The notes beneath the pieces were generated by a model. The model saw only the letters and a list, made by a program, of their open reading frames with translations, had not been told where the DNA came from and did not search any database. 64,000 nt of DNA from Ruegeria halocynthiae. Lineage in GTDB: Bacteria > Pseudomonadota > Alphaproteobacteria > Rhodobacterales > Rhodobacteraceae. Below, one piece after another: positions 1-64,000 of the stretch. Position numbers and translations under genes: made by a program. Position 1 is the first letter of the stretch; each line of letters opens with the position of its first letter. The DNA lies in contig NZ_FNNP01000005.1 in assembly GCF_900106805.1 (NCBI RefSeq), positions 124,001 to 188,000 of the forward strand, in the 5' to 3' direction.

Positions 1-1160
1 TGGTCCTCAGCACATTCAATCGCCATCGCCATGAGCCCGTCATCGTCCAGCAATCCGCCATCGGCAAGTGGGCATTCGGTAAATCCGTCCGAATGCAACA
101 GCAGCTTGTCGCCCGGCTGCAAATAGGTTTCCGTCTGCTGAAACTGCGCATCGGGCAGAAGACCAATTGGCAGCCCGCCTTCACCCAGAAACTCGGTTTG
201 GCCATCATGGCGCAGAAGCAATGGGTGCGGATGTCCGGCCTGGACCATTTTCAGATGTCCATTGCGCAGATCAATGATGGCGTAGGCCATGGTAAAATAC
301 TCTTCGATCCCGGTGTCAGCCATCAGGCGAGAGTTCAGCAGCGCTGCAACCTCTTCGGGTGGCAAAAGAGCGAAGAACTTATTGAACCTGCGCTCCATCG
401 CGATGTTCTGATCGAAATGCGTGCTGGACAGATACCCGCCCAGACGGGCAGTCATCATCGCCGAGGTGATCCCGTGACCCGAGACATCAATGCTGTAGAA
501 CCCCAGCCGGTTAACGCCAGGTGAGAACATCCCCACCAGATCGCCGCCGATATGCCCGCAAGGTTTCAGCAACAGGCTGACCTGTGATTTCCCGAAGGTC
601 CGCTTCAGCTCAGGCACCAGCGATTCCTGAATTTTGCGCGCCTGCATCAGATCCTTGTCGATCGCTTCATGGGCTAACTTCAGCTCGTTCAGCGCCGTTT
701 CGATCATCTGGTTTTTCCGCGACAGCTCACGCTGCATGTCCAAAATTCGCGCACCGGCAGATATGCGCGCGCGCAGCTCATCCGCTTCCAGCGGTTTGAT
801 CAGAAAATCATCCGCCCCGGCGTCCAGGCCACGCGCAACCTCCTGCTTTTCGCTCTTTGATGTCAGCAGGATGAAATAGCTGTATTGCTCACCCCCCAGA
901 TTTCGGAAGGCGTGACAGAACTCAAGCCCGCCCATGCCGGGCATGACCCAGTCACTGAGCACCAGATCGGGCGGATCGGTCACGCAAAGCTCAATCGCCG
1001 CCTCACCGCTGTCGGCCTCAAGAACTTCAAAACCCCACTTTTTCAGCGAGGCTACCAGGATGCGCCGCTGCAGACGGCTATCGTCCACAACAAGAACCTT
1101 GCGGATCGCGCCAAAATCCAGCTCGACCCGGGCCTCTGCTTGACTGGCTTCCGGCACCAT
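1..1160 (-). CDS. Response regulator with PP2C/SpoIIE-type phosphatase domain, partial (C-terminus beyond left edge)
   Basis: Translating the minus strand from the ATG at 1160 gives an open frame of 386 codons that runs off the window. Residues about 20-135 form a receiver domain with acidic pair D26/D27, phosphoacceptor D70 in SDWVMPGMGG, T100 and K122 in the usual places. A helical linker (about 140-185) leads to a SpoIIE/RsbU-like PP2C domain showing GGDLVGMF, DVSGHGITSAMMTARL and HSDGFTEC, the metal-binding aspartate motifs of PPM phosphatases. Such proteins dephosphorylate anti-sigma-factor antagonists in partner switching, or act in general stress signalling. It is divergent from an HPt gene 142 bases away, a plausible phosphodonor. 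The family assignment is firm; the target is unknown. Confidence 0.85.
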   Translation of the reverse strand, partial: MVPEASQAEARVELDFGAIRKVLVVDDSRLQRRILVASLKKWGFEVLEADSGEAAIELCVTDPPDLVLSDWVMPGMGGLEFCHAFRNLGGEQYSYFILLTSKSEKQEVARGLDAGADDFLIKPLEADELRARISAGARILDMQRELSRKNQMIETALNELKLAHEAIDKDLMQARKIQESLVPELKRTFGKSQVSLLLKPCGHIGGDLVGMFSPGVNRLGFYSIDVSGHGITSAMMTARLGGYLSSTHFDQNIAMERRFNKFFALLPPEEVAALLNSRLMADTGIEEYFTMAYAIIDLRNGHLKMVQAGHPHPLLLRHDGQTEFLGEGGLPIGLLPDAQFQQTETYLQPGDKLLLHSDGFTECPLADGGLLDDDGLMAMAIECAED

Positions 1161-1302
1161 GAAATCCCTGTATCTGATCGACACTCCAGTTGCCGTGACG
1201 CTACGTGCGTCTGCTTAACATCCCGTGAAAGCCCACGCGGTCCGGGTTTAACGCCGTGTTTACCCCCAGCAAGGTACCAATGTGCAACTACTAGGGGGTT
1301 GC

Positions 1303-1632
1303 ATGATTCAGTGGACCAGGGTCAGACAGTTGCGTGATGAGGTCGGCGCCGATGAATTCGACGAAGTGGTCGATATCTTTCTGGAGGAGGTTCAGGAAGT
1401 CATCACCAGACTGCGCAATGACACTGCCCTCACCGAGATCGAGCAGAACCTGCATTTCCTTAAGGGCAGCGCGCTGAGCCTCGGCTTCGACAGCTTTTCG
1501 AAACTGTGTCAGGATGGCGAACGCCGTGCGGCCTCGGGTGAAAGCGGCGCCGTCGATCTGGATTCGATTTTCTCAGCTTATGACGAATCGAAAGCACTGT
1601 TTCAGGCCGGCTTGGCTGAAAACCTGCGCTAG
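1303..1632 (+). CDS. HPt (histidine phosphotransfer) domain protein
   Basis: A 109-residue, all-helical, acidic protein consisting of a single HPt domain. The phosphorylatable histidine is H51 in NLHFLKGSALSLGF, which matches the family pattern HxLKGxSxxxG. It would relay phosphate between a hybrid sensor kinase and a receiver. I chose the ATG at 1303 because AGGGGG lies five bases upstream; the frame is open to a GTG at 1282 but that start has no clear ribosome site. It is divergent from the receiver/PP2C gene, so the two are likely partners. Its stop overlaps the end of the convergent ilvA by four bases. Confidence 0.85.
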   Translation: MIQWTRVRQLRDEVGADEFDEVVDIFLEEVQEVITRLRNDTALTEIEQNLHFLKGSALSLGFDSFSKLCQDGERRAASGESGAVDLDSIFSAYDESKALFQAGLAENLR

Positions 1633-2855
1633 ATCACAAACTGCGCCAACGTCTCATCTTCGGTGATGTCGGTATAGGTGAACCCAGCCTCGTCCAGATG
1701 CGCAAACAAGCGCATGAAATTCTCGGGCTTGCGGGTTTCGATCCCGATCAGGACTGAACCGAAATTGCGCGCTGATTTCTTCATGTATTCGAACCTGGCG
1801 ATATCATCCTCGGGGCCGAGTATGCCCAGAAACTCTTTCAGTGCACCGGGGCGCTGCGGCAGGCGCAGGATGAAGTATTTCTTGACGCCGGAATAGCGCT
1901 GCGCGCGCTCTTTGACTTCGGGTAAACGCTCAAAATCGAAATTCCCGCCCGAAGTGACGCAGACCACAGTCTTGCCACGCACAAAGCTTTGCACGTCACC
2001 TACTGCCTCAACCGCCAATGCGCCGGCCGGTTCAAGAACGATGCCCTCGACATTCAGCATCTCGATCATGGTGACGCAGATGCGGTCTTCGGACAATGTA
2101 AGCACGTCCGACAGATGCCGCGATTTCAACAACTCGAACGGTTTCTCGCCGATCCGGCCCACCGCCGCCCCATCCACAAATGTATCGACATGATCCAGCG
2201 CCACCGGATGCCCCGCCGCCAGCGCTGCGCGCAAACACGCCCCGCCTGCTGGTTCCACGAACAGGCAATGCGAGCGGCCCCCGAACCAAGTCGCCACACC
2301 CGAAGACATGCCGCCGCCGCCAACCGGCAAAACAACATGATCCGGTACGCGGCCCAGTTGCTCTTCAATCTCAACCGCCAGCGAGGCTTGGCCCTCGATC
2401 ACGTCATCGTCGTCGAACGGGGACAGGAAATGCCCGCCCTGTTCAGCACACCAGCTTTGCGCCGCGGCCAGAGTGTCATCGAAATAGTCTCCGGTCAGGT
2501 GAATCTCGATATTGTCGCCGCCGAAGATGCGGGTTTTCTGGATCTTCTGCTGCGGGGTTGTCACCGGCATGAAGATCACGCCCCGCACACCCAGATGCTT
2601 GCACATATAAGCCACGCCCTGCGCATGATTGCCCGCGCTGGCGCAGACGAACAGCTCTTGCCCCTGTTGCTTGCGCATGGCGTTGAACGCGCCCCTGATC
2701 TTGTAGGATCGCACCGGGCTGAGGTCTTCACGCTTGAGCCAGATATCTGCCCCATAGCGCTCAGACAGATGGGCATTCCGCTGCAACGGGGTTGCCGGGA
2801 AAACAGAGCGCATCGCCTGTTCGGCGGCACGGGCACGGGTCATGAAATCACTCAT
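1629..2855 (-). CDS. ilvA: Threonine ammonia-lyase (threonine deaminase)
   Basis: PLP-dependent deamination of L-threonine to 2-oxobutanoate, the first step of isoleucine synthesis, in the cytoplasm. The 408-residue protein has the fold-type II signature with the Schiff-base lysine K52 in SYKIRGAFNA, the substrate loop SAGNHAQG and the phosphate-binding loop GGGGMSSG. The C-terminal part (about 325-408, beginning near YFILRLPQRPGALKEF) is a single ACT-like regulatory domain, as in short biosynthetic IlvA rather than the two-domain enterobacterial form. The next gene upstream on the same strand is a membrane protein 58 bases away, so co-transcription is possible but not shown. Confidence 0.93.
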   Translation of the reverse strand: MSDFMTRARAAEQAMRSVFPATPLQRNAHLSERYGADIWLKREDLSPVRSYKIRGAFNAMRKQQGQELFVCASAGNHAQGVAYMCKHLGVRGVIFMPVTTPQQKIQKTRIFGGDNIEIHLTGDYFDDTLAAAQSWCAEQGGHFLSPFDDDDVIEGQASLAVEIEEQLGRVPDHVVLPVGGGGMSSGVATWFGGRSHCLFVEPAGGACLRAALAAGHPVALDHVDTFVDGAAVGRIGEKPFELLKSRHLSDVLTLSEDRICVTMIEMLNVEGIVLEPAGALAVEAVGDVQSFVRGKTVVCVTSGGNFDFERLPEVKERAQRYSGVKKYFILRLPQRPGALKEFLGILGPEDDIARFEYMKKSARNFGSVLIGIETRKPENFMRLFAHLDEAGFTYTDITEDETLAQFVI

Positions 2856-2913
2856 GCCGGCTTCCCTGCCCCATCATCGCTGAAAGGGCAAGGAATACAT
2901 ATGTGTACGTAGC

Positions 2914-3681
2914 TTAAGTTAGCGCGCGCTTCTCAACGAAGACGCCATACATTGTGGTAAAGATGCTGACACTGATCATCGGCAAAACAAGCGTGCCGAA
3001 GAACACAGTCAGCAAGACTCCCAATACTGGTATGATTGCCAGCATTGTGAACACCAGCTGCACCAGAACCTGGAACAGAAATGCCACGACTAGTAGCAGC
3101 AGAATTGATCCACCAACACCGGTTGTGTTGTTCCAAGCTTCACTGAGCGAGATAGGATTTCCTATCGCTGCCGCCGGCAAGATAATTGACAGGCGGTAAA
3201 AGCATATGACCAGAAAAATAGTGTAGATAATCATCAGAATAACCGAGACCCCTGCGAGACCCTCACCCAATACAGCAAAGACCAAAACCATCGGAATATA
3301 CGCGATCATCATCAAAATCCCCAGCATAAGAATACGCCCGAAATAAGCGAGGATCCTGTCAAACCGGAATGTCGGAAGAATTCCTGTGGGATACTCCTCT
3401 AACAGGATGAAGCGGTGCCACGACACTGCAATCCAGAACATCGTGATGAATATCACCACCAGCAAAACGCATACAAAGATAAAGAATGAGCCCGCGGACA
3501 CACCCGGTGGTAACCCCTCTACGCTTTCATCAAACGCCTCAAGCGGAATACCAAGTGCCAAAACCAGACCCACGATGACCACTGTCGCTATCAGTGCGGG
3601 GCCAACGGTAATCTGCAGGACTTGCTTCAGGTTTCCAAACACCATCCGCACCGAATGCACAAAAATCTGCCATCCCAACAT
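2914..3681 (-). CDS. Multi-pass membrane protein of unknown function
   Basis: A 255-residue, strongly hydrophobic protein with about six predicted membrane segments (roughly residues 25-48, 72-95, 110-135, 138-160, 180-212 and 220-245). I recognise no catalytic motif. It resembles the loosely defined glycerophosphoryl-diester-phosphodiesterase membrane-domain/DUF-type proteins of alphaproteobacteria in length and hydropathy only. It lies just upstream of ilvA on the same strand. The A+T content is higher than in neighbouring genes. Coding status is supported by the long uninterrupted frame and the consistent membrane-protein composition. Confidence 0.75.
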   Translation of the reverse strand: MLGWQIFVHSVRMVFGNLKQVLQITVGPALIATVVIVGLVLALGIPLEAFDESVEGLPPGVSAGSFFIFVCVLLVVIFITMFWIAVSWHRFILLEEYPTGILPTFRFDRILAYFGRILMLGILMMIAYIPMVLVFAVLGEGLAGVSVILMIIYTIFLVICFYRLSIILPAAAIGNPISLSEAWNNTTGVGGSILLLLVVAFLFQVLVQLVFTMLAIIPVLGVLLTVFFGTLVLPMISVSIFTTMYGVFVEKRALT

Positions 3682-3822
3682 CGTAAAACCGCCCTCTCAA
3701 CCAATCCTTGTTCTCTATCCGTCCGTTTCACCTCAATTCCTGCCCTGCGTCAATCCTCACAACTTGCCCCCGCGTCCAAAACCCGCTAGGGGCCAATCGT
3801 CTTACGAATAAGGGGAAGTCAG

Positions 3823-5049
3823 ATGTCCGCGCCCAAGAAAGTTGTTCTGGCCTATTCCGGTGGCCTTGATACCTCGATCATCCTGAAATGGCTGCAGACC
3901 GAGTATGGGTGTGAGGTCGTGACCTTCACCGCCGATCTGGGTCAGGGCGAAGAGCTTGAGCCCGCCCGCAAGAAGGCCGAGCTGCTGGGGATCAAGCCTG
4001 AAAACATCTATATCGAGGATATCCGCGAGGAATTCGTCCGCGATTTCGTTTTCCCTATGTTCCGCGCCAATGCGGTCTATGAGGGGCTGTATCTGCTGGG
4101 TACATCGATCGCCCGCCCGCTGATCTCGAAGCGTTTGGTTGAGATTGCCGAAGCGACCGGTGCTGATGCTGTCGCCCATGGCGCAACCGGCAAGGGCAAC
4201 GATCAGGTGCGGTTCGAACTGGCGGCTTACGCGCTGAACCCCGATATCAAGGTGATTGCCCCCTGGCGCGAGTGGGATCTGACCAGCCGAACCCGCCTGT
4301 TGGAGTTCGCCGAAACGAACCAGATCCCAATTGCCAAGGACAAGCGCGGCGAGGCGCCTTTCTCGGTCGATGCCAACCTGCTGCACACCTCATCCGAGGG
4401 CAAGGTTCTGGAAGACCCCGCCGATATGGCACCCGATTACGTGTACCAGCGCACCGTCCACCCCGAAGACGCGCCAAATGAGCCTGAATTTATCGAAATC
4501 GGCTTTGAAAAAGGCGACGCGGTCAGCATCAATGGCGAGGCGATGAGCCCCGCAACCATCCTGACCAAGCTGAACGAATATGGCGGCAAGCATGGCATTG
4601 GCCGCCTCGATCTGGTCGAAGGCCGGTTTGTTGGTATGAAATCGCGCGGCATCTATGAGACGCCCGGTGGAACAATCCTGCTGGAAGCGCACCGTGGTAT
4701 CGAATCCATCACCATGGACCGGGGCGCGATGCACCTGAAAGACCAATTGATGCCGCAATATGCCGAGCTGATCTATAACGGTTTCTGGTACTCGCCCGAA
4801 CGGGAAATGCTGCAAGCTGCCATCGACAAATCTCAGGAACATGTCACCGGTACCGTGCGCGTGAAATTGTACAAAGGTCTGGCTTCGACCGTGGGCCGCT
4901 GGTCGGATCACTCGCTGTACTCTGAGGCACATGTGACCTTCGAGGAAGACGCTGGCGCGTACGACCAGAAGGATGCGGCGGGCTTTATCCAGTTGAACGC
5001 GCTGCGCCTGAAACTGTTGGCCGCACGCGACAAACGGCTGAGCAAATAA
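3823..5049 (+). CDS. argG: Argininosuccinate synthase
   Basis: Joins citrulline and aspartate with ATP to give argininosuccinate, the penultimate step of arginine synthesis. The 408-residue protein begins with the PP-loop ATP-binding motif [14 protein letters not shown] and keeps the family motifs [13 protein letters not shown] and [20 protein letters not shown]. The length is normal for the type I enzyme. The start is supported by AAGGGGAAG 7-15 bases upstream. It is monocistronic: a divergent membrane gene lies upstream and a strong intrinsic terminator follows 78 bases after the stop. Confidence 0.97.
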
Positions 5050-5126
5050 GCGCACCAAAAAGTTGTATTACACAACGTATTAAGCAACTTTGCCGCAGAA
5101 ATGCCAATTTGATCGCTGATAATGAG

Positions 5127-5160
5127 CGGGCTGATCCATTTGACGGATCAGCCCGTTTTT
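5127..5160 (+). terminator. Rho-independent terminator of argG
   Basis: A perfect 11-bp stem (5127-5137 pairing with 5145-5155), a 7-base loop and five Ts directly after the stem. It sits between argG and the DUF898 gene, so argG transcription should stop here and the next operon needs its own promoter in the short gap before 5180. Confidence 0.9.
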
Positions 5161-5179
5161 CACTCTGATTGAGGCATTA

Positions 5180-6247
5180 ATGCAAAGCGAAGCAGTACAA
5201 GGCACCCCGACCGAATTTGAGTTCCGGGGATCAGCTGGTGAGTATTTTGGCATCTGGATCGTCAATTTGTTGTTGTCGATTGTCACTCTGGGCATCTACA
5301 GCGCCTGGGCCAAGGTCCGAACCAAGAAGTATTTCTACCAAAACACCTATGTTGCCGGGCGCAGTTTCGACTATCACGCCACCGGATTGCAGATCCTGCT
5401 GGGCCGGATCATCGTGGTTGTCGGGATCATAGCTTACACGATTCTGGCGGCCATTCCGCTGTTGGGCCTGATTCTGCTGCTGGGGCTGCTGTTTCTGATC
5501 CCCTTTCTGCTGGTAAGATCGCTGCGGTTCAACGCGCGGGTGTCCAGCTGGTCAAATGTGCGGTTCAATTTTCACGGGACCACCGGGTCGGCTGCGGCCA
5601 ATTATTTCCTGTATCCGCTCATTTCAGCACTCACGTTGTATACAACATGGCCTTTCGTAACGCGGACTATCCAGCGGTTTCATGTGAATGGCCACACCTT
5701 CGGCAAAACACCGATGTATTTCGACAGTCCGATTGCACCGTTCTATAAGGCGTTTCTCGCAGCTGCGGCCTGGGTGATCGGTATGCTGACGCTGGCAATG
5801 ACGGTGTTTGGCTTCGGCGTTTCAACTCTGAGTGCACTCCAGACACTGCAAAGCGATCCTGAGAATCTTCTAGCCCTGATAACCATTGCCTCGCTCTACG
5901 GCTTCTTGCTGTTGGCAGTTGTTCCGGCCACGGTCATCTATCACGCCATGGTACGCAACACGGTTTACAACTACACTGTTTTGGGTGGAAAGCACCGCTT
6001 CTACTCCGATATCTCGGCCTTGCGTCTGCTTTGGATCACCGTATCCAACCTGCTGGTTGTTGTGCTGTCTCTGGGGCTGATGCTGCCATGGGCGCATGTC
6101 CGCCGGGTGCGGTATCTGGCGAACCACACAACCTTTATTCCCGGTGGGCCGCTGGACGATTTCATTGGTGATGTCACCGCAAATGTAAGCGCCATCGGCG
6201 ATGCTTATGGTGATATCGAAGGGTTCGATATCGGCCTAGCGGTCTAG
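5180..6247 (+). CDS. DUF898 (YjgN-like) integral membrane protein
   Basis: A 355-residue protein with repeated modules of the DUF898 family: an FRGSAGEYFGIW-like opening followed by membrane segments, then SAWAKVRTKKYFYQNT, with a second copy around YTVLGGKHRFYSDIS and LGLMLPWAHVRRVRYL. About six to eight membrane helices are visible. The function of the family is not established. It is followed after only four bases by an M48 metalloprotease gene, so the two are almost certainly co-transcribed. The pairing suggests an envelope quality-control role (inference). Confidence 0.88.
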   Translation: MQSEAVQGTPTEFEFRGSAGEYFGIWIVNLLLSIVTLGIYSAWAKVRTKKYFYQNTYVAGRSFDYHATGLQILLGRIIVVVGIIAYTILAAIPLLGLILLLGLLFLIPFLLVRSLRFNARVSSWSNVRFNFHGTTGSAAANYFLYPLISALTLYTTWPFVTRTIQRFHVNGHTFGKTPMYFDSPIAPFYKAFLAAAAWVIGMLTLAMTVFGFGVSTLSALQTLQSDPENLLALITIASLYGFLLLAVVPATVIYHAMVRNTVYNYTVLGGKHRFYSDISALRLLWITVSNLLVVVLSLGLMLPWAHVRRVRYLANHTTFIPGGPLDDFIGDVTANVSAIGDAYGDIEGFDIGLAV

Positions 6248-6251
6248 AATT

Positions 6252-7295
6252 GTGGCTGACCAATCAAATGACAACGGCGCATCCGTCACCGGGCGCGCCT
6301 ATCCGGCACTGAGTTCGCGCGAGATACCTGTCAGGCTGGCGATCGGAACCAACACCGCCTGGCTGATTGATGAACAAGGCCAGGTTTTAACCAGCTGCGA
6401 CCCGCAAGATTTGCAGATCGAGCCGCGTGTGGGCCAGACCGAGCGCCGGGTCAACTTTCCTGACGGAACTTTGTTTTTGACCCCCAATCACGCAGCATTG
6501 GAACATCTGACCGGGGACAGTGGCGGCGCCGTCCTGCATGGGCTGGAACGCTATCATCCCAGACTGATCCTAGTCGCGCTGGCCTGTCTGGCCGGCGCAT
6601 GGGGCGCGTGGAAATATGGGTTGTCTCTGCTGGTTGCGTTGGCCGTGTGGATAACCCCACCTCCGCTGGTCGAGGCGATTGATAGCGGGGTCATGCAGGT
6701 GGTGGACCGGCTGATGGCCAATCCCAGTGAATTGTCCAACGCGAAAAAGGCAGAACTACAGGGCAACTTTGAACGTCTTCTGGCCAGCATGGGCTCCGCC
6801 GCTGAGGATCACGCCTATCGGTTAGAGTTTCGTCACATTCCGGGTATGGGTCCCAACGCCTTTGCCCTGCCGAATGGCACAATCGTTGTGACAGACGATC
6901 TTGTCAGGATGGCCTCTGCCGACGCTATTGTCGGAGTGATGAGCCACGAGATTGGTCATGTCGCAGAACAGCACGGGTTGCATCAGATGTACCGTTCGGT
7001 CGGAGGGTACGTGTTAATCGGATTGCTGGCGGGCGACACCGGGCCGATCCTTGATGAAGTCCTGCTTGAGGGCAACCTGATCCTCTCTTTGTCCTACTCT
7101 CGCCAGCATGAATTGTCAGCTGACAGTTTTGGTGTTGATCTGGCCTCAAGGGCGGGGTTCGATCCCGGTGGTCTGGCCGAATTCTTTGAACTGATGGCCG
7201 CCCAATACGGGGATCAACAGGACGACTGGTTCAGCACACATCCCGGTTTTGAGGATCGCATTGAAAACCTGAATGTACTGACCCGAGGTCATTGA
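6252..7295 (+). CDS. M48-family membrane-anchored zinc metalloprotease
   Basis: A 347-residue protein. The N-terminal 95 residues are soluble, one or two membrane segments lie at about 96-125, and an M48 peptidase domain follows. The zinc motif is HEIGH at residues 232-236 and the third ligand is probably E287 in ELSADSFG; both are the standard M48 arrangement. TDDLVRMASADAIVGVMSHE is typical of the family. The start is a GTG at 6252, four bases after the DUF898 stop. The M48 relatives HtpX, BepA and LoiP act on membrane or outer-membrane proteins, which fits pairing with a membrane protein. The substrate is unknown. Confidence 0.9.
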   Translation: MADQSNDNGASVTGRAYPALSSREIPVRLAIGTNTAWLIDEQGQVLTSCDPQDLQIEPRVGQTERRVNFPDGTLFLTPNHAALEHLTGDSGGAVLHGLERYHPRLILVALACLAGAWGAWKYGLSLLVALAVWITPPPLVEAIDSGVMQVVDRLMANPSELSNAKKAELQGNFERLLASMGSAAEDHAYRLEFRHIPGMGPNAFALPNGTIVVTDDLVRMASADAIVGVMSHEIGHVAEQHGLHQMYRSVGGYVLIGLLAGDTGPILDEVLLEGNLILSLSYSRQHELSADSFGVDLASRAGFDPGGLAEFFELMAAQYGDQQDDWFSTHPGFEDRIENLNVLTRGH

Positions 7296-7359
7296 TCCCT
7301 CCCCCTTGCCCGGCGCGCACGCGCGCCCTAACGCTATGGCATCACGGGAGGAGATCTCA

Positions 7360-7644
7360 ATGACACTCAGCGCTATGGCCGACGACATCCAGAAAAGCCT
7401 TGTTGGCAAATCCTTCGACGGTTCGCTCAAGTTCGACTGTGGTGACGAGGGCGTAATCGTTTTGGCAGATAACACCGCCTCGATTGAGGATCGCGACACC
7501 GATTGCACCATCCGCATTTCCCGCGACAACCTGACCAAACTGCTGACTGGCAAACTGAACCCGATGACAGGTGTTGCACTGGGTAAGCTCAGAATCTCGG
7601 GCAATATGGGTGTGGCGATGAAGCTGGGGCAGTTGCTGGGCTAG
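7360..7644 (+). CDS. SCP2 sterol-binding-domain protein
   Basis: A 94-residue single-domain protein of the SCP-2 fold. MADDIQKSLVGKSFDGSLKF, then DCTIRISRDNLTKLLTGKLNP and GKLRISGNMGVAMKL are characteristic of the family, which binds lipids or acyl chains in a hydrophobic tunnel. I chose the ATG at 7360 because GGGAGGAG lies 7-14 bases upstream; the frame is open to 7306 but without a ribosome site. It is 64 bases downstream of the M48 protease on the same strand. The ligand is unknown. Confidence 0.87.
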   Translation: MTLSAMADDIQKSLVGKSFDGSLKFDCGDEGVIVLADNTASIEDRDTDCTIRISRDNLTKLLTGKLNPMTGVALGKLRISGNMGVAMKLGQLLG

Positions 7645-7739
7645 ACGATAAACTCGTCTCACCAGCGCGTGACAAATCATGTCAGTGCATTGCATGAGCG
7701 TGAAACAGCGGGCAGCTTGGTCCCCGAAGGAGACACGCC

Positions 7740-8411
7740 ATGCCCCGGATCATTTACCACGATTACCTAAAACCTTCATTGTTGTTTGTTCTGATCCTGC
7801 TGGCGGCAATGCTGCGCGCCCTGCCAGCCCCGGCGGCTGGAACAGAAACGCTGACAGTTGCTGGTGGATGCTTCTGGTGCGTCGAATCCGATTTCGAATC
7901 CGTGCCTGGCGTGATCGGCGCGGTTTCGGGATACACCGGCGGCAAGACCGCAAGTCCGACCTATGATCAGGTGTCCAAAGGCGGCACCGGGCATTACGAG
8001 GCTGTACAAATCACCTTCGATCCTGCGCGCGTATCCCGTGAAACGCTGCTGAACATGTTCTTCCGCTCAGTCGATCCAACGGATGCAGACGGCCAGTTCT
8101 GTGATCGCGGAGAAAGCTATCGCACAGCTGTGTTTGTCTCTAACACAGGGGAAAAAGCGCTTGTACAGCAGGCCAAGACCGATGCGCAGAATGCCTTGGG
8201 GCAAACTGTGGTCACCCCGATCCTGCAGGCCGCAACCTTTTATCTGGCGGAAGCCTATCACCAGGATTACTACAAAGGCGACAAACTGGTTCTGACCCGA
8301 TTTGGCCCAAAGCGCCAAAAGAACGCCTATAAGGCCTATCGCAAAGCCTGCGGTCGCGATGCCCGTGTCAAGCAGTTGTGGGGCAGTGACGCGCCGTTTG
8401 CCGGTTCCTAG
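7740..8411 (+). CDS. msrA: Peptide-methionine (S)-S-oxide reductase, probably exported
   Basis: Reduces the S-epimer of methionine sulfoxide in proteins. The catalytic motif GCFWC is at residues 43-47 (nucleophile C44), followed by SGYTGG, YDQVSKGGTGHYEAVQI and YHQDYY. Unlike the usual cytoplasmic enzyme, residues about 10-34 form a hydrophobic stretch ending in APAAG, which reads as a Sec signal peptide or membrane anchor, so the enzyme probably works in the periplasm. The 223-residue length equals a standard MsrA plus this leader and a C-terminal extension. Its end overlaps the convergent sugar-kinase gene by four bases. Confidence 0.93.
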   Translation: MPRIIYHDYLKPSLLFVLILLAAMLRALPAPAAGTETLTVAGGCFWCVESDFESVPGVIGAVSGYTGGKTASPTYDQVSKGGTGHYEAVQITFDPARVSRETLLNMFFRSVDPTDADGQFCDRGESYRTAVFVSNTGEKALVQQAKTDAQNALGQTVVTPILQAATFYLAEAYHQDYYKGDKLVLTRFGPKRQKNAYKAYRKACGRDARVKQLWGSDAPFAGS

Positions 8412-9280
8412 TCGAACTGCGCGGCGCGCACTTCTTTCAGATCCGGAATGACATCAGCGGTTCCGTGCCGCGTGACCATCAAAGCCGCGGCGCGGTTTGC
8501 TTGTGAGATCGCCTGCGCCATTGGCATTCCCCGATCCATGCCCGCCAGAACATATCCGGTGAACGTGTCGCCCGCCCCGGTGGTATCGACGGCGCTGACC
8601 TTGTGGGCCGGAAACACCTGAGGATCACTGCCCCGCTGATAGTACCGCGCACCCTTTGAACCGAAGGTTACGATCACATGCTCGACCGGTAGATGTGATG
8701 GCGCGAGACCCGTGGCCTCCTGCAATTGCTCGGCCTCGACCTCGTTGAGGATCAGGAAATCCAGATGGGGCAAAACAACCTGAACCGCCTCGGCCTGAAA
8801 CGGAGCAGCCGCATAACAGACGGTCAGCCCCATATCTCTGCCCAGAATTGCGGCTTCGATCTGTGCGTTGGTTTCGTTTTGCATCACCAGCAAATCGCCT
8901 GAAACGGCCGACGAGAGAGCCTGTCCAATCTGATCACCCGTGATGGCATGGTTCGCCCCTTGAAACAGAATGATCAAGTTTTCGCCCTGTGCATCCACCG
9001 CAATGATTGCGTGGCCGGTCGGTACGTCCACTTCGGAGATGTGCCGGGTATCCACGCCGTATTCGATCAACCGATCCCGTGCCCACAAGCCATCCGACCC
9101 CACCGCACCGATATGCGAGACCCGCGATCCCGCGCGGGCCGCAGCCACCGACATGTTGGCACCTTTGCCGCCCAGAAATCTTTGCAGCCCGCTTGCTGCC
9201 AGCGTTTCTCCGGGTTCCGGCAGATGCGGCAGCGCATAGACCATATCCGCGTTGATCGAGCCGAGGTTCCAGATCGTCAT
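8408..9280 (-). CDS. PfkB-family carbohydrate kinase, ribokinase-like
   Basis: A 290-residue ribokinase-fold kinase. The first PfkB signature appears as FLGGKGANMSVAAARAGS, and the second, with the catalytic aspartate, as VDTTGAGDTFTGYVLAG. NxE of the magnesium site is present in ILNEVEAEQL. This matches ribokinase (D-ribose to ribose 5-phosphate), although PfkB specificity cannot be read from motifs alone. It begins three bases after the maeB stop, so it is probably translated from the maeB transcript. No ribose transport genes are nearby. Confidence 0.85.
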   Translation of the reverse strand: MTIWNLGSINADMVYALPHLPEPGETLAASGLQRFLGGKGANMSVAAARAGSRVSHIGAVGSDGLWARDRLIEYGVDTRHISEVDVPTGHAIIAVDAQGENLIILFQGANHAITGDQIGQALSSAVSGDLLVMQNETNAQIEAAILGRDMGLTVCYAAAPFQAEAVQVVLPHLDFLILNEVEAEQLQEATGLAPSHLPVEHVIVTFGSKGARYYQRGSDPQVFPAHKVSAVDTTGAGDTFTGYVLAGMDRGMPMAQAISQANRAAALMVTRHGTADVIPDLKEVRAAQFD

Positions 9281-9283
9281 TAC

Positions 9284-11557
9284 TTACTCAATATCGCAAG
9301 AGGCCAAGATGGCCATGTTCAGAATGTCATTCGCAGTCGAAACCGTCGAACAGATCTGAATCGGTTTGTCGACACCGGACAGGATCGGGCCAATCACGGT
9401 AGCTCCACCCATTTCCTGCATCAGCTTGGTCGAGATCGAGGCCGAGTGTCGGGCCGGGACGATCAGGATGTTCGCCGGGCCGGTCAAGCGCTGGAACGGA
9501 TAGGCTTCTTGCTGATCCACGTTCAGCGCAACATCAACTGTCATCTCGCCTTCGTATTCAAAGTCAACGCCGCGCGCATCCAAGACCGCAGGCGCACGAT
9601 GCATTTTTTCGGCACGTTCGGACACCGGATAACCGAACGTTGAGAAGCTGACAAACGCCGCACGAGGTTCCAGCCCCATATGGCGCGCCACGGCAGCGGC
9701 GCGTTCGGCGATATTCGCCAGATCGTTCTCGTCAGGCCATTCATGGACCAGCGTATCGCCAATCAGAACGATCCGCCCCTTGTGCAGCAACGCTGTGACG
9801 CCCGCCGCGCCATTGGCTGCATCCGCATCAAACACATGGTTGATGCGATCCAGAACATGCGCCGACTTACGCGTGGCGCCTGTCACCAGACCGTCCCCAT
9901 GACCATGTGCCAACATCAGTGAGGAAAAGACGTGTCGATCCCGCGCAGCGAGACGGTGAATATCTTTGTGGTCGAAGCCCTTGCGCTGCAGGCGCTGATA
10001 AAGAAAGTCCTTGTACGTCTCCAGATGTGCGGTGTTGGCGGCATTCACCACCTCAAGCTCGCGCACGGCATCACCCAATCCGGCTTCTTCCAGTCTGGCT
10101 TTAACCTCATCCGGGCGCCCAACAACCAAAGCCTTACCAAAGCCCGAGCGTTGATACATGACGGCCGCGCGCAGAACACGGGGATCGTCACCTTCGGCAA
10201 AGATCATCCGGCTTTGCGCTGCACGCGCCCGGGCGTTCAGTCCGCGCAGAATACTAGCGGTCGGATCCATGCGGGATTTCAAACTCAGCTCATAGGCTTC
10301 CATATCGATGATCGGACGCCGCGCCGCGCCGGTATCCATACCCGCCTTGGCAACCGCCGGCGGAATACGATGGATCAAACGAGGATCGAACGGCGTGGGA
10401 ATGATATAGTCACGACCAAAGGTCAGCGATTTGCCATAGGCCATGGCAACCTCATCCGGCACATCTTCACGCGCCAGATTGGCCAGTGCGTGAGCACAAG
10501 CAATCTTCATCTCGTCATTGATGGCGCGGGCATGAATATCCAGCGCGCCACGGAACAGGTAAGGGAAGCCCAGAACATTGTTGACCTGGTTCGGGTAATC
10601 GCTGCGCCCCGTTGCCACGATGGCATCAACACGCACCTCGTGCGCCTCTTCCGGCGTGATCTCGGGATCGGGGTTCGCCATCGCAAAGATCACCGGGTTA
10701 TCTGCCATGCTGGCAACCATGTCCTGCGTCACCGCCCCTTTGACCGACACACCCAGAAACACGTCCGCGCCCTTCATGGCGTCTTCCAAAGTGCGCAGCT
10801 CGGTGGTGATTGCATGAGCCGATTTCCACTGGTTCATGCCTTCGGTCCGGCCTTGATAAATCACACCTTTGGTGTCGCAGACGATGCAATTCTCGTGCTG
10901 TGCGCCCATCGATTTGAGCAGTTCGATACAGGCAATCCCCGCCGCGCCCGCACCGTTGAGGACAATTTTTACATCTTCAATCTTCTTGCCCGAAATCTGC
11001 AGCGCATTCAGCAGGCCCGCCGCACAGATCACCGCCGTCCCGTGCTGGTCGTCATGGAAGACAGGAATATCCATCTCTTCCTTTAGGCGCTGTTCGATGA
11101 TGAAACACTCGGGCGCCTTGATGTCTTCGAGGTTGATGCCGCCAAAGGTCGGGCCCATCAGGCGTACCGCGCGGCAGAACTCATCCGGGTCTTCGGTATC
11201 CAGTTCGATATCGATCGAGTTCACGTCGGCGAACCGCTTGAACAGGACCGATTTCCCCTCCATCACTGGTTTCGAGCCCAGCGCGCCAAGGTTGCCAAGG
11301 CCCAGAACGGCTGTCCCGTTCGAGATCACAGCAACCAGATTGCCCTTGTTGGTATAGTCATACGCAGTCTCGGGCGCAGCAGCGATTGCTTCACATGGAA
11401 CAGCTACGCCGGGGCTATAGGCCAGCGAAAGATCGCGCTGCGTGGTCATGGGTACAGTGGCCTGCACCTCCCACTTGCCGGGGGTGGGGTCCAGGTGAAA
11501 GGCCAGCGCCTCTTCTTTGGTAATCTTCGCTTTGGGCATCTTATCGGTCGTTTCCAT
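9284..11557 (-). CDS. maeB: NADP-dependent malic enzyme, MaeB type with C-terminal phosphotransacetylase-like domain
   Basis: Oxidative decarboxylation of malate to pyruvate, linking the TCA cycle to gluconeogenic precursors and NADPH. The protein has 757 residues, the full length for the MaeB fusion. The malic-enzyme half (about 1-430) has YSPGVAVPC, FKRFADVNSIDIELD, FHDDQHGTAVI and the nucleotide loop LNGAGAAGIA. The second half (about 435-757) resembles phosphate acetyltransferase (FAEGDDPRVLRAA, GHGDGLVTGATRKSAHVLD), which in characterised MaeB enzymes is regulatory and binds acetyl-CoA. It is followed closely by a PfkB kinase and is divergent from mutS. Confidence 0.94.
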   Translation of the reverse strand: METTDKMPKAKITKEEALAFHLDPTPGKWEVQATVPMTTQRDLSLAYSPGVAVPCEAIAAAPETAYDYTNKGNLVAVISNGTAVLGLGNLGALGSKPVMEGKSVLFKRFADVNSIDIELDTEDPDEFCRAVRLMGPTFGGINLEDIKAPECFIIEQRLKEEMDIPVFHDDQHGTAVICAAGLLNALQISGKKIEDVKIVLNGAGAAGIACIELLKSMGAQHENCIVCDTKGVIYQGRTEGMNQWKSAHAITTELRTLEDAMKGADVFLGVSVKGAVTQDMVASMADNPVIFAMANPDPEITPEEAHEVRVDAIVATGRSDYPNQVNNVLGFPYLFRGALDIHARAINDEMKIACAHALANLAREDVPDEVAMAYGKSLTFGRDYIIPTPFDPRLIHRIPPAVAKAGMDTGAARRPIIDMEAYELSLKSRMDPTASILRGLNARARAAQSRMIFAEGDDPRVLRAAVMYQRSGFGKALVVGRPDEVKARLEEAGLGDAVRELEVVNAANTAHLETYKDFLYQRLQRKGFDHKDIHRLAARDRHVFSSLMLAHGHGDGLVTGATRKSAHVLDRINHVFDADAANGAAGVTALLHKGRIVLIGDTLVHEWPDENDLANIAERAAAVARHMGLEPRAAFVSFSTFGYPVSERAEKMHRAPAVLDARGVDFEYEGEMTVDVALNVDQQEAYPFQRLTGPANILIVPARHSASISTKLMQEMGGATVIGPILSGVDKPIQICSTVSTANDILNMAILASCDIE

Positions 11558-11681
11558 GACTTAAGGGCTGATGCCTCATAGCGCAGGCAAGTCCGCGCCT
11601 CAACGAGAATACTTTTCACCTTTCGTCGCGGGGACCGGGTTTGTAAGGTCGCCACCGGAATACGCCAGAAGGGGGCCCAAT

Positions 11682-14315
11682 TTGTCCACAGTCACGCCAA
11701 TGATGGCGCAGTACCTTGAGATTAAGGAAGCCCACCCGGACGCCCTGCTGTTTTATCGCATGGGTGATTTCTACGAGATGTTCTTCGAGGATGCTGTGAA
11801 TGCGGCCGAGGCGCTGGACATTGCCCTGACCAAACGCGGTAAGCACAATGGTGAAGATATTCCAATGTGTGGCGTACCCGTACATTCTGCCGAAGGGTAC
11901 CTGCTGACGCTGATCCGCAAAGGCTTTCGTGTCGCCGTCTGCGAACAGATGGAAAGCCCGGCTGAAGCCAAGAAAAGAGGCTCTAAATCGGTGGTAAAGC
12001 GCGATGTTGTGCGCTTGGTCACCCCTGGAACCCTGACCGAAGACGCCTTGCTTGAGGCGCGCCGCCACAATTTTCTGGCCGCTTATGCCGAGGTTCGGGA
12101 TGAGGCTGCACTGGCCTGGGCTGACATCTCGACCGGGGCGTTTCACGTGATGCCCTTGACCTCAGTCCGGTTAAGCCCCGAACTGGCCCGGCTGGCGCCC
12201 TCTGAACTGATCGTGGCCGATGGCGTGCAGGACAAGCTGACTGAGCCTGTCATGGATTTAGGTATCTCATTGACTCCGGTTGGGCGCGCCAGTTTTGACA
12301 GCACTGCGGCTGAAAAACGCATCTGCGGCCTGTTTCACGTGGGCGCGCTAGACGCCTTTGGCAACTTTGGACGCGCTGAGGTTTCGGCCATGGGTGCGTT
12401 GATCGGCTATCTGGAACTAACCCAGAAGGGCAAACTGCCCCTTCTGCAAACGCCGCTGAAGGAATCCGAGGACCGGGTGGTCCAGATCGACGCCGCCACC
12501 CGGCGCAATCTGGAACTGACCCGATCCCTTTCCGGTGGGCGCGCTGGCTCGCTGTTGTCTGTTATCGACCGCACTGTGACACCCGGCGGCGCACGCTTGT
12601 TAGAGCAACGGCTGTCTAGCCCTTCGCGCAACCTGGATGTGATCCACGCCCGGCTTGATGCGGTGAGCTTTGTTGCCGAGGACAGCTTGATCGCCACAGA
12701 CCTGCGAGACGCCCTGCGCAAGACCCCGGATCTGGATCGCGCCCTGTCCCGCCTGTCACTGGATCGTGGTGGTCCCCGCGATCTTGCCGCCATTCGTAAC
12801 GGCCTGACACAGGCCGCCGCAATCGCTGAACTCTGTTCTGATCAAGAATTGCCGGTTCTTTTGGCCACTGCCCTGCAAAACCTGACCGGTTTCGATGACC
12901 TGCTGAACCTGCTCAACGAAGCCCTGGTTGCGGAGCCCCCATTGATGGCCCGAGACGGAGGGTTCATTGCCCCGGGCTATGATGGCGAGCTGGACGAAGC
13001 TCGCACCCTGCGCGACGAAGGCCGATCAGTCATCGCCGGGTTTCAGCAGAAATACGCGGAAAACACTGGCATCACTTCGCTGAAGATCAAGCACAACAAT
13101 GTGTTGGGCTATTTCATCGAAACCACGGCAACCCATGCCGAGAAAATGCTGAACCCACCGTTCAGCGAAACCTATATCCATCGACAGACCACCGCCAATC
13201 AGGTGCGATTTACCACCGTGGAACTGTCCGAGATCGAAACCCGCATTCTAAACGCTGGGAATTTGGCTTTGGAGGTCGAAAAGCGGCTCTATCAAAGGCT
13301 TTCTGGCGCAATTCTTGATCTCGCCGCACGGTTAAATCAAGCCGCCCGCGGACTGGCCGAGCTGGATCTGACCACCGCACTGGCCGATCTGGCGCGGGGT
13401 GAAAACTGGTCCCGCCCTCAGGTCGACACCTCACGCGCCTTTGACATTCAGGGCGGGCGCCATCCGGTTGTCGAACACGCCCTGCGTCAACAAAGCGGTG
13501 ATGCTTTCATCGCCAATGACTGCGAACTGAGCGCTGAAACCGGGGCGGCAATCTGGCTGCTGACCGGTCCCAACATGGCCGGTAAATCAACGTTCCTGCG
13601 CCAGAACGCGTTGATCGCGCTACTGGCACAGATGGGCAGCTACGTCCCGGCGGAACAGGCGCATATCGGTCTGGTCAGCCAGTTGTTCAGCCGTGTCGGC
13701 GCCTCGGACGATCTGGCCAGGGGTCGATCGACCTTCATGGTTGAAATGGTCGAAACCGCTGCCATCCTAAATCAGGCGGATGACCGCGCGCTGGTCATCC
13801 TCGATGAGATTGGGCGGGGCACAGCCACCTATGACGGCCTATCCATTGCGTGGGCCACGTTGGAACATCTGCACGCGGCCAACCAATGCCGCGCCTTGTT
13901 TGCCACGCATTACCACGAACTCACAGCCTTAGCCGGGAATCTGGGCGGCGTTGAAAACGCCACCGTTGCTGTGAAAGAGTGGGAAGGCGAGGTCATTTTC
14001 CTGCACGAAGTTCACAAAGGCGCGGCCGACCGATCCTATGGTGTGCAAGTCGCGCAATTGGCCGGGTTGCCCGCGTCAGTTGTCGAACGTGCTCGTATCG
14101 TCCTGGATCAACTGGAGAAAACAGAACGAGAAGGCGGAAAACAAAAAGCGCTGATTGACGATCTGCCTCTGTTCTCTGCAGCGGCCCCGATGCCTCCACC
14201 TGTGGTCAAGGCTTCGCCGGTGACAGACATGTTGGACAATGTGCTTCCAGATGAGCTTACCCCGCGTGAGGCACTGGATCTGATCTATAAATTGAAAGAG
14301 GCGGCCAAAACCTGA
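11682..14315 (+). CDS. mutS: DNA mismatch repair protein MutS
   Basis: Recognises mismatches and recruits MutL. Near the N-terminus it has GDFYEMFFEDA, the Phe-x-Glu mismatch-binding motif. The C-terminal ATPase has Walker A GPNMAGKST, LARGRSTFMVEM, Walker B LVILDEIGRGTATYDG and FATHYHEL. The frame is open from 11571, but the family start is matched by the TTG at 11682 (reading MSTVTPMMAQ), with AAGGGGG ending about eight bases upstream; an ATG at 11700 is the alternative. From the TTG the protein is 877 residues, normal for alphaproteobacterial MutS. It is divergent from maeB and convergent with grpE. Confidence 0.95.
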   Translation: MSTVTPMMAQYLEIKEAHPDALLFYRMGDFYEMFFEDAVNAAEALDIALTKRGKHNGEDIPMCGVPVHSAEGYLLTLIRKGFRVAVCEQMESPAEAKKRGSKSVVKRDVVRLVTPGTLTEDALLEARRHNFLAAYAEVRDEAALAWADISTGAFHVMPLTSVRLSPELARLAPSELIVADGVQDKLTEPVMDLGISLTPVGRASFDSTAAEKRICGLFHVGALDAFGNFGRAEVSAMGALIGYLELTQKGKLPLLQTPLKESEDRVVQIDAATRRNLELTRSLSGGRAGSLLSVIDRTVTPGGARLLEQRLSSPSRNLDVIHARLDAVSFVAEDSLIATDLRDALRKTPDLDRALSRLSLDRGGPRDLAAIRNGLTQAAAIAELCSDQELPVLLATALQNLTGFDDLLNLLNEALVAEPPLMARDGGFIAPGYDGELDEARTLRDEGRSVIAGFQQKYAENTGITSLKIKHNNVLGYFIETTATHAEKMLNPPFSETYIHRQTTANQVRFTTVELSEIETRILNAGNLALEVEKRLYQRLSGAILDLAARLNQAARGLAELDLTTALADLARGENWSRPQVDTSRAFDIQGGRHPVVEHALRQQSGDAFIANDCELSAETGAAIWLLTGPNMAGKSTFLRQNALIALLAQMGSYVPAEQAHIGLVSQLFSRVGASDDLARGRSTFMVEMVETAAILNQADDRALVILDEIGRGTATYDGLSIAWATLEHLHAANQCRALFATHYHELTALAGNLGGVENATVAVKEWEGEVIFLHEVHKGAADRSYGVQVAQLAGLPASVVERARIVLDQLEKTEREGGKQKALIDDLPLFSAAAPMPPPVVKASPVTDMLDNVLPDELTPREALDLIYKLKEAAKT

Positions 14316-14354
14316 CCGCCCCCTCATCTTTTCAAAAGTACCCTCGCCGAAGGC

Positions 14355-14373
14355 TTGGCTTCTTTGAAGCCAA
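14355..14373. terminator. Hairpin between convergent mutS and grpE
   Basis: A perfect 8-bp inverted repeat (14355-14362 with 14366-14373) and a three-base loop, directly beside the grpE stop codon and 40 bases after the mutS stop. No T-run follows on either strand, so it may be a weak, bidirectional or Rho-assisted end signal rather than a standard intrinsic terminator. Confidence 0.4.
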
Positions 14374-14937
14374 TCAGTTCGCCGGCGTCGAAGATACACC
14401 CACCTGCGCCGGGCGCAGCAGGCGGTCATGCAGCATAAAGCCTTCAGCTGAGACCTGAATGATATCCCCCGCCCGCGTCCCGGGAACAGGTGCCTCGAAC
14501 ATCGCCTCATGCACGTTGGGGTCAAACCGATCCCCAACCTCGGGTGTGATCACTTCAATCCCGTGTCTCTGGAATACGTCCTTCAGCGCCCGCATCGTCA
14601 GTTCAATGCCTTCCAGAAGTGGGCCAGCCACCTCTTTTTGCTCATCGGTCGCGGCTTCTAGCGCGCGTTTCATATTGTCGTAAACCGGCAGCATGTCGCG
14701 GGCCAGCTTCGATCCGCCATACTGTTCCGCATCCCGGCGCGCCTTGTCGCCGCGCTTGCGCGCATTTTCTGCGTCCGCCAATGCGCGCATGAACTTGTCT
14801 TTGTAATCGTCCCGCTCGGCGCGCAACTCATCCAGTTCAAGTGCTTCGTCACTGAATTCCGCGATTTCTTCCGCCAGCTCTTCCGCCTCCGCGGTTGCGA
14901 TATCGTCCAGAAAATCTTCGTTCTTGGGCTCTGCCAT
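14374..14937 (-). CDS. grpE: GrpE nucleotide exchange factor
   Basis: Exchanges ADP for ATP on DnaK. The 187-residue protein has an acidic, coiled-coil N-terminus (about 1-60) and the conserved GrpE head, seen in RALADAENARKRGDKARRD, LLPVYDNMKRALEA, GIELTMRALKDVFQRHGIE and FDPNVHEAMFE. It starts ten bases after the hrcA stop, giving the common hrcA-grpE operon. dnaK and dnaJ are not adjacent, as is usual for this group. Confidence 0.95.
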   Translation of the reverse strand: MAEPKNEDFLDDIATAEAEELAEEIAEFSDEALELDELRAERDDYKDKFMRALADAENARKRGDKARRDAEQYGGSKLARDMLPVYDNMKRALEAATDEQKEVAGPLLEGIELTMRALKDVFQRHGIEVITPEVGDRFDPNVHEAMFEAPVPGTRAGDIIQVSAEGFMLHDRLLRPAQVGVSSTPAN

Positions 14938-14947
14938 CTCTTACCCT

Positions 14948-16012
14948 CTAGCTCCGGTCGGAAATCAGCTTGCCGACCAGTTGCGCCGTATAATCCACGA
15001 TCGGCACGATGCGTCCATAATTCAGACGTGTGGGCCCGATGACCCCAACCGCACCAATTATCCTACGATCAGCGTTCATATATGGAGACACCACCAAAGA
15101 GGAACCCGAAAGTGAGAAAAGTTTGTTCTCAGAGCCAATAAAAATGCGCACACCTTCGCCATCTTCGGTCAATTCAAGGAATTCCGCGATATCACGTTTG
15201 CGCTCAAGGTCGTCAAACAGGGTGCGGATTCGGTCAAGCTCCTCTGCCTGGCCCGGTTCATTCAACAGATTCGCCCGTCCGCGCACGATCAATCGGGCCG
15301 AGTCGCTGCCATCCCCTTCCCACGCTGCAATGCCACTTTCGACCATTTCCCGCGCCAGCACATCGATTTCCTGCTTTCGCGTGTCGATCTGGCTTTGCAT
15401 CTGGCGGCGCACTTCGCTGAGTGTCCGCCCCTCGATCAGCGCATTCAGAAAATTCGCAGCCTCACGCATCGAGCTGGGCGTCTGACCCGGCGGCGGAGTA
15501 AAGAGACGGTTCTCTACGTGGCCGTCGGCGAACACAAGAACAACCAGCGCACGGTCATGGGCCAACGACACAAACTCGATATGCTTGATCTCGGATTCAT
15601 GCTTGGGCGTCAGTACCAGCGATGCACCATGTGATACATGTGACAGGGCCGAGCCCACGCGATCCAGCATTCCGCCCACATCGCCCGCGTTAGGGCCTAA
15701 TGTATCATCCAGTTTTTGCCGATCATCCGCACCCAGATCGCCGACTTCCAACAACCCATCCACAAACATCCGCAGCCCCTGCTGCGTCGGAATCCTGCCT
15801 GCACTGACATGCGGGCTGTCAAGCAAACCCAGAAACTCCAGATCCTGCATCACATTGCGCACGGTTGCCGCGCTGACCTTTTCTGACAAAGTTCGGGTCA
15901 GAGTGCGACTGCCGACCGGCTCACCACTGTCCAGATAGCTTTCGACAATCAGCCGGAACACTTCACGTGACCGGTCGTTCATCTCGCTCAGAATTTTGCT
16001 CGCTTCACTCAT
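14948..16012 (-). CDS. hrcA: Heat-inducible transcription repressor HrcA
   Basis: Represses groE/dnaK-class operons by binding the CIRCE element. The 354-residue length is typical. The N-terminal winged helix is seen in MNDRSREVFRLIVESYLDSG, GEPVGSRTLTR and VSAATVRNVMQDLE, and the C-terminal GAF-like domain carries ILRs such as GVIGPTRLNYGRIVPIVDY. It is first in an operon with grpE. I looked for a CIRCE repeat in the 112 bases upstream and did not find one, so autoregulation through CIRCE is not supported here. Confidence 0.95.
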   Translation of the reverse strand: MSEASKILSEMNDRSREVFRLIVESYLDSGEPVGSRTLTRTLSEKVSAATVRNVMQDLEFLGLLDSPHVSAGRIPTQQGLRMFVDGLLEVGDLGADDRQKLDDTLGPNAGDVGGMLDRVGSALSHVSHGASLVLTPKHESEIKHIEFVSLAHDRALVVLVFADGHVENRLFTPPPGQTPSSMREAANFLNALIEGRTLSEVRRQMQSQIDTRKQEIDVLAREMVESGIAAWEGDGSDSARLIVRGRANLLNEPGQAEELDRIRTLFDDLERKRDIAEFLELTEDGEGVRIFIGSENKLFSLSGSSLVVSPYMNADRRIIGAVGVIGPTRLNYGRIVPIVDYTAQLVGKLISDRS

Positions 16013-16124
16013 CAGCGGTCCCCTGCTGGATTGTCATTAAATAGCAGGCGCAAGAAAGGTCAATCGGGGTTGCATCGTAATGCTACGGGGCGTTATCCCC
16101 AAAACAGCAAACAAAGGATTTTCC

Positions 16125-16838
16125 ATGCGACCCTCAGGACGTGATCTAAACGAAATGCGCGCCGTTTCAATCGAGACGGGCTTCACCAAACATGCCGAAG
16201 GTTCCTGCTTGATCAAGATGGGTGACACCCATGTGCTGTGTACTGCCACGATCGAGGATCGTGTGCCGCCCTTCATCAAGGGTTCAGGCCTTGGCTGGGT
16301 GACCGCCGAATACGGGATGCTGCCCCGCGCGACCAATACCCGGATGCGGCGTGAGGCCGCCAGTGGCAAGCAAGGTGGCCGCACCGTGGAAATCCAACGC
16401 TTGATCGGTCGCGCCCTGCGGGCTGGTGTAGACCGTGTTGCGTTAGGCGAACGTCAAATCACCGTTGATTGCGACGTGATTCAAGCCGATGGCGGTACCC
16501 GCTGCGCCTCGATCACCGGTGGCTGGGTCGCGCTGCGTCTGGCGGTGAACAAGCTGATGAAGACCGGCGATGTGATCACAGACCCCTTGGTAGACCCTGT
16601 TGCGGCCGTTTCTTGCGGAATTTATGCGGGACAACCGGTCTTGGATCTTGACTACCCCGAAGACAGCGAAGCCGGCGTGGACGGCAACTTTATCATGACC
16701 GGCTCGGGCAAACTGATCGAGGTTCAGATGTCTGCTGAAGGTTCGGTTTTCAGCCGCGCTCAGATGGATCAACTGATGGATCTGGCTGAAAAAGGCGTGG
16801 CCGAGCTGGCCGCTGCCCAAAAGGTCGCTACCGCATGA
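16125..16838 (+). CDS. rph: Ribonuclease PH
   Basis: Phosphorolytic 3'-5' exonuclease that trims tRNA 3' ends. The 237-residue protein opens [20 protein letters not shown] and retains the phosphate-binding region [20 protein letters not shown] and [20 protein letters not shown]. The ATG at 16125 was chosen over the longer frame from 16080 because AAAGGA lies six bases upstream and because the family starts here. It leads an operon with rdgB and hemW, overlapping rdgB by four bases. Confidence 0.95.
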
Positions 16839-17449
16839 CCCGCAAGTTCGACGGGGACAGGCTGCTGGTCGCCACCCATAACAAGGGAAAACTTGAGGAG
16901 ATGGCGCATCTCCTTGAGCCCTTTGGCGTTGCAGTTGTCGGCGCAGGTGAAATGAACCTGCCCGAACCGGAAGAAACCGAGGATACGTTCGTCGGTAACG
17001 CCCGGATCAAAGCCCATGCCGCCGCCAAGGCGACTGACCTGCCTGCCCTGTCGGACGATTCCGGCATTACCATCGATGCGCTTTACGGCGCGCCGGGTGT
17101 TTACACCGCTGATTGGGCCGAAACCGACAATGGCCGGGATTTCCTTATGGCCATGACCCGCGCCCATACCGAGCTAGAGGCAAAAAGCGCCCCGCATCCA
17201 CGTACGGCACAGTTCCGTTGCACTCTGGTGCTGGCTTGGCCTGATGGACATGACGAAGTGTTCGAAGGTATCGCGCCCGGTCATCTGACCTGGCCCATTC
17301 GCGGCAAAGACGGGTTCGGCTATGACCCGATGTTTGTCCCCGAGGGGCACGACATTACCTTTGCGGAAATGGATCGCTGGGAAAAGAACAAGATCAGCCA
17401 TCGCGGCCGCGCGGTGGAAATGTTCGTGAAACGCTGCTTTGGTGGATGA
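16835..17449 (+). CDS. rdgB: XTP/dITP diphosphatase (non-canonical purine NTP pyrophosphatase)
   Basis: Removes ITP, dITP and XTP from the nucleotide pool. The 204-residue protein has the HAM1 family motifs [36 protein letters not shown] and [11 protein letters not shown]. It shares an ATGA overlap with rph and overlaps the start of hemW by eleven bases, so the three genes are translationally linked. Confidence 0.94.
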
Positions 17450-18593
17450 TTGGCGCAACGGGGGCTTTGGCCTGTATGTGCATTGGCCCTTTTGCGAGGC
17501 CAAGTGTCCCTATTGCGACTTCAACAGCCATGTTTCAAAAAATATAGATCAAAAACAATGGCTTAACTCGTACCTAAGTGAGTTGCATCGCTCGGCCGCG
17601 GAAACGCCGGAGCGGGTGTTGAACACGATCTTCTTCGGCGGAGGCACGCCTTCGCTCATGGCTCCTGAAACGGTTGCTGCCGTAATCGATGAAGCCCGTG
17701 CCCTTTGGCGCCCGGCCAACGACATGGAAATCACGCTTGAGGCCAATCCCGGTTCAGTTGAGGCTGGTCGCTTCTCAGCCTATCGCGATGCCGGGGTGAA
17801 CCGCATCTCGATGGGGGTCCAGGCGCTTAACGGCGACGATCTGCGCCGTTTGGGCCGCATTCATACCGTGGCTGAAGCACGCGCCGCCTTCGACATTGCC
17901 CGGACTTGTTTCGATCGGGTCAGCTTTGACCTGATCTACGCTCGACAGCACCAAAGTCTGGACGCATGGCGCGCGGAACTGATCGAAGCACTGTCGATGG
18001 CTATCGACCACTTGTCTCTCTACCAACTGACCATCGAAGATGGCACAGCCTTTGGCGACCGCTACGCAGTGGGTAAATTGCGCGGCCTGCCTGAAGATGA
18101 CAATGCCGCGGACATGTATCTGGCCACGCAGGAAATTTGCGAAGCACATGGGTTGCCCGCCTATGAGGTTTCCAACCACGCCCGTCCCGGCGCGGAATCG
18201 CGGCATAATTTGGTGTATTGGCGCTATGGTGATTACGTTGGTATCGGACCGGGCGCGCATGGGCGGATCACACAGGCAGGTCGAAAATACGCGACTGAAA
18301 CCCACCTGTCCCCGGCCAAATGGCTGGCTGCTGTCGCAAACGAAAGTGGTGAAAACTGCCGATCAGAACTAAGCGCTCAGGAACAAGCTTCTGAATACCT
18401 TATGATGTGTATCAGGTTGAAAGAAGGCCTATATATAGACAGATACGAAGCATTATCTGGTAAGAAGTTACCCCAGGGAAGGCTCGGCTCATTGATTGAA
18501 TTAGGCATGATTTCGGTTGATGAAAACAGATTACGCGCCACCGCGGAAGGTCGCGCCGTGCTCAATGCAGTGATCCGAGAGCTATTGGAGTAA
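17439..18593 (+). CDS. hemW: HemW, radical SAM heme chaperone-like protein (coproporphyrinogen III oxidase-like)
   Basis: A radical SAM protein of 384 residues with the CxxxCxxC iron-sulfur motif at C19, C23 and C26 (CEAKCPYCDFN), then FFGGGTPSLMAPE and ITLEANPGSVE. The YPYCDF-type cluster without the extra HemN N-terminal region marks it as HemW, which handles heme rather than oxidising coproporphyrinogen. Possible starts are the TTG at 17439 or the GTG at 17442; no strong ribosome site separates them. The stop is followed after three bases by the DUF454 gene. Confidence 0.92.
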   Translation: MVDDWRNGGFGLYVHWPFCEAKCPYCDFNSHVSKNIDQKQWLNSYLSELHRSAAETPERVLNTIFFGGGTPSLMAPETVAAVIDEARALWRPANDMEITLEANPGSVEAGRFSAYRDAGVNRISMGVQALNGDDLRRLGRIHTVAEARAAFDIARTCFDRVSFDLIYARQHQSLDAWRAELIEALSMAIDHLSLYQLTIEDGTAFGDRYAVGKLRGLPEDDNAADMYLATQEICEAHGLPAYEVSNHARPGAESRHNLVYWRYGDYVGIGPGAHGRITQAGRKYATETHLSPAKWLAAVANESGENCRSELSAQEQASEYLMMCIRLKEGLYIDRYEALSGKKLPQGRLGSLIELGMISVDENRLRATAEGRAVLNAVIRELLE

Positions 18594-18596
18594 CAG

Positions 18597-18950
18597 ATGC
18601 AATATCTCTGGGCTGGATTGGGGTTGCTATGTGTCGCGCTGGCTATGATCGGGATTGTCTTGCCTCTGCTCCCAACGGTACCATTTCTGCTGTTGGCAGC
18701 TTTTTTCTTCGCCCGCTCATCATCCCGATTGCACAATTGGCTGCTGAGCCACCGTACCTTCGGGCCTATGATTGTTAACTGGCAAAGCTCGGGCGCCATA
18801 AGCCCGGGTGCAAAAAGGGCAGCCACCCTATCGATCGCCGCCGTGTTTGGCCTGTCGGCTTTGCTTTCTGTGCCATCACATGTCCTGATTATTCAGGCGA
18901 TTGTGTTAAGCGGGGTCATGACTTTTATTTGGACCCGGCCTAACGGCTGA
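18597..18950 (+). CDS. DUF454 (YbaN-like) small inner-membrane protein
   Basis: A 117-residue protein with two hydrophobic blocks (about 3-38 and 78-112). IGIVLPLLPTVPFLLLAAFFFARSS is split around the hallmark GxxLPLLPTxPFxLLA of the family. The function is unknown. It begins three bases after hemW, last in the rph-rdgB-hemW operon, and its 3' end overlaps the convergent parB by eleven bases. Confidence 0.9.
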   Translation: MQYLWAGLGLLCVALAMIGIVLPLLPTVPFLLLAAFFFARSSSRLHNWLLSHRTFGPMIVNWQSSGAISPGAKRAATLSIAAVFGLSALLSVPSHVLIIQAIVLSGVMTFIWTRPNG

Positions 18951-19833
18951 GTTTGGCGCAGAGATCATCCAGCTGATCAAGATTTTCATATGCCAGCACC
19001 ACTTGCCCAGCTTCTGACCCAGCCTTGTGATTGATGGTCACCTTCATCGCCAGAATCGCCGACAAATCCTTCTCAAGTGCGCGCGTGTCCGCATCTTTTC
19101 CCACATTTAAGTTTCTCGACTTTGGCGCCGCCTTTTCGGGCCCACCTTGTTGCTTCTTAACCAGCGCCTCTGTCGTGCGCACTGACAACCCCTCACGAAC
19201 AACCTGTTTGGCCAGTTCCGAAGGATCTTCTGCTGTAATCAGCGCCCGTGCATGACCTGCGGATAATTTACCTTCGATCACCAATGTCTGTACGTCCATC
19301 GGCAAGGATAACAGCCGCAACAAGTTGGCAATATGACTGCGGCTTTTGCCCAACGCCTCGGCCAGCTTTTCTTGCGTGTGGCCAAAACGATCCATCAATT
19401 GCTTGAAACCAGCCGCTTCTTCCACTGCATTCAGATCTGCCCGCTGAATGTTTTCAATAATTGCAATCTCAAGAACTTCTGTATCATCGAATTCCCGAAC
19501 AATGACTGGAATATCATGCAGTTGCGCCATCTGAGCCGCTCGCCAGCGTCGCTCGCCCGCCACGATTTCATATTGACCACCCGCGATGCTCCGGACGATC
19601 AGCGGTTGGATAATGCCCTTTTCCTTAACCGAGGACGCAAGCTCATCCAGTTGCTCCTGCGCGAATCTACGTCGCGGCTGATCGGGGTTTGCCTGCAGCT
19701 TTTCGATCGGGACCGTAAGATCCGGACGGCGAGATTCGGATAAAATACGACCTTCCGCTTCGGGGGCTACGTCTGCCATAAGAGCCGATAATCCACGACC
19801 CAATCCGCGGGGTTTTCCTTTTCTGGCGTTCAT
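18940..19833 (-). CDS. parB: Chromosome partitioning protein ParB
   Basis: Binds parS, spreads as a CTP-dependent clamp and drives origin segregation with ParA. The 297-residue protein opens with KGKPRGLGRGLSALMAD, the ParA-stimulating N-terminus. It then has the CTP-binding/nuclease-like region VAGERRWRAAQMA (GERRxR box) and a helix-turn-helix near GKSRSHIANLLRLLSLP, followed by a C-terminal dimerisation domain. It lies 20 bases after parA. Two perfect parS sites are 1.4 and 3.3 kb away, in rsmG and mnmG. Confidence 0.96.
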   Translation of the reverse strand: MNARKGKPRGLGRGLSALMADVAPEAEGRILSESRRPDLTVPIEKLQANPDQPRRRFAQEQLDELASSVKEKGIIQPLIVRSIAGGQYEIVAGERRWRAAQMAQLHDIPVIVREFDDTEVLEIAIIENIQRADLNAVEEAAGFKQLMDRFGHTQEKLAEALGKSRSHIANLLRLLSLPMDVQTLVIEGKLSAGHARALITAEDPSELAKQVVREGLSVRTTEALVKKQQGGPEKAAPKSRNLNVGKDADTRALEKDLSAILAMKVTINHKAGSEAGQVVLAYENLDQLDDLCAKLSR

Positions 19834-19853
19834 TTTGCCCTCCTCACAGCCAC

Positions 19854-20657
19854 TTAAATGGCGACTTTGTTGTTCTTGTGCATAATCTCCCGGGCCAGAT
19901 GCCGATATGCCATCGCCCCAAGCGAACCCGAGTCATACTGCAAGACCGGAAGCGCATAAGAAGGCGCCTCGCTGACCCGTACGTTTCTGGGTATTTTGGT
20001 TTTAAATACCATCTCGCCCAGATTGTCACGCGCGTCCTTTTCGACCTGCCGGGACAAGTTGTTGCGGTTGTCATACATGGTCAACACAACACCTTCTATT
20101 CTGAGGTCAGGATTCGCAGTTTGGCGCACCTCACGGATAGTCAGCATCAGTTGCGACAAACCTTCCAAAGCAAAGAACTCACTCTGCAACGGCACAAGCA
20201 CGGAATGTGCGGCAACCATGGCGTTTACGGTGAGCAAATTCAAAGATGGCGGGCAATCAATCAGGACAAAATCAAATTCAAACGCATCGATAGCGGTTTG
20301 ACGCAGCGCATCATGCAACAAATAGCTGCGTTTCTCATTTGAAAACAGCTCAATATCAGCCGAGCTGAGGTCGACGGTGGCCGGAACTACAAAAAGATTA
20401 CTGATTTCAGTCTCCTGCACCACAGCTTCCAGCGATGCATCGTCCAATATCAGATCGTATGTCGTCCAGTCTCTGTCTTCAACACCCAGCCCAGTTGAAG
20501 CATTGCCCTGAGGATCAAGATCAACCACGAGCACTTTACAGCCAGCCTCGGCCAGCCCGGCCGCCAAATTAATTGCTGTAGTGGTTTTTCCAACTCCGCC
20601 CTTCTGATTGGCAACCGCGACAATCCGAGGCCCGGTAGGACGAGACAGATCAACCAC
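19854..20657 (-). CDS. parA: Chromosome partitioning ATPase ParA
   Basis: A Walker-type ATPase that positions ParB-parS complexes on the nucleoid. The 267-residue protein has the deviant Walker A motif KGGVGKTTTAINLA near residue 18, LVVDLDPQGNASTGLG and LIDCPPSLNLLTVNAM. It lacks the long N-terminal helix-turn-helix of plasmid ParA types, as expected for the chromosomal class. It starts with a GTG at 20657 preceded by AAGGAG, and overlaps the end of rsmG by eight bases. Confidence 0.96.
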   Translation of the reverse strand: MVDLSRPTGPRIVAVANQKGGVGKTTTAINLAAGLAEAGCKVLVVDLDPQGNASTGLGVEDRDWTTYDLILDDASLEAVVQETEISNLFVVPATVDLSSADIELFSNEKRSYLLHDALRQTAIDAFEFDFVLIDCPPSLNLLTVNAMVAAHSVLVPLQSEFFALEGLSQLMLTIREVRQTANPDLRIEGVVLTMYDNRNNLSRQVEKDARDNLGEMVFKTKIPRNVRVSEAPSYALPVLQYDSGSLGAMAYRHLAREIMHKNNKVAI

Positions 20658-21273
20658 GTGTAACTCCTTTAATTTTCAGAATAACAGATTGGGGCTCCGT
20701 TAAACTTGTAATCGGTTCGACTTCGAAATTCCATTCCTTGCGCGCAGAGGCAAGTTCTTTTTCCCAGCTCGCGCCTTTCGGCAACAATGCAGTACCATTT
20801 TTACTTAAGTGTCTGTCACAAAAAGACATTAATGTTGTTAGATCAGCCAGCGCCCGCGCCGAAAGAACATCCGCGCCCAGCGAGTCAAGCATCTCGATCC
20901 GTTTTGACATCACGGTGCAGGTAACGCCGCATTCACGGGCAACATTTCTAAGAAAAGCAGATTTTCTTTGGTCACTTTCGATCAGTGTAAAGTGTGTATC
21001 TGGCGCAGATTCGACTGCCAGGATGGCACACACCATACCGGGAAAACCGCCTCCACTTCCCAAATCTACCCAATGGCCCACCGGTTCGGCGCAGCGGAAG
21101 ACTTGAATGGAATCCAGAATATGACGAACCCAAATATCTTTAATGCTGTTACGCGACACCAGATTAATTTTTGGGTTCCAACGCTCAAGCAGTGAAACAT
21201 ATCTGGAAAGCCGCTCGAATGTTTCACGTGAAACATCCAACGCCTCAGTTGTTGCGGCATTCAGGCTATTCAT
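20650..21273 (-). CDS. rsmG: 16S rRNA (guanine527-N7)-methyltransferase
   Basis: Methylates G527 of 16S rRNA using SAM. The 207-residue protein has [38 protein letters not shown] (SAM-binding) and [12 protein letters not shown], all characteristic of RsmG/GidB. It shares an ATGA overlap with mnmG and overlaps parA. A parS site is embedded near the N-terminus, where it is translated as VSRET. Confidence 0.95.
21220..21235. other. parS centromere site 1 (inside rsmG)
   Basis: The sequence TGTTTCACGTGAAACA is an exact match to the universal bacterial chromosomal parS palindrome. It lies within the rsmG coding sequence, 1.4 kb from parB and about 5.1 kb from the presumed oriC. As established for ParB systems, this is the nucleation site for ParB. 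Confidence 0.95.
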
Positions 21274-23147
21274 GCCTCACGTGCTTTCACATCGCGTCTG
21301 AGCTTTGCCAACACCAAGGTCAGCGCGGCAGGAGTTACACCTTCAACCCGACCCGCCTGCGCAATATTGGCAGGCTTGGCCAGCGATAGCTTTTGCTTCA
21401 TCTCCGCCGACAGACCATCAAGTGCAAAATAGTTGAAATCGCGGGGAATTTCATGCGCTTCATCACGTTTCATCGCTTCAACATCACGCTGCTGCCGGGC
21501 AATGTAGTTGGCATACAACGCATCACGCTCAACCTGACGGCGGATTTCACTATCGACGCCCGCAAGACTGGGCTCGAGTGGGATCAAATCTTCAAATGTC
21601 ACATTGGGAAACGCCATAATTGCCATTCCGTCGCGCCGGTTTCCATCCTGATTGACGCTGATTCCGGACGCCCGAATTTCCTTCGGAGTATAGGTTCGCG
21701 CCGTTAGCTTGCTTTTTGCGGCTTCCAGCTTTTCGATTTTTCTACCAAATACCGCACAGCGACTTTCACTAACACAGCCAAGATTTTTACCCAAAGGTGT
21801 CAGTCTCTGATCGGCATTGTCTGCGCGCAATGACAATCTGAACTCTGCTCTGGAGGTAAACATTCTATATGGCTCAGAGACCCCGCGAGTTGTAAGATCA
21901 TCTATCATAACGCCAATGTAGCTGTCCGAACGCGTGAAGTGTATTGGTTCGCAAGCTTGAACCTCAAGCGCGGCATTCAATCCCGCAACAAGGCCTTGCG
22001 CGGCCGCCTCTTCATATCCAGTGGTCCCATTGATTTGGCCCGCAAGATAGAGCCCGGGAACATCAGGCACAGATAAAGATGCTGTCAGGACACGTGGATC
22101 AACATAATCATATTCGATGGCATAGCCAGGCTGCATAATCTTGGCGTTCTCCAACCCTAAGATCGATCGGACATATTCAACCTGAACGTCTTCTGGCAGA
22201 GATGTTGAGATCCCGTTTGGGTAAACCGTGTGATCCTGTATGCCCTCGGGCTCCAGGAAGATCTGATGGGAGTCCTTATCAGCGAATCGCACGATCTTAT
22301 CTTCGATCGAAGGGCAATACCTGGGACCGACACCATCGATATGCCCACCGTACATGGCTGATCGTGTTAGGTTTTTCTCAATGATCTCATGCGTCTGTGA
22401 ATTAGTATGTGTAATGCCGCAGGAGATTTGTGGGGCTATTACTGAAGTGGACATGAACGAAAAAAGGGTGGGCTCAACGTCGCCATCCTGTCGTTCCAGA
22501 ATATCCCATTTGATAGTCCGCCCATCCAGACGTGGTGGCGTACCAGTTTTCAACCGCGCCATAGGCATTGCAAACTCATCAAGGCGCCCGGCCAATTTGA
22601 TGGATGGGCGATCCCCCATCCGACCTCCGGGCCTGGAGATGTCTCCGATATGAATTACACCTCGTAGAAACGTACCGGATGTTAAGATTACCGTTCTAGC
22701 CGGGATTTCGGATTCATCCGACAACCTGATCCCAGCCACGCGACCCCCGTCCATCAGAAAATCAACTACTTCTCCGGTGATCACCGACAGATTATCTTGT
22801 TTCTGAGTCATCTCCGCCATCGCAGCCCGATACAAGGCACGGTCGGCTTGCGCTCTAGGGCCTTGGACAGCAGGGCCTTTACGTCGGTTTAACAAGCGGA
22901 ACTGGATACCTGCGCGATCCGCCACCCGCCCCATTACGCCATCAAGCGCGTCGATCTCTCGGACCAGGTGCCCTTTACCCAGACCGCCTATGGCGGGATT
23001 GCAAGACAGAACTCCGATATCGCGTTCGGATAGTGTGACCAATGCTGTGTTCGCGCCCATACGTGCTGCGGCATGTGCAGCTTCGGTACCTGCGTGTCCG
23101 GCACCAATGACAACAACATCAAACTTCGAATGTTTCACGTGAAACAC
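21270..23147 (-). CDS. mnmG: tRNA uridine-5-carboxymethylaminomethyl modification enzyme MnmG
   Basis: FAD-dependent partner of MnmE in wobble-uridine modification. The 625-residue protein has the dinucleotide motif [51 protein letters not shown] and [17 protein letters not shown]. It starts with a GTG at 23147 (MFHVKHSKF), three bases after the mnmE stop. The first codons after the start are themselves a parS site. The operon order is mnmE-mnmG-rsmG-parA-parB. Confidence 0.96.
23131..23146. other. parS centromere site 2 (first codons of mnmG)
   Basis: A second exact TGTTTCACGTGAAACA palindrome, 1.9 kb from the first. It occupies the second to sixth codons of mnmG and is read as FHVKH, a different reading frame from site 1. 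ParB bound here would sit on the mnmG translation start region. Confidence 0.95.
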
Positions 23148-23150
23148 TCC

Positions 23151-24437
23151 CTACTTTCCCAGGCAGAAACTTGCGAAAATTTCATCCAGAAGGGTTTCGA
23201 CATCAATCCTACCAACCAGAGACTCAAGTGATCGAATTGCCGAACGCAATTCCTCTGCCGCTATATCATACATATCTGGCCCCGATTCCAGAACCGCTTG
23301 TGCAGAAGCAAGGGATTCGACGGCCTTTGTCATTGCAATCCGATGGCGTTCTCGCGTTGCAATACCATGGCTGGTAGCTCTGCTACTTAACACACACGAT
23401 ATGTCGTCTATCAGTCTATCAATACCTTGCCCGGTCTTTCCAGATATTCCGCCGTCAGCGGCAGCCCGCAAATCTGATTTCGGAAGGACATGAATGTCGT
23501 CTATCTGCCTGGACACACCCAACAAGCCGGGACTATCCGTCAGAAAAACCCTCAGATCCGCGGCATCCGCACGTTTGCGAGCCAGTTCAATCCCAAGATT
23601 CTCGACATGGTCCTCCGTTTCCCGCAAGCCTGCCGTATCCAACAAGGTTACCGGCAATCCGGCCAGATCCATTCGAACTTCAATCACATCGCGGGTGGTG
23701 CCGGCATATTCCGATGTAATCGCGGCCTCTCGCCCCGCCAGAGCGTTCAGTAATGTCGACTTTCCCGCATTTGGAAGGCCAACAATAGCCACCTCAAAGC
23801 CAGATCGAATCCGCTCTGCAATCCGAACACCAATTGCTTCGCGGGTCAGCTCGTCCATAACACCAGAGGTCAGCATTCGGACCTCGGGCGTTACATCTGT
23901 TGGAACTTCTTCATCTGCAAAGTCAATCACGGCTTCCAGCAAAGATGCCGCACGGATCAGATCCCGGCGCCAACCTTCAGCTAACGTACCCAGCGCACCT
24001 GCCAAAATAATCTGAGCCTGTTTCCGCTGCGCTTCTGTTTCCGCGTCGATCAAATCGGCAAGACCTTCGACCTGCGCCAGATCCATTTTGCCGTTTTCTA
24101 AAGCACGACGTGTGAATTCGCCCGGTTCCGCCAGACGAAGATCATCCATGTCCGATAGACATCCCAACACAGCGTTAACCGACGCCAGACTGCCATGAAT
24201 CTGCAACTCGGCCACATCTTCGCCAGTAAAGCTAGACGGGGCCTGAAAGGTCAGAACCAAGCCCTCATCCAGCCGTGATCCGTCAGGTGCGCTGAGTGTT
24301 CGCACACACATCCCGCGAGGTGGTAAACCACCTCCGGCCAGGGCATTGGCAGCGCAATGCGCTTGCGGACCGGACAGTCGGATGACCGCAACGCCTGCTT
24401 TACCCTGGGCGCTGGCCAGGGCGAATATCGTATCCAT
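23151..24437 (-). CDS. mnmE: tRNA modification GTPase MnmE (TrmE)
   Basis: GTPase half of the MnmE-MnmG complex. The 428-residue protein opens with the formyl-tetrahydrofolate-binding domain ([22 protein letters not shown], split at the glycine). It continues with the G domain (P-loop [14 protein letters not shown], then TTRDVIEV and DTAGLRET) and ends with the diagnostic C-terminal CLGK. It is followed by mnmG after three bases and preceded by rho, 31 bases away on the same strand. Confidence 0.95.
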
Positions 24438-24468
24438 GAATAGCCCCCGCGTCAGTGCCGGACCTGTG

Positions 24469-25740
24469 TCAGGTGTTCATTGAATCGAAGAATTCACCGT
24501 TCGTCTTGGTCTGTTTCAGCTTCGACAACAGGAACTCGATCGCATCGGTTGTTCCCATCGGATTGAGAATGCGGCGCAGAACGAAGGTTTTTGCCAGATC
24601 ACCCTTGTCGACAAGCAGATCCTCTTTCCGGGTACCGGATTTGAGGATGTCGATGGCCGGGAACACGCGCTTATCTGCGATCTTACGATCCAGCACGATT
24701 TCCGAGTTACCCGTGCCTTTGAATTCTTCAAAGATAACTTCGTCCATCCGGCTGCCGGTATCGATCAGTGCGGTGGCGATGATGGTCAGCGAACCACCCT
24801 CTTCAATGTTCCGGGCCGCACCAAAGAACCGCTTGGGGCGTTGCAACGCGTTAGCATCCACACCACCGGTCAGAACTTTACCCGAGGATGGCACCACTGT
24901 GTTAAACGCCCTACCAAGTCTTGTGATCGAATCGAGAAGAATAACAACATCTCGTTTATGTTCGACCAATCGCTTGGCTTTTTCGATGACCATTTCCGAT
25001 ACGGCCACGTGGCGCGTAGCGGGTTCGTCGAAGGTCGAAGACACAACCTCACCCTTCACCGAGCGCTGCATGTCTGTCACCTCTTCCGGGCGTTCGTCGA
25101 TCAGCAGGACGATCAGATAACACTCGGGATGGTTCTGTTCGATCGAATGCGCGATATTCTGCAGGATCACTGTTTTACCAGTCCGCGGCGGCGCAACGAT
25201 CAGAGAACGCTGGCCTTTACCAATCGGCGATACCAGATCGATTACGCGGGCAGACTTGTCCTTGATGGTGGGATCTTCGATCTCCATCTTCAAACGCTCA
25301 TCGGGGTACAGCGGTGTCAGGTTATCGAAGGCAACCTTGTGCTTGGCTTTCTCAGGCGCTTCAAAGTTGATCTTGGTGACCTTGGTCAGCGCGAAGTATC
25401 GCTCGTTCTCATCGGGGGCTTTGATATCGCCTTCAACCGTATCCCCGGTGCGCAGCGAGTGCTGGCGGATCATATCCGGCGAGACATAGATATCGTCCGG
25501 ACCGGGCAGATAATTCGCCTCGGGTGAGCGCAAAAAGCCGAAGCCATCCTGCAAAACCTCAAGCACACCGTCGCCGCCAACAACCCAGCCCTCATCCGCG
25601 CGTTCACGCAGAATCTGGAACATCATCTCGCCTTTACGCATGGTCGAGGCGTTTTCGATCTCCAGTTCTTCTGCCATCGCCAGAAGGTCTTTGGGGCTTT
25701 TGGCTTTCAGATCGGCCAGATTCAGAGTTTCAGTTGTCAT
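24469..25740 (-). CDS. rho: Transcription termination factor Rho
   Basis: Hexameric RNA-dependent ATPase that terminates transcription. The 423-residue protein has the Rho N-terminal helix domain ([20 protein letters not shown]), the cold-shock RNA-binding domain ([20 protein letters not shown]), Walker [29 protein letters not shown], the Q-loop region [20 protein letters not shown], and [20 protein letters not shown]. It is complete, with no insertion in the N-terminal domain. It faces away from oriC. Confidence 0.97.
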
Positions 25741-25866
25741 GATTATACGAACCTCGGCCGCTTGGATCGCGGCACCAGAGTGGAATTTCAGATCGGAAGA
25801 TACCTCGCCCGGACGGGCGTGTTGCTTTCTACATAGATGTCTCCATCGGTGGAGTCAAATAGGCCC

Positions 25867-26316
25867 TCAGAACTTCAGAACGACCGCCAGGACGATGGTA
25901 ATCATCAAAATAGTGGGAACCTCGTTCATCATGCGAAATTGCCGCCCAGTGAGCGTATTTTGCCCCTCAACGAAGTCTTTGCGCCGTGCCATCAGCCAAT
26001 GGTGAAACCAGGTCATTCCAATCACAGCAGCGCCTTTGACCCAGGGCCACGTCCAATCCCAGCCCACGATACCGGGGGTGAACACCATGATCAGACCACA
26101 GATCCAGGTGACGATCATCGCCGGCCGCATGATAACGCGCAAAAGCTTATCTTCCATTTCAAAGAATATTTGCTCCGCGCCATTCACGGCCTGTGCCTTT
26201 TCCACGTGATAGACAAACAGTCTGGGCAGATAGAACAGCCCTGCCATCCATGAGATCACAGCCATGATGTGCAGGGATTTCACCCATGGGTATATTACGT
26301 AAAGAATATCGGTCAT
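25867..26316 (-). CDS. hemJ: Protoporphyrinogen IX oxidase HemJ
   Basis: Membrane-bound oxidation of protoporphyrinogen IX to protoporphyrin IX in heme synthesis. The 149-residue protein has four hydrophobic segments. Conserved HemJ features are the early histidine in KSLHIMAVISWMAGLFYLPR and the later GWDWTWPWVKGA and MTWFHHW regions. It is the last gene before the origin gap on this side and faces away from it. Homologues commonly sit beside rho and oriC in alphaproteobacteria. Confidence 0.9.
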   Translation of the reverse strand: MTDILYVIYPWVKSLHIMAVISWMAGLFYLPRLFVYHVEKAQAVNGAEQIFFEMEDKLLRVIMRPAMIVTWICGLIMVFTPGIVGWDWTWPWVKGAAVIGMTWFHHWLMARRKDFVEGQNTLTGRQFRMMNEVPTILMITIVLAVVLKF

Positions 26317-26340
26317 CGGGCTTTCCGGATTTGCCTGAGA

Positions 26341-26720
26341 CCCTCCCTATTAAAAAAAATAGAAAAGAAAAAGGATGATGGTTTTGTAGGGAAGCCAAAA
26401 TCCGTGGATTACTTATTTGTCCTGAACTTTTCCCCAAGTGGACAGAAAAACCCGTAGTATACGCTGATCTGCTAATATCAAAAATAATTGTTTAATAACA
26501 ATATATTAATTACTATCTAGGTTATGGAATCTGTGGATAACCCGTTGAGGAACCCAGAGCAAGTTGGTTATCCGACGCGCCTGACTTATCCTTACCCCGG
26601 CTGGACAGTATTGGGGCGACTCGGGGAAGTTTGGCGCAAAATTCCCGGGGTTGCGTGTCAAGCGGAAAGCCATACAAACCGTTCAAGACTGCTCAACGAT
26701 TTGCACACGGGGTTTTCCAC
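26341..26720. other. Probable chromosomal replication origin (oriC)
   Basis: A 404-base gap between divergent hemJ and maf with no credible gene. It contains a perfect DnaA box at 26532-26540 and a one-mismatch box (TTTTCCACA) at 26713-26721. Weaker TTATCC cores lie at 26568 and 26586, and a degenerate box at 26403-26411. A markedly A+T-rich stretch runs from about 26475 to 26520 and is a candidate unwinding element; an A-rich run lies at 26350-26372. Genes on both sides point away from the gap, and its place between the rho-mnmE-mnmG-rsmG-parAB group and maf-aroE-coaE-dnaQ-secB matches known alphaproteobacterial origins. No TTAA-N7-TTAA CtrA site was found. Confidence 0.75.
26532..26540 (-). 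promoter_or_regulatory. DnaA box (perfect)
   Basis: TGTGGATAA on the plus strand, i.e. TTATCCACA on the minus strand, is an exact match to the high-affinity DnaA consensus. It lies 12 bases from the right end of the most A+T-rich part of the gap, the arrangement expected for origin melting. Confidence 0.8.
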
Positions 26721-27320
26721 ATGACTGTCCCCATACTTCTTGCCTCGGGCTCTTCTATCCGGGCGCAGCTGCTGGAAAATGCAGGTGTGCCGTTTTCGGT
26801 TCAGATTGCTAGGGTTGATGAAGAAACCGCCAAACGCGCCTTGCTGGCCGAAGGTGCAACACCCCGTGATATTGCCGATGCGCTGGCTGAGATGAAAGCA
26901 CGCAAGATCAGCGACAAAGTTTCGGGCGCCATGGTTCTGGGTTGCGATCAGGTGTTGGATCTCGAAGGGCAGTTGCTGTCGAAACCCGAAACGCCGGAAG
27001 ATGCGCTGGCACAGCTCAAAGCCATGCGAGGCAAGAGACATATGTTGCTGTCTGCCGCGGTGATCTATCAGGATGGCGCGCCGATCTGGCGTCACGTCGG
27101 TCAGGTGCGTTTGCGGATGCGGGCCAGTTCGGATGCCTATTTGCGTGACTATGTGGCGCGAAACTGGGACAGCATTCGCCATGCAGTTGGGGCCTACAAG
27201 CTGGAAGAAGAAGGAGTGCGCCTGTTTGCCACCATTGACGGCGACTATTTTAACGTCTTGGGTATGCCTTTGCTGGAGCTGCTCAATTTTCTGGCCGTGA
27301 AGGGAGTGATCGATCAATGA
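26721..27320 (+). CDS. maf: Maf-family nucleotide pyrophosphatase
   Basis: Hydrolyses modified or canonical dNTPs/UTP and has been linked to septum control. The 199-residue protein has the Maf signature LASGSSIRAQLLENAG, VLGCDQVL and the acidic ADALAEMKARKI region. I used the ATG at 26721; the longer frame to 26631 runs through the origin and has no family similarity. It shares an ATGA overlap with aroE and is first in the operon maf-aroE-coaE-dnaQ leaving oriC. Confidence 0.92.
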   Translation: MTVPILLASGSSIRAQLLENAGVPFSVQIARVDEETAKRALLAEGATPRDIADALAEMKARKISDKVSGAMVLGCDQVLDLEGQLLSKPETPEDALAQLKAMRGKRHMLLSAAVIYQDGAPIWRHVGQVRLRMRASSDAYLRDYVARNWDSIRHAVGAYKLEEEGVRLFATIDGDYFNVLGMPLLELLNFLAVKGVIDQ

Positions 27321-28150
27321 CGGACCATCGTATTCCACTGGCCGGAGTAATCGGGCATCCCATAGCGCATTCCAGGTCACCCAAGCTGCATGGTCATTGG
27401 CTGAAAACCTATGGGTTGGCTGGGCATTATGTCCCGATGGATGTGACGCCCGCCGATCTTGAATCTGTTTTGCGCACTTTGCCCAAAGCCGGGTTTGTCG
27501 GTGCCAATGTGACCGTGCCGCATAAAGAGGCCGCGTTGCGTCTGGCAGATCACGTCTCGGACCGCGCCTCGGTCATCGGTGCGGCGAACACGCTTGTCTT
27601 TCGTGAAGACGGTTCGATTCATGCGGATAACACGGATGGGTACGGGTTCATGGCAAATCTGCGCATCGGTGCGCCGGACTGGAGACCACAGGATGGGCCA
27701 GCGGTTGTATTTGGTGCGGGCGGTGCAGCGCGGGCAGTGTTGCAGGCACTGGCAGAGGCCGGAGTGCCCGAAATCTTGTTGTCCAACCGCACCCGTACCC
27801 GCGCTGATCATCTGAAAGAAGAGTTCGGGCAACGGATTACGGTTGTTGACTGGGTGCAGGCGGGCAACGTGATTGAGAATGCCGAACTGGTGGTGAACAC
27901 TACGTCGCTGGGAATGCAGGGACAGCCGGAATTGCGCGTTCCTCTGGATGGGCTGCAGCCCGGAGCTGTGGTCACGGACTTGGTTTACGCGCCGCTTCAA
28001 ACGCATCTTTTGCAGCAGGCTGAAGAGGCGGGATGTACCACTGTCGACGGTCTGGGGATGTTGCTGCATCAGGCTGTTCCCAGTTTTGAACGTTGGTTTG
28101 GCGTCCGCCCCGAAGTGGATGCCGAAACCCGGGCGGCGGCCCTGGCATGA
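27317..28150 (+). CDS. aroE: Shikimate dehydrogenase
   Basis: NADPH-dependent reduction of 3-dehydroshikimate to shikimate. The 277-residue protein has GVIGHPIAHSRSPKLHGHWL, GANVTVPHKEAAL (catalytic lysine), GAANTLVF, DNTDGYGFM and the NADP loop FGAGGAARAVLQAL, followed by LSNRTRTRA. Four-base ATGA overlaps link it to maf upstream and coaE downstream. Confidence 0.95.
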   Translation: MTDHRIPLAGVIGHPIAHSRSPKLHGHWLKTYGLAGHYVPMDVTPADLESVLRTLPKAGFVGANVTVPHKEAALRLADHVSDRASVIGAANTLVFREDGSIHADNTDGYGFMANLRIGAPDWRPQDGPAVVFGAGGAARAVLQALAEAGVPEILLSNRTRTRADHLKEEFGQRITVVDWVQAGNVIENAELVVNTTSLGMQGQPELRVPLDGLQPGAVVTDLVYAPLQTHLLQQAEEAGCTTVDGLGMLLHQAVPSFERWFGVRPEVDAETRAAALA

Positions 28151-28740
28151 GCTTCTCTCTCGGGCTCACCGGGTCGATTGGGATGGGCAAAAGCACGACT
28201 GCTCAGATGTTCGTAGATGAAGGTTGTGCGCTTTGGGATGCGGATGCGGCAGTGCATCGGCTTTATGCTAAGGCCGGAGCAGCGGTTGAGCCCATGCGGA
28301 ACGCCTTTCCAACCGCCATTGTTGAGTTTTCGGTTAGCCGTGAGGCGTTAAAGCAGATTATTGCGAATGATCCGGGCGCATTGAAAACGATAGAAAATAT
28401 CGTACACCCTCTTGTTGCGATGGACCGCGCCGCGTTTCAGGATTCATCGTCTGCCGATATTCTGGTTTTCGACATTCCGCTGTTATTTGAAACCGGCGGT
28501 GATGCTGCAATGGATGCTGTTGCCTGTGTTTCGATCCCATCTGATGAACAAAAACGCCGAGTCATGGCGCGCGGTACGATGTCCGAGACACAGTTCGAGC
28601 AGATCCGGGCCAAACAGATGCCAAACAATGAAAAATGTATGCGGTCGGATTTTGTGATTGTCACAGATACTCTGGACCATGCCCGCGCGCAGGTGCAGGA
28701 TATCGTCAGGCAGATAAGGGCGGGGATGGCAGATGCGTGA
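28147..28740 (+). CDS. coaE: Dephospho-CoA kinase
   Basis: Final step of coenzyme A synthesis. The 197-residue protein has the P-loop [37 protein letters not shown] and [12 protein letters not shown], all standard. The ATG at 28147 was chosen because it overlaps the aroE stop (ATGA) and starts at the family position. It overlaps dnaQ by eight bases. Confidence 0.94.
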
Positions 28741-29455
28741 GATTGTACTCGATACCGAAACCACCGGGTTTGATCCCGAAAGCGGCGATCGGATTGTCGA
28801 GATTGGGGCGGTTGAGCTGTGGAATCACGTGGCCACGGGTGAGACATATCACGTGTATATCAACCCCGAACGGTTGATGCCGGAAGAGGCGTTTGGTGTG
28901 CACGGCATTGGCCCGGATTTGCTGGAAAACCCGCGCCCGCCTGAAAAGGGCGAGGTCACGCTAAAAGATAAACCGGTCTTCGCCAAGGTTGGTCAGGGGT
29001 TTCGCGAATTTGTGGGTGACGACAAATTGGTGATCCACAATGCCTCATTCGATATGAAGTTTCTGAACGCCGAACTGAGGTGGATGGGTGTGTCACTGAT
29101 TCCCATGGATCAGGCGATCGACACGCTGGCCATTGCGCGTAAACGGTTTCCGGGATCCCCGGCTTCGCTGGATGCGTTGTGTCGCAGGTTTGGTATCGAC
29201 AATTCGAACCGGGTGCTGCACGGCGCGCTTCTCGACTCTGAAATCTTAGCCGAGGTTTATCTGGAACTGATCGGAGGACGTCAGCCTGATTTCGGTCTGT
29301 CGGCGACCACAACCGCTGCGTCCGGAGGCGGAGAGGATTGGCGCCCAACGGCACGATCCAGCGCACTGCCACCCGGGATCACCGAGGATGAGCGCGCAGC
29401 ACATCAAGAATTTGTGGAAAAACTGGGCGAAAACGCCCTGTGGGCCCGCGCCTGA
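28733..29455 (+). CDS. dnaQ: DNA polymerase III epsilon subunit (3'-5' proofreading exonuclease)
   Basis: The 240-residue protein opens with the exonuclease I motif [10 protein letters not shown] (catalytic D7, E9). It continues with [22 protein letters not shown] (Exo II) and the Exo III region [17 protein letters not shown]. The C-terminal 50 residues form a less conserved linker that binds the polymerase alpha subunit. It ends the maf-aroE-coaE-dnaQ operon and is convergent with secB. Confidence 0.95.
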
Positions 29456-29480
29456 CCCAAGCCAGGCACGGGTCGATGTC

Positions 29481-29984
29481 TCAGGCTTCGGTTTTTTGTG
29501 CCTGTGCGGCGGCCTGACGGCGGGCCAGCTCGTTGCGATAAAGCGCCACGAAATCAATGTTGTCCAAGTTAACCGGCGGATAACCACCATCGCGGGTTAT
29601 GTCGCTGACGATGCGGCGCAGGAACGGGAACAGCATACGCGGGCATTCGATCATCAGGAATGGGTGCATCTGATCTTCGGGTACGCCTTCCACGTGGAAC
29701 AAGCCACAATAGTCGATCTCGCACAGAAACAGAACGTCTTCCATACCTTTGGCTTTGGAGGTCAGCTTCAGCTTGATCGATACTTCGTACTGATGATCGG
29801 TCGCGCGCTTTTTTGCATCCAGATTGACCTGAACCGAAATCTCGGGCTGCACATCACCCGAAACGCTTTTCTGCGCCATGACGTTTTCAAAGGACATATC
29901 GCGAATGAACTGTCCCAGAACGCGCATCTGGATCTGTGGGGCAGCCTGTGCGCCAGTGTTTTCTTCGGGGCTTTCGTCAGCCAT
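29481..29984 (-). CDS. secB: Protein-export chaperone SecB
   Basis: Tetrameric chaperone that keeps preproteins unfolded and hands them to SecA. From the ATG at 29984 the protein is 167 residues, with VNLDAKKRATDHQYEVSIKL, YCGLFHVEGVPEDQMHPFL, CPRMLFPFLRRIVSDITRDG and GYPPVNLDNIDFVALY. The ATG at 29984 has GGAGAAG five to eleven bases upstream; a longer frame to 30023 is less likely. It is divergent in orientation from dnaQ (tail to tail). Confidence 0.95.
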   Translation of the reverse strand: MADESPEENTGAQAAPQIQMRVLGQFIRDMSFENVMAQKSVSGDVQPEISVQVNLDAKKRATDHQYEVSIKLKLTSKAKGMEDVLFLCEIDYCGLFHVEGVPEDQMHPFLMIECPRMLFPFLRRIVSDITRDGGYPPVNLDNIDFVALYRNELARRQAAAQAQKTEA

Positions 29985-30038
29985 TAATCTTCTCCGGAAA
30001 TGAAATTCGCCACTGCTTAGCAAGTTGAGCGGGGTAGC

Positions 30039-30539
30039 TCAATGCTGGTGCGGGCCTTCTACCCATTTCGAAGGTTTTGCGGGGTCTTGGCGCGGGCGGA
30101 CTTCGGAAAACTCTCCGTCAATCACATCGTCCTGGTCAAAAGGATTTGGACGTGATCGAAATTGCGCGCCGGTGCCCATCTGGAAATGCGTGATAGTGGC
30201 CTTTGATTTGAGATAGCGAAACACCGCAACCCGGATGCCCGGGATCAGCAAGGCAAAACCAACCGCATCGGTAAAGAAGCCCGGGGTCAGCAGCAACACA
30301 CCAGATAAAAGGATCATCGCGCCATGGGCCAGCGGCTCGGTCGGGTCATCCAGTTCAGCGAAGGATCGCTGTAGATTGGCCAATGCCATGCGACCTTGTG
30401 TCCGCACCAAAAAAGTACCTAAAACTGCCGTCAAAACGACAATTGCAAGCGTTGGCCACAGGCCGATCAAACCGCCAACCTGTATGAACAGGGCGATCTC
30501 GATGATCGGAACCAGTAAAAAAGCCAGGAACAAGTACAT
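30039..30539 (-). CDS. fxsA: FxsA-family membrane protein
   Basis: A 166-residue protein with hydrophobic segments at about 2-20, 25-45 and 72-100. The sequence LVPIIEIALFIQVGGLIGLW is characteristic of FxsA, whose overexpression in E. coli relieves phage T7 exclusion by the F plasmid. Its native role is unclear. The polar C-terminus ends in a His-Gln-His tail. It is followed by secB on the same strand after 54 bases and is divergent from the Tim44-like gene. Confidence 0.88.
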   Translation of the reverse strand: MYLFLAFLLVPIIEIALFIQVGGLIGLWPTLAIVVLTAVLGTFLVRTQGRMALANLQRSFAELDDPTEPLAHGAMILLSGVLLLTPGFFTDAVGFALLIPGIRVAVFRYLKSKATITHFQMGTGAQFRSRPNPFDQDDVIDGEFSEVRPRQDPAKPSKWVEGPHQH

Positions 30540-30647
30540 TTGCGGTATCCTTTAGCATGTGCCGGGCTGTGGACTTGCACCCGAGTGTCACCTACATAGT
30601 GACAGAGGGCAGCGTATACAAAGCCCGGGTTCTGAAAAGAGGACGAA

Positions 30648-31307
30648 ATGAACTCACCCCTGATCCAGCTTCTGGTGCTGGCCGGAATTGCCGTTTTCCT
30701 TATCCTGCGCCTGAAAAACGTGTTGGGTACACGTGAAGGTTTTGAAAAGCCGCCGCTTCAGCAGCAGAATGATACCAATGGCGCGCGCCGTGATTTTGAA
30801 GTGATCGACGGCGGGCCGGATCACGACATCACAGACCATGTGGCCGAAGACAGCGAACAGGCGCAGACTTTGGCTGCCATGAAGCGGGTCGAGCCCAGCT
30901 TTTCCGTCGGCGAATTCGTTCAGGGTGCGCGCGGTGCTTATGAGATGATCGTAATGGGTTTCGAAAAGGGCAATCTGGATGAGATCCAGCCCTTCTTGTC
31001 CGAAGAAGTGTTCGACAGTTTTGTCTCGGTTGTTGCGGATCGTGAAGACAAGGGCCTGACCATTGAGGCTGAATTTGTCGGTGTGCGCGAAACCACTCTG
31101 GCCGATGCTTCGTTCGACAAGGACTCCAATCAGGCCGAGATTACCATGCGCTTTATCGGTGAGCTGACCTCGGTCGTGCGTGATCGTGGTGGGGATGTCA
31201 TCGAAGGCAGTCCCAACACCATCAAACGCCAAAAGGACAGCTGGACCTTCGCCCGTGTCATGGGCGCGGACGATCCGAACTGGCTGCTTGTCGCCACGGA
31301 CGCATGA
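30648..31307 (+). CDS. Tim44-like domain protein
   Basis: A 219-residue protein with one N-terminal membrane anchor (about 5-22), a short acidic linker, and a C-terminal Tim44/TimA-like domain (about 80-215). Typical Tim44-fold features include FVQGARGAYEMIVMGFEKGN, followed by beta strands and KDSWTFARVMGADDPNWLLV. Alphaproteobacterial homologues are inner-membrane proteins that interact with other membrane proteins. It is first in an operon, overlapping mltA by four bases. Confidence 0.88.
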   Translation: MNSPLIQLLVLAGIAVFLILRLKNVLGTREGFEKPPLQQQNDTNGARRDFEVIDGGPDHDITDHVAEDSEQAQTLAAMKRVEPSFSVGEFVQGARGAYEMIVMGFEKGNLDEIQPFLSEEVFDSFVSVVADREDKGLTIEAEFVGVRETTLADASFDKDSNQAEITMRFIGELTSVVRDRGGDVIEGSPNTIKRQKDSWTFARVMGADDPNWLLVATDA

Positions 31308-32344
31308 TTGCAGCGCTCCGGTCGCTTTTACTGGGGGTCGTCATGACCACTGCCAGCGCCGCCGGAGCTGAGGCGACGCGATCCATCCTGTCATTCAATG
31401 ACCTTGATGGCTGGGCTGCCGACGATCACGAGGCAGCCCTTTCGGTTTTCCTGAACACTTGCGGCGATCTTAAAGACCCGGATTGGCAGGCGTTGTGTGG
31501 CGTGGCACGATCATACAAGCCCGAGGCCGCGCGGTCGTTTTTTGAGCTTTTCTTTCGCCCCGTTCTGGTCGAAGACGGCAATGACGCGATGTTCACGGGG
31601 TATTTTGAACCGGAACTTGATGGCGCCAAATCACCAACCGGTAAGTACCGCTATCCGCTCTACCGGATACCGCCAGAAGCGCGTGAGGCCGATCAATGGC
31701 TCAGCCGTCGTGAATTGCTGACCGGTGATGCGATGACAGGCCGGGGGCTTGAGATCGCCTGGGTCGATGACCCGGTTGAGCTGTTCTTTCTGCAAATTCA
31801 AGGCTCTGGTCGTATTCGCCTGCCCGACGGTAGTGCACTGCGGGTGGGTTATGGTGGTGCAAACGGTCACCCCTATCGATCCATTGGTGCGGAACTGGTA
31901 CGTCGGGGCACGCTCGGCGCGCATGAGGTCAGCGCGCAGATGATCCGCGCCTGGGTGCGCAATAATCCTGAAGCCGGCGCCGAGCTGCTGTTTCACAACC
32001 CCTCGTATGTTTTCTTCCGCGAGGTGACACGGGTCGCGCCCGAGTTTGGTCCTTTGGGTGCGATGAACCGTTCGGTCACCACCATGCGCAGTATCGCAGC
32101 CGATCCGGCATATACGCCCTTGGGGGCTCCGGTCTGGGTTGAGAAGGATGGCAAAAACCCGTTGCGGCGATTGATGATCGCACAGGATACGGGTTCGGCG
32201 ATCAAAGGCGCGCAGCGGGCGGATATCTTCTTTGGCACCGGGGATGAGGCCGGGCAGGCCGCCGGTCGCCTGAAAGACCCGGGCCGGATGGTGCTGCTGC
32301 TGCCGATCCAGCGGGCTTATGCTCTGTTGCCGGATGAGTTCTGA
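31304..32344 (+). CDS. mltA: Membrane-bound lytic murein transglycosylase A
   Basis: Cleaves peptidoglycan glycan strands with formation of 1,6-anhydromuramic ends. Residues 1-20 form a signal peptide (AALRSLLLGVVMTTASAAGA). The mature protein has MltA motifs TGYFEPELDGAKSPTGKYRY, VELFFLQIQGSGRIRLPDGS, GYGGANGHPYRSIG and the 3D-domain end RLMIAQDTGSAIKGAQRADI with FFGTGDEA, containing the catalytic aspartate. There is no lipobox, so it may be soluble in the periplasm. Its stop overlaps the start of the Smr gene by one base. Confidence 0.94.
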   Translation: MIAALRSLLLGVVMTTASAAGAEATRSILSFNDLDGWAADDHEAALSVFLNTCGDLKDPDWQALCGVARSYKPEAARSFFELFFRPVLVEDGNDAMFTGYFEPELDGAKSPTGKYRYPLYRIPPEAREADQWLSRRELLTGDAMTGRGLEIAWVDDPVELFFLQIQGSGRIRLPDGSALRVGYGGANGHPYRSIGAELVRRGTLGAHEVSAQMIRAWVRNNPEAGAELLFHNPSYVFFREVTRVAPEFGPLGAMNRSVTTMRSIAADPAYTPLGAPVWVEKDGKNPLRRLMIAQDTGSAIKGAQRADIFFGTGDEAGQAAGRLKDPGRMVLLLPIQRAYALLPDEF

Positions 32345-32931
32345 TGACACGGCGCAAACTGACTTCGGACGAGATCGATCTTTGGCGCAAGGTCGCGAAA
32401 CAGGCCGAGCGGCTTCACCCCGAAATTCCACAGACGGTGCACCCGACCACACTGCCTAAGCCCAAACCGACCAAATCCCCCAAAGCGCGGATCGAAACAT
32501 TCGAACTGGGTCAGACCGTGCCAGCCAAATCCACGCGACATAGTTTGAAGCCCTCTGTTACCGAAGGTCTGCGGGCGAGCCCGGTGCAGATGGATACTAA
32601 GGCTTTTGGTCGCATGAAGCGTGGCAAGCTGAAGCCTGAAGGCAAGCTTGACCTGCACGGGATGCGCATGAACGCAGCCCATCCCGCATTGGTGCGGTTC
32701 GTCCTGTCGGCGCAGGCGCAGGGCAAGCGGCTGGTTCTGGTCATCACCGGCAAGGGTAAGGATCGGGATGAGCCCGGCCCAATTCCGACGCCGCGCGGAG
32801 TATTGCGGAATCAGGTGCCTCACTGGCTGTCCATTCCACCGCTTGCACAAGCGGTGTTGCAGGTGACACCCGCGCATATAAGCCATGGCGGTGATGGGGC
32901 ATATTATGTCTATCTCAGGCGCGCCCGCTAG
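32344..32931 (+). CDS. Smr-domain protein
   Basis: A 195-residue protein. The basic, low-complexity N-terminal half (about 1-95, rich in Lys/Pro/Thr) is followed by an Smr domain with the hallmark KLDLHGMRMNAAHPALVRF and the TGKGKD loop. Smr domains are nucleic-acid nicking or binding modules related to the MutS2 C-terminus. It is last in the Tim44-mltA-Smr operon and is the final core-type gene before the accessory block. Confidence 0.88.
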   Translation: MTRRKLTSDEIDLWRKVAKQAERLHPEIPQTVHPTTLPKPKPTKSPKARIETFELGQTVPAKSTRHSLKPSVTEGLRASPVQMDTKAFGRMKRGKLKPEGKLDLHGMRMNAAHPALVRFVLSAQAQGKRLVLVITGKGKDRDEPGPIPTPRGVLRNQVPHWLSIPPLAQAVLQVTPAHISHGGDGAYYVYLRRAR

Positions 32932-33015
32932 CAAGAGCAAGACCGTCGTTCATTATTTTGAGGAACCGGCTGCATAGTCAGCCGAACATGATGCCCAGGT
33001 CAGACTAAAGCGATA

Positions 33016-33846
33016 TCAGATTTTTAGCCGGTAGGCGCGTTTGGCGTTGCCGCCCATGATCGCGCTTATTTCGGAGGCGTCGCACGGGGATAAAAGATCA
33101 TCTGTCGTTTCACACCATCGCTGATAGCTGCAGGCGAGTGTGCAGACCGGCCAGTCGCTGCCCCAGATCAACCGGGTCGGGCCGAAGGCGCCAAGCAAGT
33201 GATCAACATATGGGCGTAAATCATCCACGGACCATTCCGGTATTGCTTCGGTGACAAGCCCGGACAGTTTGCAATAGCAGTTTGTGTCGCGCGCCAATGC
33301 GGCCATATCCTCGGCCCAACCCATGAATATACCATCCCGGATATAGGGTTTTGATCCATGATCAATTACCACCCGCATTTCAGAGTGACGCGATAGTAAT
33401 GTGCTGAGATTTGCCAGGTGCGGTGGCAGCGTCAGGGCATCGAATGTCAGGTCTTCAGATACTATCGCCTCATAGGCCGGGGTCAGTGCTTTGCCGAGCA
33501 TCCAGTCGGGGTTGGCGATGTTCTGGATCATGGGACGAACCCCCACGAATTTCGGATGCTTAGCCAACCGGCCGAGCGTTGCCGCCGCGTCCTGAGTCTC
33601 GAAATCTACCCAGCCCACGACACCCTTGATGAAATCCGTGTTCTCCGCGAGGGTCAGCAGGTATTCGGTTTCGGCCACCGTCGGTGCCGCCTGAACCAGA
33701 ACTGTGGCATCGATTTGCGCGGCGCTCAGAAGAGGTTCGAGATCCTCGGGCAGAAAATCACGATAGATATCCCCAAGTTCTGGTGTCAGCCAGCCATAGT
33801 CGGTTCGAGCCGTGGTCCAGAAATGCTGATGAGCGTCGATACGCAT
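33016..33846 (-). CDS. Amidohydrolase-family sugar lactonase, L-fuconolactonase-like
   Basis: A 276-residue TIM-barrel amidohydrolase (PF04909 type). It opens MRIDAHQHFW with the HxH metal motif and has HPKFVGVRPMIQN, VIDHGSKPYI, KLSGLVTEA and WGSDWPVCTL, which match L-fuconolactonase and L-rhamnono-lactonase homologues. It would open the sugar lactone made by the neighbouring aldose dehydrogenase to the free sugar acid. It lies three bases after that gene, and the two share an operon with the IclR regulator. Fuconate is my preferred product, from context. Confidence 0.82.
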   Translation of the reverse strand: MRIDAHQHFWTTARTDYGWLTPELGDIYRDFLPEDLEPLLSAAQIDATVLVQAAPTVAETEYLLTLAENTDFIKGVVGWVDFETQDAAATLGRLAKHPKFVGVRPMIQNIANPDWMLGKALTPAYEAIVSEDLTFDALTLPPHLANLSTLLSRHSEMRVVIDHGSKPYIRDGIFMGWAEDMAALARDTNCYCKLSGLVTEAIPEWSVDDLRPYVDHLLGAFGPTRLIWGSDWPVCTLACSYQRWCETTDDLLSPCDASEISAIMGGNAKRAYRLKI

Positions 33847-33849
33847 GTT

Positions 33850-34875
33850 TCATGCATCCTTATATGGGTTGTTCTCAGGGGTGGGCGCGGTTTCGTGCAG
33901 CAGACCTAGTTCGCGCAAATCCCGCCAGAACGCGGCGGATATCTTTTCGCTGGTCCACTGCAATGTCTGGGTCAGTTCATTGCTGTCACGCAGCCCGGGG
34001 ATGACTGAGACCACAGCTTTGTGCGCCAGCGGGAATTGCAGCGCGGCGGCGGGCAAAGACACATCGTGCCTGCGCGCGCAGGCGCGGAGTTGTTGCAGTT
34101 TGTCGGCAACTTCGGTGGGAATGGAGGAATAATTCCAGGTGTCACCACCAACAAGGGCGCCCGAGTTATAAGGGCCTCCGATGACGACCGAGGTCTCGGT
34201 TGCCAGGCATTCCGGCAACAGATCATCCAGCGCCATCTGTTCCAGCAGCGTATAACGACCCGCCAGCAGGAACATGTCCCAATCGCCAAACTTCAGAGCC
34301 TCGCGGCAAACGGCCGTTTCGTTGACGCCGAGACCGATCGCCCTGATCGCTCCGCTTCGACGCAGCTCGTCCAGCGCGCGATAGCCGCCATCCCGTAACA
34401 CCTTGAGGTGGTTGGCATTGTCCTCGGCGGTATGCGTGAACTCTCCGATGTCGTGAACAAACAGAATGTCGATCCGGTCGAGCCCCAGCCGCTGCAGGCT
34501 GTCTTCGTAGGACCGCATGATCGCGTCATATCCATAGTCGTATTCCGGCGTGAACGGCAGGGGGTCAGGCCAGCCCATTGCGCCGGGATCGGTGTGCATT
34601 CCGGGCCTCAGCAATCGGCCGACCTTGGTTGAAAGAATGTAGTTCTTGCCGCGCAGCGCATCCCCGACGGCGCGTTCCGACCGGCCAAACCCGTAAAACG
34701 GAGCCGTATCATAGTATGTGTAGCCGTGCCCCCAGGTCCTGGCCATCATTTCAGCGGCGGCTGCATTGTCATTTGCCCGCAACAACCCACCGAGGGGTGC
34801 TCCGCCAAAGCCAAGTACCGGTAGCTTCATTCGACCGTTGAGCAAGCTGCGCATCGGAATAGCATTTGTAGTCAT
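33850..34875 (-). CDS. Aldo/keto reductase, D-threo-aldose (L-fucose) 1-dehydrogenase-like
   Basis: A 341-residue AKR-fold protein. The catalytic tetrad is visible: aspartate and tyrosine in YYDTAPFYGFGRSE, lysine in STKVGRLL, and histidine in LFVHDIGEF. Architecture and motifs match D-threo-aldose 1-dehydrogenases, which oxidise L-fucose, D-arabinose or L-galactose at C1 to the lactone. It overlaps the IclR gene by four bases and precedes the lactonase by three, so the first two pathway steps are encoded together. The exact sugar cannot be read from the sequence. Confidence 0.83.
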   Translation of the reverse strand: MTTNAIPMRSLLNGRMKLPVLGFGGAPLGGLLRANDNAAAAEMMARTWGHGYTYYDTAPFYGFGRSERAVGDALRGKNYILSTKVGRLLRPGMHTDPGAMGWPDPLPFTPEYDYGYDAIMRSYEDSLQRLGLDRIDILFVHDIGEFTHTAEDNANHLKVLRDGGYRALDELRRSGAIRAIGLGVNETAVCREALKFGDWDMFLLAGRYTLLEQMALDDLLPECLATETSVVIGGPYNSGALVGGDTWNYSSIPTEVADKLQQLRACARRHDVSLPAAALQFPLAHKAVVSVIPGLRDSNELTQTLQWTSEKISAAFWRDLRELGLLHETAPTPENNPYKDA

Positions 34876-35693
34876 GCGCCGATATCCTCTGGGATCGCTT
34901 TGCCGTGAAAGTAGTTGGTCAGCTGGTTTGCAACATCTGAAAATACTTGTTCTGTTTCGTCGATCGACGCGGTCTTCATGTTGTCCACGCGTTCAAGATA
35001 CGGGCAGCTAAGAGCGGCGACTATTTCCCCGGACGGGTTAAAGATCGGAAAGCTGAGATTGGTGACCCCGACAAGCGTGTCCGACTGATTGCGATAGAAC
35101 CCGGCATTTCGGATGTCCTGCAATTCTGATTGGAATATCTGCCTTTCCAACTCAGGTTCACCCAAAGCTGGTTGGTGAAGGCGGATCAGTTCCTCGAGCT
35201 CATTTTCGGACCGGAACGCAGCCAGAACCCGACCTGTGCCAGTGTTCCAAAGCCCGATGACAGAGCCGGTGCGAATGGCAAGGCCCCAGTTTCCGGGCGC
35301 TTCAATTGAAGACACGATGACAATGCTGCCACTGTTCTCCATCCCAATCTGACAGGATTGCCAAACCTTGTTCGTCGCGCGCCGCATGAGTGGCGTCGCC
35401 ACTTCCAGAAGGCGAACGATGGGCGAGTATCTTTGCGCGGTCGCGAACAGCTTCAGGCTCAGACTGTACCCCTCACCCGATTGCGTTCTGGAAACGTAAC
35501 CGTGCTGGACCAGGGTGGCCAGCATCCGGAAGATCTCGTTTTTGGAACGTCCCAAGGCCCGTGCAATCTCGGACTGGGTCATCGGGTCCTGAGTGGTCGA
35601 CAAAAGCTCCAGTATCTCAAGACCCTTTTCAAGGGCAGGGGCTTTGTACTTTGGGTCGGCCTGCGGAATGGCGGAGTTAGGGTGTTTGTTCAT
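34872..35693 (-). CDS. IclR-family transcriptional regulator of the sugar cluster
   Basis: From the ATG at 35693 the protein is 273 residues. It has the IclR winged helix (APALEKGLEILELLSTTQDP, MTQSEIARALGRSKNEIFRM) and a C-terminal effector domain (VVSSIEAPGNWGLAIRTGSV, TGTGRVLAAFRSENE, VAALSCPYLERV). The frame also stays open to a TTG at 35729. It is first in the minus-strand IclR-dehydrogenase-lactonase operon and is divergent from the importer operon. It very likely controls both from the shared gap, with a sugar acid or lactone as effector (inference). Confidence 0.88.
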   Translation of the reverse strand: MNKHPNSAIPQADPKYKAPALEKGLEILELLSTTQDPMTQSEIARALGRSKNEIFRMLATLVQHGYVSRTQSGEGYSLSLKLFATAQRYSPIVRLLEVATPLMRRATNKVWQSCQIGMENSGSIVIVSSIEAPGNWGLAIRTGSVIGLWNTGTGRVLAAFRSENELEELIRLHQPALGEPELERQIFQSELQDIRNAGFYRNQSDTLVGVTNLSFPIFNPSGEIVAALSCPYLERVDNMKTASIDETEQVFSDVANQLTNYFHGKAIPEDIGA

Positions 35694-35820
35694 GTTGCAA
35701 TTCTTTGCGCACCATTTTTGGAAATTCAAGTGTTGATTTCTATGTGAAACTAAGTTTTAAATATGAGCAACGAGTGGCTTCGGCAGGAGCTTTGCTAGAA
35801 TACTACTGGGAGGATCGAAC
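35694..35820. promoter_or_regulatory. Divergent control region between the IclR gene and the sugar importer operon
   Basis: The only gap between the two arms of the catabolic cluster. An imperfect inverted repeat (GAAAT and ATTTC arms at 35721-35725 and 35736-35740) is a candidate IclR operator. A possible sigma-70 promoter for the right arm is TTGATT (35733-35738) with TTAAAT (35757-35762), overlapping that repeat. GGGAGGAT gives a strong ribosome site for the importer gene. Confidence 0.4.
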
Positions 35821-37140
35821 ATGAAACCAAATATTTACAATGGCTTGGCGGTTACTACGGCTTTGGTTGCTGTAATGGACTCAGCGGCAGCCCAGGACTA
35901 TGGAAGCTATCCGGGCGTCACAATCGAAGCCAAGTTCATCGGCGGTCAGCAGTACGAAGGTCTGTATGGCCGCATCGCTGATTGGGAGGCTCTGACGGGC
36001 GCGACCGTCAATATTCTTTCCAAGAAAAGCCACTTTGAAATTGACCGTGAAATCAAGTCGGACATGGCGGCGGGCACCACTGATTGGTGCGTCGGGTCGA
36101 ACCACATCTCCTTCGCGCCGCAATACGAAGGTCTTTATGTCGATCTGAATTCGCTGGTACCTGCAGAGGTTCTGGCGGAATTCGTTCCCGGCAATATCGA
36201 TGCCTCCACCGTGGGTGGCGAACTGCTGATGCTGCCGCGTGCGCAATTCGATGTATCCGTGCTTTACTATCTGAAGTCGAACTACACCGATGCCGACAAA
36301 GCAGCGGCATTCAAGGCTGAATACGGTTACGATCTGGCCGTGCCGGAAACCTGGAATCAGGTGAAAGATCAGGCAATATTCTTTTCCGATCCGCCGAACT
36401 TTTACGGCACGCAATATGCCGGAAAGGATGAGGGCGTTGTTGGTCGCTTTTATGAAATGTTGGTCGCGGAAGGTGGTCAATACCTGAACGATGACTATAC
36501 CCCGGCATTCAACTCGGAAGCCGGAGTGCGCGCATTGCAGTGGTTCGTTGATCTTTACGAAGCGCAAGCCGTACCAGCCGGTACGACATCCTATGTTTGG
36601 GATGATCTGGGTCAGGGCTTTGCGTCCGGCAGCATCGCGCTGAACCTGGATTGGCCGGGCTGGGCGGGCTTTTTCAACGACCCTGAAAAATCGAAAGCCT
36701 CAGGAAACGTAGGCGTGGCAGTGCAGCCGATGGGCTCCGCGGCGCGCACGGGCTGGGCAGGACTGCATGGGTTCTCTGTTACAAACGACTGCGCAGACAA
36801 AGAGGCCGCCGCCTCTCTGGTCATGTTCCTGACAAGTGAAGAAAGCCAGCTGGCAGAATCTTCGGGTGGATCATTGCCGTCCAGGACGGCCGTTTGGGAG
36901 GCTAATCTGGAGGCCGCTTCAAACGGCGATGACCCCTACCGCGCCGAGTCGTTGGCAGCGTTTGCCGAAGGGGCAAAATACGCGTTTGCCGTTCCGGCCA
37001 TTCCGGAATGGGTGGAAACAACAAACATTGTCTTCCCGGAACTCCAGGCCGCGATTGTTGGCGACAAGACCGCCAAACAAGCGCTGGATGATGCAGCGGC
37101 CGCCGTAGATGAGCTGATGCAGGATGCGGGTTATTACTAA
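35821..37140 (+). CDS. ABC transporter sugar-binding protein (CUT1 family)
   Basis: A 439-residue periplasmic binding protein with a Sec signal peptide (about 1-24, ending DSAAAQ). The mature part is a MalE-like extracellular-solute-binding fold (family 1) with LTGATVNILSKKSHFEIDRE, GSIALNLDWPGWAGFF and SAARTGWAGLHGFSV. It captures the sugar for the two downstream permeases and the ATPase. The pathway genes suggest L-fucose or a related 6-deoxyhexose or pentose. A 3' hairpin follows the stop. Confidence 0.9.
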   Translation: MKPNIYNGLAVTTALVAVMDSAAAQDYGSYPGVTIEAKFIGGQQYEGLYGRIADWEALTGATVNILSKKSHFEIDREIKSDMAAGTTDWCVGSNHISFAPQYEGLYVDLNSLVPAEVLAEFVPGNIDASTVGGELLMLPRAQFDVSVLYYLKSNYTDADKAAAFKAEYGYDLAVPETWNQVKDQAIFFSDPPNFYGTQYAGKDEGVVGRFYEMLVAEGGQYLNDDYTPAFNSEAGVRALQWFVDLYEAQAVPAGTTSYVWDDLGQGFASGSIALNLDWPGWAGFFNDPEKSKASGNVGVAVQPMGSAARTGWAGLHGFSVTNDCADKEAAASLVMFLTSEESQLAESSGGSLPSRTAVWEANLEAASNGDDPYRAESLAAFAEGAKYAFAVPAIPEWVETTNIVFPELQAAIVGDKTAKQALDDAAAAVDELMQDAGYY

Positions 37141-37160
37141 AACCCCGTGACCGCAGGCAT

Positions 37161-37180
37161 GGTGGGGAGAAGTCCCCACC
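37161..37180 (+). other. Intercistronic hairpin after the sugar-binding-protein gene
   Basis: A perfect 8-bp stem (37161-37168 with 37173-37180), a 4-base loop and no T-run, 20 bases after the binding-protein stop. Such structures often stabilise the upstream mRNA, so that binding protein is made in excess over the membrane components. Confidence 0.6.
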
Positions 37181-37217
37181 TGCCAATCATTGAGTATCAA
37201 AAAAACCGAGGGTCGAA

Positions 37218-38108
37218 ATGCGCCGCCGCTTACCCGAGTGGTTTGTCCTGCTGCTGCCTGCATTCGTTGTAGTTGCCGCTGTGGTTCTAATCCCACTCCT
37301 GTTTTCACTGTATTCCAGCTTTACACCGTACAAGCTTACGCGGCCATCGACGCTGTGGACCTGGATCGGTGAAAGAAACTATGAACGCATTTTGACAGAC
37401 TGGAAATTCTGGGCCGCCTTTGGCCGCACGGTTCTGTTCCTGACCATCGCGCTGAATCTGGAATTGCTCTTTGGCCTTGGTATCGCGCTAATGGTCAACA
37501 AGGTGACACGGGGCCAGCGCACGTTGCGTACCGTTCTCATGTTTCCAATGATGTTTTCACCCATTCTCGTCGGGTTTCAGTTCAAATTCATCTTCAACGA
37601 CAACGTTGGGTTGGTGAACAATGTGCTGCAATCACTTGGGTCTGATGCCGCGTTGCCATGGCTGGTGGATGGCAATCTGGCGATGTTCTCGATCTTGTTT
37701 GCTGAAATCTGGATGAGCACATCCGTTTTTGCGATCCTGATCCTTGCGGGTCTGTTCGCCATGCCCCGCGACCCGCTCGAGGCTGCCAAGGTCGATGGTT
37801 GCACCCCGTGGCAGAGCTTTCGGCACATTACCCTGCCTTTCCTTATGCCGTTTATCTATATCGCGATGACCATTCGCTCGCTGGATGTGGCGCGCGCCTA
37901 TGACATCGTGCAGATCATGACGGGTGGCGGGCCCGCACGCCGGACCGAACTTCTTTGGACATTGATGAGCCGCACCGGCTATGTGGACGCCAAGATGGGG
38001 CTGGCCAATGCGATGGGCTACGTCTCTATCCTGCTTTCGATCGCCTTCACGATCTTCTTTTTTCGCAAGCTCAGCGCCGCGCGTGCTGAATTGGGTATGG
38101 GGGGATAA
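37218..38108 (+). CDS. ABC transporter permease, MalF-like (CUT1)
   Basis: A 296-residue inner-membrane permease with six predicted helices. The EAA loop that contacts the ATPase is seen in DPLEAAKVDGCTPWQSFRHI followed by TLPFLMP. It is the first of two permeases and starts 77 bases after the binding-protein gene. The next permease follows after three bases. Confidence 0.92.
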   Translation: MRRRLPEWFVLLLPAFVVVAAVVLIPLLFSLYSSFTPYKLTRPSTLWTWIGERNYERILTDWKFWAAFGRTVLFLTIALNLELLFGLGIALMVNKVTRGQRTLRTVLMFPMMFSPILVGFQFKFIFNDNVGLVNNVLQSLGSDAALPWLVDGNLAMFSILFAEIWMSTSVFAILILAGLFAMPRDPLEAAKVDGCTPWQSFRHITLPFLMPFIYIAMTIRSLDVARAYDIVQIMTGGGPARRTELLWTLMSRTGYVDAKMGLANAMGYVSILLSIAFTIFFFRKLSAARAELGMGG

Positions 38109-38111
38109 CCG

Positions 38112-38975
38112 ATGGATCGCAACAAAACCCACAGAAACCGGCGCCGTGTACTTAAAGGTCTGCATTTCTTTGGCCTCTTTCTGGTGATGTCGATCATCTG
38201 CATTCCGGGGCTTTGGATAATCCTGAACAGCTTTCGCCCTACAGTCGAGATTATGGCTAAACCCCCGGTTTGGAGGCCGAGCTTTACGCTGGAACACTAC
38301 CGCGCCATGTTTGGCGGCGCAGGGCAAGGGGGCGTGCCAGTTTTCTCATACCTCTGGAACTCGATTGTCATTTCGGTGACATCTACCCTGATCGCCGTTC
38401 TCATCGGGATGTCTGGTGGCTATGCATTTGCGCGCTACCGCTTCAAGGGTAAATCAGGGTACTTTGTCGGGCTTATGCTGTTTCGCGCGGTCCCCGGCGT
38501 GGCGCTGTCGCTGCCCTTGTTCATCGTCTTTGCCAAGGTTGGCATTATCGACACGCATTTTGGGCTGATCCTTGTTTACGTGGCTATGAACGTGCCGTTC
38601 ACGATATGGCTGACCGACGGGTTCTTCCGCCAGATCCCGAAAGAGCTGCACGAGGCGGCCGAGATCGACGGCTGCACCCGTTGGCAGGCTTTCTGGAAGG
38701 TCGAATTTCCGGTGGCTCGTTCGGGCGTGGCCTCGGCAGCGATCTTTGCATTCCTGACATCGTGGAACGAGTTCGCGCTGGCCTCGCAGCTGACACGCTC
38801 GGTGGATTCGAAAACCATGCCCGTCGGATTGCTGGATTTCACCGCCGAATTCACCATCAACTGGGGTGGCATGTGCGCTTTGGCGGTTCTGATGATCCTG
38901 CCTGCGCTGATCCTGACCTTCATCGTCCAGAAACACCTGATTGCCGGCCTGACATTCGGCGGCGTCAAAGGATAA
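38112..38975 (+). CDS. ABC transporter permease, MalG-like (CUT1)
   Basis: A 287-residue permease with six hydrophobic segments. The EAA motif reads KELHEAAEIDGCTRWQAFWK and is followed by VEFPVARSG. The C-terminus IVQKHLIAGLTFGGVKG is the usual MalG-type ending, which enters the ATPase in the maltose system. It forms the channel with the preceding permease and is followed by the ATPase gene after four bases. Confidence 0.92.
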   Translation: MDRNKTHRNRRRVLKGLHFFGLFLVMSIICIPGLWIILNSFRPTVEIMAKPPVWRPSFTLEHYRAMFGGAGQGGVPVFSYLWNSIVISVTSTLIAVLIGMSGGYAFARYRFKGKSGYFVGLMLFRAVPGVALSLPLFIVFAKVGIIDTHFGLILVYVAMNVPFTIWLTDGFFRQIPKELHEAAEIDGCTRWQAFWKVEFPVARSGVASAAIFAFLTSWNEFALASQLTRSVDSKTMPVGLLDFTAEFTINWGGMCALAVLMILPALILTFIVQKHLIAGLTFGGVKG

Positions 38976-38979
38976 GAAT

Positions 38980-40077
38980 ATGACAGAAGTTACTCTTTCC
39001 AATGTCATCAAACGCTATGGAGTACACCAGGCGGTTCACGGCATTGATCTAGATATCGAAGACGGAGAATTTGTTGTGCTGGTCGGCCCTTCGGGTTGCG
39101 GCAAGTCGACAACATTGCGGATGATTGCCGGGTTGGAAGACATCTCGGGTGGCGAGGTGTCCATCGGCGGGCGGGTGGTGAATGACCTGCCGCCGCGGGA
39201 ACGCAATATCTCGATGGTGTTTCAGAACTATGCGCTGTACCCGCACATGAGTGTACGCGAGAACTTGGGTTTCTCGCTGCATATTGCAAAACGACCGGCC
39301 GCAGAGATCAAAAAGGCTGTTGATGAGGCTGCGGCCATTCTGGGCCTGCAAGAGCTGATGGACCGCAAGCCCGCTGCTTTGTCGGGTGGCCAGCGGCAGC
39401 GTGTTGCCATGGGCCGCGCGATTGTCCGGCACCCGGATGTGTTCCTGTTCGACGAACCCCTGTCCAACCTGGACGCGAAACTGCGCACGCAGATGAGGGT
39501 TGAGATCAAGAAGCTGCACCAGAAGGTCGGCAACACGATCATCTATGTGACCCATGATCAGGTCGAGGCGATGACGTTGGCCGATCGTATCGTTCTGATG
39601 CGGGATGGTCACATCATTCAGGTTGGCACGCCGCTGGAATTGTTCAACACGCCCGTAAACACCTTTGTCGCAACTTTCATCGGCTCTCCGCCGATGAATC
39701 TGCTGGATGGTGTGGTGACCGAGAACGGAAATGTTCGGCTGGGCGATGGGCAAGAGCTTCCCGTTCCTACGGCTGCACGCGCAGGCGTACACGTGGGTCA
39801 GCAGGTCAGATACGGGTTTCGCGCAGACAATCTAAGCCCCGTGGGCCACGGGGTCGCTGAGGATGGCGATATCGCCGAGATTGATCTCAGGATCGACCTG
39901 TCGGAACCGCTGGGCACCGAAACGCTTTTGTTCGCGGTACTTGCCGGGACCGAAATACAGGGCAAAATGCTGAACCCGCGCCCCGTCACGCCGGGGGAAC
40001 GCATGACCTGCCGATTGGCGTTGGAAAAGGCCCACATCTTTGATGCCGAAACAACAAACGTGATCCGGAGTAGCTGA
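38980..40077 (+). CDS. ABC transporter ATP-binding protein, UgpC/MalK type
   Basis: A 365-residue ATPase with Walker A GPSGCGKSTTLRM, Q-loop FQNYALYPHM, signature ALSGGQRQRVAMGRA, Walker B VFLFDEPLSNLDAKLR and the H-loop in YVTHDQVEAMTLADR. The C-terminal MalK-type OB-fold (TOBE) region (about 240-360) is present. It drives the CUT1 importer encoded just upstream. Its stop is one base before the start of the dehydratase gene. Confidence 0.93.
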   Translation: MTEVTLSNVIKRYGVHQAVHGIDLDIEDGEFVVLVGPSGCGKSTTLRMIAGLEDISGGEVSIGGRVVNDLPPRERNISMVFQNYALYPHMSVRENLGFSLHIAKRPAAEIKKAVDEAAAILGLQELMDRKPAALSGGQRQRVAMGRAIVRHPDVFLFDEPLSNLDAKLRTQMRVEIKKLHQKVGNTIIYVTHDQVEAMTLADRIVLMRDGHIIQVGTPLELFNTPVNTFVATFIGSPPMNLLDGVVTENGNVRLGDGQELPVPTAARAGVHVGQQVRYGFRADNLSPVGHGVAEDGDIAEIDLRIDLSEPLGTETLLFAVLAGTEIQGKMLNPRPVTPGERMTCRLALEKAHIFDAETTNVIRSS

Positions 40078-40078
40078 T

Positions 40079-41191
40079 ATGGCGAAAATTACCCGCGTAG
40101 AGATCAAGATGATCGACCTCGTGCCCAAGGTGAAGCGGATCGATGCGATTCAGTCCTTCGTCAGTCAGGAAACCCCGATTGTTATCGTGCATGACAGCGA
40201 TGGGGCCCGGGGTGTCGGCTATACCTACACTATCGGAACGGGCGGGCCGTCGGTTGTTGCGCTGCTGGAGAAAACTCTGGCGCCCGCCTTGCTGGGCAAA
40301 GACCCGGAGCGCATTGAGCAGATCTGGCGGGATCTTCTTTACCTCACACACGCTACGGCGGTTGGTGCGATCACGTCACTGGCGCTGGCCGCAATTGATA
40401 CCGCACTGTGGGACTTGAATTGCCGCAAAAAGCAGTTGCCTGTGTGGAAGGCTGCAGGCGGCGCGAAGGACAGAATGCGCCTCTACACGACCGAGGGTGG
40501 CTGGCTGCATTACTCGACCTCCGAACTGGTCGAGAATGCGCTGGCCGCAAAAGAGGCCGGGTTCAAAGGATCGAAAATCAAGATCGGCTCGGACCTGATC
40601 GCACAGGATCAAGCGCGACTGAAGGCTGTTCGTGACGCTGTGGGCGATGCATATGAGATCATGACAGACGGCAATCAAAGTTTCTGCCTTTCCGAAGCAA
40701 TCCGCTGTGCCCGTATGCTACAAGAGCTGAACATCGCCTGGTTCGAAGAGCCGATCAAAGCAGACGATATTTCCGCGCATGTCGAACTTGCCCGCCACTC
40801 GGACGTTCCGATTGCGGTTGGCGAAAGCATGTATTCGATCAGCCAGTTCAAGGATTACATGCAGGCAGGCGCCGCTTCGATCATTCAGGTGGATGTGGCC
40901 CGGATTGGTGGGATTACCCCCTGGCTGAAGACCGCCCACATGGCCGAGGCGTTCAATATCGCGGTCTGCCCGCACTTTCTGATGGAGCTTCACCTGCCTT
41001 TGGTCTGCGCGGTGCCGAATGCCACCTGGCTTGAGCACATTCCACAACTTGATGGTGTTACCGGCTCTGGAATGAAGGTGGTGGATGGGCACGCTATCCC
41101 CTCGCAAGACCCGGGTCTCGGGATTGATTGGGACTGGGAGAAGATCTCGTCAATGGAGATTGTCAGCCATCATGTGAGCGAGGCCGCCTGA
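40079..41191 (+). CDS. Enolase-superfamily sugar-acid dehydratase (mandelate racemase subgroup)
   Basis: A 370-residue protein with the capping domain (about 1-125) and a TIM barrel. The residues expected of the mandelate-racemase subgroup are all visible: K166xK168 (KIKIG), metal ligands D197 (TDGNQ), E223 (WFEEP) and E249 (GES), and the D272/H299 dyad (VDVARIGG, CPHF). Such enzymes remove water from aldonic acids to give 2-keto-3-deoxy acids. The cluster points to L-fuconate or D-arabinonate. It is shorter than the 440-residue Xanthomonas fuconate dehydratase, so it is a different branch. Confidence 0.85.
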   Translation: MAKITRVEIKMIDLVPKVKRIDAIQSFVSQETPIVIVHDSDGARGVGYTYTIGTGGPSVVALLEKTLAPALLGKDPERIEQIWRDLLYLTHATAVGAITSLALAAIDTALWDLNCRKKQLPVWKAAGGAKDRMRLYTTEGGWLHYSTSELVENALAAKEAGFKGSKIKIGSDLIAQDQARLKAVRDAVGDAYEIMTDGNQSFCLSEAIRCARMLQELNIAWFEEPIKADDISAHVELARHSDVPIAVGESMYSISQFKDYMQAGAASIIQVDVARIGGITPWLKTAHMAEAFNIAVCPHFLMELHLPLVCAVPNATWLEHIPQLDGVTGSGMKVVDGHAIPSQDPGLGIDWDWEKISSMEIVSHHVSEAA

Positions 41192-41374
41192 GTTTTAGCG
41201 TGACCTTGCGTGAAACCAATATCAATATGACCGAGGAAGCATGAACCGGTTTGCGAAATTTGCGACGACCACTGTCCACGCCTTATCTGGCAAGGGCTGT
41301 CGCCCGCCGACCGAATTGGGCGGGGTTCAAAACAGACCTGCCCGATTCCTTGTGGGCCGAATATGGAGGCTAGG

Positions 41375-41704
41375 ATGCAACGCATGGGAATGATGATCGG
41401 GATCAAGCCCGAAAAAATAGACGAATACAAACGGCTACATGCGAACGCGTGGCCGGAGGTCTTGAAACAGATCCACGACAGCAACATTCGCAACTACTCA
41501 ATCTTTCTGCGTGAACCTGAAAACCTGTTGTTTGGGTATTGGGAATACCACGGCGATGACTTCCAGGCCGATATGGCGGAGATGGCCAAAGACCCCAAAA
41601 CTCAGGAGTGGTGGACGTTCACAGACCCGTGCCAGTCACCGCTGGCCTCTCGATCAGACGGTGAGCAATGGTCGATGATGCAGCAAGTATTCTACACGGA
41701 CTGA
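41375..41704 (+). CDS. Sugar mutarotase, L-rhamnose/L-fucose mutarotase family (RhaM-like)
   Basis: A 109-residue protein with the family pattern RMGMMIGIKPEKIDEYKRLH, NIRNYSIFLREPENLLFGYW, EYHGDDF and KTQEWWTFTDPCQSPL. It interconverts sugar anomers, supplying the form used by the 1-dehydrogenase. I used the ATG at 41375, six bases after GGAGG; the frame is open to 41363. A 183-base gap separates it from the dehydratase gene and may hold an internal promoter. The family includes members found in fucose clusters, so the name does not settle the sugar. Confidence 0.87.
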   Translation: MQRMGMMIGIKPEKIDEYKRLHANAWPEVLKQIHDSNIRNYSIFLREPENLLFGYWEYHGDDFQADMAEMAKDPKTQEWWTFTDPCQSPLASRSDGEQWSMMQQVFYTD

Positions 41705-41707
41705 ACC

Positions 41708-42463
41708 ATGACCGATGCACAGAAACTTAATCGACTTGAGGGGAAAACCGCCCTCATTACAGCCGCTGGTCAAGGCATTGGCCGCGCCACGGCCACGCTG
41801 TTTGCGTCAGAAGGCGCCCGGGTTCTTGCCTGTGATATCGACACCGAAGCCCTGACCAAGCTTTCTGAGATCAACGGCATCACCGCGTTCAGGCTTGACG
41901 TCACGGATGGGGCAGCAGTCGAACAGGCTGTCGCCGATCTGCCCAAGCTGGATGTGCTGTTCAACTGCGCCGGGTATGTGGCTGCAGGGTCCATACTGGA
42001 ATGCCCGGAACGGGACTGGGATTTCAGTTTCGATCTGAACGTCAAGGCCATGTACCGCCTGATAAAACTGACACTGCCGGGGATGCTGGAGCTGGGCGGA
42101 GGTTCGATCATAAACATGTCCTCGGTTGCGTCTTCCCTGAAAGGTGTGCCGAACCGTTTTGCCTATTGTGCCTCAAAGGCTGCTGTTGTTGGGCTCACGA
42201 AATCGATCGCTGCAGATTTTGTCGCGCAGGGAATCCGCTGCAATGCGATTTGCCCCGGCACGGTGGACAGCCCAAGCCTGCACGACCGGCTTCGCGCCAC
42301 CGGCGACTATGAACAGGCCATGACGGATTTCATAGCGCGCCAGCCAATGGGGCGGATTGGCACCTCGGATGAGATTGCCGAGCTGGCGCTTTATCTGGCG
42401 AGCGACGCCAGCAAATATACAACTGGTCAACCATTTGCCATCGACGGTGGCTGGACCATCTGA
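41708..42463 (+). CDS. SDR oxidoreductase, 2-keto-3-deoxy-L-fuconate dehydrogenase-like
   Basis: A 251-residue short-chain dehydrogenase with the cofactor loop TAAGQGIGRATA and an aspartate after the second strand (ACDID), which favours NAD. It also has NCAG, the catalytic serine region NMSSVASS and the YCASK active site. It is close in type to the dehydrogenases that oxidise C4 of 2-keto-3-deoxy-L-fuconate. The product, a 2,4-diketo acid, is the substrate expected for the FAH-fold hydrolase encoded next. The mutarotase stop is three bases upstream. Confidence 0.85.
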   Translation: MTDAQKLNRLEGKTALITAAGQGIGRATATLFASEGARVLACDIDTEALTKLSEINGITAFRLDVTDGAAVEQAVADLPKLDVLFNCAGYVAAGSILECPERDWDFSFDLNVKAMYRLIKLTLPGMLELGGGSIINMSSVASSLKGVPNRFAYCASKAAVVGLTKSIAADFVAQGIRCNAICPGTVDSPSLHDRLRATGDYEQAMTDFIARQPMGRIGTSDEIAELALYLASDASKYTTGQPFAIDGGWTI

Positions 42464-42480
42464 TCTGGGAGAACCAAACA

Positions 42481-43323
42481 GTGAAACTTCTGCGTTTTGG
42501 ACCTGTTGGCGCCGAGAAGCCCGGGTTGTTGGACAGCACCGGAACGATCCGGGATTTGTCAGCGGTCATCGGGGATATCGCTGGCGACAGCCTTGGTGAT
42601 GAAGCCCTTGGGCAGATCCGTGAACTGGATCATGCCACACTACCCGAAGTCGGAGGCAACCCCAGAATTGGCGCCTGCGTAGGCAATGTCGGAAAATTTA
42701 TCTGCATCGGTCTGAATTACGCTGATCATGCGGCCGAGAGCGGTATGTCCTTACCGGAAGAGCCTGTGGTCTTCTTCAAGGCGACATCCTCGATCATCGG
42801 CCCTAATGATACGGTCGAAATTCCGCGCGGTTCGGTCAAGACAGACTGGGAAGTCGAGTTGGGCGTCGTGATCGGAAAGACCGCCAAATATGTCTCTGAG
42901 CAAGACGCTTTGGAGTATGTGGCGGGATACTGCGTCGTAAATGACCTGTCAGAGCGAGATTTCCAACTCCACCGTTCAGGACAGTGGGTCAAAGGGAAAT
43001 CCGCAGACACTTTTGGTCCGATTGGTCCTTGGCTGGTTACACGAGACGAGATCCCTGATCCGCAAAACCTGCCCATGTATCTGGACGTCAATGGCCGACG
43101 GTTTCAGGAGGGTTCAACCAACACCATGCACTTCGGTGTCGCAACAATCGTGTCTCACCTTTCGCAGTTCATGTCTCTTCAGCCCGGTGACATCGTTTCC
43201 ACCGGTACGCCGCCCGGTGTGGGCATGGGTCAAAAACCCGAAGTTTACCTGAGGCCCGGCGACAGGATGGAGCTAGGAATTCAGGGGCTGGGCCTTCAGC
43301 GGCAAGACGTCGTGGCAGGATAA
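42481..43323 (+). CDS. FAH-family 2,4-diketo-3-deoxy-sugar-acid hydrolase
   Basis: A 280-residue fumarylacetoacetate-hydrolase-fold protein starting with GTG. Family metal and active-site motifs are present: FICIGLNYADHAAESGMSLP, then KTDWEVELGVVIGK, VVNDLSERDFQ and STGTPPGVGMG. In characterised L-fucose and L-rhamnose oxidative pathways this enzyme splits the 2,4-diketo-3-deoxy acid into pyruvate and L-lactate. Its position directly after the SDR gene matches that step order. Confidence 0.87.
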   Translation: MKLLRFGPVGAEKPGLLDSTGTIRDLSAVIGDIAGDSLGDEALGQIRELDHATLPEVGGNPRIGACVGNVGKFICIGLNYADHAAESGMSLPEEPVVFFKATSSIIGPNDTVEIPRGSVKTDWEVELGVVIGKTAKYVSEQDALEYVAGYCVVNDLSERDFQLHRSGQWVKGKSADTFGPIGPWLVTRDEIPDPQNLPMYLDVNGRRFQEGSTNTMHFGVATIVSHLSQFMSLQPGDIVSTGTPPGVGMGQKPEVYLRPGDRMELGIQGLGLQRQDVVAG

Positions 43324-43341
43324 GTTAGTGGATCACACGAT

Positions 43342-44496
43342 ATGACAACAACCAATCTGCACAAGCTTTCGGGGTCATTTGTCGGCCGCGTGTGGGTGCC
43401 TGACATCGGCCCCGTTCTGGTATCGCTGCGCGGCAATTCCCTCTTTGATATTACGTCGCGTGAGGTTCCGACCATGCGCGATCTTTTCGAGATGGAAGAC
43501 CCTGCGGCCTATGTCACGCAGGTAGATGGGAAAGAGTTTGCCAGCCTGGATCAACTTGAGGCGGAAAGCCTTGCCGCTGAAAGTGATCCGTCCAAACGCC
43601 ATTTCCTGGCACCGAATGATTTGCAGGCGGTGAAGGCGGCTGGCGTGACTTTCGCCAGATCCATGGTGGAACGTGTGATCGAAGAACGTGCAGCAGGTGA
43701 CCCCCAAGCTGCCGAAGCGATCCGCGCCCGTATCGGCGATCTCATCGGTGCAAGCCTGTCGAATATCGAGCCGGGTTCCAAACAAGCCGAGCAGGCTAAA
43801 CAGGCGTTGATCAAGGAAGGTCTCTGGTCGCAGTATCTGGAAGTTGGGATAGGCCCGGATGCCGAGGTGTTTTCCAAGGCACAGGTCCTCTCGGCGGTTG
43901 GCTGGGGCGCGCCGGTTGGATTGCATCCGAAATCCGTCTGGAACAACCCGGAACCCGAGATTGTGCTGGCGGTGAACAGCAAGGGTAATATTCAAGGGGC
44001 CACCATCGGTAACGACGTGAATCTGCGTGATTTTGAAGGGCGATCTGCCCTGCTCCTCAGCAAAGCCAAGGACAACAATGCCTCGGCTGCGATCGGGCCG
44101 TTCATCCGGCTTTTTGATGGCGGCTATTCCATGGATGATATCCGATCTGCAGAACTGACCATGACGGTTACCGGCACCGACGGCTATGTTCTGAACGGTC
44201 AGTCCATGATGTCCAAGATCAGCCGTGATCCGGCCGATATCGTGGCGCAGACCATCAACGAGAATCATCAATACCCGGATGGCTTCATGCTGTATCTGGG
44301 CACCCTGTTTGCGCCGACGGATGACCGTGACGTGCCCGGGGAAGGATTCACGCACAAGATCGGAGACCGGGTGGATATCACGGCGACCGGTCTTGGGACA
44401 TTGACGAACGATGTGCGGACAAGTGGCGATTGCCAGCCCTGGGCCTTCGGACCATCCGCATTCATGCGCAACCTTGCTGCGCGTAACCTGATTTGA
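43342..44496 (+). CDS. FAH-family enzyme, possible 2-keto-3-deoxy-pentonate dehydratase
   Basis: A 384-residue protein with an N-terminal extension and a C-terminal FAH-like fold. Visible motifs are WNNPEPEIVLAVNSKGNIQG, TIGNDVNLRDFEGRSALLL and SKAKDNNASAAIGPFI. It differs clearly from the 280-residue hydrolase next door. Related FAH-fold enzymes dehydrate 2-keto-3-deoxy-D-arabinonate to 2-oxoglutarate semialdehyde, and the next gene encodes the dehydrogenase for that product. The pairing is the main support for the assignment. Confidence 0.72.
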   Translation: MTTTNLHKLSGSFVGRVWVPDIGPVLVSLRGNSLFDITSREVPTMRDLFEMEDPAAYVTQVDGKEFASLDQLEAESLAAESDPSKRHFLAPNDLQAVKAAGVTFARSMVERVIEERAAGDPQAAEAIRARIGDLIGASLSNIEPGSKQAEQAKQALIKEGLWSQYLEVGIGPDAEVFSKAQVLSAVGWGAPVGLHPKSVWNNPEPEIVLAVNSKGNIQGATIGNDVNLRDFEGRSALLLSKAKDNNASAAIGPFIRLFDGGYSMDDIRSAELTMTVTGTDGYVLNGQSMMSKISRDPADIVAQTINENHQYPDGFMLYLGTLFAPTDDRDVPGEGFTHKIGDRVDITATGLGTLTNDVRTSGDCQPWAFGPSAFMRNLAARNLI

Positions 44497-44506
44497 GGAC
44501 ACCACA

Positions 44507-46018
44507 ATGATAACAGGTAAACACTATATCGCGGGCGAGTGGCTGGAATCCGAAGGGCGGTTCTCGTCCACTCCTGTCACCGGAGGCGCTCAGGAATTCT
44601 GTGTAGGTACTCCTGCTTTGGTGGAGCAGGCCGCGGCAGCAGCGGAAGAAGCCTTTGAAGCCTATGGGGCCACATCGCGCGAGGCGCGTGCGACCTTTCT
44701 CGAACGGATCGCCGAAGAGATAGACGCGCGCGGCGACCAGATCACCACAACAGGCTGCGCAGAAACCGGCCTGCCCCAGGCGCGTCTGCAGGGCGAACGG
44801 GGCCGCACGGTTGGCCAGCTGCGGTTGTTTGCCAGCCATATCCGGGCCGGGGACTATCTGGATCGCCGACATGACGCCGCACTACCTGATCGCGTGCCTT
44901 TGCCGCGCCCAGAGCTGCGCATGGTTCAACGCCCGATCGGCCCTGTGGCCGTGTTCGGCGCCTCGAACTTTCCGCTGGCCTTCTCGGTCGCAGGGGGTGA
45001 CACGGCAAGCGCTTTGGCAGCCGGATGCCCGGTCATTGTTAAAGGTCACTCGGCCCATCCCGGAACGTCCGAGATTGTCGCACAAGCCATTGCCGCTGCT
45101 GTTCAAGCCTGCGGCATGCCGAATGGTGTCTTCTCGCTGATCCAGGGAGGTCGCCGCGATGTTGGCGAGGCTTTGGTGCAACATCCCCTGATCAATGCGG
45201 TCGGATTTACGGGTTCGCTCGGCGGTGGCCGTGCACTGTTTGACCTCTGCGCTACGCGACCGATGCCTATTCCATTCTTTGGTGAGCTGGGCTCGATCAA
45301 TCCGGTGTTTGTTTTGCCCAATGCGGCCAGGTCTCGCGCTGCCGAGATCGGCACAGCCTGGGCCGGTTCACTGATTATGGGCGCGGGCCAGTTCTGCACC
45401 AATCCCGGCGTTGTTTTCATTGAGGACAGTGCCGCTGACGCCTTCATCAATGCGGCCTCCGAGGCCCTCGCCGCGACGGATGAGCAGGCGATGCTGACCG
45501 ACGGTATCGCCGAGGCCTATCGTTTGGGCGCCGCACAACTGCAGCAGATTGACAGCCTACGCGAGGTGGTTGGCGCCCCGTGCGATAGCCGCAGCGCGCT
45601 GCCCTATCTGTTCGAGACGACCCTCGACACCTGGCAATCCGAGCCTCATTTGGCAGAAGAAGTCTTTGGCCCGCTGGGCATCGTGGTTCGCGTTCCCTCG
45701 ACCTCCGATTTCGCCGGAATCGCGCGCGGTTTTGCCGGTCAACTGACGGCTACATTGCAGATGGACGCCGCAGACACTGGGCTGGCGGCCAGCCTGCGCC
45801 CGATCCTCGAACGCAAGGCGGGTCGTATACTGGCCAATGGTTTCCCGACCGGCGTCGAGGTCAGCGATACCATGGTTCACGGAGGTCCGTACCCCGCTTC
45901 GACCAATTTCGGTGCAACGTCGGTGGGCACACTTTCCATCCGGCGCTGGCTGCGTCCGGTGTGTTATCAGGCGATGCCAGAAAGTATCCTGCCAGAGGAC
46001 GCGATTGGGGCCTTCTGA
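44507..46018 (+). CDS. 2-oxoglutarate semialdehyde dehydrogenase (aldehyde dehydrogenase family)
   Basis: A 503-residue NAD(P)-dependent aldehyde dehydrogenase. The nucleotide-binding region is PIGPVAVFGASNFPLAFSVA, the general-base glutamate lies in FFGELGSINPVF and the catalytic cysteine in GAGQFCTNPGVVF. These are typical of 2-oxoglutarate (ketoglutarate) semialdehyde dehydrogenases of pentose and sugar-acid pathways. It ends the importer-pathway operon. The stop is seven bases from the convergent hydrolase gene. Confidence 0.87.
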   Translation: MITGKHYIAGEWLESEGRFSSTPVTGGAQEFCVGTPALVEQAAAAAEEAFEAYGATSREARATFLERIAEEIDARGDQITTTGCAETGLPQARLQGERGRTVGQLRLFASHIRAGDYLDRRHDAALPDRVPLPRPELRMVQRPIGPVAVFGASNFPLAFSVAGGDTASALAAGCPVIVKGHSAHPGTSEIVAQAIAAAVQACGMPNGVFSLIQGGRRDVGEALVQHPLINAVGFTGSLGGGRALFDLCATRPMPIPFFGELGSINPVFVLPNAARSRAAEIGTAWAGSLIMGAGQFCTNPGVVFIEDSAADAFINAASEALAATDEQAMLTDGIAEAYRLGAAQLQQIDSLREVVGAPCDSRSALPYLFETTLDTWQSEPHLAEEVFGPLGIVVRVPSTSDFAGIARGFAGQLTATLQMDAADTGLAASLRPILERKAGRILANGFPTGVEVSDTMVHGGPYPASTNFGATSVGTLSIRRWLRPVCYQAMPESILPEDAIGAF

Positions 46019-46025
46019 CAGGGAG

Positions 46026-47558
46026 CTAAGGGCGGCGCGGCCCGTCTGGTGTGATCATCCAGTTTGAAAGGGTTTTGTCCATTTTCCGCATCCGGTGACG
46101 CAGCATGTCGCGCGTCATACGTGCCAAAGTGGCCGCATGTTCAGGATGTTCGGCCACATTCTCCAGCTCTCCCTGCCCTTCGCCGTCGAATAATAACGGT
46201 GGCAGATCAGCGGCGAATTCGATCAGGGTGAAGCGGTCATCGCGCAGGATGCACAGGCAACTGTCCTCCAGACCTGTTTCAAGATCACGCTGCCAGCGCG
46301 TTGGGTTCAGCGGATCGGCGAAGTCCAGTTCCGAGAACGAATAGCGGCGCCAGTCGGTCGGCGGCATTGGAGTGGTGTCCTGAATGAACGGCATCAGCGA
46401 ACGCCCGTTCATTGAATCTGGTATGACCTGACCAACCCAGTCGAGAATTGTCGGCACGATATCGATGGATTCCGTCGGCGCATTTACGCGCCTGCCCTGC
46501 CCTCCGCCGGGCATGTGGATGATCAGAGGGGTATGATATGCGGCATCATAAACCGACATTTTTCCCCAACTATGCCGATCCCCCAACATCTCGCCGTGAT
46601 CGGCGGTCAGTACCAGCAATGTGTTGTCATACTGCCCGGTCTCTTTCAGGAAAGACACAACGCGGCCAATATGGTGATCCACCTCGGTCGCCAGCCCCAG
46701 ATAGAGCGCGCGCAGCGTCTGCACCACTTCATCTGTCGGTTCGAGATCAGGGAAACCTTCGACGAACCCGGCAACGGTGCTGTTGGCGCGGGTGGGTGCG
46801 AAGAACGGATGCAGCGCTTCTTCGGCCTCGTGTGACGGCAGTCGCAATGGCATCGGCAGCGCAGCGGGGTCATACATCCGATTGTAGGGCGCCGGGGCAA
46901 CCAACGGCGGATGTGGTCGCAGATAGGTGAGGTGTGCAAACCATCCCCGGTCATCCTGGGCATAGGCCGGCATGGTTTCCAGAAACCGGTCTGTCAGAAA
47001 GGCGGTGTCGCTATCCTCGGCCGCGTACATCGCGGGATCATTCAGTGCGGGTTGGCCGCCATCCGGCGCCACTGGTTTGAATACATCGAAATAGTTGTCA
47101 AACTCATATCCGCGGTTTTTCAGATGCGACCGCCATGGAAACGACATCTCCATCCGCATTTCCAGCATTTCCTGAAATCCGGCCATGTGGAATTCATAAG
47201 ACCTGAGGGCTGGGTCATTCGCATCAAAAACACGCGGGTCTTGCGATGTATCGGTATATCCAAACAGCATCGGCAGATATCCGGCTTTGCGCATCTCGCT
47301 GGCGATGGTCGGTGTGTCGTAGCGTAAGGGTGTGCCGTTCCGTACGGAACGGTGGTTCATCGCGTATTGTCCGGTCAGTAACGAGGCACGCGATGGGCCG
47401 CACGGGTTGGTCACAGAAAAGTGCCGCGCGAAGGACACGCTGTCTGCCATTAATGCGCGCATATGAGGCAAATCAACATGGCCTTCCAGCGCTCCGAACA
47501 GGCAATCCGCCCGCATTTGATCGGTTATGATAAACAGAACGTTGCGTTTGGGTGTCAT
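46026..47558 (-). CDS. Cytoplasmic formylglycine hydrolase, phosphonate monoester hydrolase/sulfatase family
   Basis: A 510-residue alkaline-phosphatase-superfamily protein. Metal ligand D13 (ITDQMRAD), formylglycine signature C53GPSR57ASLLTGQ, N74, Y101 and the later TADHGEMLGDRHSWGK are visible. The layout, including MNHRSVRN and CLCILRDDRFTLIEF near the end, resembles from memory the phosphonate monoester hydrolases, which cleave phosphonate monoesters, phosphodiesters and sulfate esters. There is no signal peptide from the ATG at 47558, so it acts in the cytoplasm on an imported substrate. A longer frame to 47693 exists. It needs a formylglycine-generating or anaerobic maturase encoded elsewhere. 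Confidence 0.85.
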   Translation of the reverse strand: MTPKRNVLFIITDQMRADCLFGALEGHVDLPHMRALMADSVSFARHFSVTNPCGPSRASLLTGQYAMNHRSVRNGTPLRYDTPTIASEMRKAGYLPMLFGYTDTSQDPRVFDANDPALRSYEFHMAGFQEMLEMRMEMSFPWRSHLKNRGYEFDNYFDVFKPVAPDGGQPALNDPAMYAAEDSDTAFLTDRFLETMPAYAQDDRGWFAHLTYLRPHPPLVAPAPYNRMYDPAALPMPLRLPSHEAEEALHPFFAPTRANSTVAGFVEGFPDLEPTDEVVQTLRALYLGLATEVDHHIGRVVSFLKETGQYDNTLLVLTADHGEMLGDRHSWGKMSVYDAAYHTPLIIHMPGGGQGRRVNAPTESIDIVPTILDWVGQVIPDSMNGRSLMPFIQDTTPMPPTDWRRYSFSELDFADPLNPTRWQRDLETGLEDSCLCILRDDRFTLIEFAADLPPLLFDGEGQGELENVAEHPEHAATLARMTRDMLRHRMRKMDKTLSNWMITPDGPRRP

Positions 47559-47931
47559 ATCCCGGTGCTCCTGATCGCCGGATCGAATCTGGGTATCCGA
47601 AAGATTGTTCCTACCCGGATTGCGCTGCGGCACTGCCCGCTTTGCCCCAGTATTGTGGCAATTACCGCTCAAAATCCACAAAAATCGGCGCAATTCAACT
47701 AAAAACGGAACATTGTTGTTGAGTAAGTTGGTTTTTGTGGGTTAGTGTTGGTGTGCTGTACGGAGATCTGCGAAATTGATGCCTCAGATGTGCTGCGAAA
47801 TGCGGCATCTCGCATTGACGATACAATCAAAAATGCCGGACGCAATGACGATCCGTTACACAACCCGTCGGTCCGTATCATGATGGCATCTCGGACCACT
47901 GCCCCGGTATCGCGATGAGGGATGAAACCAA
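47559..47931. promoter_or_regulatory. Divergent control region between the PMH-like hydrolase and the IMPase operon
   Basis: A 373-base gap without a credible gene. It contains a 27-base element (47661-47687) that recurs in front of the DeoR gene, and a partial third copy with TTTTTGTGGG at 47731-47740. The A+T-rich stretch 47665-47740 is the likely promoter and operator zone. The remaining 190 bases before the IMPase start show no motif I recognise. Confidence 0.55.
47661..47687 (-). promoter_or_regulatory. Candidate DeoR operator, copy A
   Basis: Read on the minus strand this contains TTGTGGATTTTGAGCGGTAA. A close match, TTGTGGATTTTTGCGCGGAA, occurs in front of the DeoR gene; the two differ by one inserted base and a few substitutions. 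It lies about 100 bases upstream of the hydrolase ATG. Confidence 0.5.
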
Positions 47932-48735
47932 ATGCTGAATCCGCCCAACGCTGTTGTGCTCCCCGCCACCACTGCAGATATCGCGACCCACGCAACGGAA
48001 ATCGCCCGTATCGCTGCAGATGCGGCGCGGGGGTATTTTCGTGGGCGGCTGGGGGTCGAGTTCAAGGCAGATGAAAGCCCGGTTACTCAGGCCGATAAGG
48101 GTGTAGAAGCTGTAGTGCGACAGTATCTGGCAGATCATTTCCCTGACGATGGCATTTTTGGCGAAGAACAAGGGTTCGAAGGATCGGACCGGCAGAATGT
48201 CTGGATCGTCGACCCCATAGATGGGACCCGCTCGTTCCTGTCGGGGCATCCACTGTTTGGCTTTCTGCTGGGATATCTCACCGATGGGGTGCCTCGGTTG
48301 GGTGTCATCGGTATGCCCGCGCTGGACGAGGTTCTGCTTGGTATGAAGGATCAGGGCGCATCGCTGAATGGCAAGCCCGTATCTGTCAGTGCAACGCGCC
48401 GGCTGAGCGATGCTGTTCTGTTCGTCAACGAAGGCGATAAGATTTACCGGGATCATCCGGCCCTATTCGACCGGCTGATGAAATCAGGCCAAACCCGCCG
48501 GTTTGCGTATGACTGTTACCCGCACGCGCTGCTTGCGATGGGCCATGTGGACGCGGTGATCGATTATGACTTGCAACCCTACGATTATCTGCCGGTGACT
48601 GCGGTCGTAGAAGCCGCAGGCGGGATCATGAGTGATTGGGACGGCAAGCCGCTGAATCTGAATTCGGATGGCCGAGTTATATCTGCCGCTACACCTCAAC
48701 TACACGCAGAGCTTCTTGAATTGGTGAACGGATAA
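47932..48735 (+). CDS. Inositol-monophosphatase-family phosphatase (HisN/IMPase/CysQ superfamily)
   Basis: A 267-residue Mg-dependent phosphomonoesterase. It shows KADESPVTQADKG, GIFGEEQG, the signature WIVDPIDGTRSFLSG, and YDLQPYDYLPVTAVVEAAGG with IMSDWDG. The second half looks closer to histidinol-phosphatase/IMPase than to CysQ. It removes phosphate from a small phosphomonoester. The neighbours (a phosphodiester-type hydrolase and a Na/Pi transporter four bases downstream) suggest it finishes dephosphorylation of an imported compound, but a housekeeping role cannot be excluded. Confidence 0.83.
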   Translation: MLNPPNAVVLPATTADIATHATEIARIAADAARGYFRGRLGVEFKADESPVTQADKGVEAVVRQYLADHFPDDGIFGEEQGFEGSDRQNVWIVDPIDGTRSFLSGHPLFGFLLGYLTDGVPRLGVIGMPALDEVLLGMKDQGASLNGKPVSVSATRRLSDAVLFVNEGDKIYRDHPALFDRLMKSGQTRRFAYDCYPHALLAMGHVDAVIDYDLQPYDYLPVTAVVEAAGGIMSDWDGKPLNLNSDGRVISAATPQLHAELLELVNG

Positions 48736-48739
48736 CGGA

Positions 48740-50440
48740 ATGGCAATTGTCAGTTTCCTCATAAGTCTGGCCGGCGCAACGATGCTGCTGCTTTATGCCG
48801 TACGTATGGTGCGCACCGGGATCGAGCGCAGCTATGGCGCGTCATTTCAGCGGGTGATGACGGGGCAGCGCAGTTATGCGCAGGCCTCGATGGTTGGCCT
48901 TGCGATGGCGATTGTGCTGCAAAGCTCGGCCGCGGTTGCATTGCTGACCTCCGGATTTGCGTCCGGTGGAATGCTGACCTTTTCAACCGGGCTTGCGATC
49001 GTTCTGGGCGGAGATCTGGGCTCGGCGCTGATCATTCAGGTGCTGTCGTTCAGACTGGACTGGCTGGTGCCGATGCTGCTTGCCGTCGGTGGCTACCTTT
49101 TCGTCAAAACCGAGGCCAAGAAATCGCGACAGCTGGGCCGTATTCTGATGGGTATCGCGTTCATCCTGATTTCGCTGCGCTTTCTGCGCGAGGCGATGGA
49201 CCCGATCCGGGACAGCGCCTTTCTGCCCGCCATCGCCGAATATCTGGCACGCGACTACATCACCGCATTTCTGGTCGGCGGGGCACTGGCTTTCGTCATG
49301 CATTCTTCGGTTGCGGCAATCTTGATGTGCGTGACGCTGGTGCAGATCGGGGCGATCCCCTTTACCGCCGGCTTGTCGCTGGTGCTGGGCGCGAATTTCG
49401 GGTCCGCCTTTATCCCGGTCTGGTTGACCCGTGGCATGACACTTTCGGCCCGCCGCATCCCGTTCGCCAATCTGGCCCTGCGTGGCAGCTGGTCGATTGT
49501 GTCGCTGTTTGCCGCAAATCTCGCTTTGCGGGCCGGGGTGCTCGGAGATTTGCAAGGTGGCCAGATGCTGGTGAATGCGCATTTGGTGTTCAACACCTCG
49601 CTTCTGCTTTTGGCGTTACCCTTCTGCGGCATGTTGCGCGCTCCGTTCGAGAACTTGTTTCCTGACCCGAAAGGCAACGATAGCAATGCTCAGCCCGGGC
49701 AACCGATCAGTGCACTGGACTTCGATACGATCGGCAGGCCCAACCAGGCTCTTTCCAGCCTCAAGCGTGAGTTGTTGAGGATGAGCGACATGGTTGCTTC
49801 GATGTTCCGCCCCGCGCTGGAACTTTATCGCAGCGGGGACAAAGAACAGATCCGGGCAATCCGAGAGATGGATGCGGATGTAAACAACTGCCTGTCCGGT
49901 ATCCGGAAATATGTCGCGGCGATTCCGGCAGATGCATTCGGCAAGGACAATGCCAAGGTCGCGCGGGATCTGATGGAATACGCCATCCGGCTGGAAACCG
50001 CAGGCGACGTGGTGGCCAAACGCCTGACCGTGCTGGCGGATGATATGCGCAAAAAAGGGGCCTCGTTCTCGAAAGAAGGCTGGTTGGAACTGGTTGAGAT
50101 GCACGAGGGCATTCTGGCCAATCTGAAACTAGCCTCGAACGTGCTGATTTCGGATGATCTGGAAAGCGCCCGGCTTCTGAGCCTGGAAAAGACCGAAATT
50201 AAGCGGGCCGAGCGCGACAGTCGCAAGCGTCACCTGAAACGCCTGCAGCATGGCAGCGCGGAAAGCTTTGAGACCAGCGATATCCATCTCGAGACGCTGC
50301 GCGCCTTTCGCGAATTCAACAGCCATATCGCGGCAGTCGCCTATCCGATCCTGTATCGCAATGGACAATTGCTTGAAACGCGACTGATCGAGGAACTGCC
50401 GCAGATGGAACGGGATGCTGAAGCGGAGCTTAAACGGTGA
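48740..50440 (+). CDS. Na+/phosphate cotransporter-family protein with PhoU-like C-terminus
   Basis: A 566-residue protein. The first 315 residues hold about eight to ten membrane helices with the paired repeats of the NptA/YjbB family: VLQSSAAVALLTSG with VLGGDLGSALI, and MHSSVAAILMCVT with VLGANFGSAFI. Residues about 335-560 are helical and PhoU-like. The E. coli relative YjbB exports phosphate. It lies between the IMPase-family phosphatase and a small ORF that overlaps its stop, so phosphate released by the phosphatase may leave by this route (inference). Confidence 0.88.
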   Translation: MAIVSFLISLAGATMLLLYAVRMVRTGIERSYGASFQRVMTGQRSYAQASMVGLAMAIVLQSSAAVALLTSGFASGGMLTFSTGLAIVLGGDLGSALIIQVLSFRLDWLVPMLLAVGGYLFVKTEAKKSRQLGRILMGIAFILISLRFLREAMDPIRDSAFLPAIAEYLARDYITAFLVGGALAFVMHSSVAAILMCVTLVQIGAIPFTAGLSLVLGANFGSAFIPVWLTRGMTLSARRIPFANLALRGSWSIVSLFAANLALRAGVLGDLQGGQMLVNAHLVFNTSLLLLALPFCGMLRAPFENLFPDPKGNDSNAQPGQPISALDFDTIGRPNQALSSLKRELLRMSDMVASMFRPALELYRSGDKEQIRAIREMDADVNNCLSGIRKYVAAIPADAFGKDNAKVARDLMEYAIRLETAGDVVAKRLTVLADDMRKKGASFSKEGWLELVEMHEGILANLKLASNVLISDDLESARLLSLEKTEIKRAERDSRKRHLKRLQHGSAESFETSDIHLETLRAFREFNSHIAAVAYPILYRNGQLLETRLIEELPQMERDAEAELKR

Positions 50441-50577
50441 TCGGTCTAGTCGATATTGTGAAGGAGCGGGCAGGCCCCGAACCCGACAAAGGTGCGATCA
50501 TCGATCCGCCCTGCGAAGATAGCCCGATCACATTCACAGAAGAAATCCTGACTGAGCAGTTTTCAAAGGCAATCTGA
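50437..50577 (+). CDS. Small ORF (46 residues), unknown
   Basis: A GTG-start frame that overlaps the Na/Pi transporter stop as GTGA and ends two bases before the GTG start of the EamA gene. The product starts MIGLVDIVKERAG and ends EEILTEQFSKAI. It is acidic (about nine Asp/Glu), soluble and contains one cysteine. I recognise no family. Tight packing on both sides argues for translation coupled to its neighbours; the short length argues for caution. Without it the operon would have a 139-base gap. Confidence 0.5.
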   Translation: MIGLVDIVKERAGPEPDKGAIIDPPCEDSPITFTEEILTEQFSKAI

Positions 50578-50579
50578 CC

Positions 50580-51419
50580 GTGAGCATCGGCATCGTTCTC
50601 ATAATTCTTGCCGCGGCACTGCTACATGCGATCTGGAACACCGTCGTCAAAGCCGCAACGGACCGGACCGTTACGCTGGGACTGGTGGCACTGGGTCATG
50701 TGATCCCAGGGGCGCTGATGGTGGTGGTGCTTCCGCTGCCCGAAGTCGAAAGCCTGCCATATCTGGCTGGCTCCACAGTCGTTCACTTCGGATATTTCTA
50801 TATGCTGAATCAGGCCTATCGGCACGGTGATCTCAGTGTGGTTTATCCGATTGCGCGCGGAGTTGTCCCAGCACTGGTCGCGCTTTGGGCGGTGATCTTT
50901 GCGGGTGAGCATTTGCCGACACAGGCCTGGTTCGGGATCGCGGTGATTGCCATAGGAATCCAGATGTCCAGCTGGTCGGTTCTGAGACAGGGGGTCGGTC
51001 GGGCGTCGCTGGTTTTCGCGCTGGGGACCGGATTTTGCATCTCTATCTACTCGCTTGTGGATGGTCTGGGCGTACGGGTGTCGGGCAACATCCTGAGCTA
51101 CTGGGCGTGGCATTCAGTGCTGCATATCTTTCTCGTCGGTTTCGTGGCCCTGCGCCGAGGCACCCAATTGTTGGCGCTGCCGTTGCGAACATGGGTTGTT
51201 GGGATTGCAGGCGGCATGGTGTCGATGACGGCATACGGCCTTGTGCTTTATGCCAAGAATTTTGCCCCGCTTGGGGTTGTGTCGGCTCTGCGCGAGACTT
51301 CGGTGATCTTTGCGGCCATGATCGGGTTTTTGTTCTTGGGCGAAGGCAACCCCCTGCGCCGGTTGCTTGCCGCAGTAATGATGGCGGTGGGCGTGACGAT
51401 GATCGCACTGTCGTCGTGA
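50580..51419 (+). CDS. EamA/DMT-family transporter
   Basis: A 279-residue protein with ten hydrophobic segments forming two EamA repeats. The first is seen in LLHAIWNTVVKAATDR and YRHGDLSVVYPIARGVVPAL, the second in LRETSVIFAAMIGFLFLGEG. These proteins usually export small metabolites. The YPIARG type resembles the permeases reported near phosphonate-catabolism operons, from memory. It is last in the IMPase-Na/Pi-small-ORF-EamA operon and is separated by 178 bases from the DeoR gene. Confidence 0.85.
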   Translation: MSIGIVLIILAAALLHAIWNTVVKAATDRTVTLGLVALGHVIPGALMVVVLPLPEVESLPYLAGSTVVHFGYFYMLNQAYRHGDLSVVYPIARGVVPALVALWAVIFAGEHLPTQAWFGIAVIAIGIQMSSWSVLRQGVGRASLVFALGTGFCISIYSLVDGLGVRVSGNILSYWAWHSVLHIFLVGFVALRRGTQLLALPLRTWVVGIAGGMVSMTAYGLVLYAKNFAPLGVVSALRETSVIFAAMIGFLFLGEGNPLRRLLAAVMMAVGVTMIALSS

Positions 51420-51556
51420 ATCTGTGTTGCTCTGCGTTGGTTGATTCTTGGGAAGGTCCATAAACCTGCCCGCCGGATCACAGCAATAAGCCGGTTGATA
51501 AGGCTAAATTGACCGAAAAAAGCAAAAAAACAAAAATTGTCGCAAAAGATTTACAT

Positions 51557-51581
51557 TTATTGTGGATTTTTGCGCGGAAAT
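51557..51581 (+). promoter_or_regulatory. Candidate DeoR operator, copy B (upstream of the DeoR gene)
   Basis: Contains TTGTGGATTTTTGCGCGGAA, which closely matches the element upstream of the PMH-like hydrolase. It ends 16 bases before the DeoR start, a usual position for autoregulation. The preceding bases (51512-51550) are A-rich with a CAAAAATTG motif and complete the 178-base gap after the EamA gene, in which I see no gene. Confidence 0.5.
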
Positions 51582-51597
51582 ATGACCGAGTTCAGAT

Positions 51598-52512
51598 ATG
51601 GATGATGACAGCATAACCATCCCACATCGCGGCAGAGAGTTGCTGGATGTACTTGCACGGCTGGGTGGTTCCGCACGCAACACTCAGATTGCTCAGATCA
51701 TGGATGTCTCTGAGGAAACGGTTCGCCGACTGGTCAAGGCATTGGCGCGGGCGAACAAGGTCGAGCGTGTGCATGGCGGCACCTATCTGTCGCGCGCGCA
51801 GGATACGCCGATGTTCTCGGGCGCGCTGGAACACAATGCTGATGAAAAAACCGATATTGCCAAGCGTGTCTGCGGGCTGCTTGAAGATGAGATGGTGCTG
51901 TTTATCACCGTTGGGTCGACCATGACTCACGTGGCCGAGCAATTGCGCGAACTGCGTGGTTTGACGGTCGTCAGCAACTCATTGTCTGTTGTCGCGTCCT
52001 TGGCCGATCATAATGGCACCAGGGCGATTTTGGCGGGGGGCGAAGTGATCCGGTCCGAGCGGGGCAGCTTTGGTCGAGCAGCCGAAGAGCTGGCGTGCCA
52101 ATACAGCTATGATGCGGTGATCTGCGGCGCTGATGCGCTGTCTCTGGTTGGTGGTGTATTGGCGTCCAATCCGCTTGAGGCTGATTTGATCCGCGCGTTG
52201 CGGCGAAACACGTATCGCATGATCGTAGCAGCGGATCACACGAAATTCGGCGCGAAAGCTGCTAACGTGTCCTGTCCGTTCGATAAGGTGACCGATCTGG
52301 TGACAGATGGCGCCCTGCCAGATGCATTTGTTCCGGTTCTCAAAGAGGCCGGGGTCAAAGCGCATATCGTCTCGCAATGCGAAACCGCAGGCAGCAAGAT
52401 GGCCGCTGAGACCGGACGTGAAAGAGCAGCGCCGCGGAAACGAAAGAAGAACCGGGAAACAACAGATAGCAAAGCCGGAAAATCGGGTTCTCGGAAACGC
52501 AAAACGCAATAA
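51598..52512 (+). CDS. DeoR/GlpR-family transcriptional regulator with basic C-terminal tail
   Basis: A 304-residue regulator. The N-terminal winged helix (about 8-65) reads GRELLDVLARLGG and AQIMDVSEETVRRLVKAL with ERVHGGTYL. The DeoR sensor domain has FITVGSTMTHVAEQL and VVSNSLSVVASL, the sugar-phosphate isomerase-like fold that senses phosphorylated intermediates. The last 37 residues are extremely rich in Lys/Arg (RKRKKNR, SRKRKTQ), which is unusual for the family. The binding-protein gene follows after 18 bases, so it heads the importer operon. Confidence 0.88.
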   Translation: MDDDSITIPHRGRELLDVLARLGGSARNTQIAQIMDVSEETVRRLVKALARANKVERVHGGTYLSRAQDTPMFSGALEHNADEKTDIAKRVCGLLEDEMVLFITVGSTMTHVAEQLRELRGLTVVSNSLSVVASLADHNGTRAILAGGEVIRSERGSFGRAAEELACQYSYDAVICGADALSLVGGVLASNPLEADLIRALRRNTYRMIVAADHTKFGAKAANVSCPFDKVTDLVTDGALPDAFVPVLKEAGVKAHIVSQCETAGSKMAAETGRERAAPRKRKKNRETTDSKAGKSGSRKRKTQ

Positions 52513-52530
52513 AAATCCTAGGGAGGAAAC

Positions 52531-54570
52531 ATGAAACAGCTACTTATGTCAGGTGTGGCCCTTGCCACACTCGGAGGGGCCGCATGGGCCAATTGCCCTG
52601 CTGCGACCGTGGCCGATATGCAAGGCGTGTCGGCCGGTGCCTATCCGCAGCAGTTTGATCTGTCCGAATTCCAGTCGGCTGCAAACTGTACGCTCAGCAT
52701 TGCCGAAAACCCTGCCATTGGTGATCTGAACGGGATGATCCGTGGCAACGGCGACTTACCCGCAGTGGCGGATCGTCTGCCTTCTGAACCTCTGGTCATC
52801 GTCCCGTATGGTTCGATCGGTCAGTATGGCGGTGTTCTGGACGCGCTGTCCAACGCCACGGAAAGCGGGACATCAGATTTCCTGTCCGTACGCCACGTGA
52901 ATCTGTTCCGGTATTCTGACGACCTTCAGACCCTGGTGCCCAATGTGGCCAAATCCTGGGAGTGGAATGATGACTTCACCGAGCTGACCGTGAACCTGCG
53001 TGAAGGTCACAAATGGTCGGACGGCGCGCCCTTCACCTCGGCTGATGTTGTGTTCTGGTACGACAACCTGATGATGGACACCAACGTCATTGCCGAGGCG
53101 AAAGATTATGCGCTTGCAGGCGGCGAACCCATCAAGGTCGAAGCCGTGGACGACACAACCGTCCGCTTCACCCTTGCCGCGCCCAAGCCGGGCCTGACAG
53201 AGACGTTCTCGTTCACCTATGTGCAGCCCTATCAGCCCAAGCATTTCTTTGAAAAGTTCCACCCGGCACTGGATGAGAATGCCGACGCCAACGCGCAGGC
53301 GCTTGGCTATGAAAACGGGTACGAGCTGATCAAGGCATACTACGGCAACTCAGACTGGATGGACACGCCGTCGCCAATGCTGACCGCGGGTGACAAGCTG
53401 GCGGGTCTTCCGACCGACACCATGCCGACCTTGGAAAGCCATATCCTTGTGAAGGAAAGCACCGAGGGCCGTCACTATGTGGCCAACCCCTATTTCTTCC
53501 AGGTCGATACGCAGGGTAACCAGCTACCCTACATCTCGGAGATGGATGAAACCTATGTTCCGGATGAAGAAGTCCGCACGCTCAAGCTGCTAAACGGCGA
53601 GGTCGATTATAAGTCACAGGGTGTAAACCTGACCTCCGCTCCAGTGCTGCTGGAGGGTCAGGAAAACGGCAATTACACGCTCGAAGTGAAGCCTTCGATT
53701 GGGTATCCGGTTCTGACGTTCAACGTGACCGCTGAAGACGAAGCAAAACGGGCAATCTTTAATGACATCCGGTTCAGAACCGCGATGTCTGTAGCAATGG
53801 ACCGTGACCAATTGAATGAGGTTGTCGCCTTTGGGCTCGGAACGCCGACGCAATACATTGGCTTCTCACCGCGTCCTGATTTCATCGAGGAAAAATGGGC
53901 GAACCATGAGATTGCGTTTGACGCAGACCGTGCCAATGCATTGCTGGACGAGATCGGCCTGGTCGACAAGGACGGCGATGGCTTCCGCGATCTGCCGAGC
54001 GGCGATCCGTTTGTACTGGACTGGCAATTCTCAACCCAACCCGCGTCGGCGCAGCTGATCGAACTGATCGCCCAGAACTGGAAAGACGTAGGCGTCAACA
54101 CGGCAATCAAAGAGGTCACCTCGGACGAGTTCCGTGCTGCGCAAACGGCAAACTCGCTTGATATGGGTTTGTGGCTGAAAAGCCAGCCTGCGGGGTCGAT
54201 CCTTGGCGATGGCGAAATCTGGGTGCCCCCATTCGATGGATATTTCGACGTGCGTACAGGTATGCTGTGGGCTGAATACATCAGCTCGAACGGCGAAAAC
54301 GGCGTTGAACCTCCGGCTTGGGTTGCTGATCTGAAGGCTGCTTTGGATACATACCAGTCCAGCGCACCGGGCTCTGATGCCTCTGTTTCCGCGGCACAGA
54401 AGATGGTCGAGATCATGACCGGAGAGCTGCTGTTTCTGGGCACGGTCAACGCCCCAGCGCCGATCTATCACTCGAACAACCTGCAGAACTTTACCGAGTT
54501 CAAAACGCAGTCTTACGAGTTCTATCGGACCTATCCCTACCGCCCTGCTCAGTGGTGGCTGAGCGAGTAA
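52531..54570 (+). CDS. ABC transporter substrate-binding protein, family 5 (Opp/Dpp type)
   Basis: A 679-residue periplasmic binding protein with a signal peptide (about 1-20, ending GAAWA). It has SBP family 5 motifs: LVPNVAKSWEWNDDFTELTV, then NLREGHKWSDGAPFTSADVV, and RFRTAMSVAMDRDQLNEVVA. An acidic DKDGDGFRD loop near residue 480 resembles a calcium site. It is about 150 residues longer than dipeptide-binding proteins, as in relatives that bind oligosaccharides or other large ligands. The ligand is unknown; the regulator and hydrolases nearby suggest an esterified compound rather than a peptide. Confidence 0.88.
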   Translation: MKQLLMSGVALATLGGAAWANCPAATVADMQGVSAGAYPQQFDLSEFQSAANCTLSIAENPAIGDLNGMIRGNGDLPAVADRLPSEPLVIVPYGSIGQYGGVLDALSNATESGTSDFLSVRHVNLFRYSDDLQTLVPNVAKSWEWNDDFTELTVNLREGHKWSDGAPFTSADVVFWYDNLMMDTNVIAEAKDYALAGGEPIKVEAVDDTTVRFTLAAPKPGLTETFSFTYVQPYQPKHFFEKFHPALDENADANAQALGYENGYELIKAYYGNSDWMDTPSPMLTAGDKLAGLPTDTMPTLESHILVKESTEGRHYVANPYFFQVDTQGNQLPYISEMDETYVPDEEVRTLKLLNGEVDYKSQGVNLTSAPVLLEGQENGNYTLEVKPSIGYPVLTFNVTAEDEAKRAIFNDIRFRTAMSVAMDRDQLNEVVAFGLGTPTQYIGFSPRPDFIEEKWANHEIAFDADRANALLDEIGLVDKDGDGFRDLPSGDPFVLDWQFSTQPASAQLIELIAQNWKDVGVNTAIKEVTSDEFRAAQTANSLDMGLWLKSQPAGSILGDGEIWVPPFDGYFDVRTGMLWAEYISSNGENGVEPPAWVADLKAALDTYQSSAPGSDASVSAAQKMVEIMTGELLFLGTVNAPAPIYHSNNLQNFTEFKTQSYEFYRTYPYRPAQWWLSE

Positions 54571-54585
54571 GGTTCAGAAGACAAG

Positions 54586-54609
54586 AAGGTGGGCGCCCGC
54601 GCCCGCCTT
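54586..54609 (+). other. Intercistronic hairpin after the family 5 binding-protein gene
   Basis: A 10-bp G+C-rich stem with one G-T pair and a 4-base loop, 15 bases after the binding-protein stop, without a T-run. It is probably an mRNA-stabilising structure that raises binding-protein output relative to the permeases. The other importer in this window has an analogous hairpin at the same place. Confidence 0.6.
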
Positions 54610-54631
54610 CGCGCATCCCGCGGGGACAGAT

Positions 54632-55636
54632 ATGTTTCAATTCTGCAGATTTACCGCCACCCGGGCGGTTATGGCGTTGGTCACTCTGGTCATCGTTTCG
54701 CTGATCGTTTTTTCGTTGATGGAGCTGGTGCCCGGTGACTGCGCCGAGCGCTATTTGGCGTATAAGAACACCCAAGGTTCTGCGATCACTGTTGCAGATG
54801 TTGCAGCAGAACGCGCCCGGCTGGGGCTGGATCAACCATTCCTGACCAGATGGGCCACGTGGTTGTCCGGGGCGTTTCGCGGTGATTTCGGCGAAAGCTG
54901 TATTCTACGGGTCAACATCGCGCAGTTGTTGGGTGACAAGTTCTGGCTGTCGCTGTGGATCTGCCTGGGCGCATTGACTCTGGCTTATGCCATTGCGATC
55001 CCTGTCGGTATTATTTCAGCCGCCTCACGCAATGCGGCGCTGAACAACTCGCTGCGGATCGTCAGCTATCTGGGTCTGGCGATGCCGAACTTCCTGCTGG
55101 CCCTGATGGTGATGCTGGTTTCGACCGTCTATTTCGGCGAAACGCTGACGGGCTTGTTTTCACCCGAATATAAAGAAGCGCCCTGGTCATGGGGCAAATT
55201 CGTGGACTTGCTGAAACATGCCTGGCTGCCGATCTTTATTCTGGGATGGTCAGCCACCGCCTTTGCTTTGCAGACCGTCCGCGCGCTGATGTCGGATGAG
55301 ATCGGCAAGCTTTACGTCACGGCTGCTGCTGCGCGGGGCATCTATGGCCGCCGCCTGCTGTGGCGCTATCCGGCCCGTCACGCACTGGGGCCGATCGTCA
55401 ACAGCCTTGGCTTTGACCTGAACCGGATTTTCAACGAACTGCCCATCGTGGCGCTGATCTTGACTTTGACTGAAGCCGGGGCGCTGTTGCTTGAAGCGTT
55501 GGCGCGATCCAATGACCAGCAACTTGCCGGGGCCATCATATTTCTGCTGACGGCATCGATCGTGACGTTGAATTTCTTCACCGACATTCTGCTTGCGGCC
55601 ATCGATCCGCGCGTCCGCAATAGTATCCTCAGGTGA
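54632..55636 (+). CDS. ABC transporter permease, DppB-like
   Basis: A 334-residue permease with six hydrophobic segments. The N-terminal helix is RAVMALVTLVIVSLIVFSLM, and ARLGLDQPFLTRWATWLSGA and RGDFGES are typical of DppB proteins. The EAA-type loop lies near TAAAARGIYGRRLLWRYPAR. It lies 61 bases after the binding-protein gene and is followed by the second permease after four bases. Confidence 0.9.
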   Translation: MFQFCRFTATRAVMALVTLVIVSLIVFSLMELVPGDCAERYLAYKNTQGSAITVADVAAERARLGLDQPFLTRWATWLSGAFRGDFGESCILRVNIAQLLGDKFWLSLWICLGALTLAYAIAIPVGIISAASRNAALNNSLRIVSYLGLAMPNFLLALMVMLVSTVYFGETLTGLFSPEYKEAPWSWGKFVDLLKHAWLPIFILGWSATAFALQTVRALMSDEIGKLYVTAAAARGIYGRRLLWRYPARHALGPIVNSLGFDLNRIFNELPIVALILTLTEAGALLLEALARSNDQQLAGAIIFLLTASIVTLNFFTDILLAAIDPRVRNSILR

Positions 55637-55640
55637 CCAG

Positions 55641-56771
55641 ATGACCGCGAGCTCCACCAACCAACAGGCAAAAGAAGCCTATTTCACCGCCTCACAGCGA
55701 CAGCTGATCTGGGCAAGATTCAAGAGACAGCGTGCAGCCATGGTTGCTGCATCGGTTCTGGTCGTGTTGATCCTGTCGGGTATTTTCGCACCATTCCTAT
55801 CCCCCTACGATCCAACGGCCGCAGGGCGTGACAAAGATTATCTGAACGGCGCACCTCAAATCCCGAAATTCTGCGACAAGAATGGCTGCTCGGTCCGACC
55901 GTTCCTGCATGGTGTGACCCGCGAACGCTCGCTGGCGACGAATTTCCGCTGGGTTGAGACGGTTAACGAGGACGAACGCAGATATATCCAGTTCTTTGTG
56001 AGGGGCGACAAATACAAGCTGTTCGGCTTCATACCCGGTGACATCCACCTGTTTGGTGCCGATGAGGGGTATGTTCATCTGTTCGGAACCGACAGTGCAG
56101 GCAAGGATATCTTCAGTCGAACGCTGCACGCGGTTTGGACGTCGTTGCAGGTCGGAACACTCGGGGTCATGATCTCGTTCGTGCTGGCGCTCGCGATTGG
56201 CGGAGTTGCCGGATATTATGGCGGTATGGTGGATAGCGTGATCCAGATGATCACCGATGCGATCCGAACGGTTCCTGCCATCCCCCTATTTATGGCGATT
56301 GCGGCCTTCATCCCGCCGGAATGGTCGGCTGAAACCAGGTTCTTTGTCATCACCGCCATTTTGGGACTGGTCGGCTGGCCCACGCTGGCACGACGTGTGC
56401 GCACCCATCTGCTGACGGAACGCAATCAGGAATATGTGCTTGCGGCAAAGCTATGTGGTGCATCGCCGGGGCACATCATCCGGCGTCATCTGCTGCCCAG
56501 TTTCACCAGCTATATCATCGTCGATCTGGTGATCTCATTTCCCTACATGGTGCTCAGCGAGACCGCGCTCAGCTTTATTGGATTGGGGCTAAAAGATCCG
56601 GTCAACTCGTTGGGTGTGATGCTGCAGAATGTGACCAAGGCGGATGTTCTGCTGAACTACCAATGGTATTTCATCCCGGTCATCTTTTTCGTCGTGCTTG
56701 TGATGTCTTTTGTGTTCGTCGGCGATGGTCTGCGTGATGCGGCTGACCCCTATTCGGAGACCCGCAAATGA
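55641..56771 (+). CDS. ABC transporter permease, DppC-like, with large periplasmic insert
   Basis: A 376-residue permease. The start is taken at the ATG at 55641; the frame runs on to 55593 inside the preceding gene. Between helix 1 (about 32-55) and the family motif HLFGTDSAGKDIFSRTLHAV there is an insert of about 90 residues with two cysteines (CDKNGC) and RYIQFFVRGDKYKLFGFIPG. Standard DppC proteins lack most of this. The EAA loop reads AAKLCGASPGHIIRRHLLPS. It overlaps the first ATPase gene by four bases. Confidence 0.9.
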   Translation: MTASSTNQQAKEAYFTASQRQLIWARFKRQRAAMVAASVLVVLILSGIFAPFLSPYDPTAAGRDKDYLNGAPQIPKFCDKNGCSVRPFLHGVTRERSLATNFRWVETVNEDERRYIQFFVRGDKYKLFGFIPGDIHLFGADEGYVHLFGTDSAGKDIFSRTLHAVWTSLQVGTLGVMISFVLALAIGGVAGYYGGMVDSVIQMITDAIRTVPAIPLFMAIAAFIPPEWSAETRFFVITAILGLVGWPTLARRVRTHLLTERNQEYVLAAKLCGASPGHIIRRHLLPSFTSYIIVDLVISFPYMVLSETALSFIGLGLKDPVNSLGVMLQNVTKADVLLNYQWYFIPVIFFVVLVMSFVFVGDGLRDAADPYSETRK

Positions 56772-57766
56772 GCTTGATTGACGTCAAGAACCTGTCCGTC
56801 CAGTTCAAAACCGATGAAGGGTTGATCACAGCGGTTGAGGACGTCTCGTTCTCATTGGCACCGGGTGAGGTTCTGGGGCTGGTCGGCGAAAGCGGATCAG
56901 GGAAATCGGTGACCGCAAAGTCGATGATGAAGCTAAACCCTCCAAACGCGATCTATGCTCCGGAATGCCGGATCGATCTGCATTTGGACAGCGGACCGGT
57001 TGATGTGATGGCTCTGAAGCGGCCCCGAGACATGGAGATTGTGCGCGGCGGGGCGATCAGCATGATCTTTCAGGAACCGATGGCCAGCTTTGCCCCGGCC
57101 ATTACCATCGGCAAGCAGATGGTCGAACAATTGCTGATCCATACGGATTTGAACAAGAAGCAGGCCAAAGACCTGTCCATCGAAATGCTGGATCGGGTAG
57201 GCATCCTTGAACCGGCAACCCGGTTCAACCAGTATGCGTTCGAACTGTCGGGCGGGATGCGTCAACGGGCGATGATCGCCATGGCGCTTTCGACCAAGCC
57301 TAAGCTGCTGATCGCGGACGAACCGACAACGGCGCTGGACGTGACCATTCAGGCGCAGGTTTTGGATTTGATGAAGGATCTGGTGGCCGAGTTCGGCATG
57401 GGTATCGTCTTTATCACCCATGACCTGAGCGTCGTCGCCCAGACCGCCGACCGTGTTGCAGTGATGTATCTGGGGCGGATCATGGAAAGCGGCCCGGTGC
57501 GCGAAGTGATCCGTCACCCGGCCCACGCCTATACGCGCGGGCTGCTGAACGCGCTGCCCAAACTCGATGATCTGGACGCACCGCTGACCCCGATCCCCGG
57601 CGACATCCCCTCGCCGTTAGAGCGGCCATCAGGTTGCGTGTTCCATCCGCGTAACCCGGAACTAAAACCCGGATCGCGGTATGAGACGGAGCGCCCGCCC
57701 CTGACCGAAGTCAGCCCCGGTCATTTCGCAGCCATTTTCCCAGAAGACGTACCCGGCCAGCCATGA
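56768..57766 (+). CDS. ABC transporter ATP-binding protein, DppD-like
   Basis: A 332-residue ATPase with Walker A GLVGESGSGKSVTAKSM, the signature ELSGGMRQRAMIAMAL, Walker B KLLIADEPTTALDVTIQAQV and switch histidine VFITHDLSVVAQTADRV. The C-terminal oligopeptide-transporter region with PLTPIPGDIPSPLERPSGCV and FHPRN is present, but only two of the usual iron-sulfur cysteines can be suspected. ATGA overlaps link it to the permease and to the second ATPase. Confidence 0.92.
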   Translation: MSLIDVKNLSVQFKTDEGLITAVEDVSFSLAPGEVLGLVGESGSGKSVTAKSMMKLNPPNAIYAPECRIDLHLDSGPVDVMALKRPRDMEIVRGGAISMIFQEPMASFAPAITIGKQMVEQLLIHTDLNKKQAKDLSIEMLDRVGILEPATRFNQYAFELSGGMRQRAMIAMALSTKPKLLIADEPTTALDVTIQAQVLDLMKDLVAEFGMGIVFITHDLSVVAQTADRVAVMYLGRIMESGPVREVIRHPAHAYTRGLLNALPKLDDLDAPLTPIPGDIPSPLERPSGCVFHPRNPELKPGSRYETERPPLTEVSPGHFAAIFPEDVPGQP

Positions 57767-58584
57767 CAAATGCATTGATCAAAACAGAAAACCTGTCGGT
57801 CGAATTTCCCCTTGGTGGTGGGTTGTTCAACAAACGCACGTTGAAGGCGGTCGACAATGTATCGATCGAAATCCCGCAGGGTGCTTTTGTCGGCGTGGTC
57901 GGCGAGTCCGGCTCGGGCAAGACAACACTTGGCCGCGCACTGCTGAATGCGGTTCCCATCACCAGCGGTAGCGCAAGCTATGACGATGGAGAAGAGCAGT
58001 TCGATCTGACCAAAATGTCAGCCACGGATCTCAAGGCTTATCGCCGCCGGGCTCAGCTGATTTTTCAGGACCCGTACGCTGCGCTGAGCCCCCGGATGAC
58101 CGTGCGCGACATCATCGCCGAACCGCTGGATGTGATGGGTCTGACCGCATCGCGCGAGGAAACCGATACGCGGGTGCGCGAGATTGCAGCCAAATGCCGT
58201 CTGAACCTGGAACATCTGCGCCGCTATCCGCACGCGTTTTCAGGCGGTCAGCGTCAGCGGATTTCAATCGCCCGGGCACTGGCCTGCAACCCGCGTTTCG
58301 TGGTTGCTGATGAATGTGTGGCGGCGTTGGATGTATCGATTCAGGCAGATATCCTGAACCTGCTGAAATCGCTCCAGCATGACATGGGCCTGACCTTCAT
58401 GTTCATCAGTCACGATCTGTCAGTTGTGGCTCATACCTGTGATTTTGTGGTTGTGATGTATCATGGTAAAATCGTCGAAAGCGCCCCAACGCGAGAGCTG
58501 TTTGCGGCGCCGAAGCAGGACTATACCAAGCGCTTGCTAGACGCGATCCCATCGCTTGACCCCGATCACCGAATACGCGCCTGA
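57763..58584 (+). CDS. ABC transporter ATP-binding protein, DppF-like
   Basis: A 273-residue ATPase with Walker A GVVGESGSGKTTLGRALL, Q-loop FQDPYAALSPRMTVRDII, signature AFSGGQRQRISIARAL and switch MFISHDLSVVAHTCDFVVV. The Walker B/D-loop segment reads VVADECVAALDVSIQADIL, with cysteine where most relatives have proline; the catalytic glutamate is kept. It lacks the C-terminal extension of DppD-type subunits. It ends the importer operon. Confidence 0.92.
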   Translation: MTNALIKTENLSVEFPLGGGLFNKRTLKAVDNVSIEIPQGAFVGVVGESGSGKTTLGRALLNAVPITSGSASYDDGEEQFDLTKMSATDLKAYRRRAQLIFQDPYAALSPRMTVRDIIAEPLDVMGLTASREETDTRVREIAAKCRLNLEHLRRYPHAFSGGQRQRISIARALACNPRFVVADECVAALDVSIQADILNLLKSLQHDMGLTFMFISHDLSVVAHTCDFVVVMYHGKIVESAPTRELFAAPKQDYTKRLLDAIPSLDPDHRIRA

Positions 58585-58638
58585 CCATCCGCTGCTGCAC
58601 TGAGAGATGGGTCGCACCAAGGGCAAAAGCCTGCATTA

Positions 58639-59736
58639 TCAGGGTGTACTGACCTGCGCCTGACCAGTTTCGGTCAGAACGATCTCGGTTGCGCCGTCGG
58701 TGCTGCGTTCGCTGGGCGGCACGAGAACATCGATGCCGGGCCGGTCGGGTCCAAAGGTGCTGCTGACCCGGCGGACCGAGCTGAGAATGGACAGCAATGC
58801 CGGCGAGGTTGCGGCCACAAAGTGCGATGAACCCGCATCGCTGTTGAAAGCGGTCGTGTCGATGACATTGATCGGATATTTGGCCAACGAATCGACCGAA
58901 CTGATATTACCCAGTCTTTCGCTATCGGCCGTACCACGCAGACGGGCCGAAACATTCAGGATCTTGTCCTTCTTCGATACCATCACCACAAACGGGTCGG
59001 GCGGTTCCTTGATGCTGTTCATCTGCGAACGGAACAGATCTACATCCAGATCGGGCGAGATCAGGATAACCCCTTCGATGTTGCGGTTCGACCAGCCGGG
59101 TTCGCGCAATTCAGCCTGCCGCATCATCTCCATCGACAGGGCGCCGCCCATCGAATGCGCGATTAGGATGACCCGTTTGACGCCAGATGACCGTAAAAAG
59201 CGGATGGTTTGCTCCAGCCCGTCACGTGCGAACAGCATACTGTCCAGATCGTAGGCATATCCGATCCCACGGGCCTGACTGGGCCACGAATAGATCAATA
59301 TCGTTCCGGGGATACCGATGTCATGGCTCAGTTGTGCCGCCCGAAACGCGGTTTCGGTCTGCGTAGCGTTATAGCCGTGAACAAAGATCACCACATCATC
59401 CACACCGTGCAACCGTGACTTCAAATCCTGACGGCCCGAGAATTCGGTGACATCGGCCAAGACAAACTGTTTTTTCGGATTTGGATTTGCGTAAGAGAAC
59501 TCAAGTGTTCCGGGCGTATGCGTCGGAGGAATCGAAACGGTCAGCTCGAGATATCGCAACGCCTCGGCACGCTTTGACCCGTAAGAGCCATCACCCTCAC
59601 GCGCACGGGTTGTGGCGGCAAAGACTGTGGCAGGGGTTCCGACCTTCAGAGCTTCGGGTGTGATTTCGGTTATAGTCCGGTCCGCACAGGCGCTCAGCAG
59701 ACACAGGCTTGCGATAATGATCAGATAACGTAGCAC
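58639..59736 (-). CDS. Lipoprotein alpha/beta hydrolase (DUF900 family)
   Basis: A 365-residue protein with a lipoprotein signal (lipobox LSAC, acylated C17). The alpha/beta-hydrolase core shows VVIFVHGYNATQTETAFRAA, the nucleophile elbow LIAHSMGGALSMEMMR, and an aspartate region VILISPDLDVDLF. The DUF900 family is of unknown substrate and often envelope-attached. It is convergent with the importer operon and lies upstream of hslU on the same strand with 97 bases between. Confidence 0.85.
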   Translation of the reverse strand: MLRYLIIIASLCLLSACADRTITEITPEALKVGTPATVFAATTRAREGDGSYGSKRAEALRYLELTVSIPPTHTPGTLEFSYANPNPKKQFVLADVTEFSGRQDLKSRLHGVDDVVIFVHGYNATQTETAFRAAQLSHDIGIPGTILIYSWPSQARGIGYAYDLDSMLFARDGLEQTIRFLRSSGVKRVILIAHSMGGALSMEMMRQAELREPGWSNRNIEGVILISPDLDVDLFRSQMNSIKEPPDPFVVMVSKKDKILNVSARLRGTADSERLGNISSVDSLAKYPINVIDTTAFNSDAGSSHFVAATSPALLSILSSVRRVSSTFGPDRPGIDVLVPPSERSTDGATEIVLTETGQAQVSTP

Positions 59737-59833
59737 GGTCTGCCTCTATGCAGTTACAGTGCTACGCTACCTTATTTCCCCGCTGCGTCCAGTCTGTGAA
59801 CGCGATTGATCGGCGATATTCCGGCTGGTTTTG

Positions 59834-61141
59834 TTACAAAACGTAACGGCTGAGATCTGTTGATTTTGTCAACTCACCCAGATTGTCGTCCACAAAGCCC
59901 GCATCAACGGTGATCTCAGAACCCGCCTGGTCGGGTGCGGTGAACGAAAGCTCTTCGAATACGCGCTCCATCACCGTATAGAGCCGCCGCGCACCGATAT
60001 TTTCAATGCTTTGGTTCACATCCGCCGCAATACGGGCCAGAGCCGCGATACCGTCTTCGGTGAAGCTGACGGTGACCTCTTCGGTGCCCATCAAGGCGGT
60101 ATACTGGAGAGTCAGCGCGTTGTCGGTCTCAGTCAGGATACGAACGAAATCCTCTTCGGTCAGGGCGCGCAGTTCCACGCGGATCGGCAGACGGCCCTGA
60201 AGCTCTGGCAGCAGGTCCGAGGGCTTGGCGATATGAAATGCGCCTGACGCGATGAACAGGATGTGGTCGGTTTTTACCGGACCATGCTTGGTGCTGACGG
60301 TGGTGCCTTCGATCAGAGGCAGAAGGTCACGCTGCACCCCTTCCCGGCTGACATCGCCGCCGCGCGCGTCCGAGCGCGCGCATACTTTGTCAATCTCATC
60401 CAGAAACACGATGCCGTTCTGTTCGACCGATTCCAACGCGATGCGATTGACAGTCTCATCATCCAACAGCTTATCGGCTTCTTCCCCGATCAGCGCCTCA
60501 TAGCTCTCGGCGACGGTCACGCGTTTCTTGACGGTGCGCCCGCCGAAGGCTTTGCCGAAGATATCACCCAGGTTCATCATCCCCATCTGGCCGCCGGGTT
60601 GGCCTGGAATGTCGAACATCGGCATGGGGTTCGAGGTGTCGGACAGCTCCAGTTCTATCTCGGTATCGTCCAACTCACCGGTTTTGAGCTTCTTGCGGAA
60701 CATCTCGCGCGTTGCCTCACGGGCGTCAGTCCCTGCGATGGCCTCAATCACGCGATCTTCGGCAGCTTGGTGGGCGCGGGCTTTGACATCCTCGCGCATG
60801 AAGTCGCGGGTCTGCAGGATTGCGGCATCAGCCAGATCGCGCACGATCTGTTCCACGTCACGGCCGACATAGCCGACCTCGGTGAACTTGGTGGCTTCGA
60901 CCTTGATGAACGGTGCGCGGGCGAGCTTGGCCAGACGGCGGCTGATTTCGGTTTTACCAACACCGGTGGGGCCGATCATCAGGATGTTCTTGGGATAAAC
61001 CTCATCGCGGATATCATCCGGCAGCTGCTTGCGTCGCCAGCGGTTACGCAGGGCGACGGCCACGGCGCGCTTGGCACCCTTCTGACCGATGATGAAACGG
61101 TCAAGTTCCGAGACAATCTCGCGCGGGGTCAGGTCGGTCAA
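59834..61141 (-). CDS. hslU: HslU, ATPase subunit of the HslVU protease
   Basis: Unfolds substrates for the HslV peptidase. The 435-residue AAA+ protein opens [20 protein letters not shown], with Walker [21 protein letters not shown], the pore motif [18 protein letters not shown], the I-domain insertion (about 105-240), Walker [12 protein letters not shown] and the C-terminal tail DLSRYVL that docks into HslV. It is complete. Its partner hslV lies 1.5 kb away, beyond an oppositely oriented MFS gene. Confidence 0.96.
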
Positions 61142-61332
61142 GGCGCAGTCCTTTCGGTCGGCATGGCTAAACTTGGGCTTAGGTAGTTATGCAACGGGCG
61201 AAAACAACCAAGCTCTTCTCATTGACAGCGTTGGTTAGCAACGCCCCATCCGGTTTGCAAATGCTTTCCATAGGTGAAACGCGCGCCCTCTGATACTGTA
61301 TTATCAAGGTGTTGCGGGACCGGAGTGTAAAG

Positions 61333-62574
61333 ATGTCGAAAATAGCCAAGATCACCCTGCTGTTTGTTGTCTTTGTCGACCTGATAGGGCAAGGGCTGGT
61401 CTTTCCCATCATCAACTCTCTGATCATGGAAACAAAGTCGGGTTTTCTGCCTGAAAGCACGGCCATGGGGACCCGGCATTTCTACTATGGCTTGGTGATT
61501 GGGTGTTTTTTCCTGTCGTGGTTTCTGGGGGTGGTCTATGTCTCGAAAGTCTCGGATTCCATCGGGCGTAAGAACGCCCTTCTGGTGTGTTTGACCGGGG
61601 CACTTGTTGGCTATGCCCTGACCATTGCTGCGCTTTACCTCAACAGCCTTCTTCTGCTGATTGTTGGCCGATCGATCACCGGGTTTACCGCGGGCAACCA
61701 ACCTATTGCACAAGCGGCGATGATCGATGGCAGCACCGATGCTGCGGACCGTGACCGGAACATGGGCTACATCGTGACAGGAGTCAGCTTCGGCCTTGTT
61801 GGCGGTCCGATTATCGGCGCGGTCCTATCCGATACCGCCTTGCTGGGAAGTGTTGCGACGTTGAAAACGCCCTTTTACGGGGCGTTTGTTCTGGTCCTGA
61901 TCGCAATCTTCCTTGTGACCACTTTCTTCAAGGACACCAGAACCGAACGCGAACCCTTTGTCTTCCGCCCGCGGGACATTACCGATGGCCTGATTGCGGT
62001 GAGAGACCACCCATTGGTTCTGAAAATCATGCCGGTCTATGCGCTGTTCATGATCGCCAACGTTACCTTCTATGTGTTCGTCGACAACTTTCTGACCAGC
62101 GCCTGGGGCTACGGCGTGATCGGAGGTAGCATGGCAATGGTGGTGATCGGCATTGCACTGGCCTTTTCCAGCACGTTCCTCGTGAAGCCCGCCCAAGAAA
62201 GGTTCAGCAAGCACCAGATCATCTACGTCTCGCTGGTAATAATGGTGATCTGCGGATTTGGTTTCGCCTTCAGCCCCAGCGGTGTATTGAGCTATGTGCC
62301 GGTCTTCTTCTTCTATTTCTTCTTTGGCGTGTCCTACCCGACGCTGCTGGGCCTGTTCTCATCCAGCGTCAGCGAGACCGATCAGGGCTGGGTCATGGGC
62401 GTAACCACAGCCGTGTTCTGCCTTGCGGGCGGTGTCATGTCCCTGATCGGCGGTGGATTGATGAGCATCGACATCCGCCTGCCCTATTACATCGTCATCG
62501 TCACGGCCCTGCTGGGCCTGATTGGGATGCATATGCGCTGGAAAGGGAAAGAGATCAAAACGCTGTTAGCCTGA
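61333..62574 (+). CDS. MFS transporter (drug/metabolite:H+ antiporter-like)
   Basis: A 413-residue membrane protein with about twelve helices. The MFS loop 2-3 motif appears as FLGVVYVSKVSDSIGRKNAL (D-x-x-G-R-K), and motif C-like GVSFGLVGGPIIGAVLSD lies in helix 5. The substrate is unknown; architecture matches TetA/Bcr-type efflux proteins. I used the ATG at 61333, with GGAG seven bases upstream, rather than the GTG at 61309. It is inserted, in opposite orientation, between hslU and hslV. Confidence 0.88.
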   Translation: MSKIAKITLLFVVFVDLIGQGLVFPIINSLIMETKSGFLPESTAMGTRHFYYGLVIGCFFLSWFLGVVYVSKVSDSIGRKNALLVCLTGALVGYALTIAALYLNSLLLLIVGRSITGFTAGNQPIAQAAMIDGSTDAADRDRNMGYIVTGVSFGLVGGPIIGAVLSDTALLGSVATLKTPFYGAFVLVLIAIFLVTTFFKDTRTEREPFVFRPRDITDGLIAVRDHPLVLKIMPVYALFMIANVTFYVFVDNFLTSAWGYGVIGGSMAMVVIGIALAFSSTFLVKPAQERFSKHQIIYVSLVIMVICGFGFAFSPSGVLSYVPVFFFYFFFGVSYPTLLGLFSSSVSETDQGWVMGVTTAVFCLAGGVMSLIGGGLMSIDIRLPYYIVIVTALLGLIGMHMRWKGKEIKTLLA

Positions 62575-62596
62575 GGCCGTTATGCGTTCCAATTGA

Positions 62597-62641
62597 ATCG
62601 AAATACGCTGCCCATCCCTTTGGTCGAACGCGTATTTCGAT
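62597..62641. repeat. 12-bp perfect inverted repeat between convergent MFS and hslV genes
   Basis: Arms at 62597-62608 and 62630-62641 (ATCGAAATACGC and its complement) are separated by 21 bases. It lies in the 97-base gap between two convergent stops, 22 bases after the MFS stop. Without a T-run, it may be a bidirectional Rho-linked terminator or a protein-binding palindrome. Confidence 0.55.
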
Positions 62642-62671
62642 GCATTGTATCTGGATAAAACGCAGAACGTC

Positions 62672-63223
62672 CTAGATCGTCTCGACCGTCAGATTGCCGT
62701 TGGTGTAGACGCAGATATCAGCAGCAATCGCCATGGCCTCGCGCGCCACGTCTTCGGCGGGCTTGTCGCCGTCCATCATCGCACGCGCTGCAGCAAGGGC
62801 AAAGTTGCCACCCGATCCGATGGCGGCGACGTTGTGTTCAGGCTCAAGCACGTCCCCTGCCCCGGTGATCACGAACAGATCCTTGCCGTCGGTGACGATC
62901 AGCATCGCCTCAAGCTTTTGCAGGTATTTGTCAGTGCGCCAATCTTTGGCCAACTCGACCGAGGCGCGGGCCAGCTGGCCTGGTGTGGCCTCAAGCTTTA
63001 CCTCTAGTCGTTCCAGCAGAGTGAAAGCGTCCGCAGTTGATCCGGCAAACCCGGCGACGATTTCAAACCCACCCGGTGACAGACGGCGCACCTTGCGCGC
63101 TGTGCCTTTGATCACAGTCTGGCCCAGGCTGACTTGCCCGTCCCCGGCGACGACAACCTGCCCGCCCTTCTTGACGCCAATGATGGTAGTGCCGTGCCAG
63201 CCGGGAAAATCGCTGTCTGCCAT
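62672..63223 (-). CDS. hslV: HslV, proteolytic subunit of the HslVU protease
   Basis: A threonine peptidase of the proteasome-beta fold. From the ATG at 63223 the protein is 183 residues. The short propeptide ends at HG and exposes catalytic T12 ([11 protein letters not shown]). [35 protein letters not shown] and [14 protein letters not shown] are all family-typical. The longer frame to 63340 has no ribosome site and is not used. It faces the same way as hslU but is separated from it. Confidence 0.95.
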
Positions 63224-63420
63224 GAATGCCTCCGTTATCCGTGTTGCCATATATGGGCTGGGCACGGGTTCTGCGCAACCGGTTCTCAGACCTCTCAAAA
63301 GATATGCAGAAAATGCAAACCGGGGCTGTTGAGTCAGCATTTGTGAGACTCAGCCACCGGAGTTACATGAGGCCTACAACCGACAACGGGTCGGCTGTTT
63401 CTGTTAAAAGGACTAAGCAC

Positions 63421-63618
63421 ATGGCTAACGCAATCGCAAAAAACCATGCGCCGCTCGGAGCAGTCACCATCCTGCACGCAGTGGATGCATTCACCCACGC
63501 CTTCGAAAATGTTGTCGAATGGTATCAATCTCGCAAGACCCGCAATGAGCTCGCGCGTCTGAGCGATGAGCAACTTGATGATATCGGCCTGAATCGTGCT
63601 GACATCGCCAAGTTCTGA
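63421..63618 (+). CDS. DUF1127-domain small protein (YjiS-like)
   Basis: A 65-residue protein ending in the DUF1127 motif WYQSRKTRNELARLSDEQLD followed by DIGLNRADIAKF. Small DUF1127 proteins in alphaproteobacteria have been linked to RNA turnover and to phosphate and carbon homeostasis. The ATG at 63421 has AAAAGGA 11-17 bases upstream and matches the family length; the frame is open to 63226. It is divergent from hslV and followed by an intrinsic terminator. Confidence 0.88.
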   Translation: MANAIAKNHAPLGAVTILHAVDAFTHAFENVVEWYQSRKTRNELARLSDEQLDDIGLNRADIAKF

Positions 63619-63645
63619 TTCAGGATCAGAAAGACACGTAAGATG

Positions 63646-63674
63646 AGCCGCTCGCCTGGGCGGCTTTTTCTTTT
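63646..63674 (+). terminator. Rho-independent terminator of the DUF1127 gene
   Basis: A 6-bp G+C-rich stem (63646-63651 with 63660-63665), an 8-base loop and a T-rich tail of ten Ts interrupted by one C. It lies 28 bases after the DUF1127 stop and directly abuts the stop of the convergent gene. Confidence 0.8.
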
Positions 63675-64000
63675 TCAGCTTTCGACGAATTTATCCGCCA
63701 GATCAGGCAGATAGGCCTCGATTGCCGCGGTCGCTATGACATGCCGGGTACCAGCCTCGGAATCTCGGACATCCAACCCCCCTTTGATTGCCCGGACCGA
63801 GGCGCGCCCCCTTGGAAGATCCGAGGCGACAAGATCACAATCGACTGCTTCGGGCTGCTGCACCCCAATCGTGACCTGAACGCGCATTTCCTCGTGGCTG
63901 ATGTTCAGTTTGGAGAACAAGGTGATCGATGAATGGTGCAGTGCGTCCTGAACGGCGCGGCGCGCGGCTTTGGTGTAATCCTGACCATACAGGTCGTTCC
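63675..64000 (-). CDS. Lin0512-like conserved protein, partial (N-terminus beyond right edge)
   Basis: The minus-strand frame is open from the stop at 63675 to the window edge and gives at least 107 residues starting NDLYGQDYTKAARRAVQDAL. It continues through MRVQVTIGVQQPEAVDCDLV and ends DKFVES. The GQDxTKAAxRAVxDA opening and the alternating strand/helix pattern recall the Lin0512 family of unknown function. An internal ATG near 63887 could make a shorter protein, but the upstream part is clearly coding in character. Confidence 0.7.
   Translation of the reverse strand, partial: NDLYGQDYTKAARRAVQDALHHSSITLFSKLNISHEEMRVQVTIGVQQPEAVDCDLVASDLPRGRASVRAIKGGLDVRDSEAGTRHVIATAAIEAYLPDLADKFVES

Follow-up and report, generated by a model that had tools for sequence, protein, structure and literature searches.

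The window analysed here, a stretch of 64,000 nucleotides from Ruegeria halocynthiae, holds a gene for a phosphonate monoester hydrolase (PMH)-like protein and a gene for a DeoR-family regulator, 4 kb apart and on opposite strands. An earlier reading of the letters had proposed that one DNA element precedes both genes, and that a common regulator would place the hydrolase, and perhaps an inositol-monophosphatase (IMPase) operon, in the DeoR regulon. The question raised by this locus is whether the element is real, and which protein would act on it.

Gene content of the locus

The cluster at 46-58.6 kb of the window holds the following genes:

46026-47558, minus strand: PMH-like hydrolase (Sulfatase Pfam family, CGPSR motif; 4upk is the closest solved chain; start codon picked by eye)
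47932-48735, plus strand: IMPase family protein (translation, Pfam and NCBIfam profiles)
48740-50440, plus strand: Na/Pi cotransporter with a PhoU domain (translation, profiles)
50580-51419, plus strand: EamA transporter (nearest NCBIfam model TIGR03340, phosphonate-associated, below its cut-off)
51598-52512, plus strand: DeoR-family regulator (HTH_DeoR and DeoRC, profiles)
52531-58584, plus strand: peptide-type ABC transporter (binding protein, two permeases, two ATPases)

The hydrolase is a full-length homologue of the phosphonate monoester hydrolases (PDB 4upk, 2vqr and 2w8s). It aligned with 4upk over residues 4-509 (E 1.4e-244), and its translation carries NPCGPSR, matching the CxPSR motif of these enzymes; we take CGPSR to be the nucleophile motif. 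It differs from them in falling under the cut-off of the NCBIfam PehA equivalog model (439.4 against 900 bits), and its PMH activity is putative. The regulator belongs to the DeoR family by PF08220 (28.4 bits, cut-off 21) and PF00455 (127.4 bits, cut-off 31.8). Its C-terminal tail of about 40 residues (window 52380-52512) is rich in lysine and arginine, a feature also seen in G043 and, by match length, in G030, and shorter or missing in the remaining orthologues aligned.

Within the ABC transporter, the binding protein and the first permease were labelled by profiles and the other three genes by eye. The five genes are presumed to share one transcript with deoR. They stand immediately 3' of deoR in 13 of the 15 deoR genomes compared and two genes further on in G089; near deoR of G322 the transporter was not matched. 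Elsewhere in the window (18940-25740), Pfam identified parB, parA, rsmG (gidB), mnmG (gidA), mnmE and rho genes, a set typical of replication-origin regions.

A shared element upstream of the hydrolase and deoR

Four stretches between these genes may be relevant to their control:

47661-47687, minus strand: operator-like element 5' of the PMH-like hydrolase, CGATTTTTGTGGATTTTGAGCGGTAAT (second-best site of its own genome)
47732-47741, plus strand: partial inverted copy TTTTTGTGGG, facing the IMPase operon (sequence; relatives' upstream regions)
51539-51547, plus strand: GTCGCAAAA, an upstream stretch resembling an inverted half-site (putative assignment)
51556-51581, plus strand: operator-like element 5' of deoR, TTTATTGTGGATTTTTGCGCGGAAAT (16 nt before the ATG; top-scoring site of its own genome)

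Both elements contain the 11-mer TTGTGGATTTT, at 47671-47681 (minus strand) and 51560-51570 (plus strand), and no other copy is present in the window. Their extended forms are TTGTGGATTTTGAGCGGTAAT at 47661-47681 (minus) and TTGTGGATTTTTGCGCGGAAAT at 51560-51581 (plus). As predicted, the element lies on the minus strand at the hydrolase and on the plus strand at deoR, in the same orientation relative to each gene and with one inserted base. Two copies of the 11-mer were reached in 0 of 100 dinucleotide shuffles of the window; with one mismatch allowed, the window gained no copy and 35 of 100 shuffles then reached two matches. The window has two occurrences of the arrangement TTGTGGATTTT-N0-4-GCGG, one before the hydrolase and one before deoR, and the GCGGNAAT form had a mean of 0.00 in 100 shuffles. 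Across the 4.24-Mb genome to which the window belongs (G000), the long form with GCGG was found three times against none for a reversed control, and the exact 11-mer six times against one. The relaxed pattern WTGTGGNTTTT gave 18 matches against 14 for its reversed control, four of the 18 falling outside open frames of at least 110 aa.

The shared element is real and is not a product of chance. A T-rich context, together with the fact that hard looking can turn up one strong two-copy match per window, might suggest that two AT-rich promoters are alike by chance, or that a duplication has decayed. This account is highly improbable given that no shuffle reached two copies, that both places are kept in relatives despite diverged flanks, and that an out-of-sample matrix selects the deoR and hydrolase sites.

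Conservation of the element upstream of deoR

Close deoR orthologues (E <= 1e-60) were found in nine of 54 genomes of the genus, including the window's own. A family search covering 394 genomes sampled out of a larger group returned six further deoR genes at 53-66% identity, in addition to the gene of the own genome and a paralogue at 45% identity in G042. The element is present 5' of deoR in all nine genus genomes; it is strong in three of the six genomes of other genera (57-66% identity) and weak in the other three. EM motif discovery was applied to the 15 deoR upstream regions, nine of which belong to one genus and so are not independent, and yielded TTTTTTGTGGATTTTT (width 16) with a log-likelihood of 151.8, compared with 54.5-64.4 in eight letter-shuffled sets. 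Site scores were 22.3-26.5 in 12 genomes and 15.0-15.7 in the most divergent three (G345, G322 and G089). The best site lies 42-44 bp before the deoR start in 13 of 15 genomes and 54 bp before it in G322, and the deoR upstream region of G345 has one weak, inverted site only. About 20 bp upstream of the element, GTC[GAT]CAAAA is found in the inverse sense in eight of nine sequences, with GTCACATTA in the ninth (L009).

A strict matrix was built from 11 deoR sites of other genomes. It holds no hydrolase site, and the own genome, G322 and G089 were left out, the latter two because their deoR upstream region is also that of the hydrolase: the two genes are divergent there, with TGTGG repeats between them. 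On these two intergenic regions the matrix scored 10.1 and 9.9, inside the range of random pieces; G089 lacks TGTGGNTTT, which for G322 was reached in 104 of 4000 shuffles. As the strict-matrix scores are at background, the shared site of G322 and G089 rests on TGTGG repeats seen by eye and on an EM analysis that included them, and support beyond Ruegeria comes mainly from G084, G091 and G125, which are in the strict matrix.

The nearly constant spacing from the deoR start that 13 of 15 genomes share, and a TATG-like stretch that follows the element in most Ruegeria sequences, would also suit a core-promoter part (e.g. a -35 or -10 region recognised by one particular sigma factor) common to co-expressed genes. 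With such a distance, core-promoter and operator roles are inseparable by sequence. A sigma-70-like consensus match was located at 51509-51537, just upstream of the deoR element, and a scan for the same consensus at the hydrolase found no match. We consider a core-promoter role unlikely: no sigma-70 consensus pair overlaps the element at either gene, the element stands about 100-125 bp from the hydrolase start, its partial copy is inverted, and it is too rare, with six exact 11-mers in the own genome and few relaxed matches outside long frames.

Conservation of the element upstream of the hydrolase

Hydrolase relatives are common in the genus (47 of 54 genomes, E <= 1e-120). Five Ruegeria-type genomes (G000, G043, G030, G029 and G015) encode a hydrolase with 80-100% identity to that of the window, at a distance of 4-9 kb from deoR, and TGTGGATTTT is found about 110-120 bp 5' of this cluster-linked gene in all five. 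Alignability of the upstream DNA to the window had z values of 19.8 and 24.9 for two close genomes, compared with 3.6 for G029 and 5.6 for G015; the flanks have thus largely diverged in two of the five genomes that keep TGTGGATTTT. Among 20000 shuffles of each upstream region, 38 for G029 and 32 for G015 contained TGTGGATTTT.

Upstream regions were scored for the best 30 of 49 hydrolase matches. With the strict matrix, all five cluster-linked regions scored 15.6-24.0 and the other 25 at most 13.4. A 13-site matrix that includes the deoR sites of G322 and G089 gave 16.9-23.4 for the cluster-linked regions, at most 12.3 for the others, and at most 15.1 in 2000 random 330-bp pieces of the window. 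The hydrolase upstream region of G345 had no site (1.7, strict matrix). In a phylogenetic tree made without the truncated hydrolase of G051 (99 aa), the five element-bearing hydrolases form one group (support 100/99). The deoR-adjacent hydrolases of G322 and G089 neighbour this group (92/92), and that of G345 has a very long branch in another part of the tree.

Relatives that keep both genes and lack the element would speak against common control. On its face, this combination is seen in G009, G010, G016 and G051, which have deoR and an unlinked PMH without the element. Their hydrolases fall outside the well-supported group of five and so are probably not the same gene. G051 additionally has a partial hydrolase match adjoining an IMPase gene (L068 17774-19833; residues 9-206, 64% identity), the frame of which ends after 99 aa, suggesting hydrolase decay in this copy of the cluster.

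Genome-wide ranking of candidate sites

The strict matrix was used to rank the 18 WTGTGGNTTTT places of the own genome. The deoR site came first (27.4) and the hydrolase site second (24.0), followed by a place inside a dehydrogenase E1 gene (17.9) and a site upstream of the ruv genes (16.7). Neither this ranking nor the result for the five linked hydrolases changed between the 13-site matrix and the 11-site repeat. A covariance-type search with 13 deoR sites likewise placed deoR and the hydrolase as the top two in G000, G043 and G029, with hydrolase E values of 0.16, 0.08 and 0.03, respectively. This deoR-only model ranked the hydrolase third in G015 and missed it in G030, finding it in four of five genomes; a model that included hydrolase sites, and is therefore circular, recovered it in five of five, the G015 site being the weakest of its four. 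The covariance-type searches were limited to 150 of the roughly 1400-1700 first-look candidates in each genome, so it is the pattern scans that provide the exhaustive ranking. The best sites of the own genome are, by this computation, confined to the DeoR/hydrolase cluster.

The phylogenetic footprinting suggested with the original prediction was largely passed, with the element at deoR in 9/9 genus genomes and at the linked hydrolase in 5/5. The hydrolase combines an upstream motif, conservation in relatives and out-of-sample detection, and its predicted place in the DeoR regulon under a common regulator gains support from the footprinting and the out-of-sample matrix, mainly within the genus; DeoR itself would be the protein that binds.

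Several other matches were set aside. The third long-form copy of the own genome, on G000:C28, lies outside long frames and points away from its neighbour gene (L004 9175-10821), which has the look of a surface protein by eye and no Pfam match; it scores 14.7 and 12.7, and was discarded for its low score and because the region matched in G030 and G015 does not include it. A site found with model R1 in all five genomes (G000:C17:399143) is inside a dehydrogenase E1 gene. The intergenic TTTGTGGATTTT, 5' of a small ORF and ruvCAB, is kept in five genomes with a different flank; it scores 16.7 and was not counted as a DeoR target. A TTTGTGGATTTTYGCCACGTTTTTGTCGCATTCT-like sequence at G000:C26:107603 (L128 about 2980-3100; also L107, L115, L124 and L129) is strongly kept in five genomes, 5' of the small ORF that precedes ruvC, ruvA and ruvB. 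The ruv-upstream site may be unrelated to DeoR.

Conservation of the ruv-upstream site is one of two observations that would fit a different regulator controlling both genes, such as a global regulator or a second DeoR paralogue. The other is a second DeoR-family gene of R. conchae (DeoR2), about 40% identical to DeoR and located between the hydrolase and IMPase genes (L005 4475-5248; L067 4599-5369). This is the position of the main DeoR in G322 and G089, and since DeoR2 adjoins the hydrolase, the regulator partner in R. conchae could be either DeoR. We nevertheless find control by another regulator improbable. The two best sites of the own genome both lie in the DeoR cluster, which makes a global regulator unlikely, and 12 of 15 genomes have a strong copy of the element before their deoR orthologue. 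Two unlinked paralogues of DeoR (43-45% identity) are at background, with strict-matrix scores of 10.3 and 0.0 within 250 bp upstream, and the TGTGGATTTT about 300 bp 5' of the G051 paralogue falls inside a long open frame.

Architecture of the site

An alignment of 19 sites, picked by the motif itself, showed TGTG and two T of the T-run to be invariant and TGTGGATTTT to be mostly kept. The GCGG core followed by AAT had been proposed as part of the element and is present at both window sites. Among the 19 sites this part varies (GAGGG, CAGGG, GTGAA, GCGAA and others), so it is better described as a weaker second half than as a fixed core.

Self-similarity of the 19 extended sites was highest at lag 10 among lags 5-15 (0.396, compared with 0.293, sd 0.017, after shuffling), and was also raised at lags 11 and 12 (0.359 at lag 12); as the sites are related to one another, this is moderate evidence. 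Alignment A1 and the periodicity test did not use the hydrolase sites of G345, G322 and G089, nor the deoR site of G345, which is a weak match (excluded from A2 as well) and has its best match on the other strand. The periodicity of the sites at the regulator and its predicted target agrees with the imperfect direct repeats of 10-11 bp period that make up the operator architecture of the DeoR family.

A similar architecture is known from RhaR, a DeoR-family regulator of Rhizobiales and others, the motifs of which are described in the part of PMC3870299 considered here as a pair of imperfect direct repeats with a period of 10-11 bp, each group having its own sequence. The regulons in that part of the source resemble the present one in that the regulator adjoins an ABC-transporter operon and controls a local regulon of one to several operons; the likeness also concerns the direct-repeat motif. 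The cargo differs from what is described there, being a PMH-like hydrolase, an IMPase, a Na/Pi transporter and a peptide-type ABC transporter.

The partial copy facing the IMPase operon

The partial copy TTTTTGTGGG had been reported at 47731-47740; it is present, one base further on, about 60 bp from the hydrolase element and in the inverse sense. It is kept as TTTGTGGG in the three closest genomes, partially as ATTGTGGG in G015 (facing DeoR2) and in degraded form in G029, and was not found 5' of IMPase in G009 or G051. The suggestion that the IMPase operon also belongs to the DeoR regulon agrees with the good conservation in the closest genomes and less well with the partial, degraded and missing copies in the other four, and control of this operon by DeoR is only partly supported.

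Proposed regulation

Computation has demonstrated the presence, rarity and periodicity of the element, its conservation at both places in Ruegeria-type genomes, and its conservation at deoR in some other genera. Accounting for these results, the shared element is probably the autoregulatory operator of the DeoR protein encoded at 51598-52512, shared with the hydrolase, with DeoR as the predicted binding protein. The constant part of this operator would be TTTTTGTGGATTTT with its 10-bp periodicity, accompanied at deoR by an upstream inverted CACAAAA-like copy.

We infer repression instead of activation, as well as the inducer and the substrate. Judging from its family, DeoR would bind its own promoter and repress both itself and the downstream peptide-type ABC transporter, and binding at the hydrolase promoter would repress the hydrolase. 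A phosphorylated breakdown product of the imported substrate may then bind the DeoRC domain and lift repression. Control could also reach the IMPase, Na/Pi and EamA genes, through the degenerate copy lying inverted between their operon and the hydrolase. A search of titles and abstract openings found no published description of the motif or the regulon, and we propose this as a new predicted regulon of a familiar kind.

Possible substrate and physiological role

The DeoR clusters of G043, G029, G015, G009 and G322 also contain genes for an N-formylglutamate amidohydrolase-like protein, a glutamine-synthetase-family protein (GS) and an iron alcohol dehydrogenase (ADH). An aldehyde dehydrogenase (ALDH) was matched in the same clusters, not including that of G029. 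No NCBIfam model names these proteins of the relatives' clusters above its cut-off. All four genes are missing from the clusters of the window and of G030, and a close GS is located elsewhere in the G030 genome. The own genome has an RpiR regulator, an N-formylglutamate amidohydrolase, a TRAP transporter, GS, ALDH and ADH together at C17:1193-1202 kb (L190 5477-14370). Its GS, ALDH and ADH are 81-88% identical to those of the R. conchae DeoR cluster, and some relatives have a second copy of C17-type enzymes inside the DeoR cluster.

An ethanolamine gamma-glutamylation operon with an RpiR regulator and a TRAP transporter is described for Phaeobacter sp. MED193 in the part of PMC10132767 considered here. 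Like-named enzyme types are found in the relatives' DeoR cluster. Compared with what that part of the source describes, DeoR takes the place of RpiR and a peptide-type ABC transporter that of TRAP, and the four enzyme genes are absent from the window's cluster.

Gene content, namely the enzymes of the relatives taken with the phosphatase, the phosphate transporter and the PMH-like hydrolase, suggests that the substrate may be an ethanolamine ester. As a tentative proposal, which we hold to be possible rather than probable, the predicted DeoR regulon of marine Ruegeria and related genera might serve the use of an ethanolamine-bearing ester, e.g. glycerophosphoethanolamine or a similar phospho- or phosphonoester. 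The ester would be imported whole by the ABC transporter and cleaved inside the cell by the PMH-like enzyme, the IMPase would remove phosphate for disposal by the Na/Pi transporter, and the ethanolamine would be burned by gamma-glutamylation enzymes, encoded in the cluster in relatives and elsewhere in the own genome.

What began as a guess from the letters is now a defined, predicted regulon whose operator can be tested. This regulon would join an importer and an ester hydrolase, possibly also a phosphatase and a transporter of phosphate, and would extend to ethanolamine catabolism in relatives; if the proposal is true, it would allow the substrate-inducible use of organophosphorus compounds as carbon and nitrogen source. 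The natural substrates of the PMH/PehA hydrolase family are, to our knowledge, uncertain. The inducer of DeoR should point to the substrate of the hydrolase, and would thus provide a physiological handle on this family.
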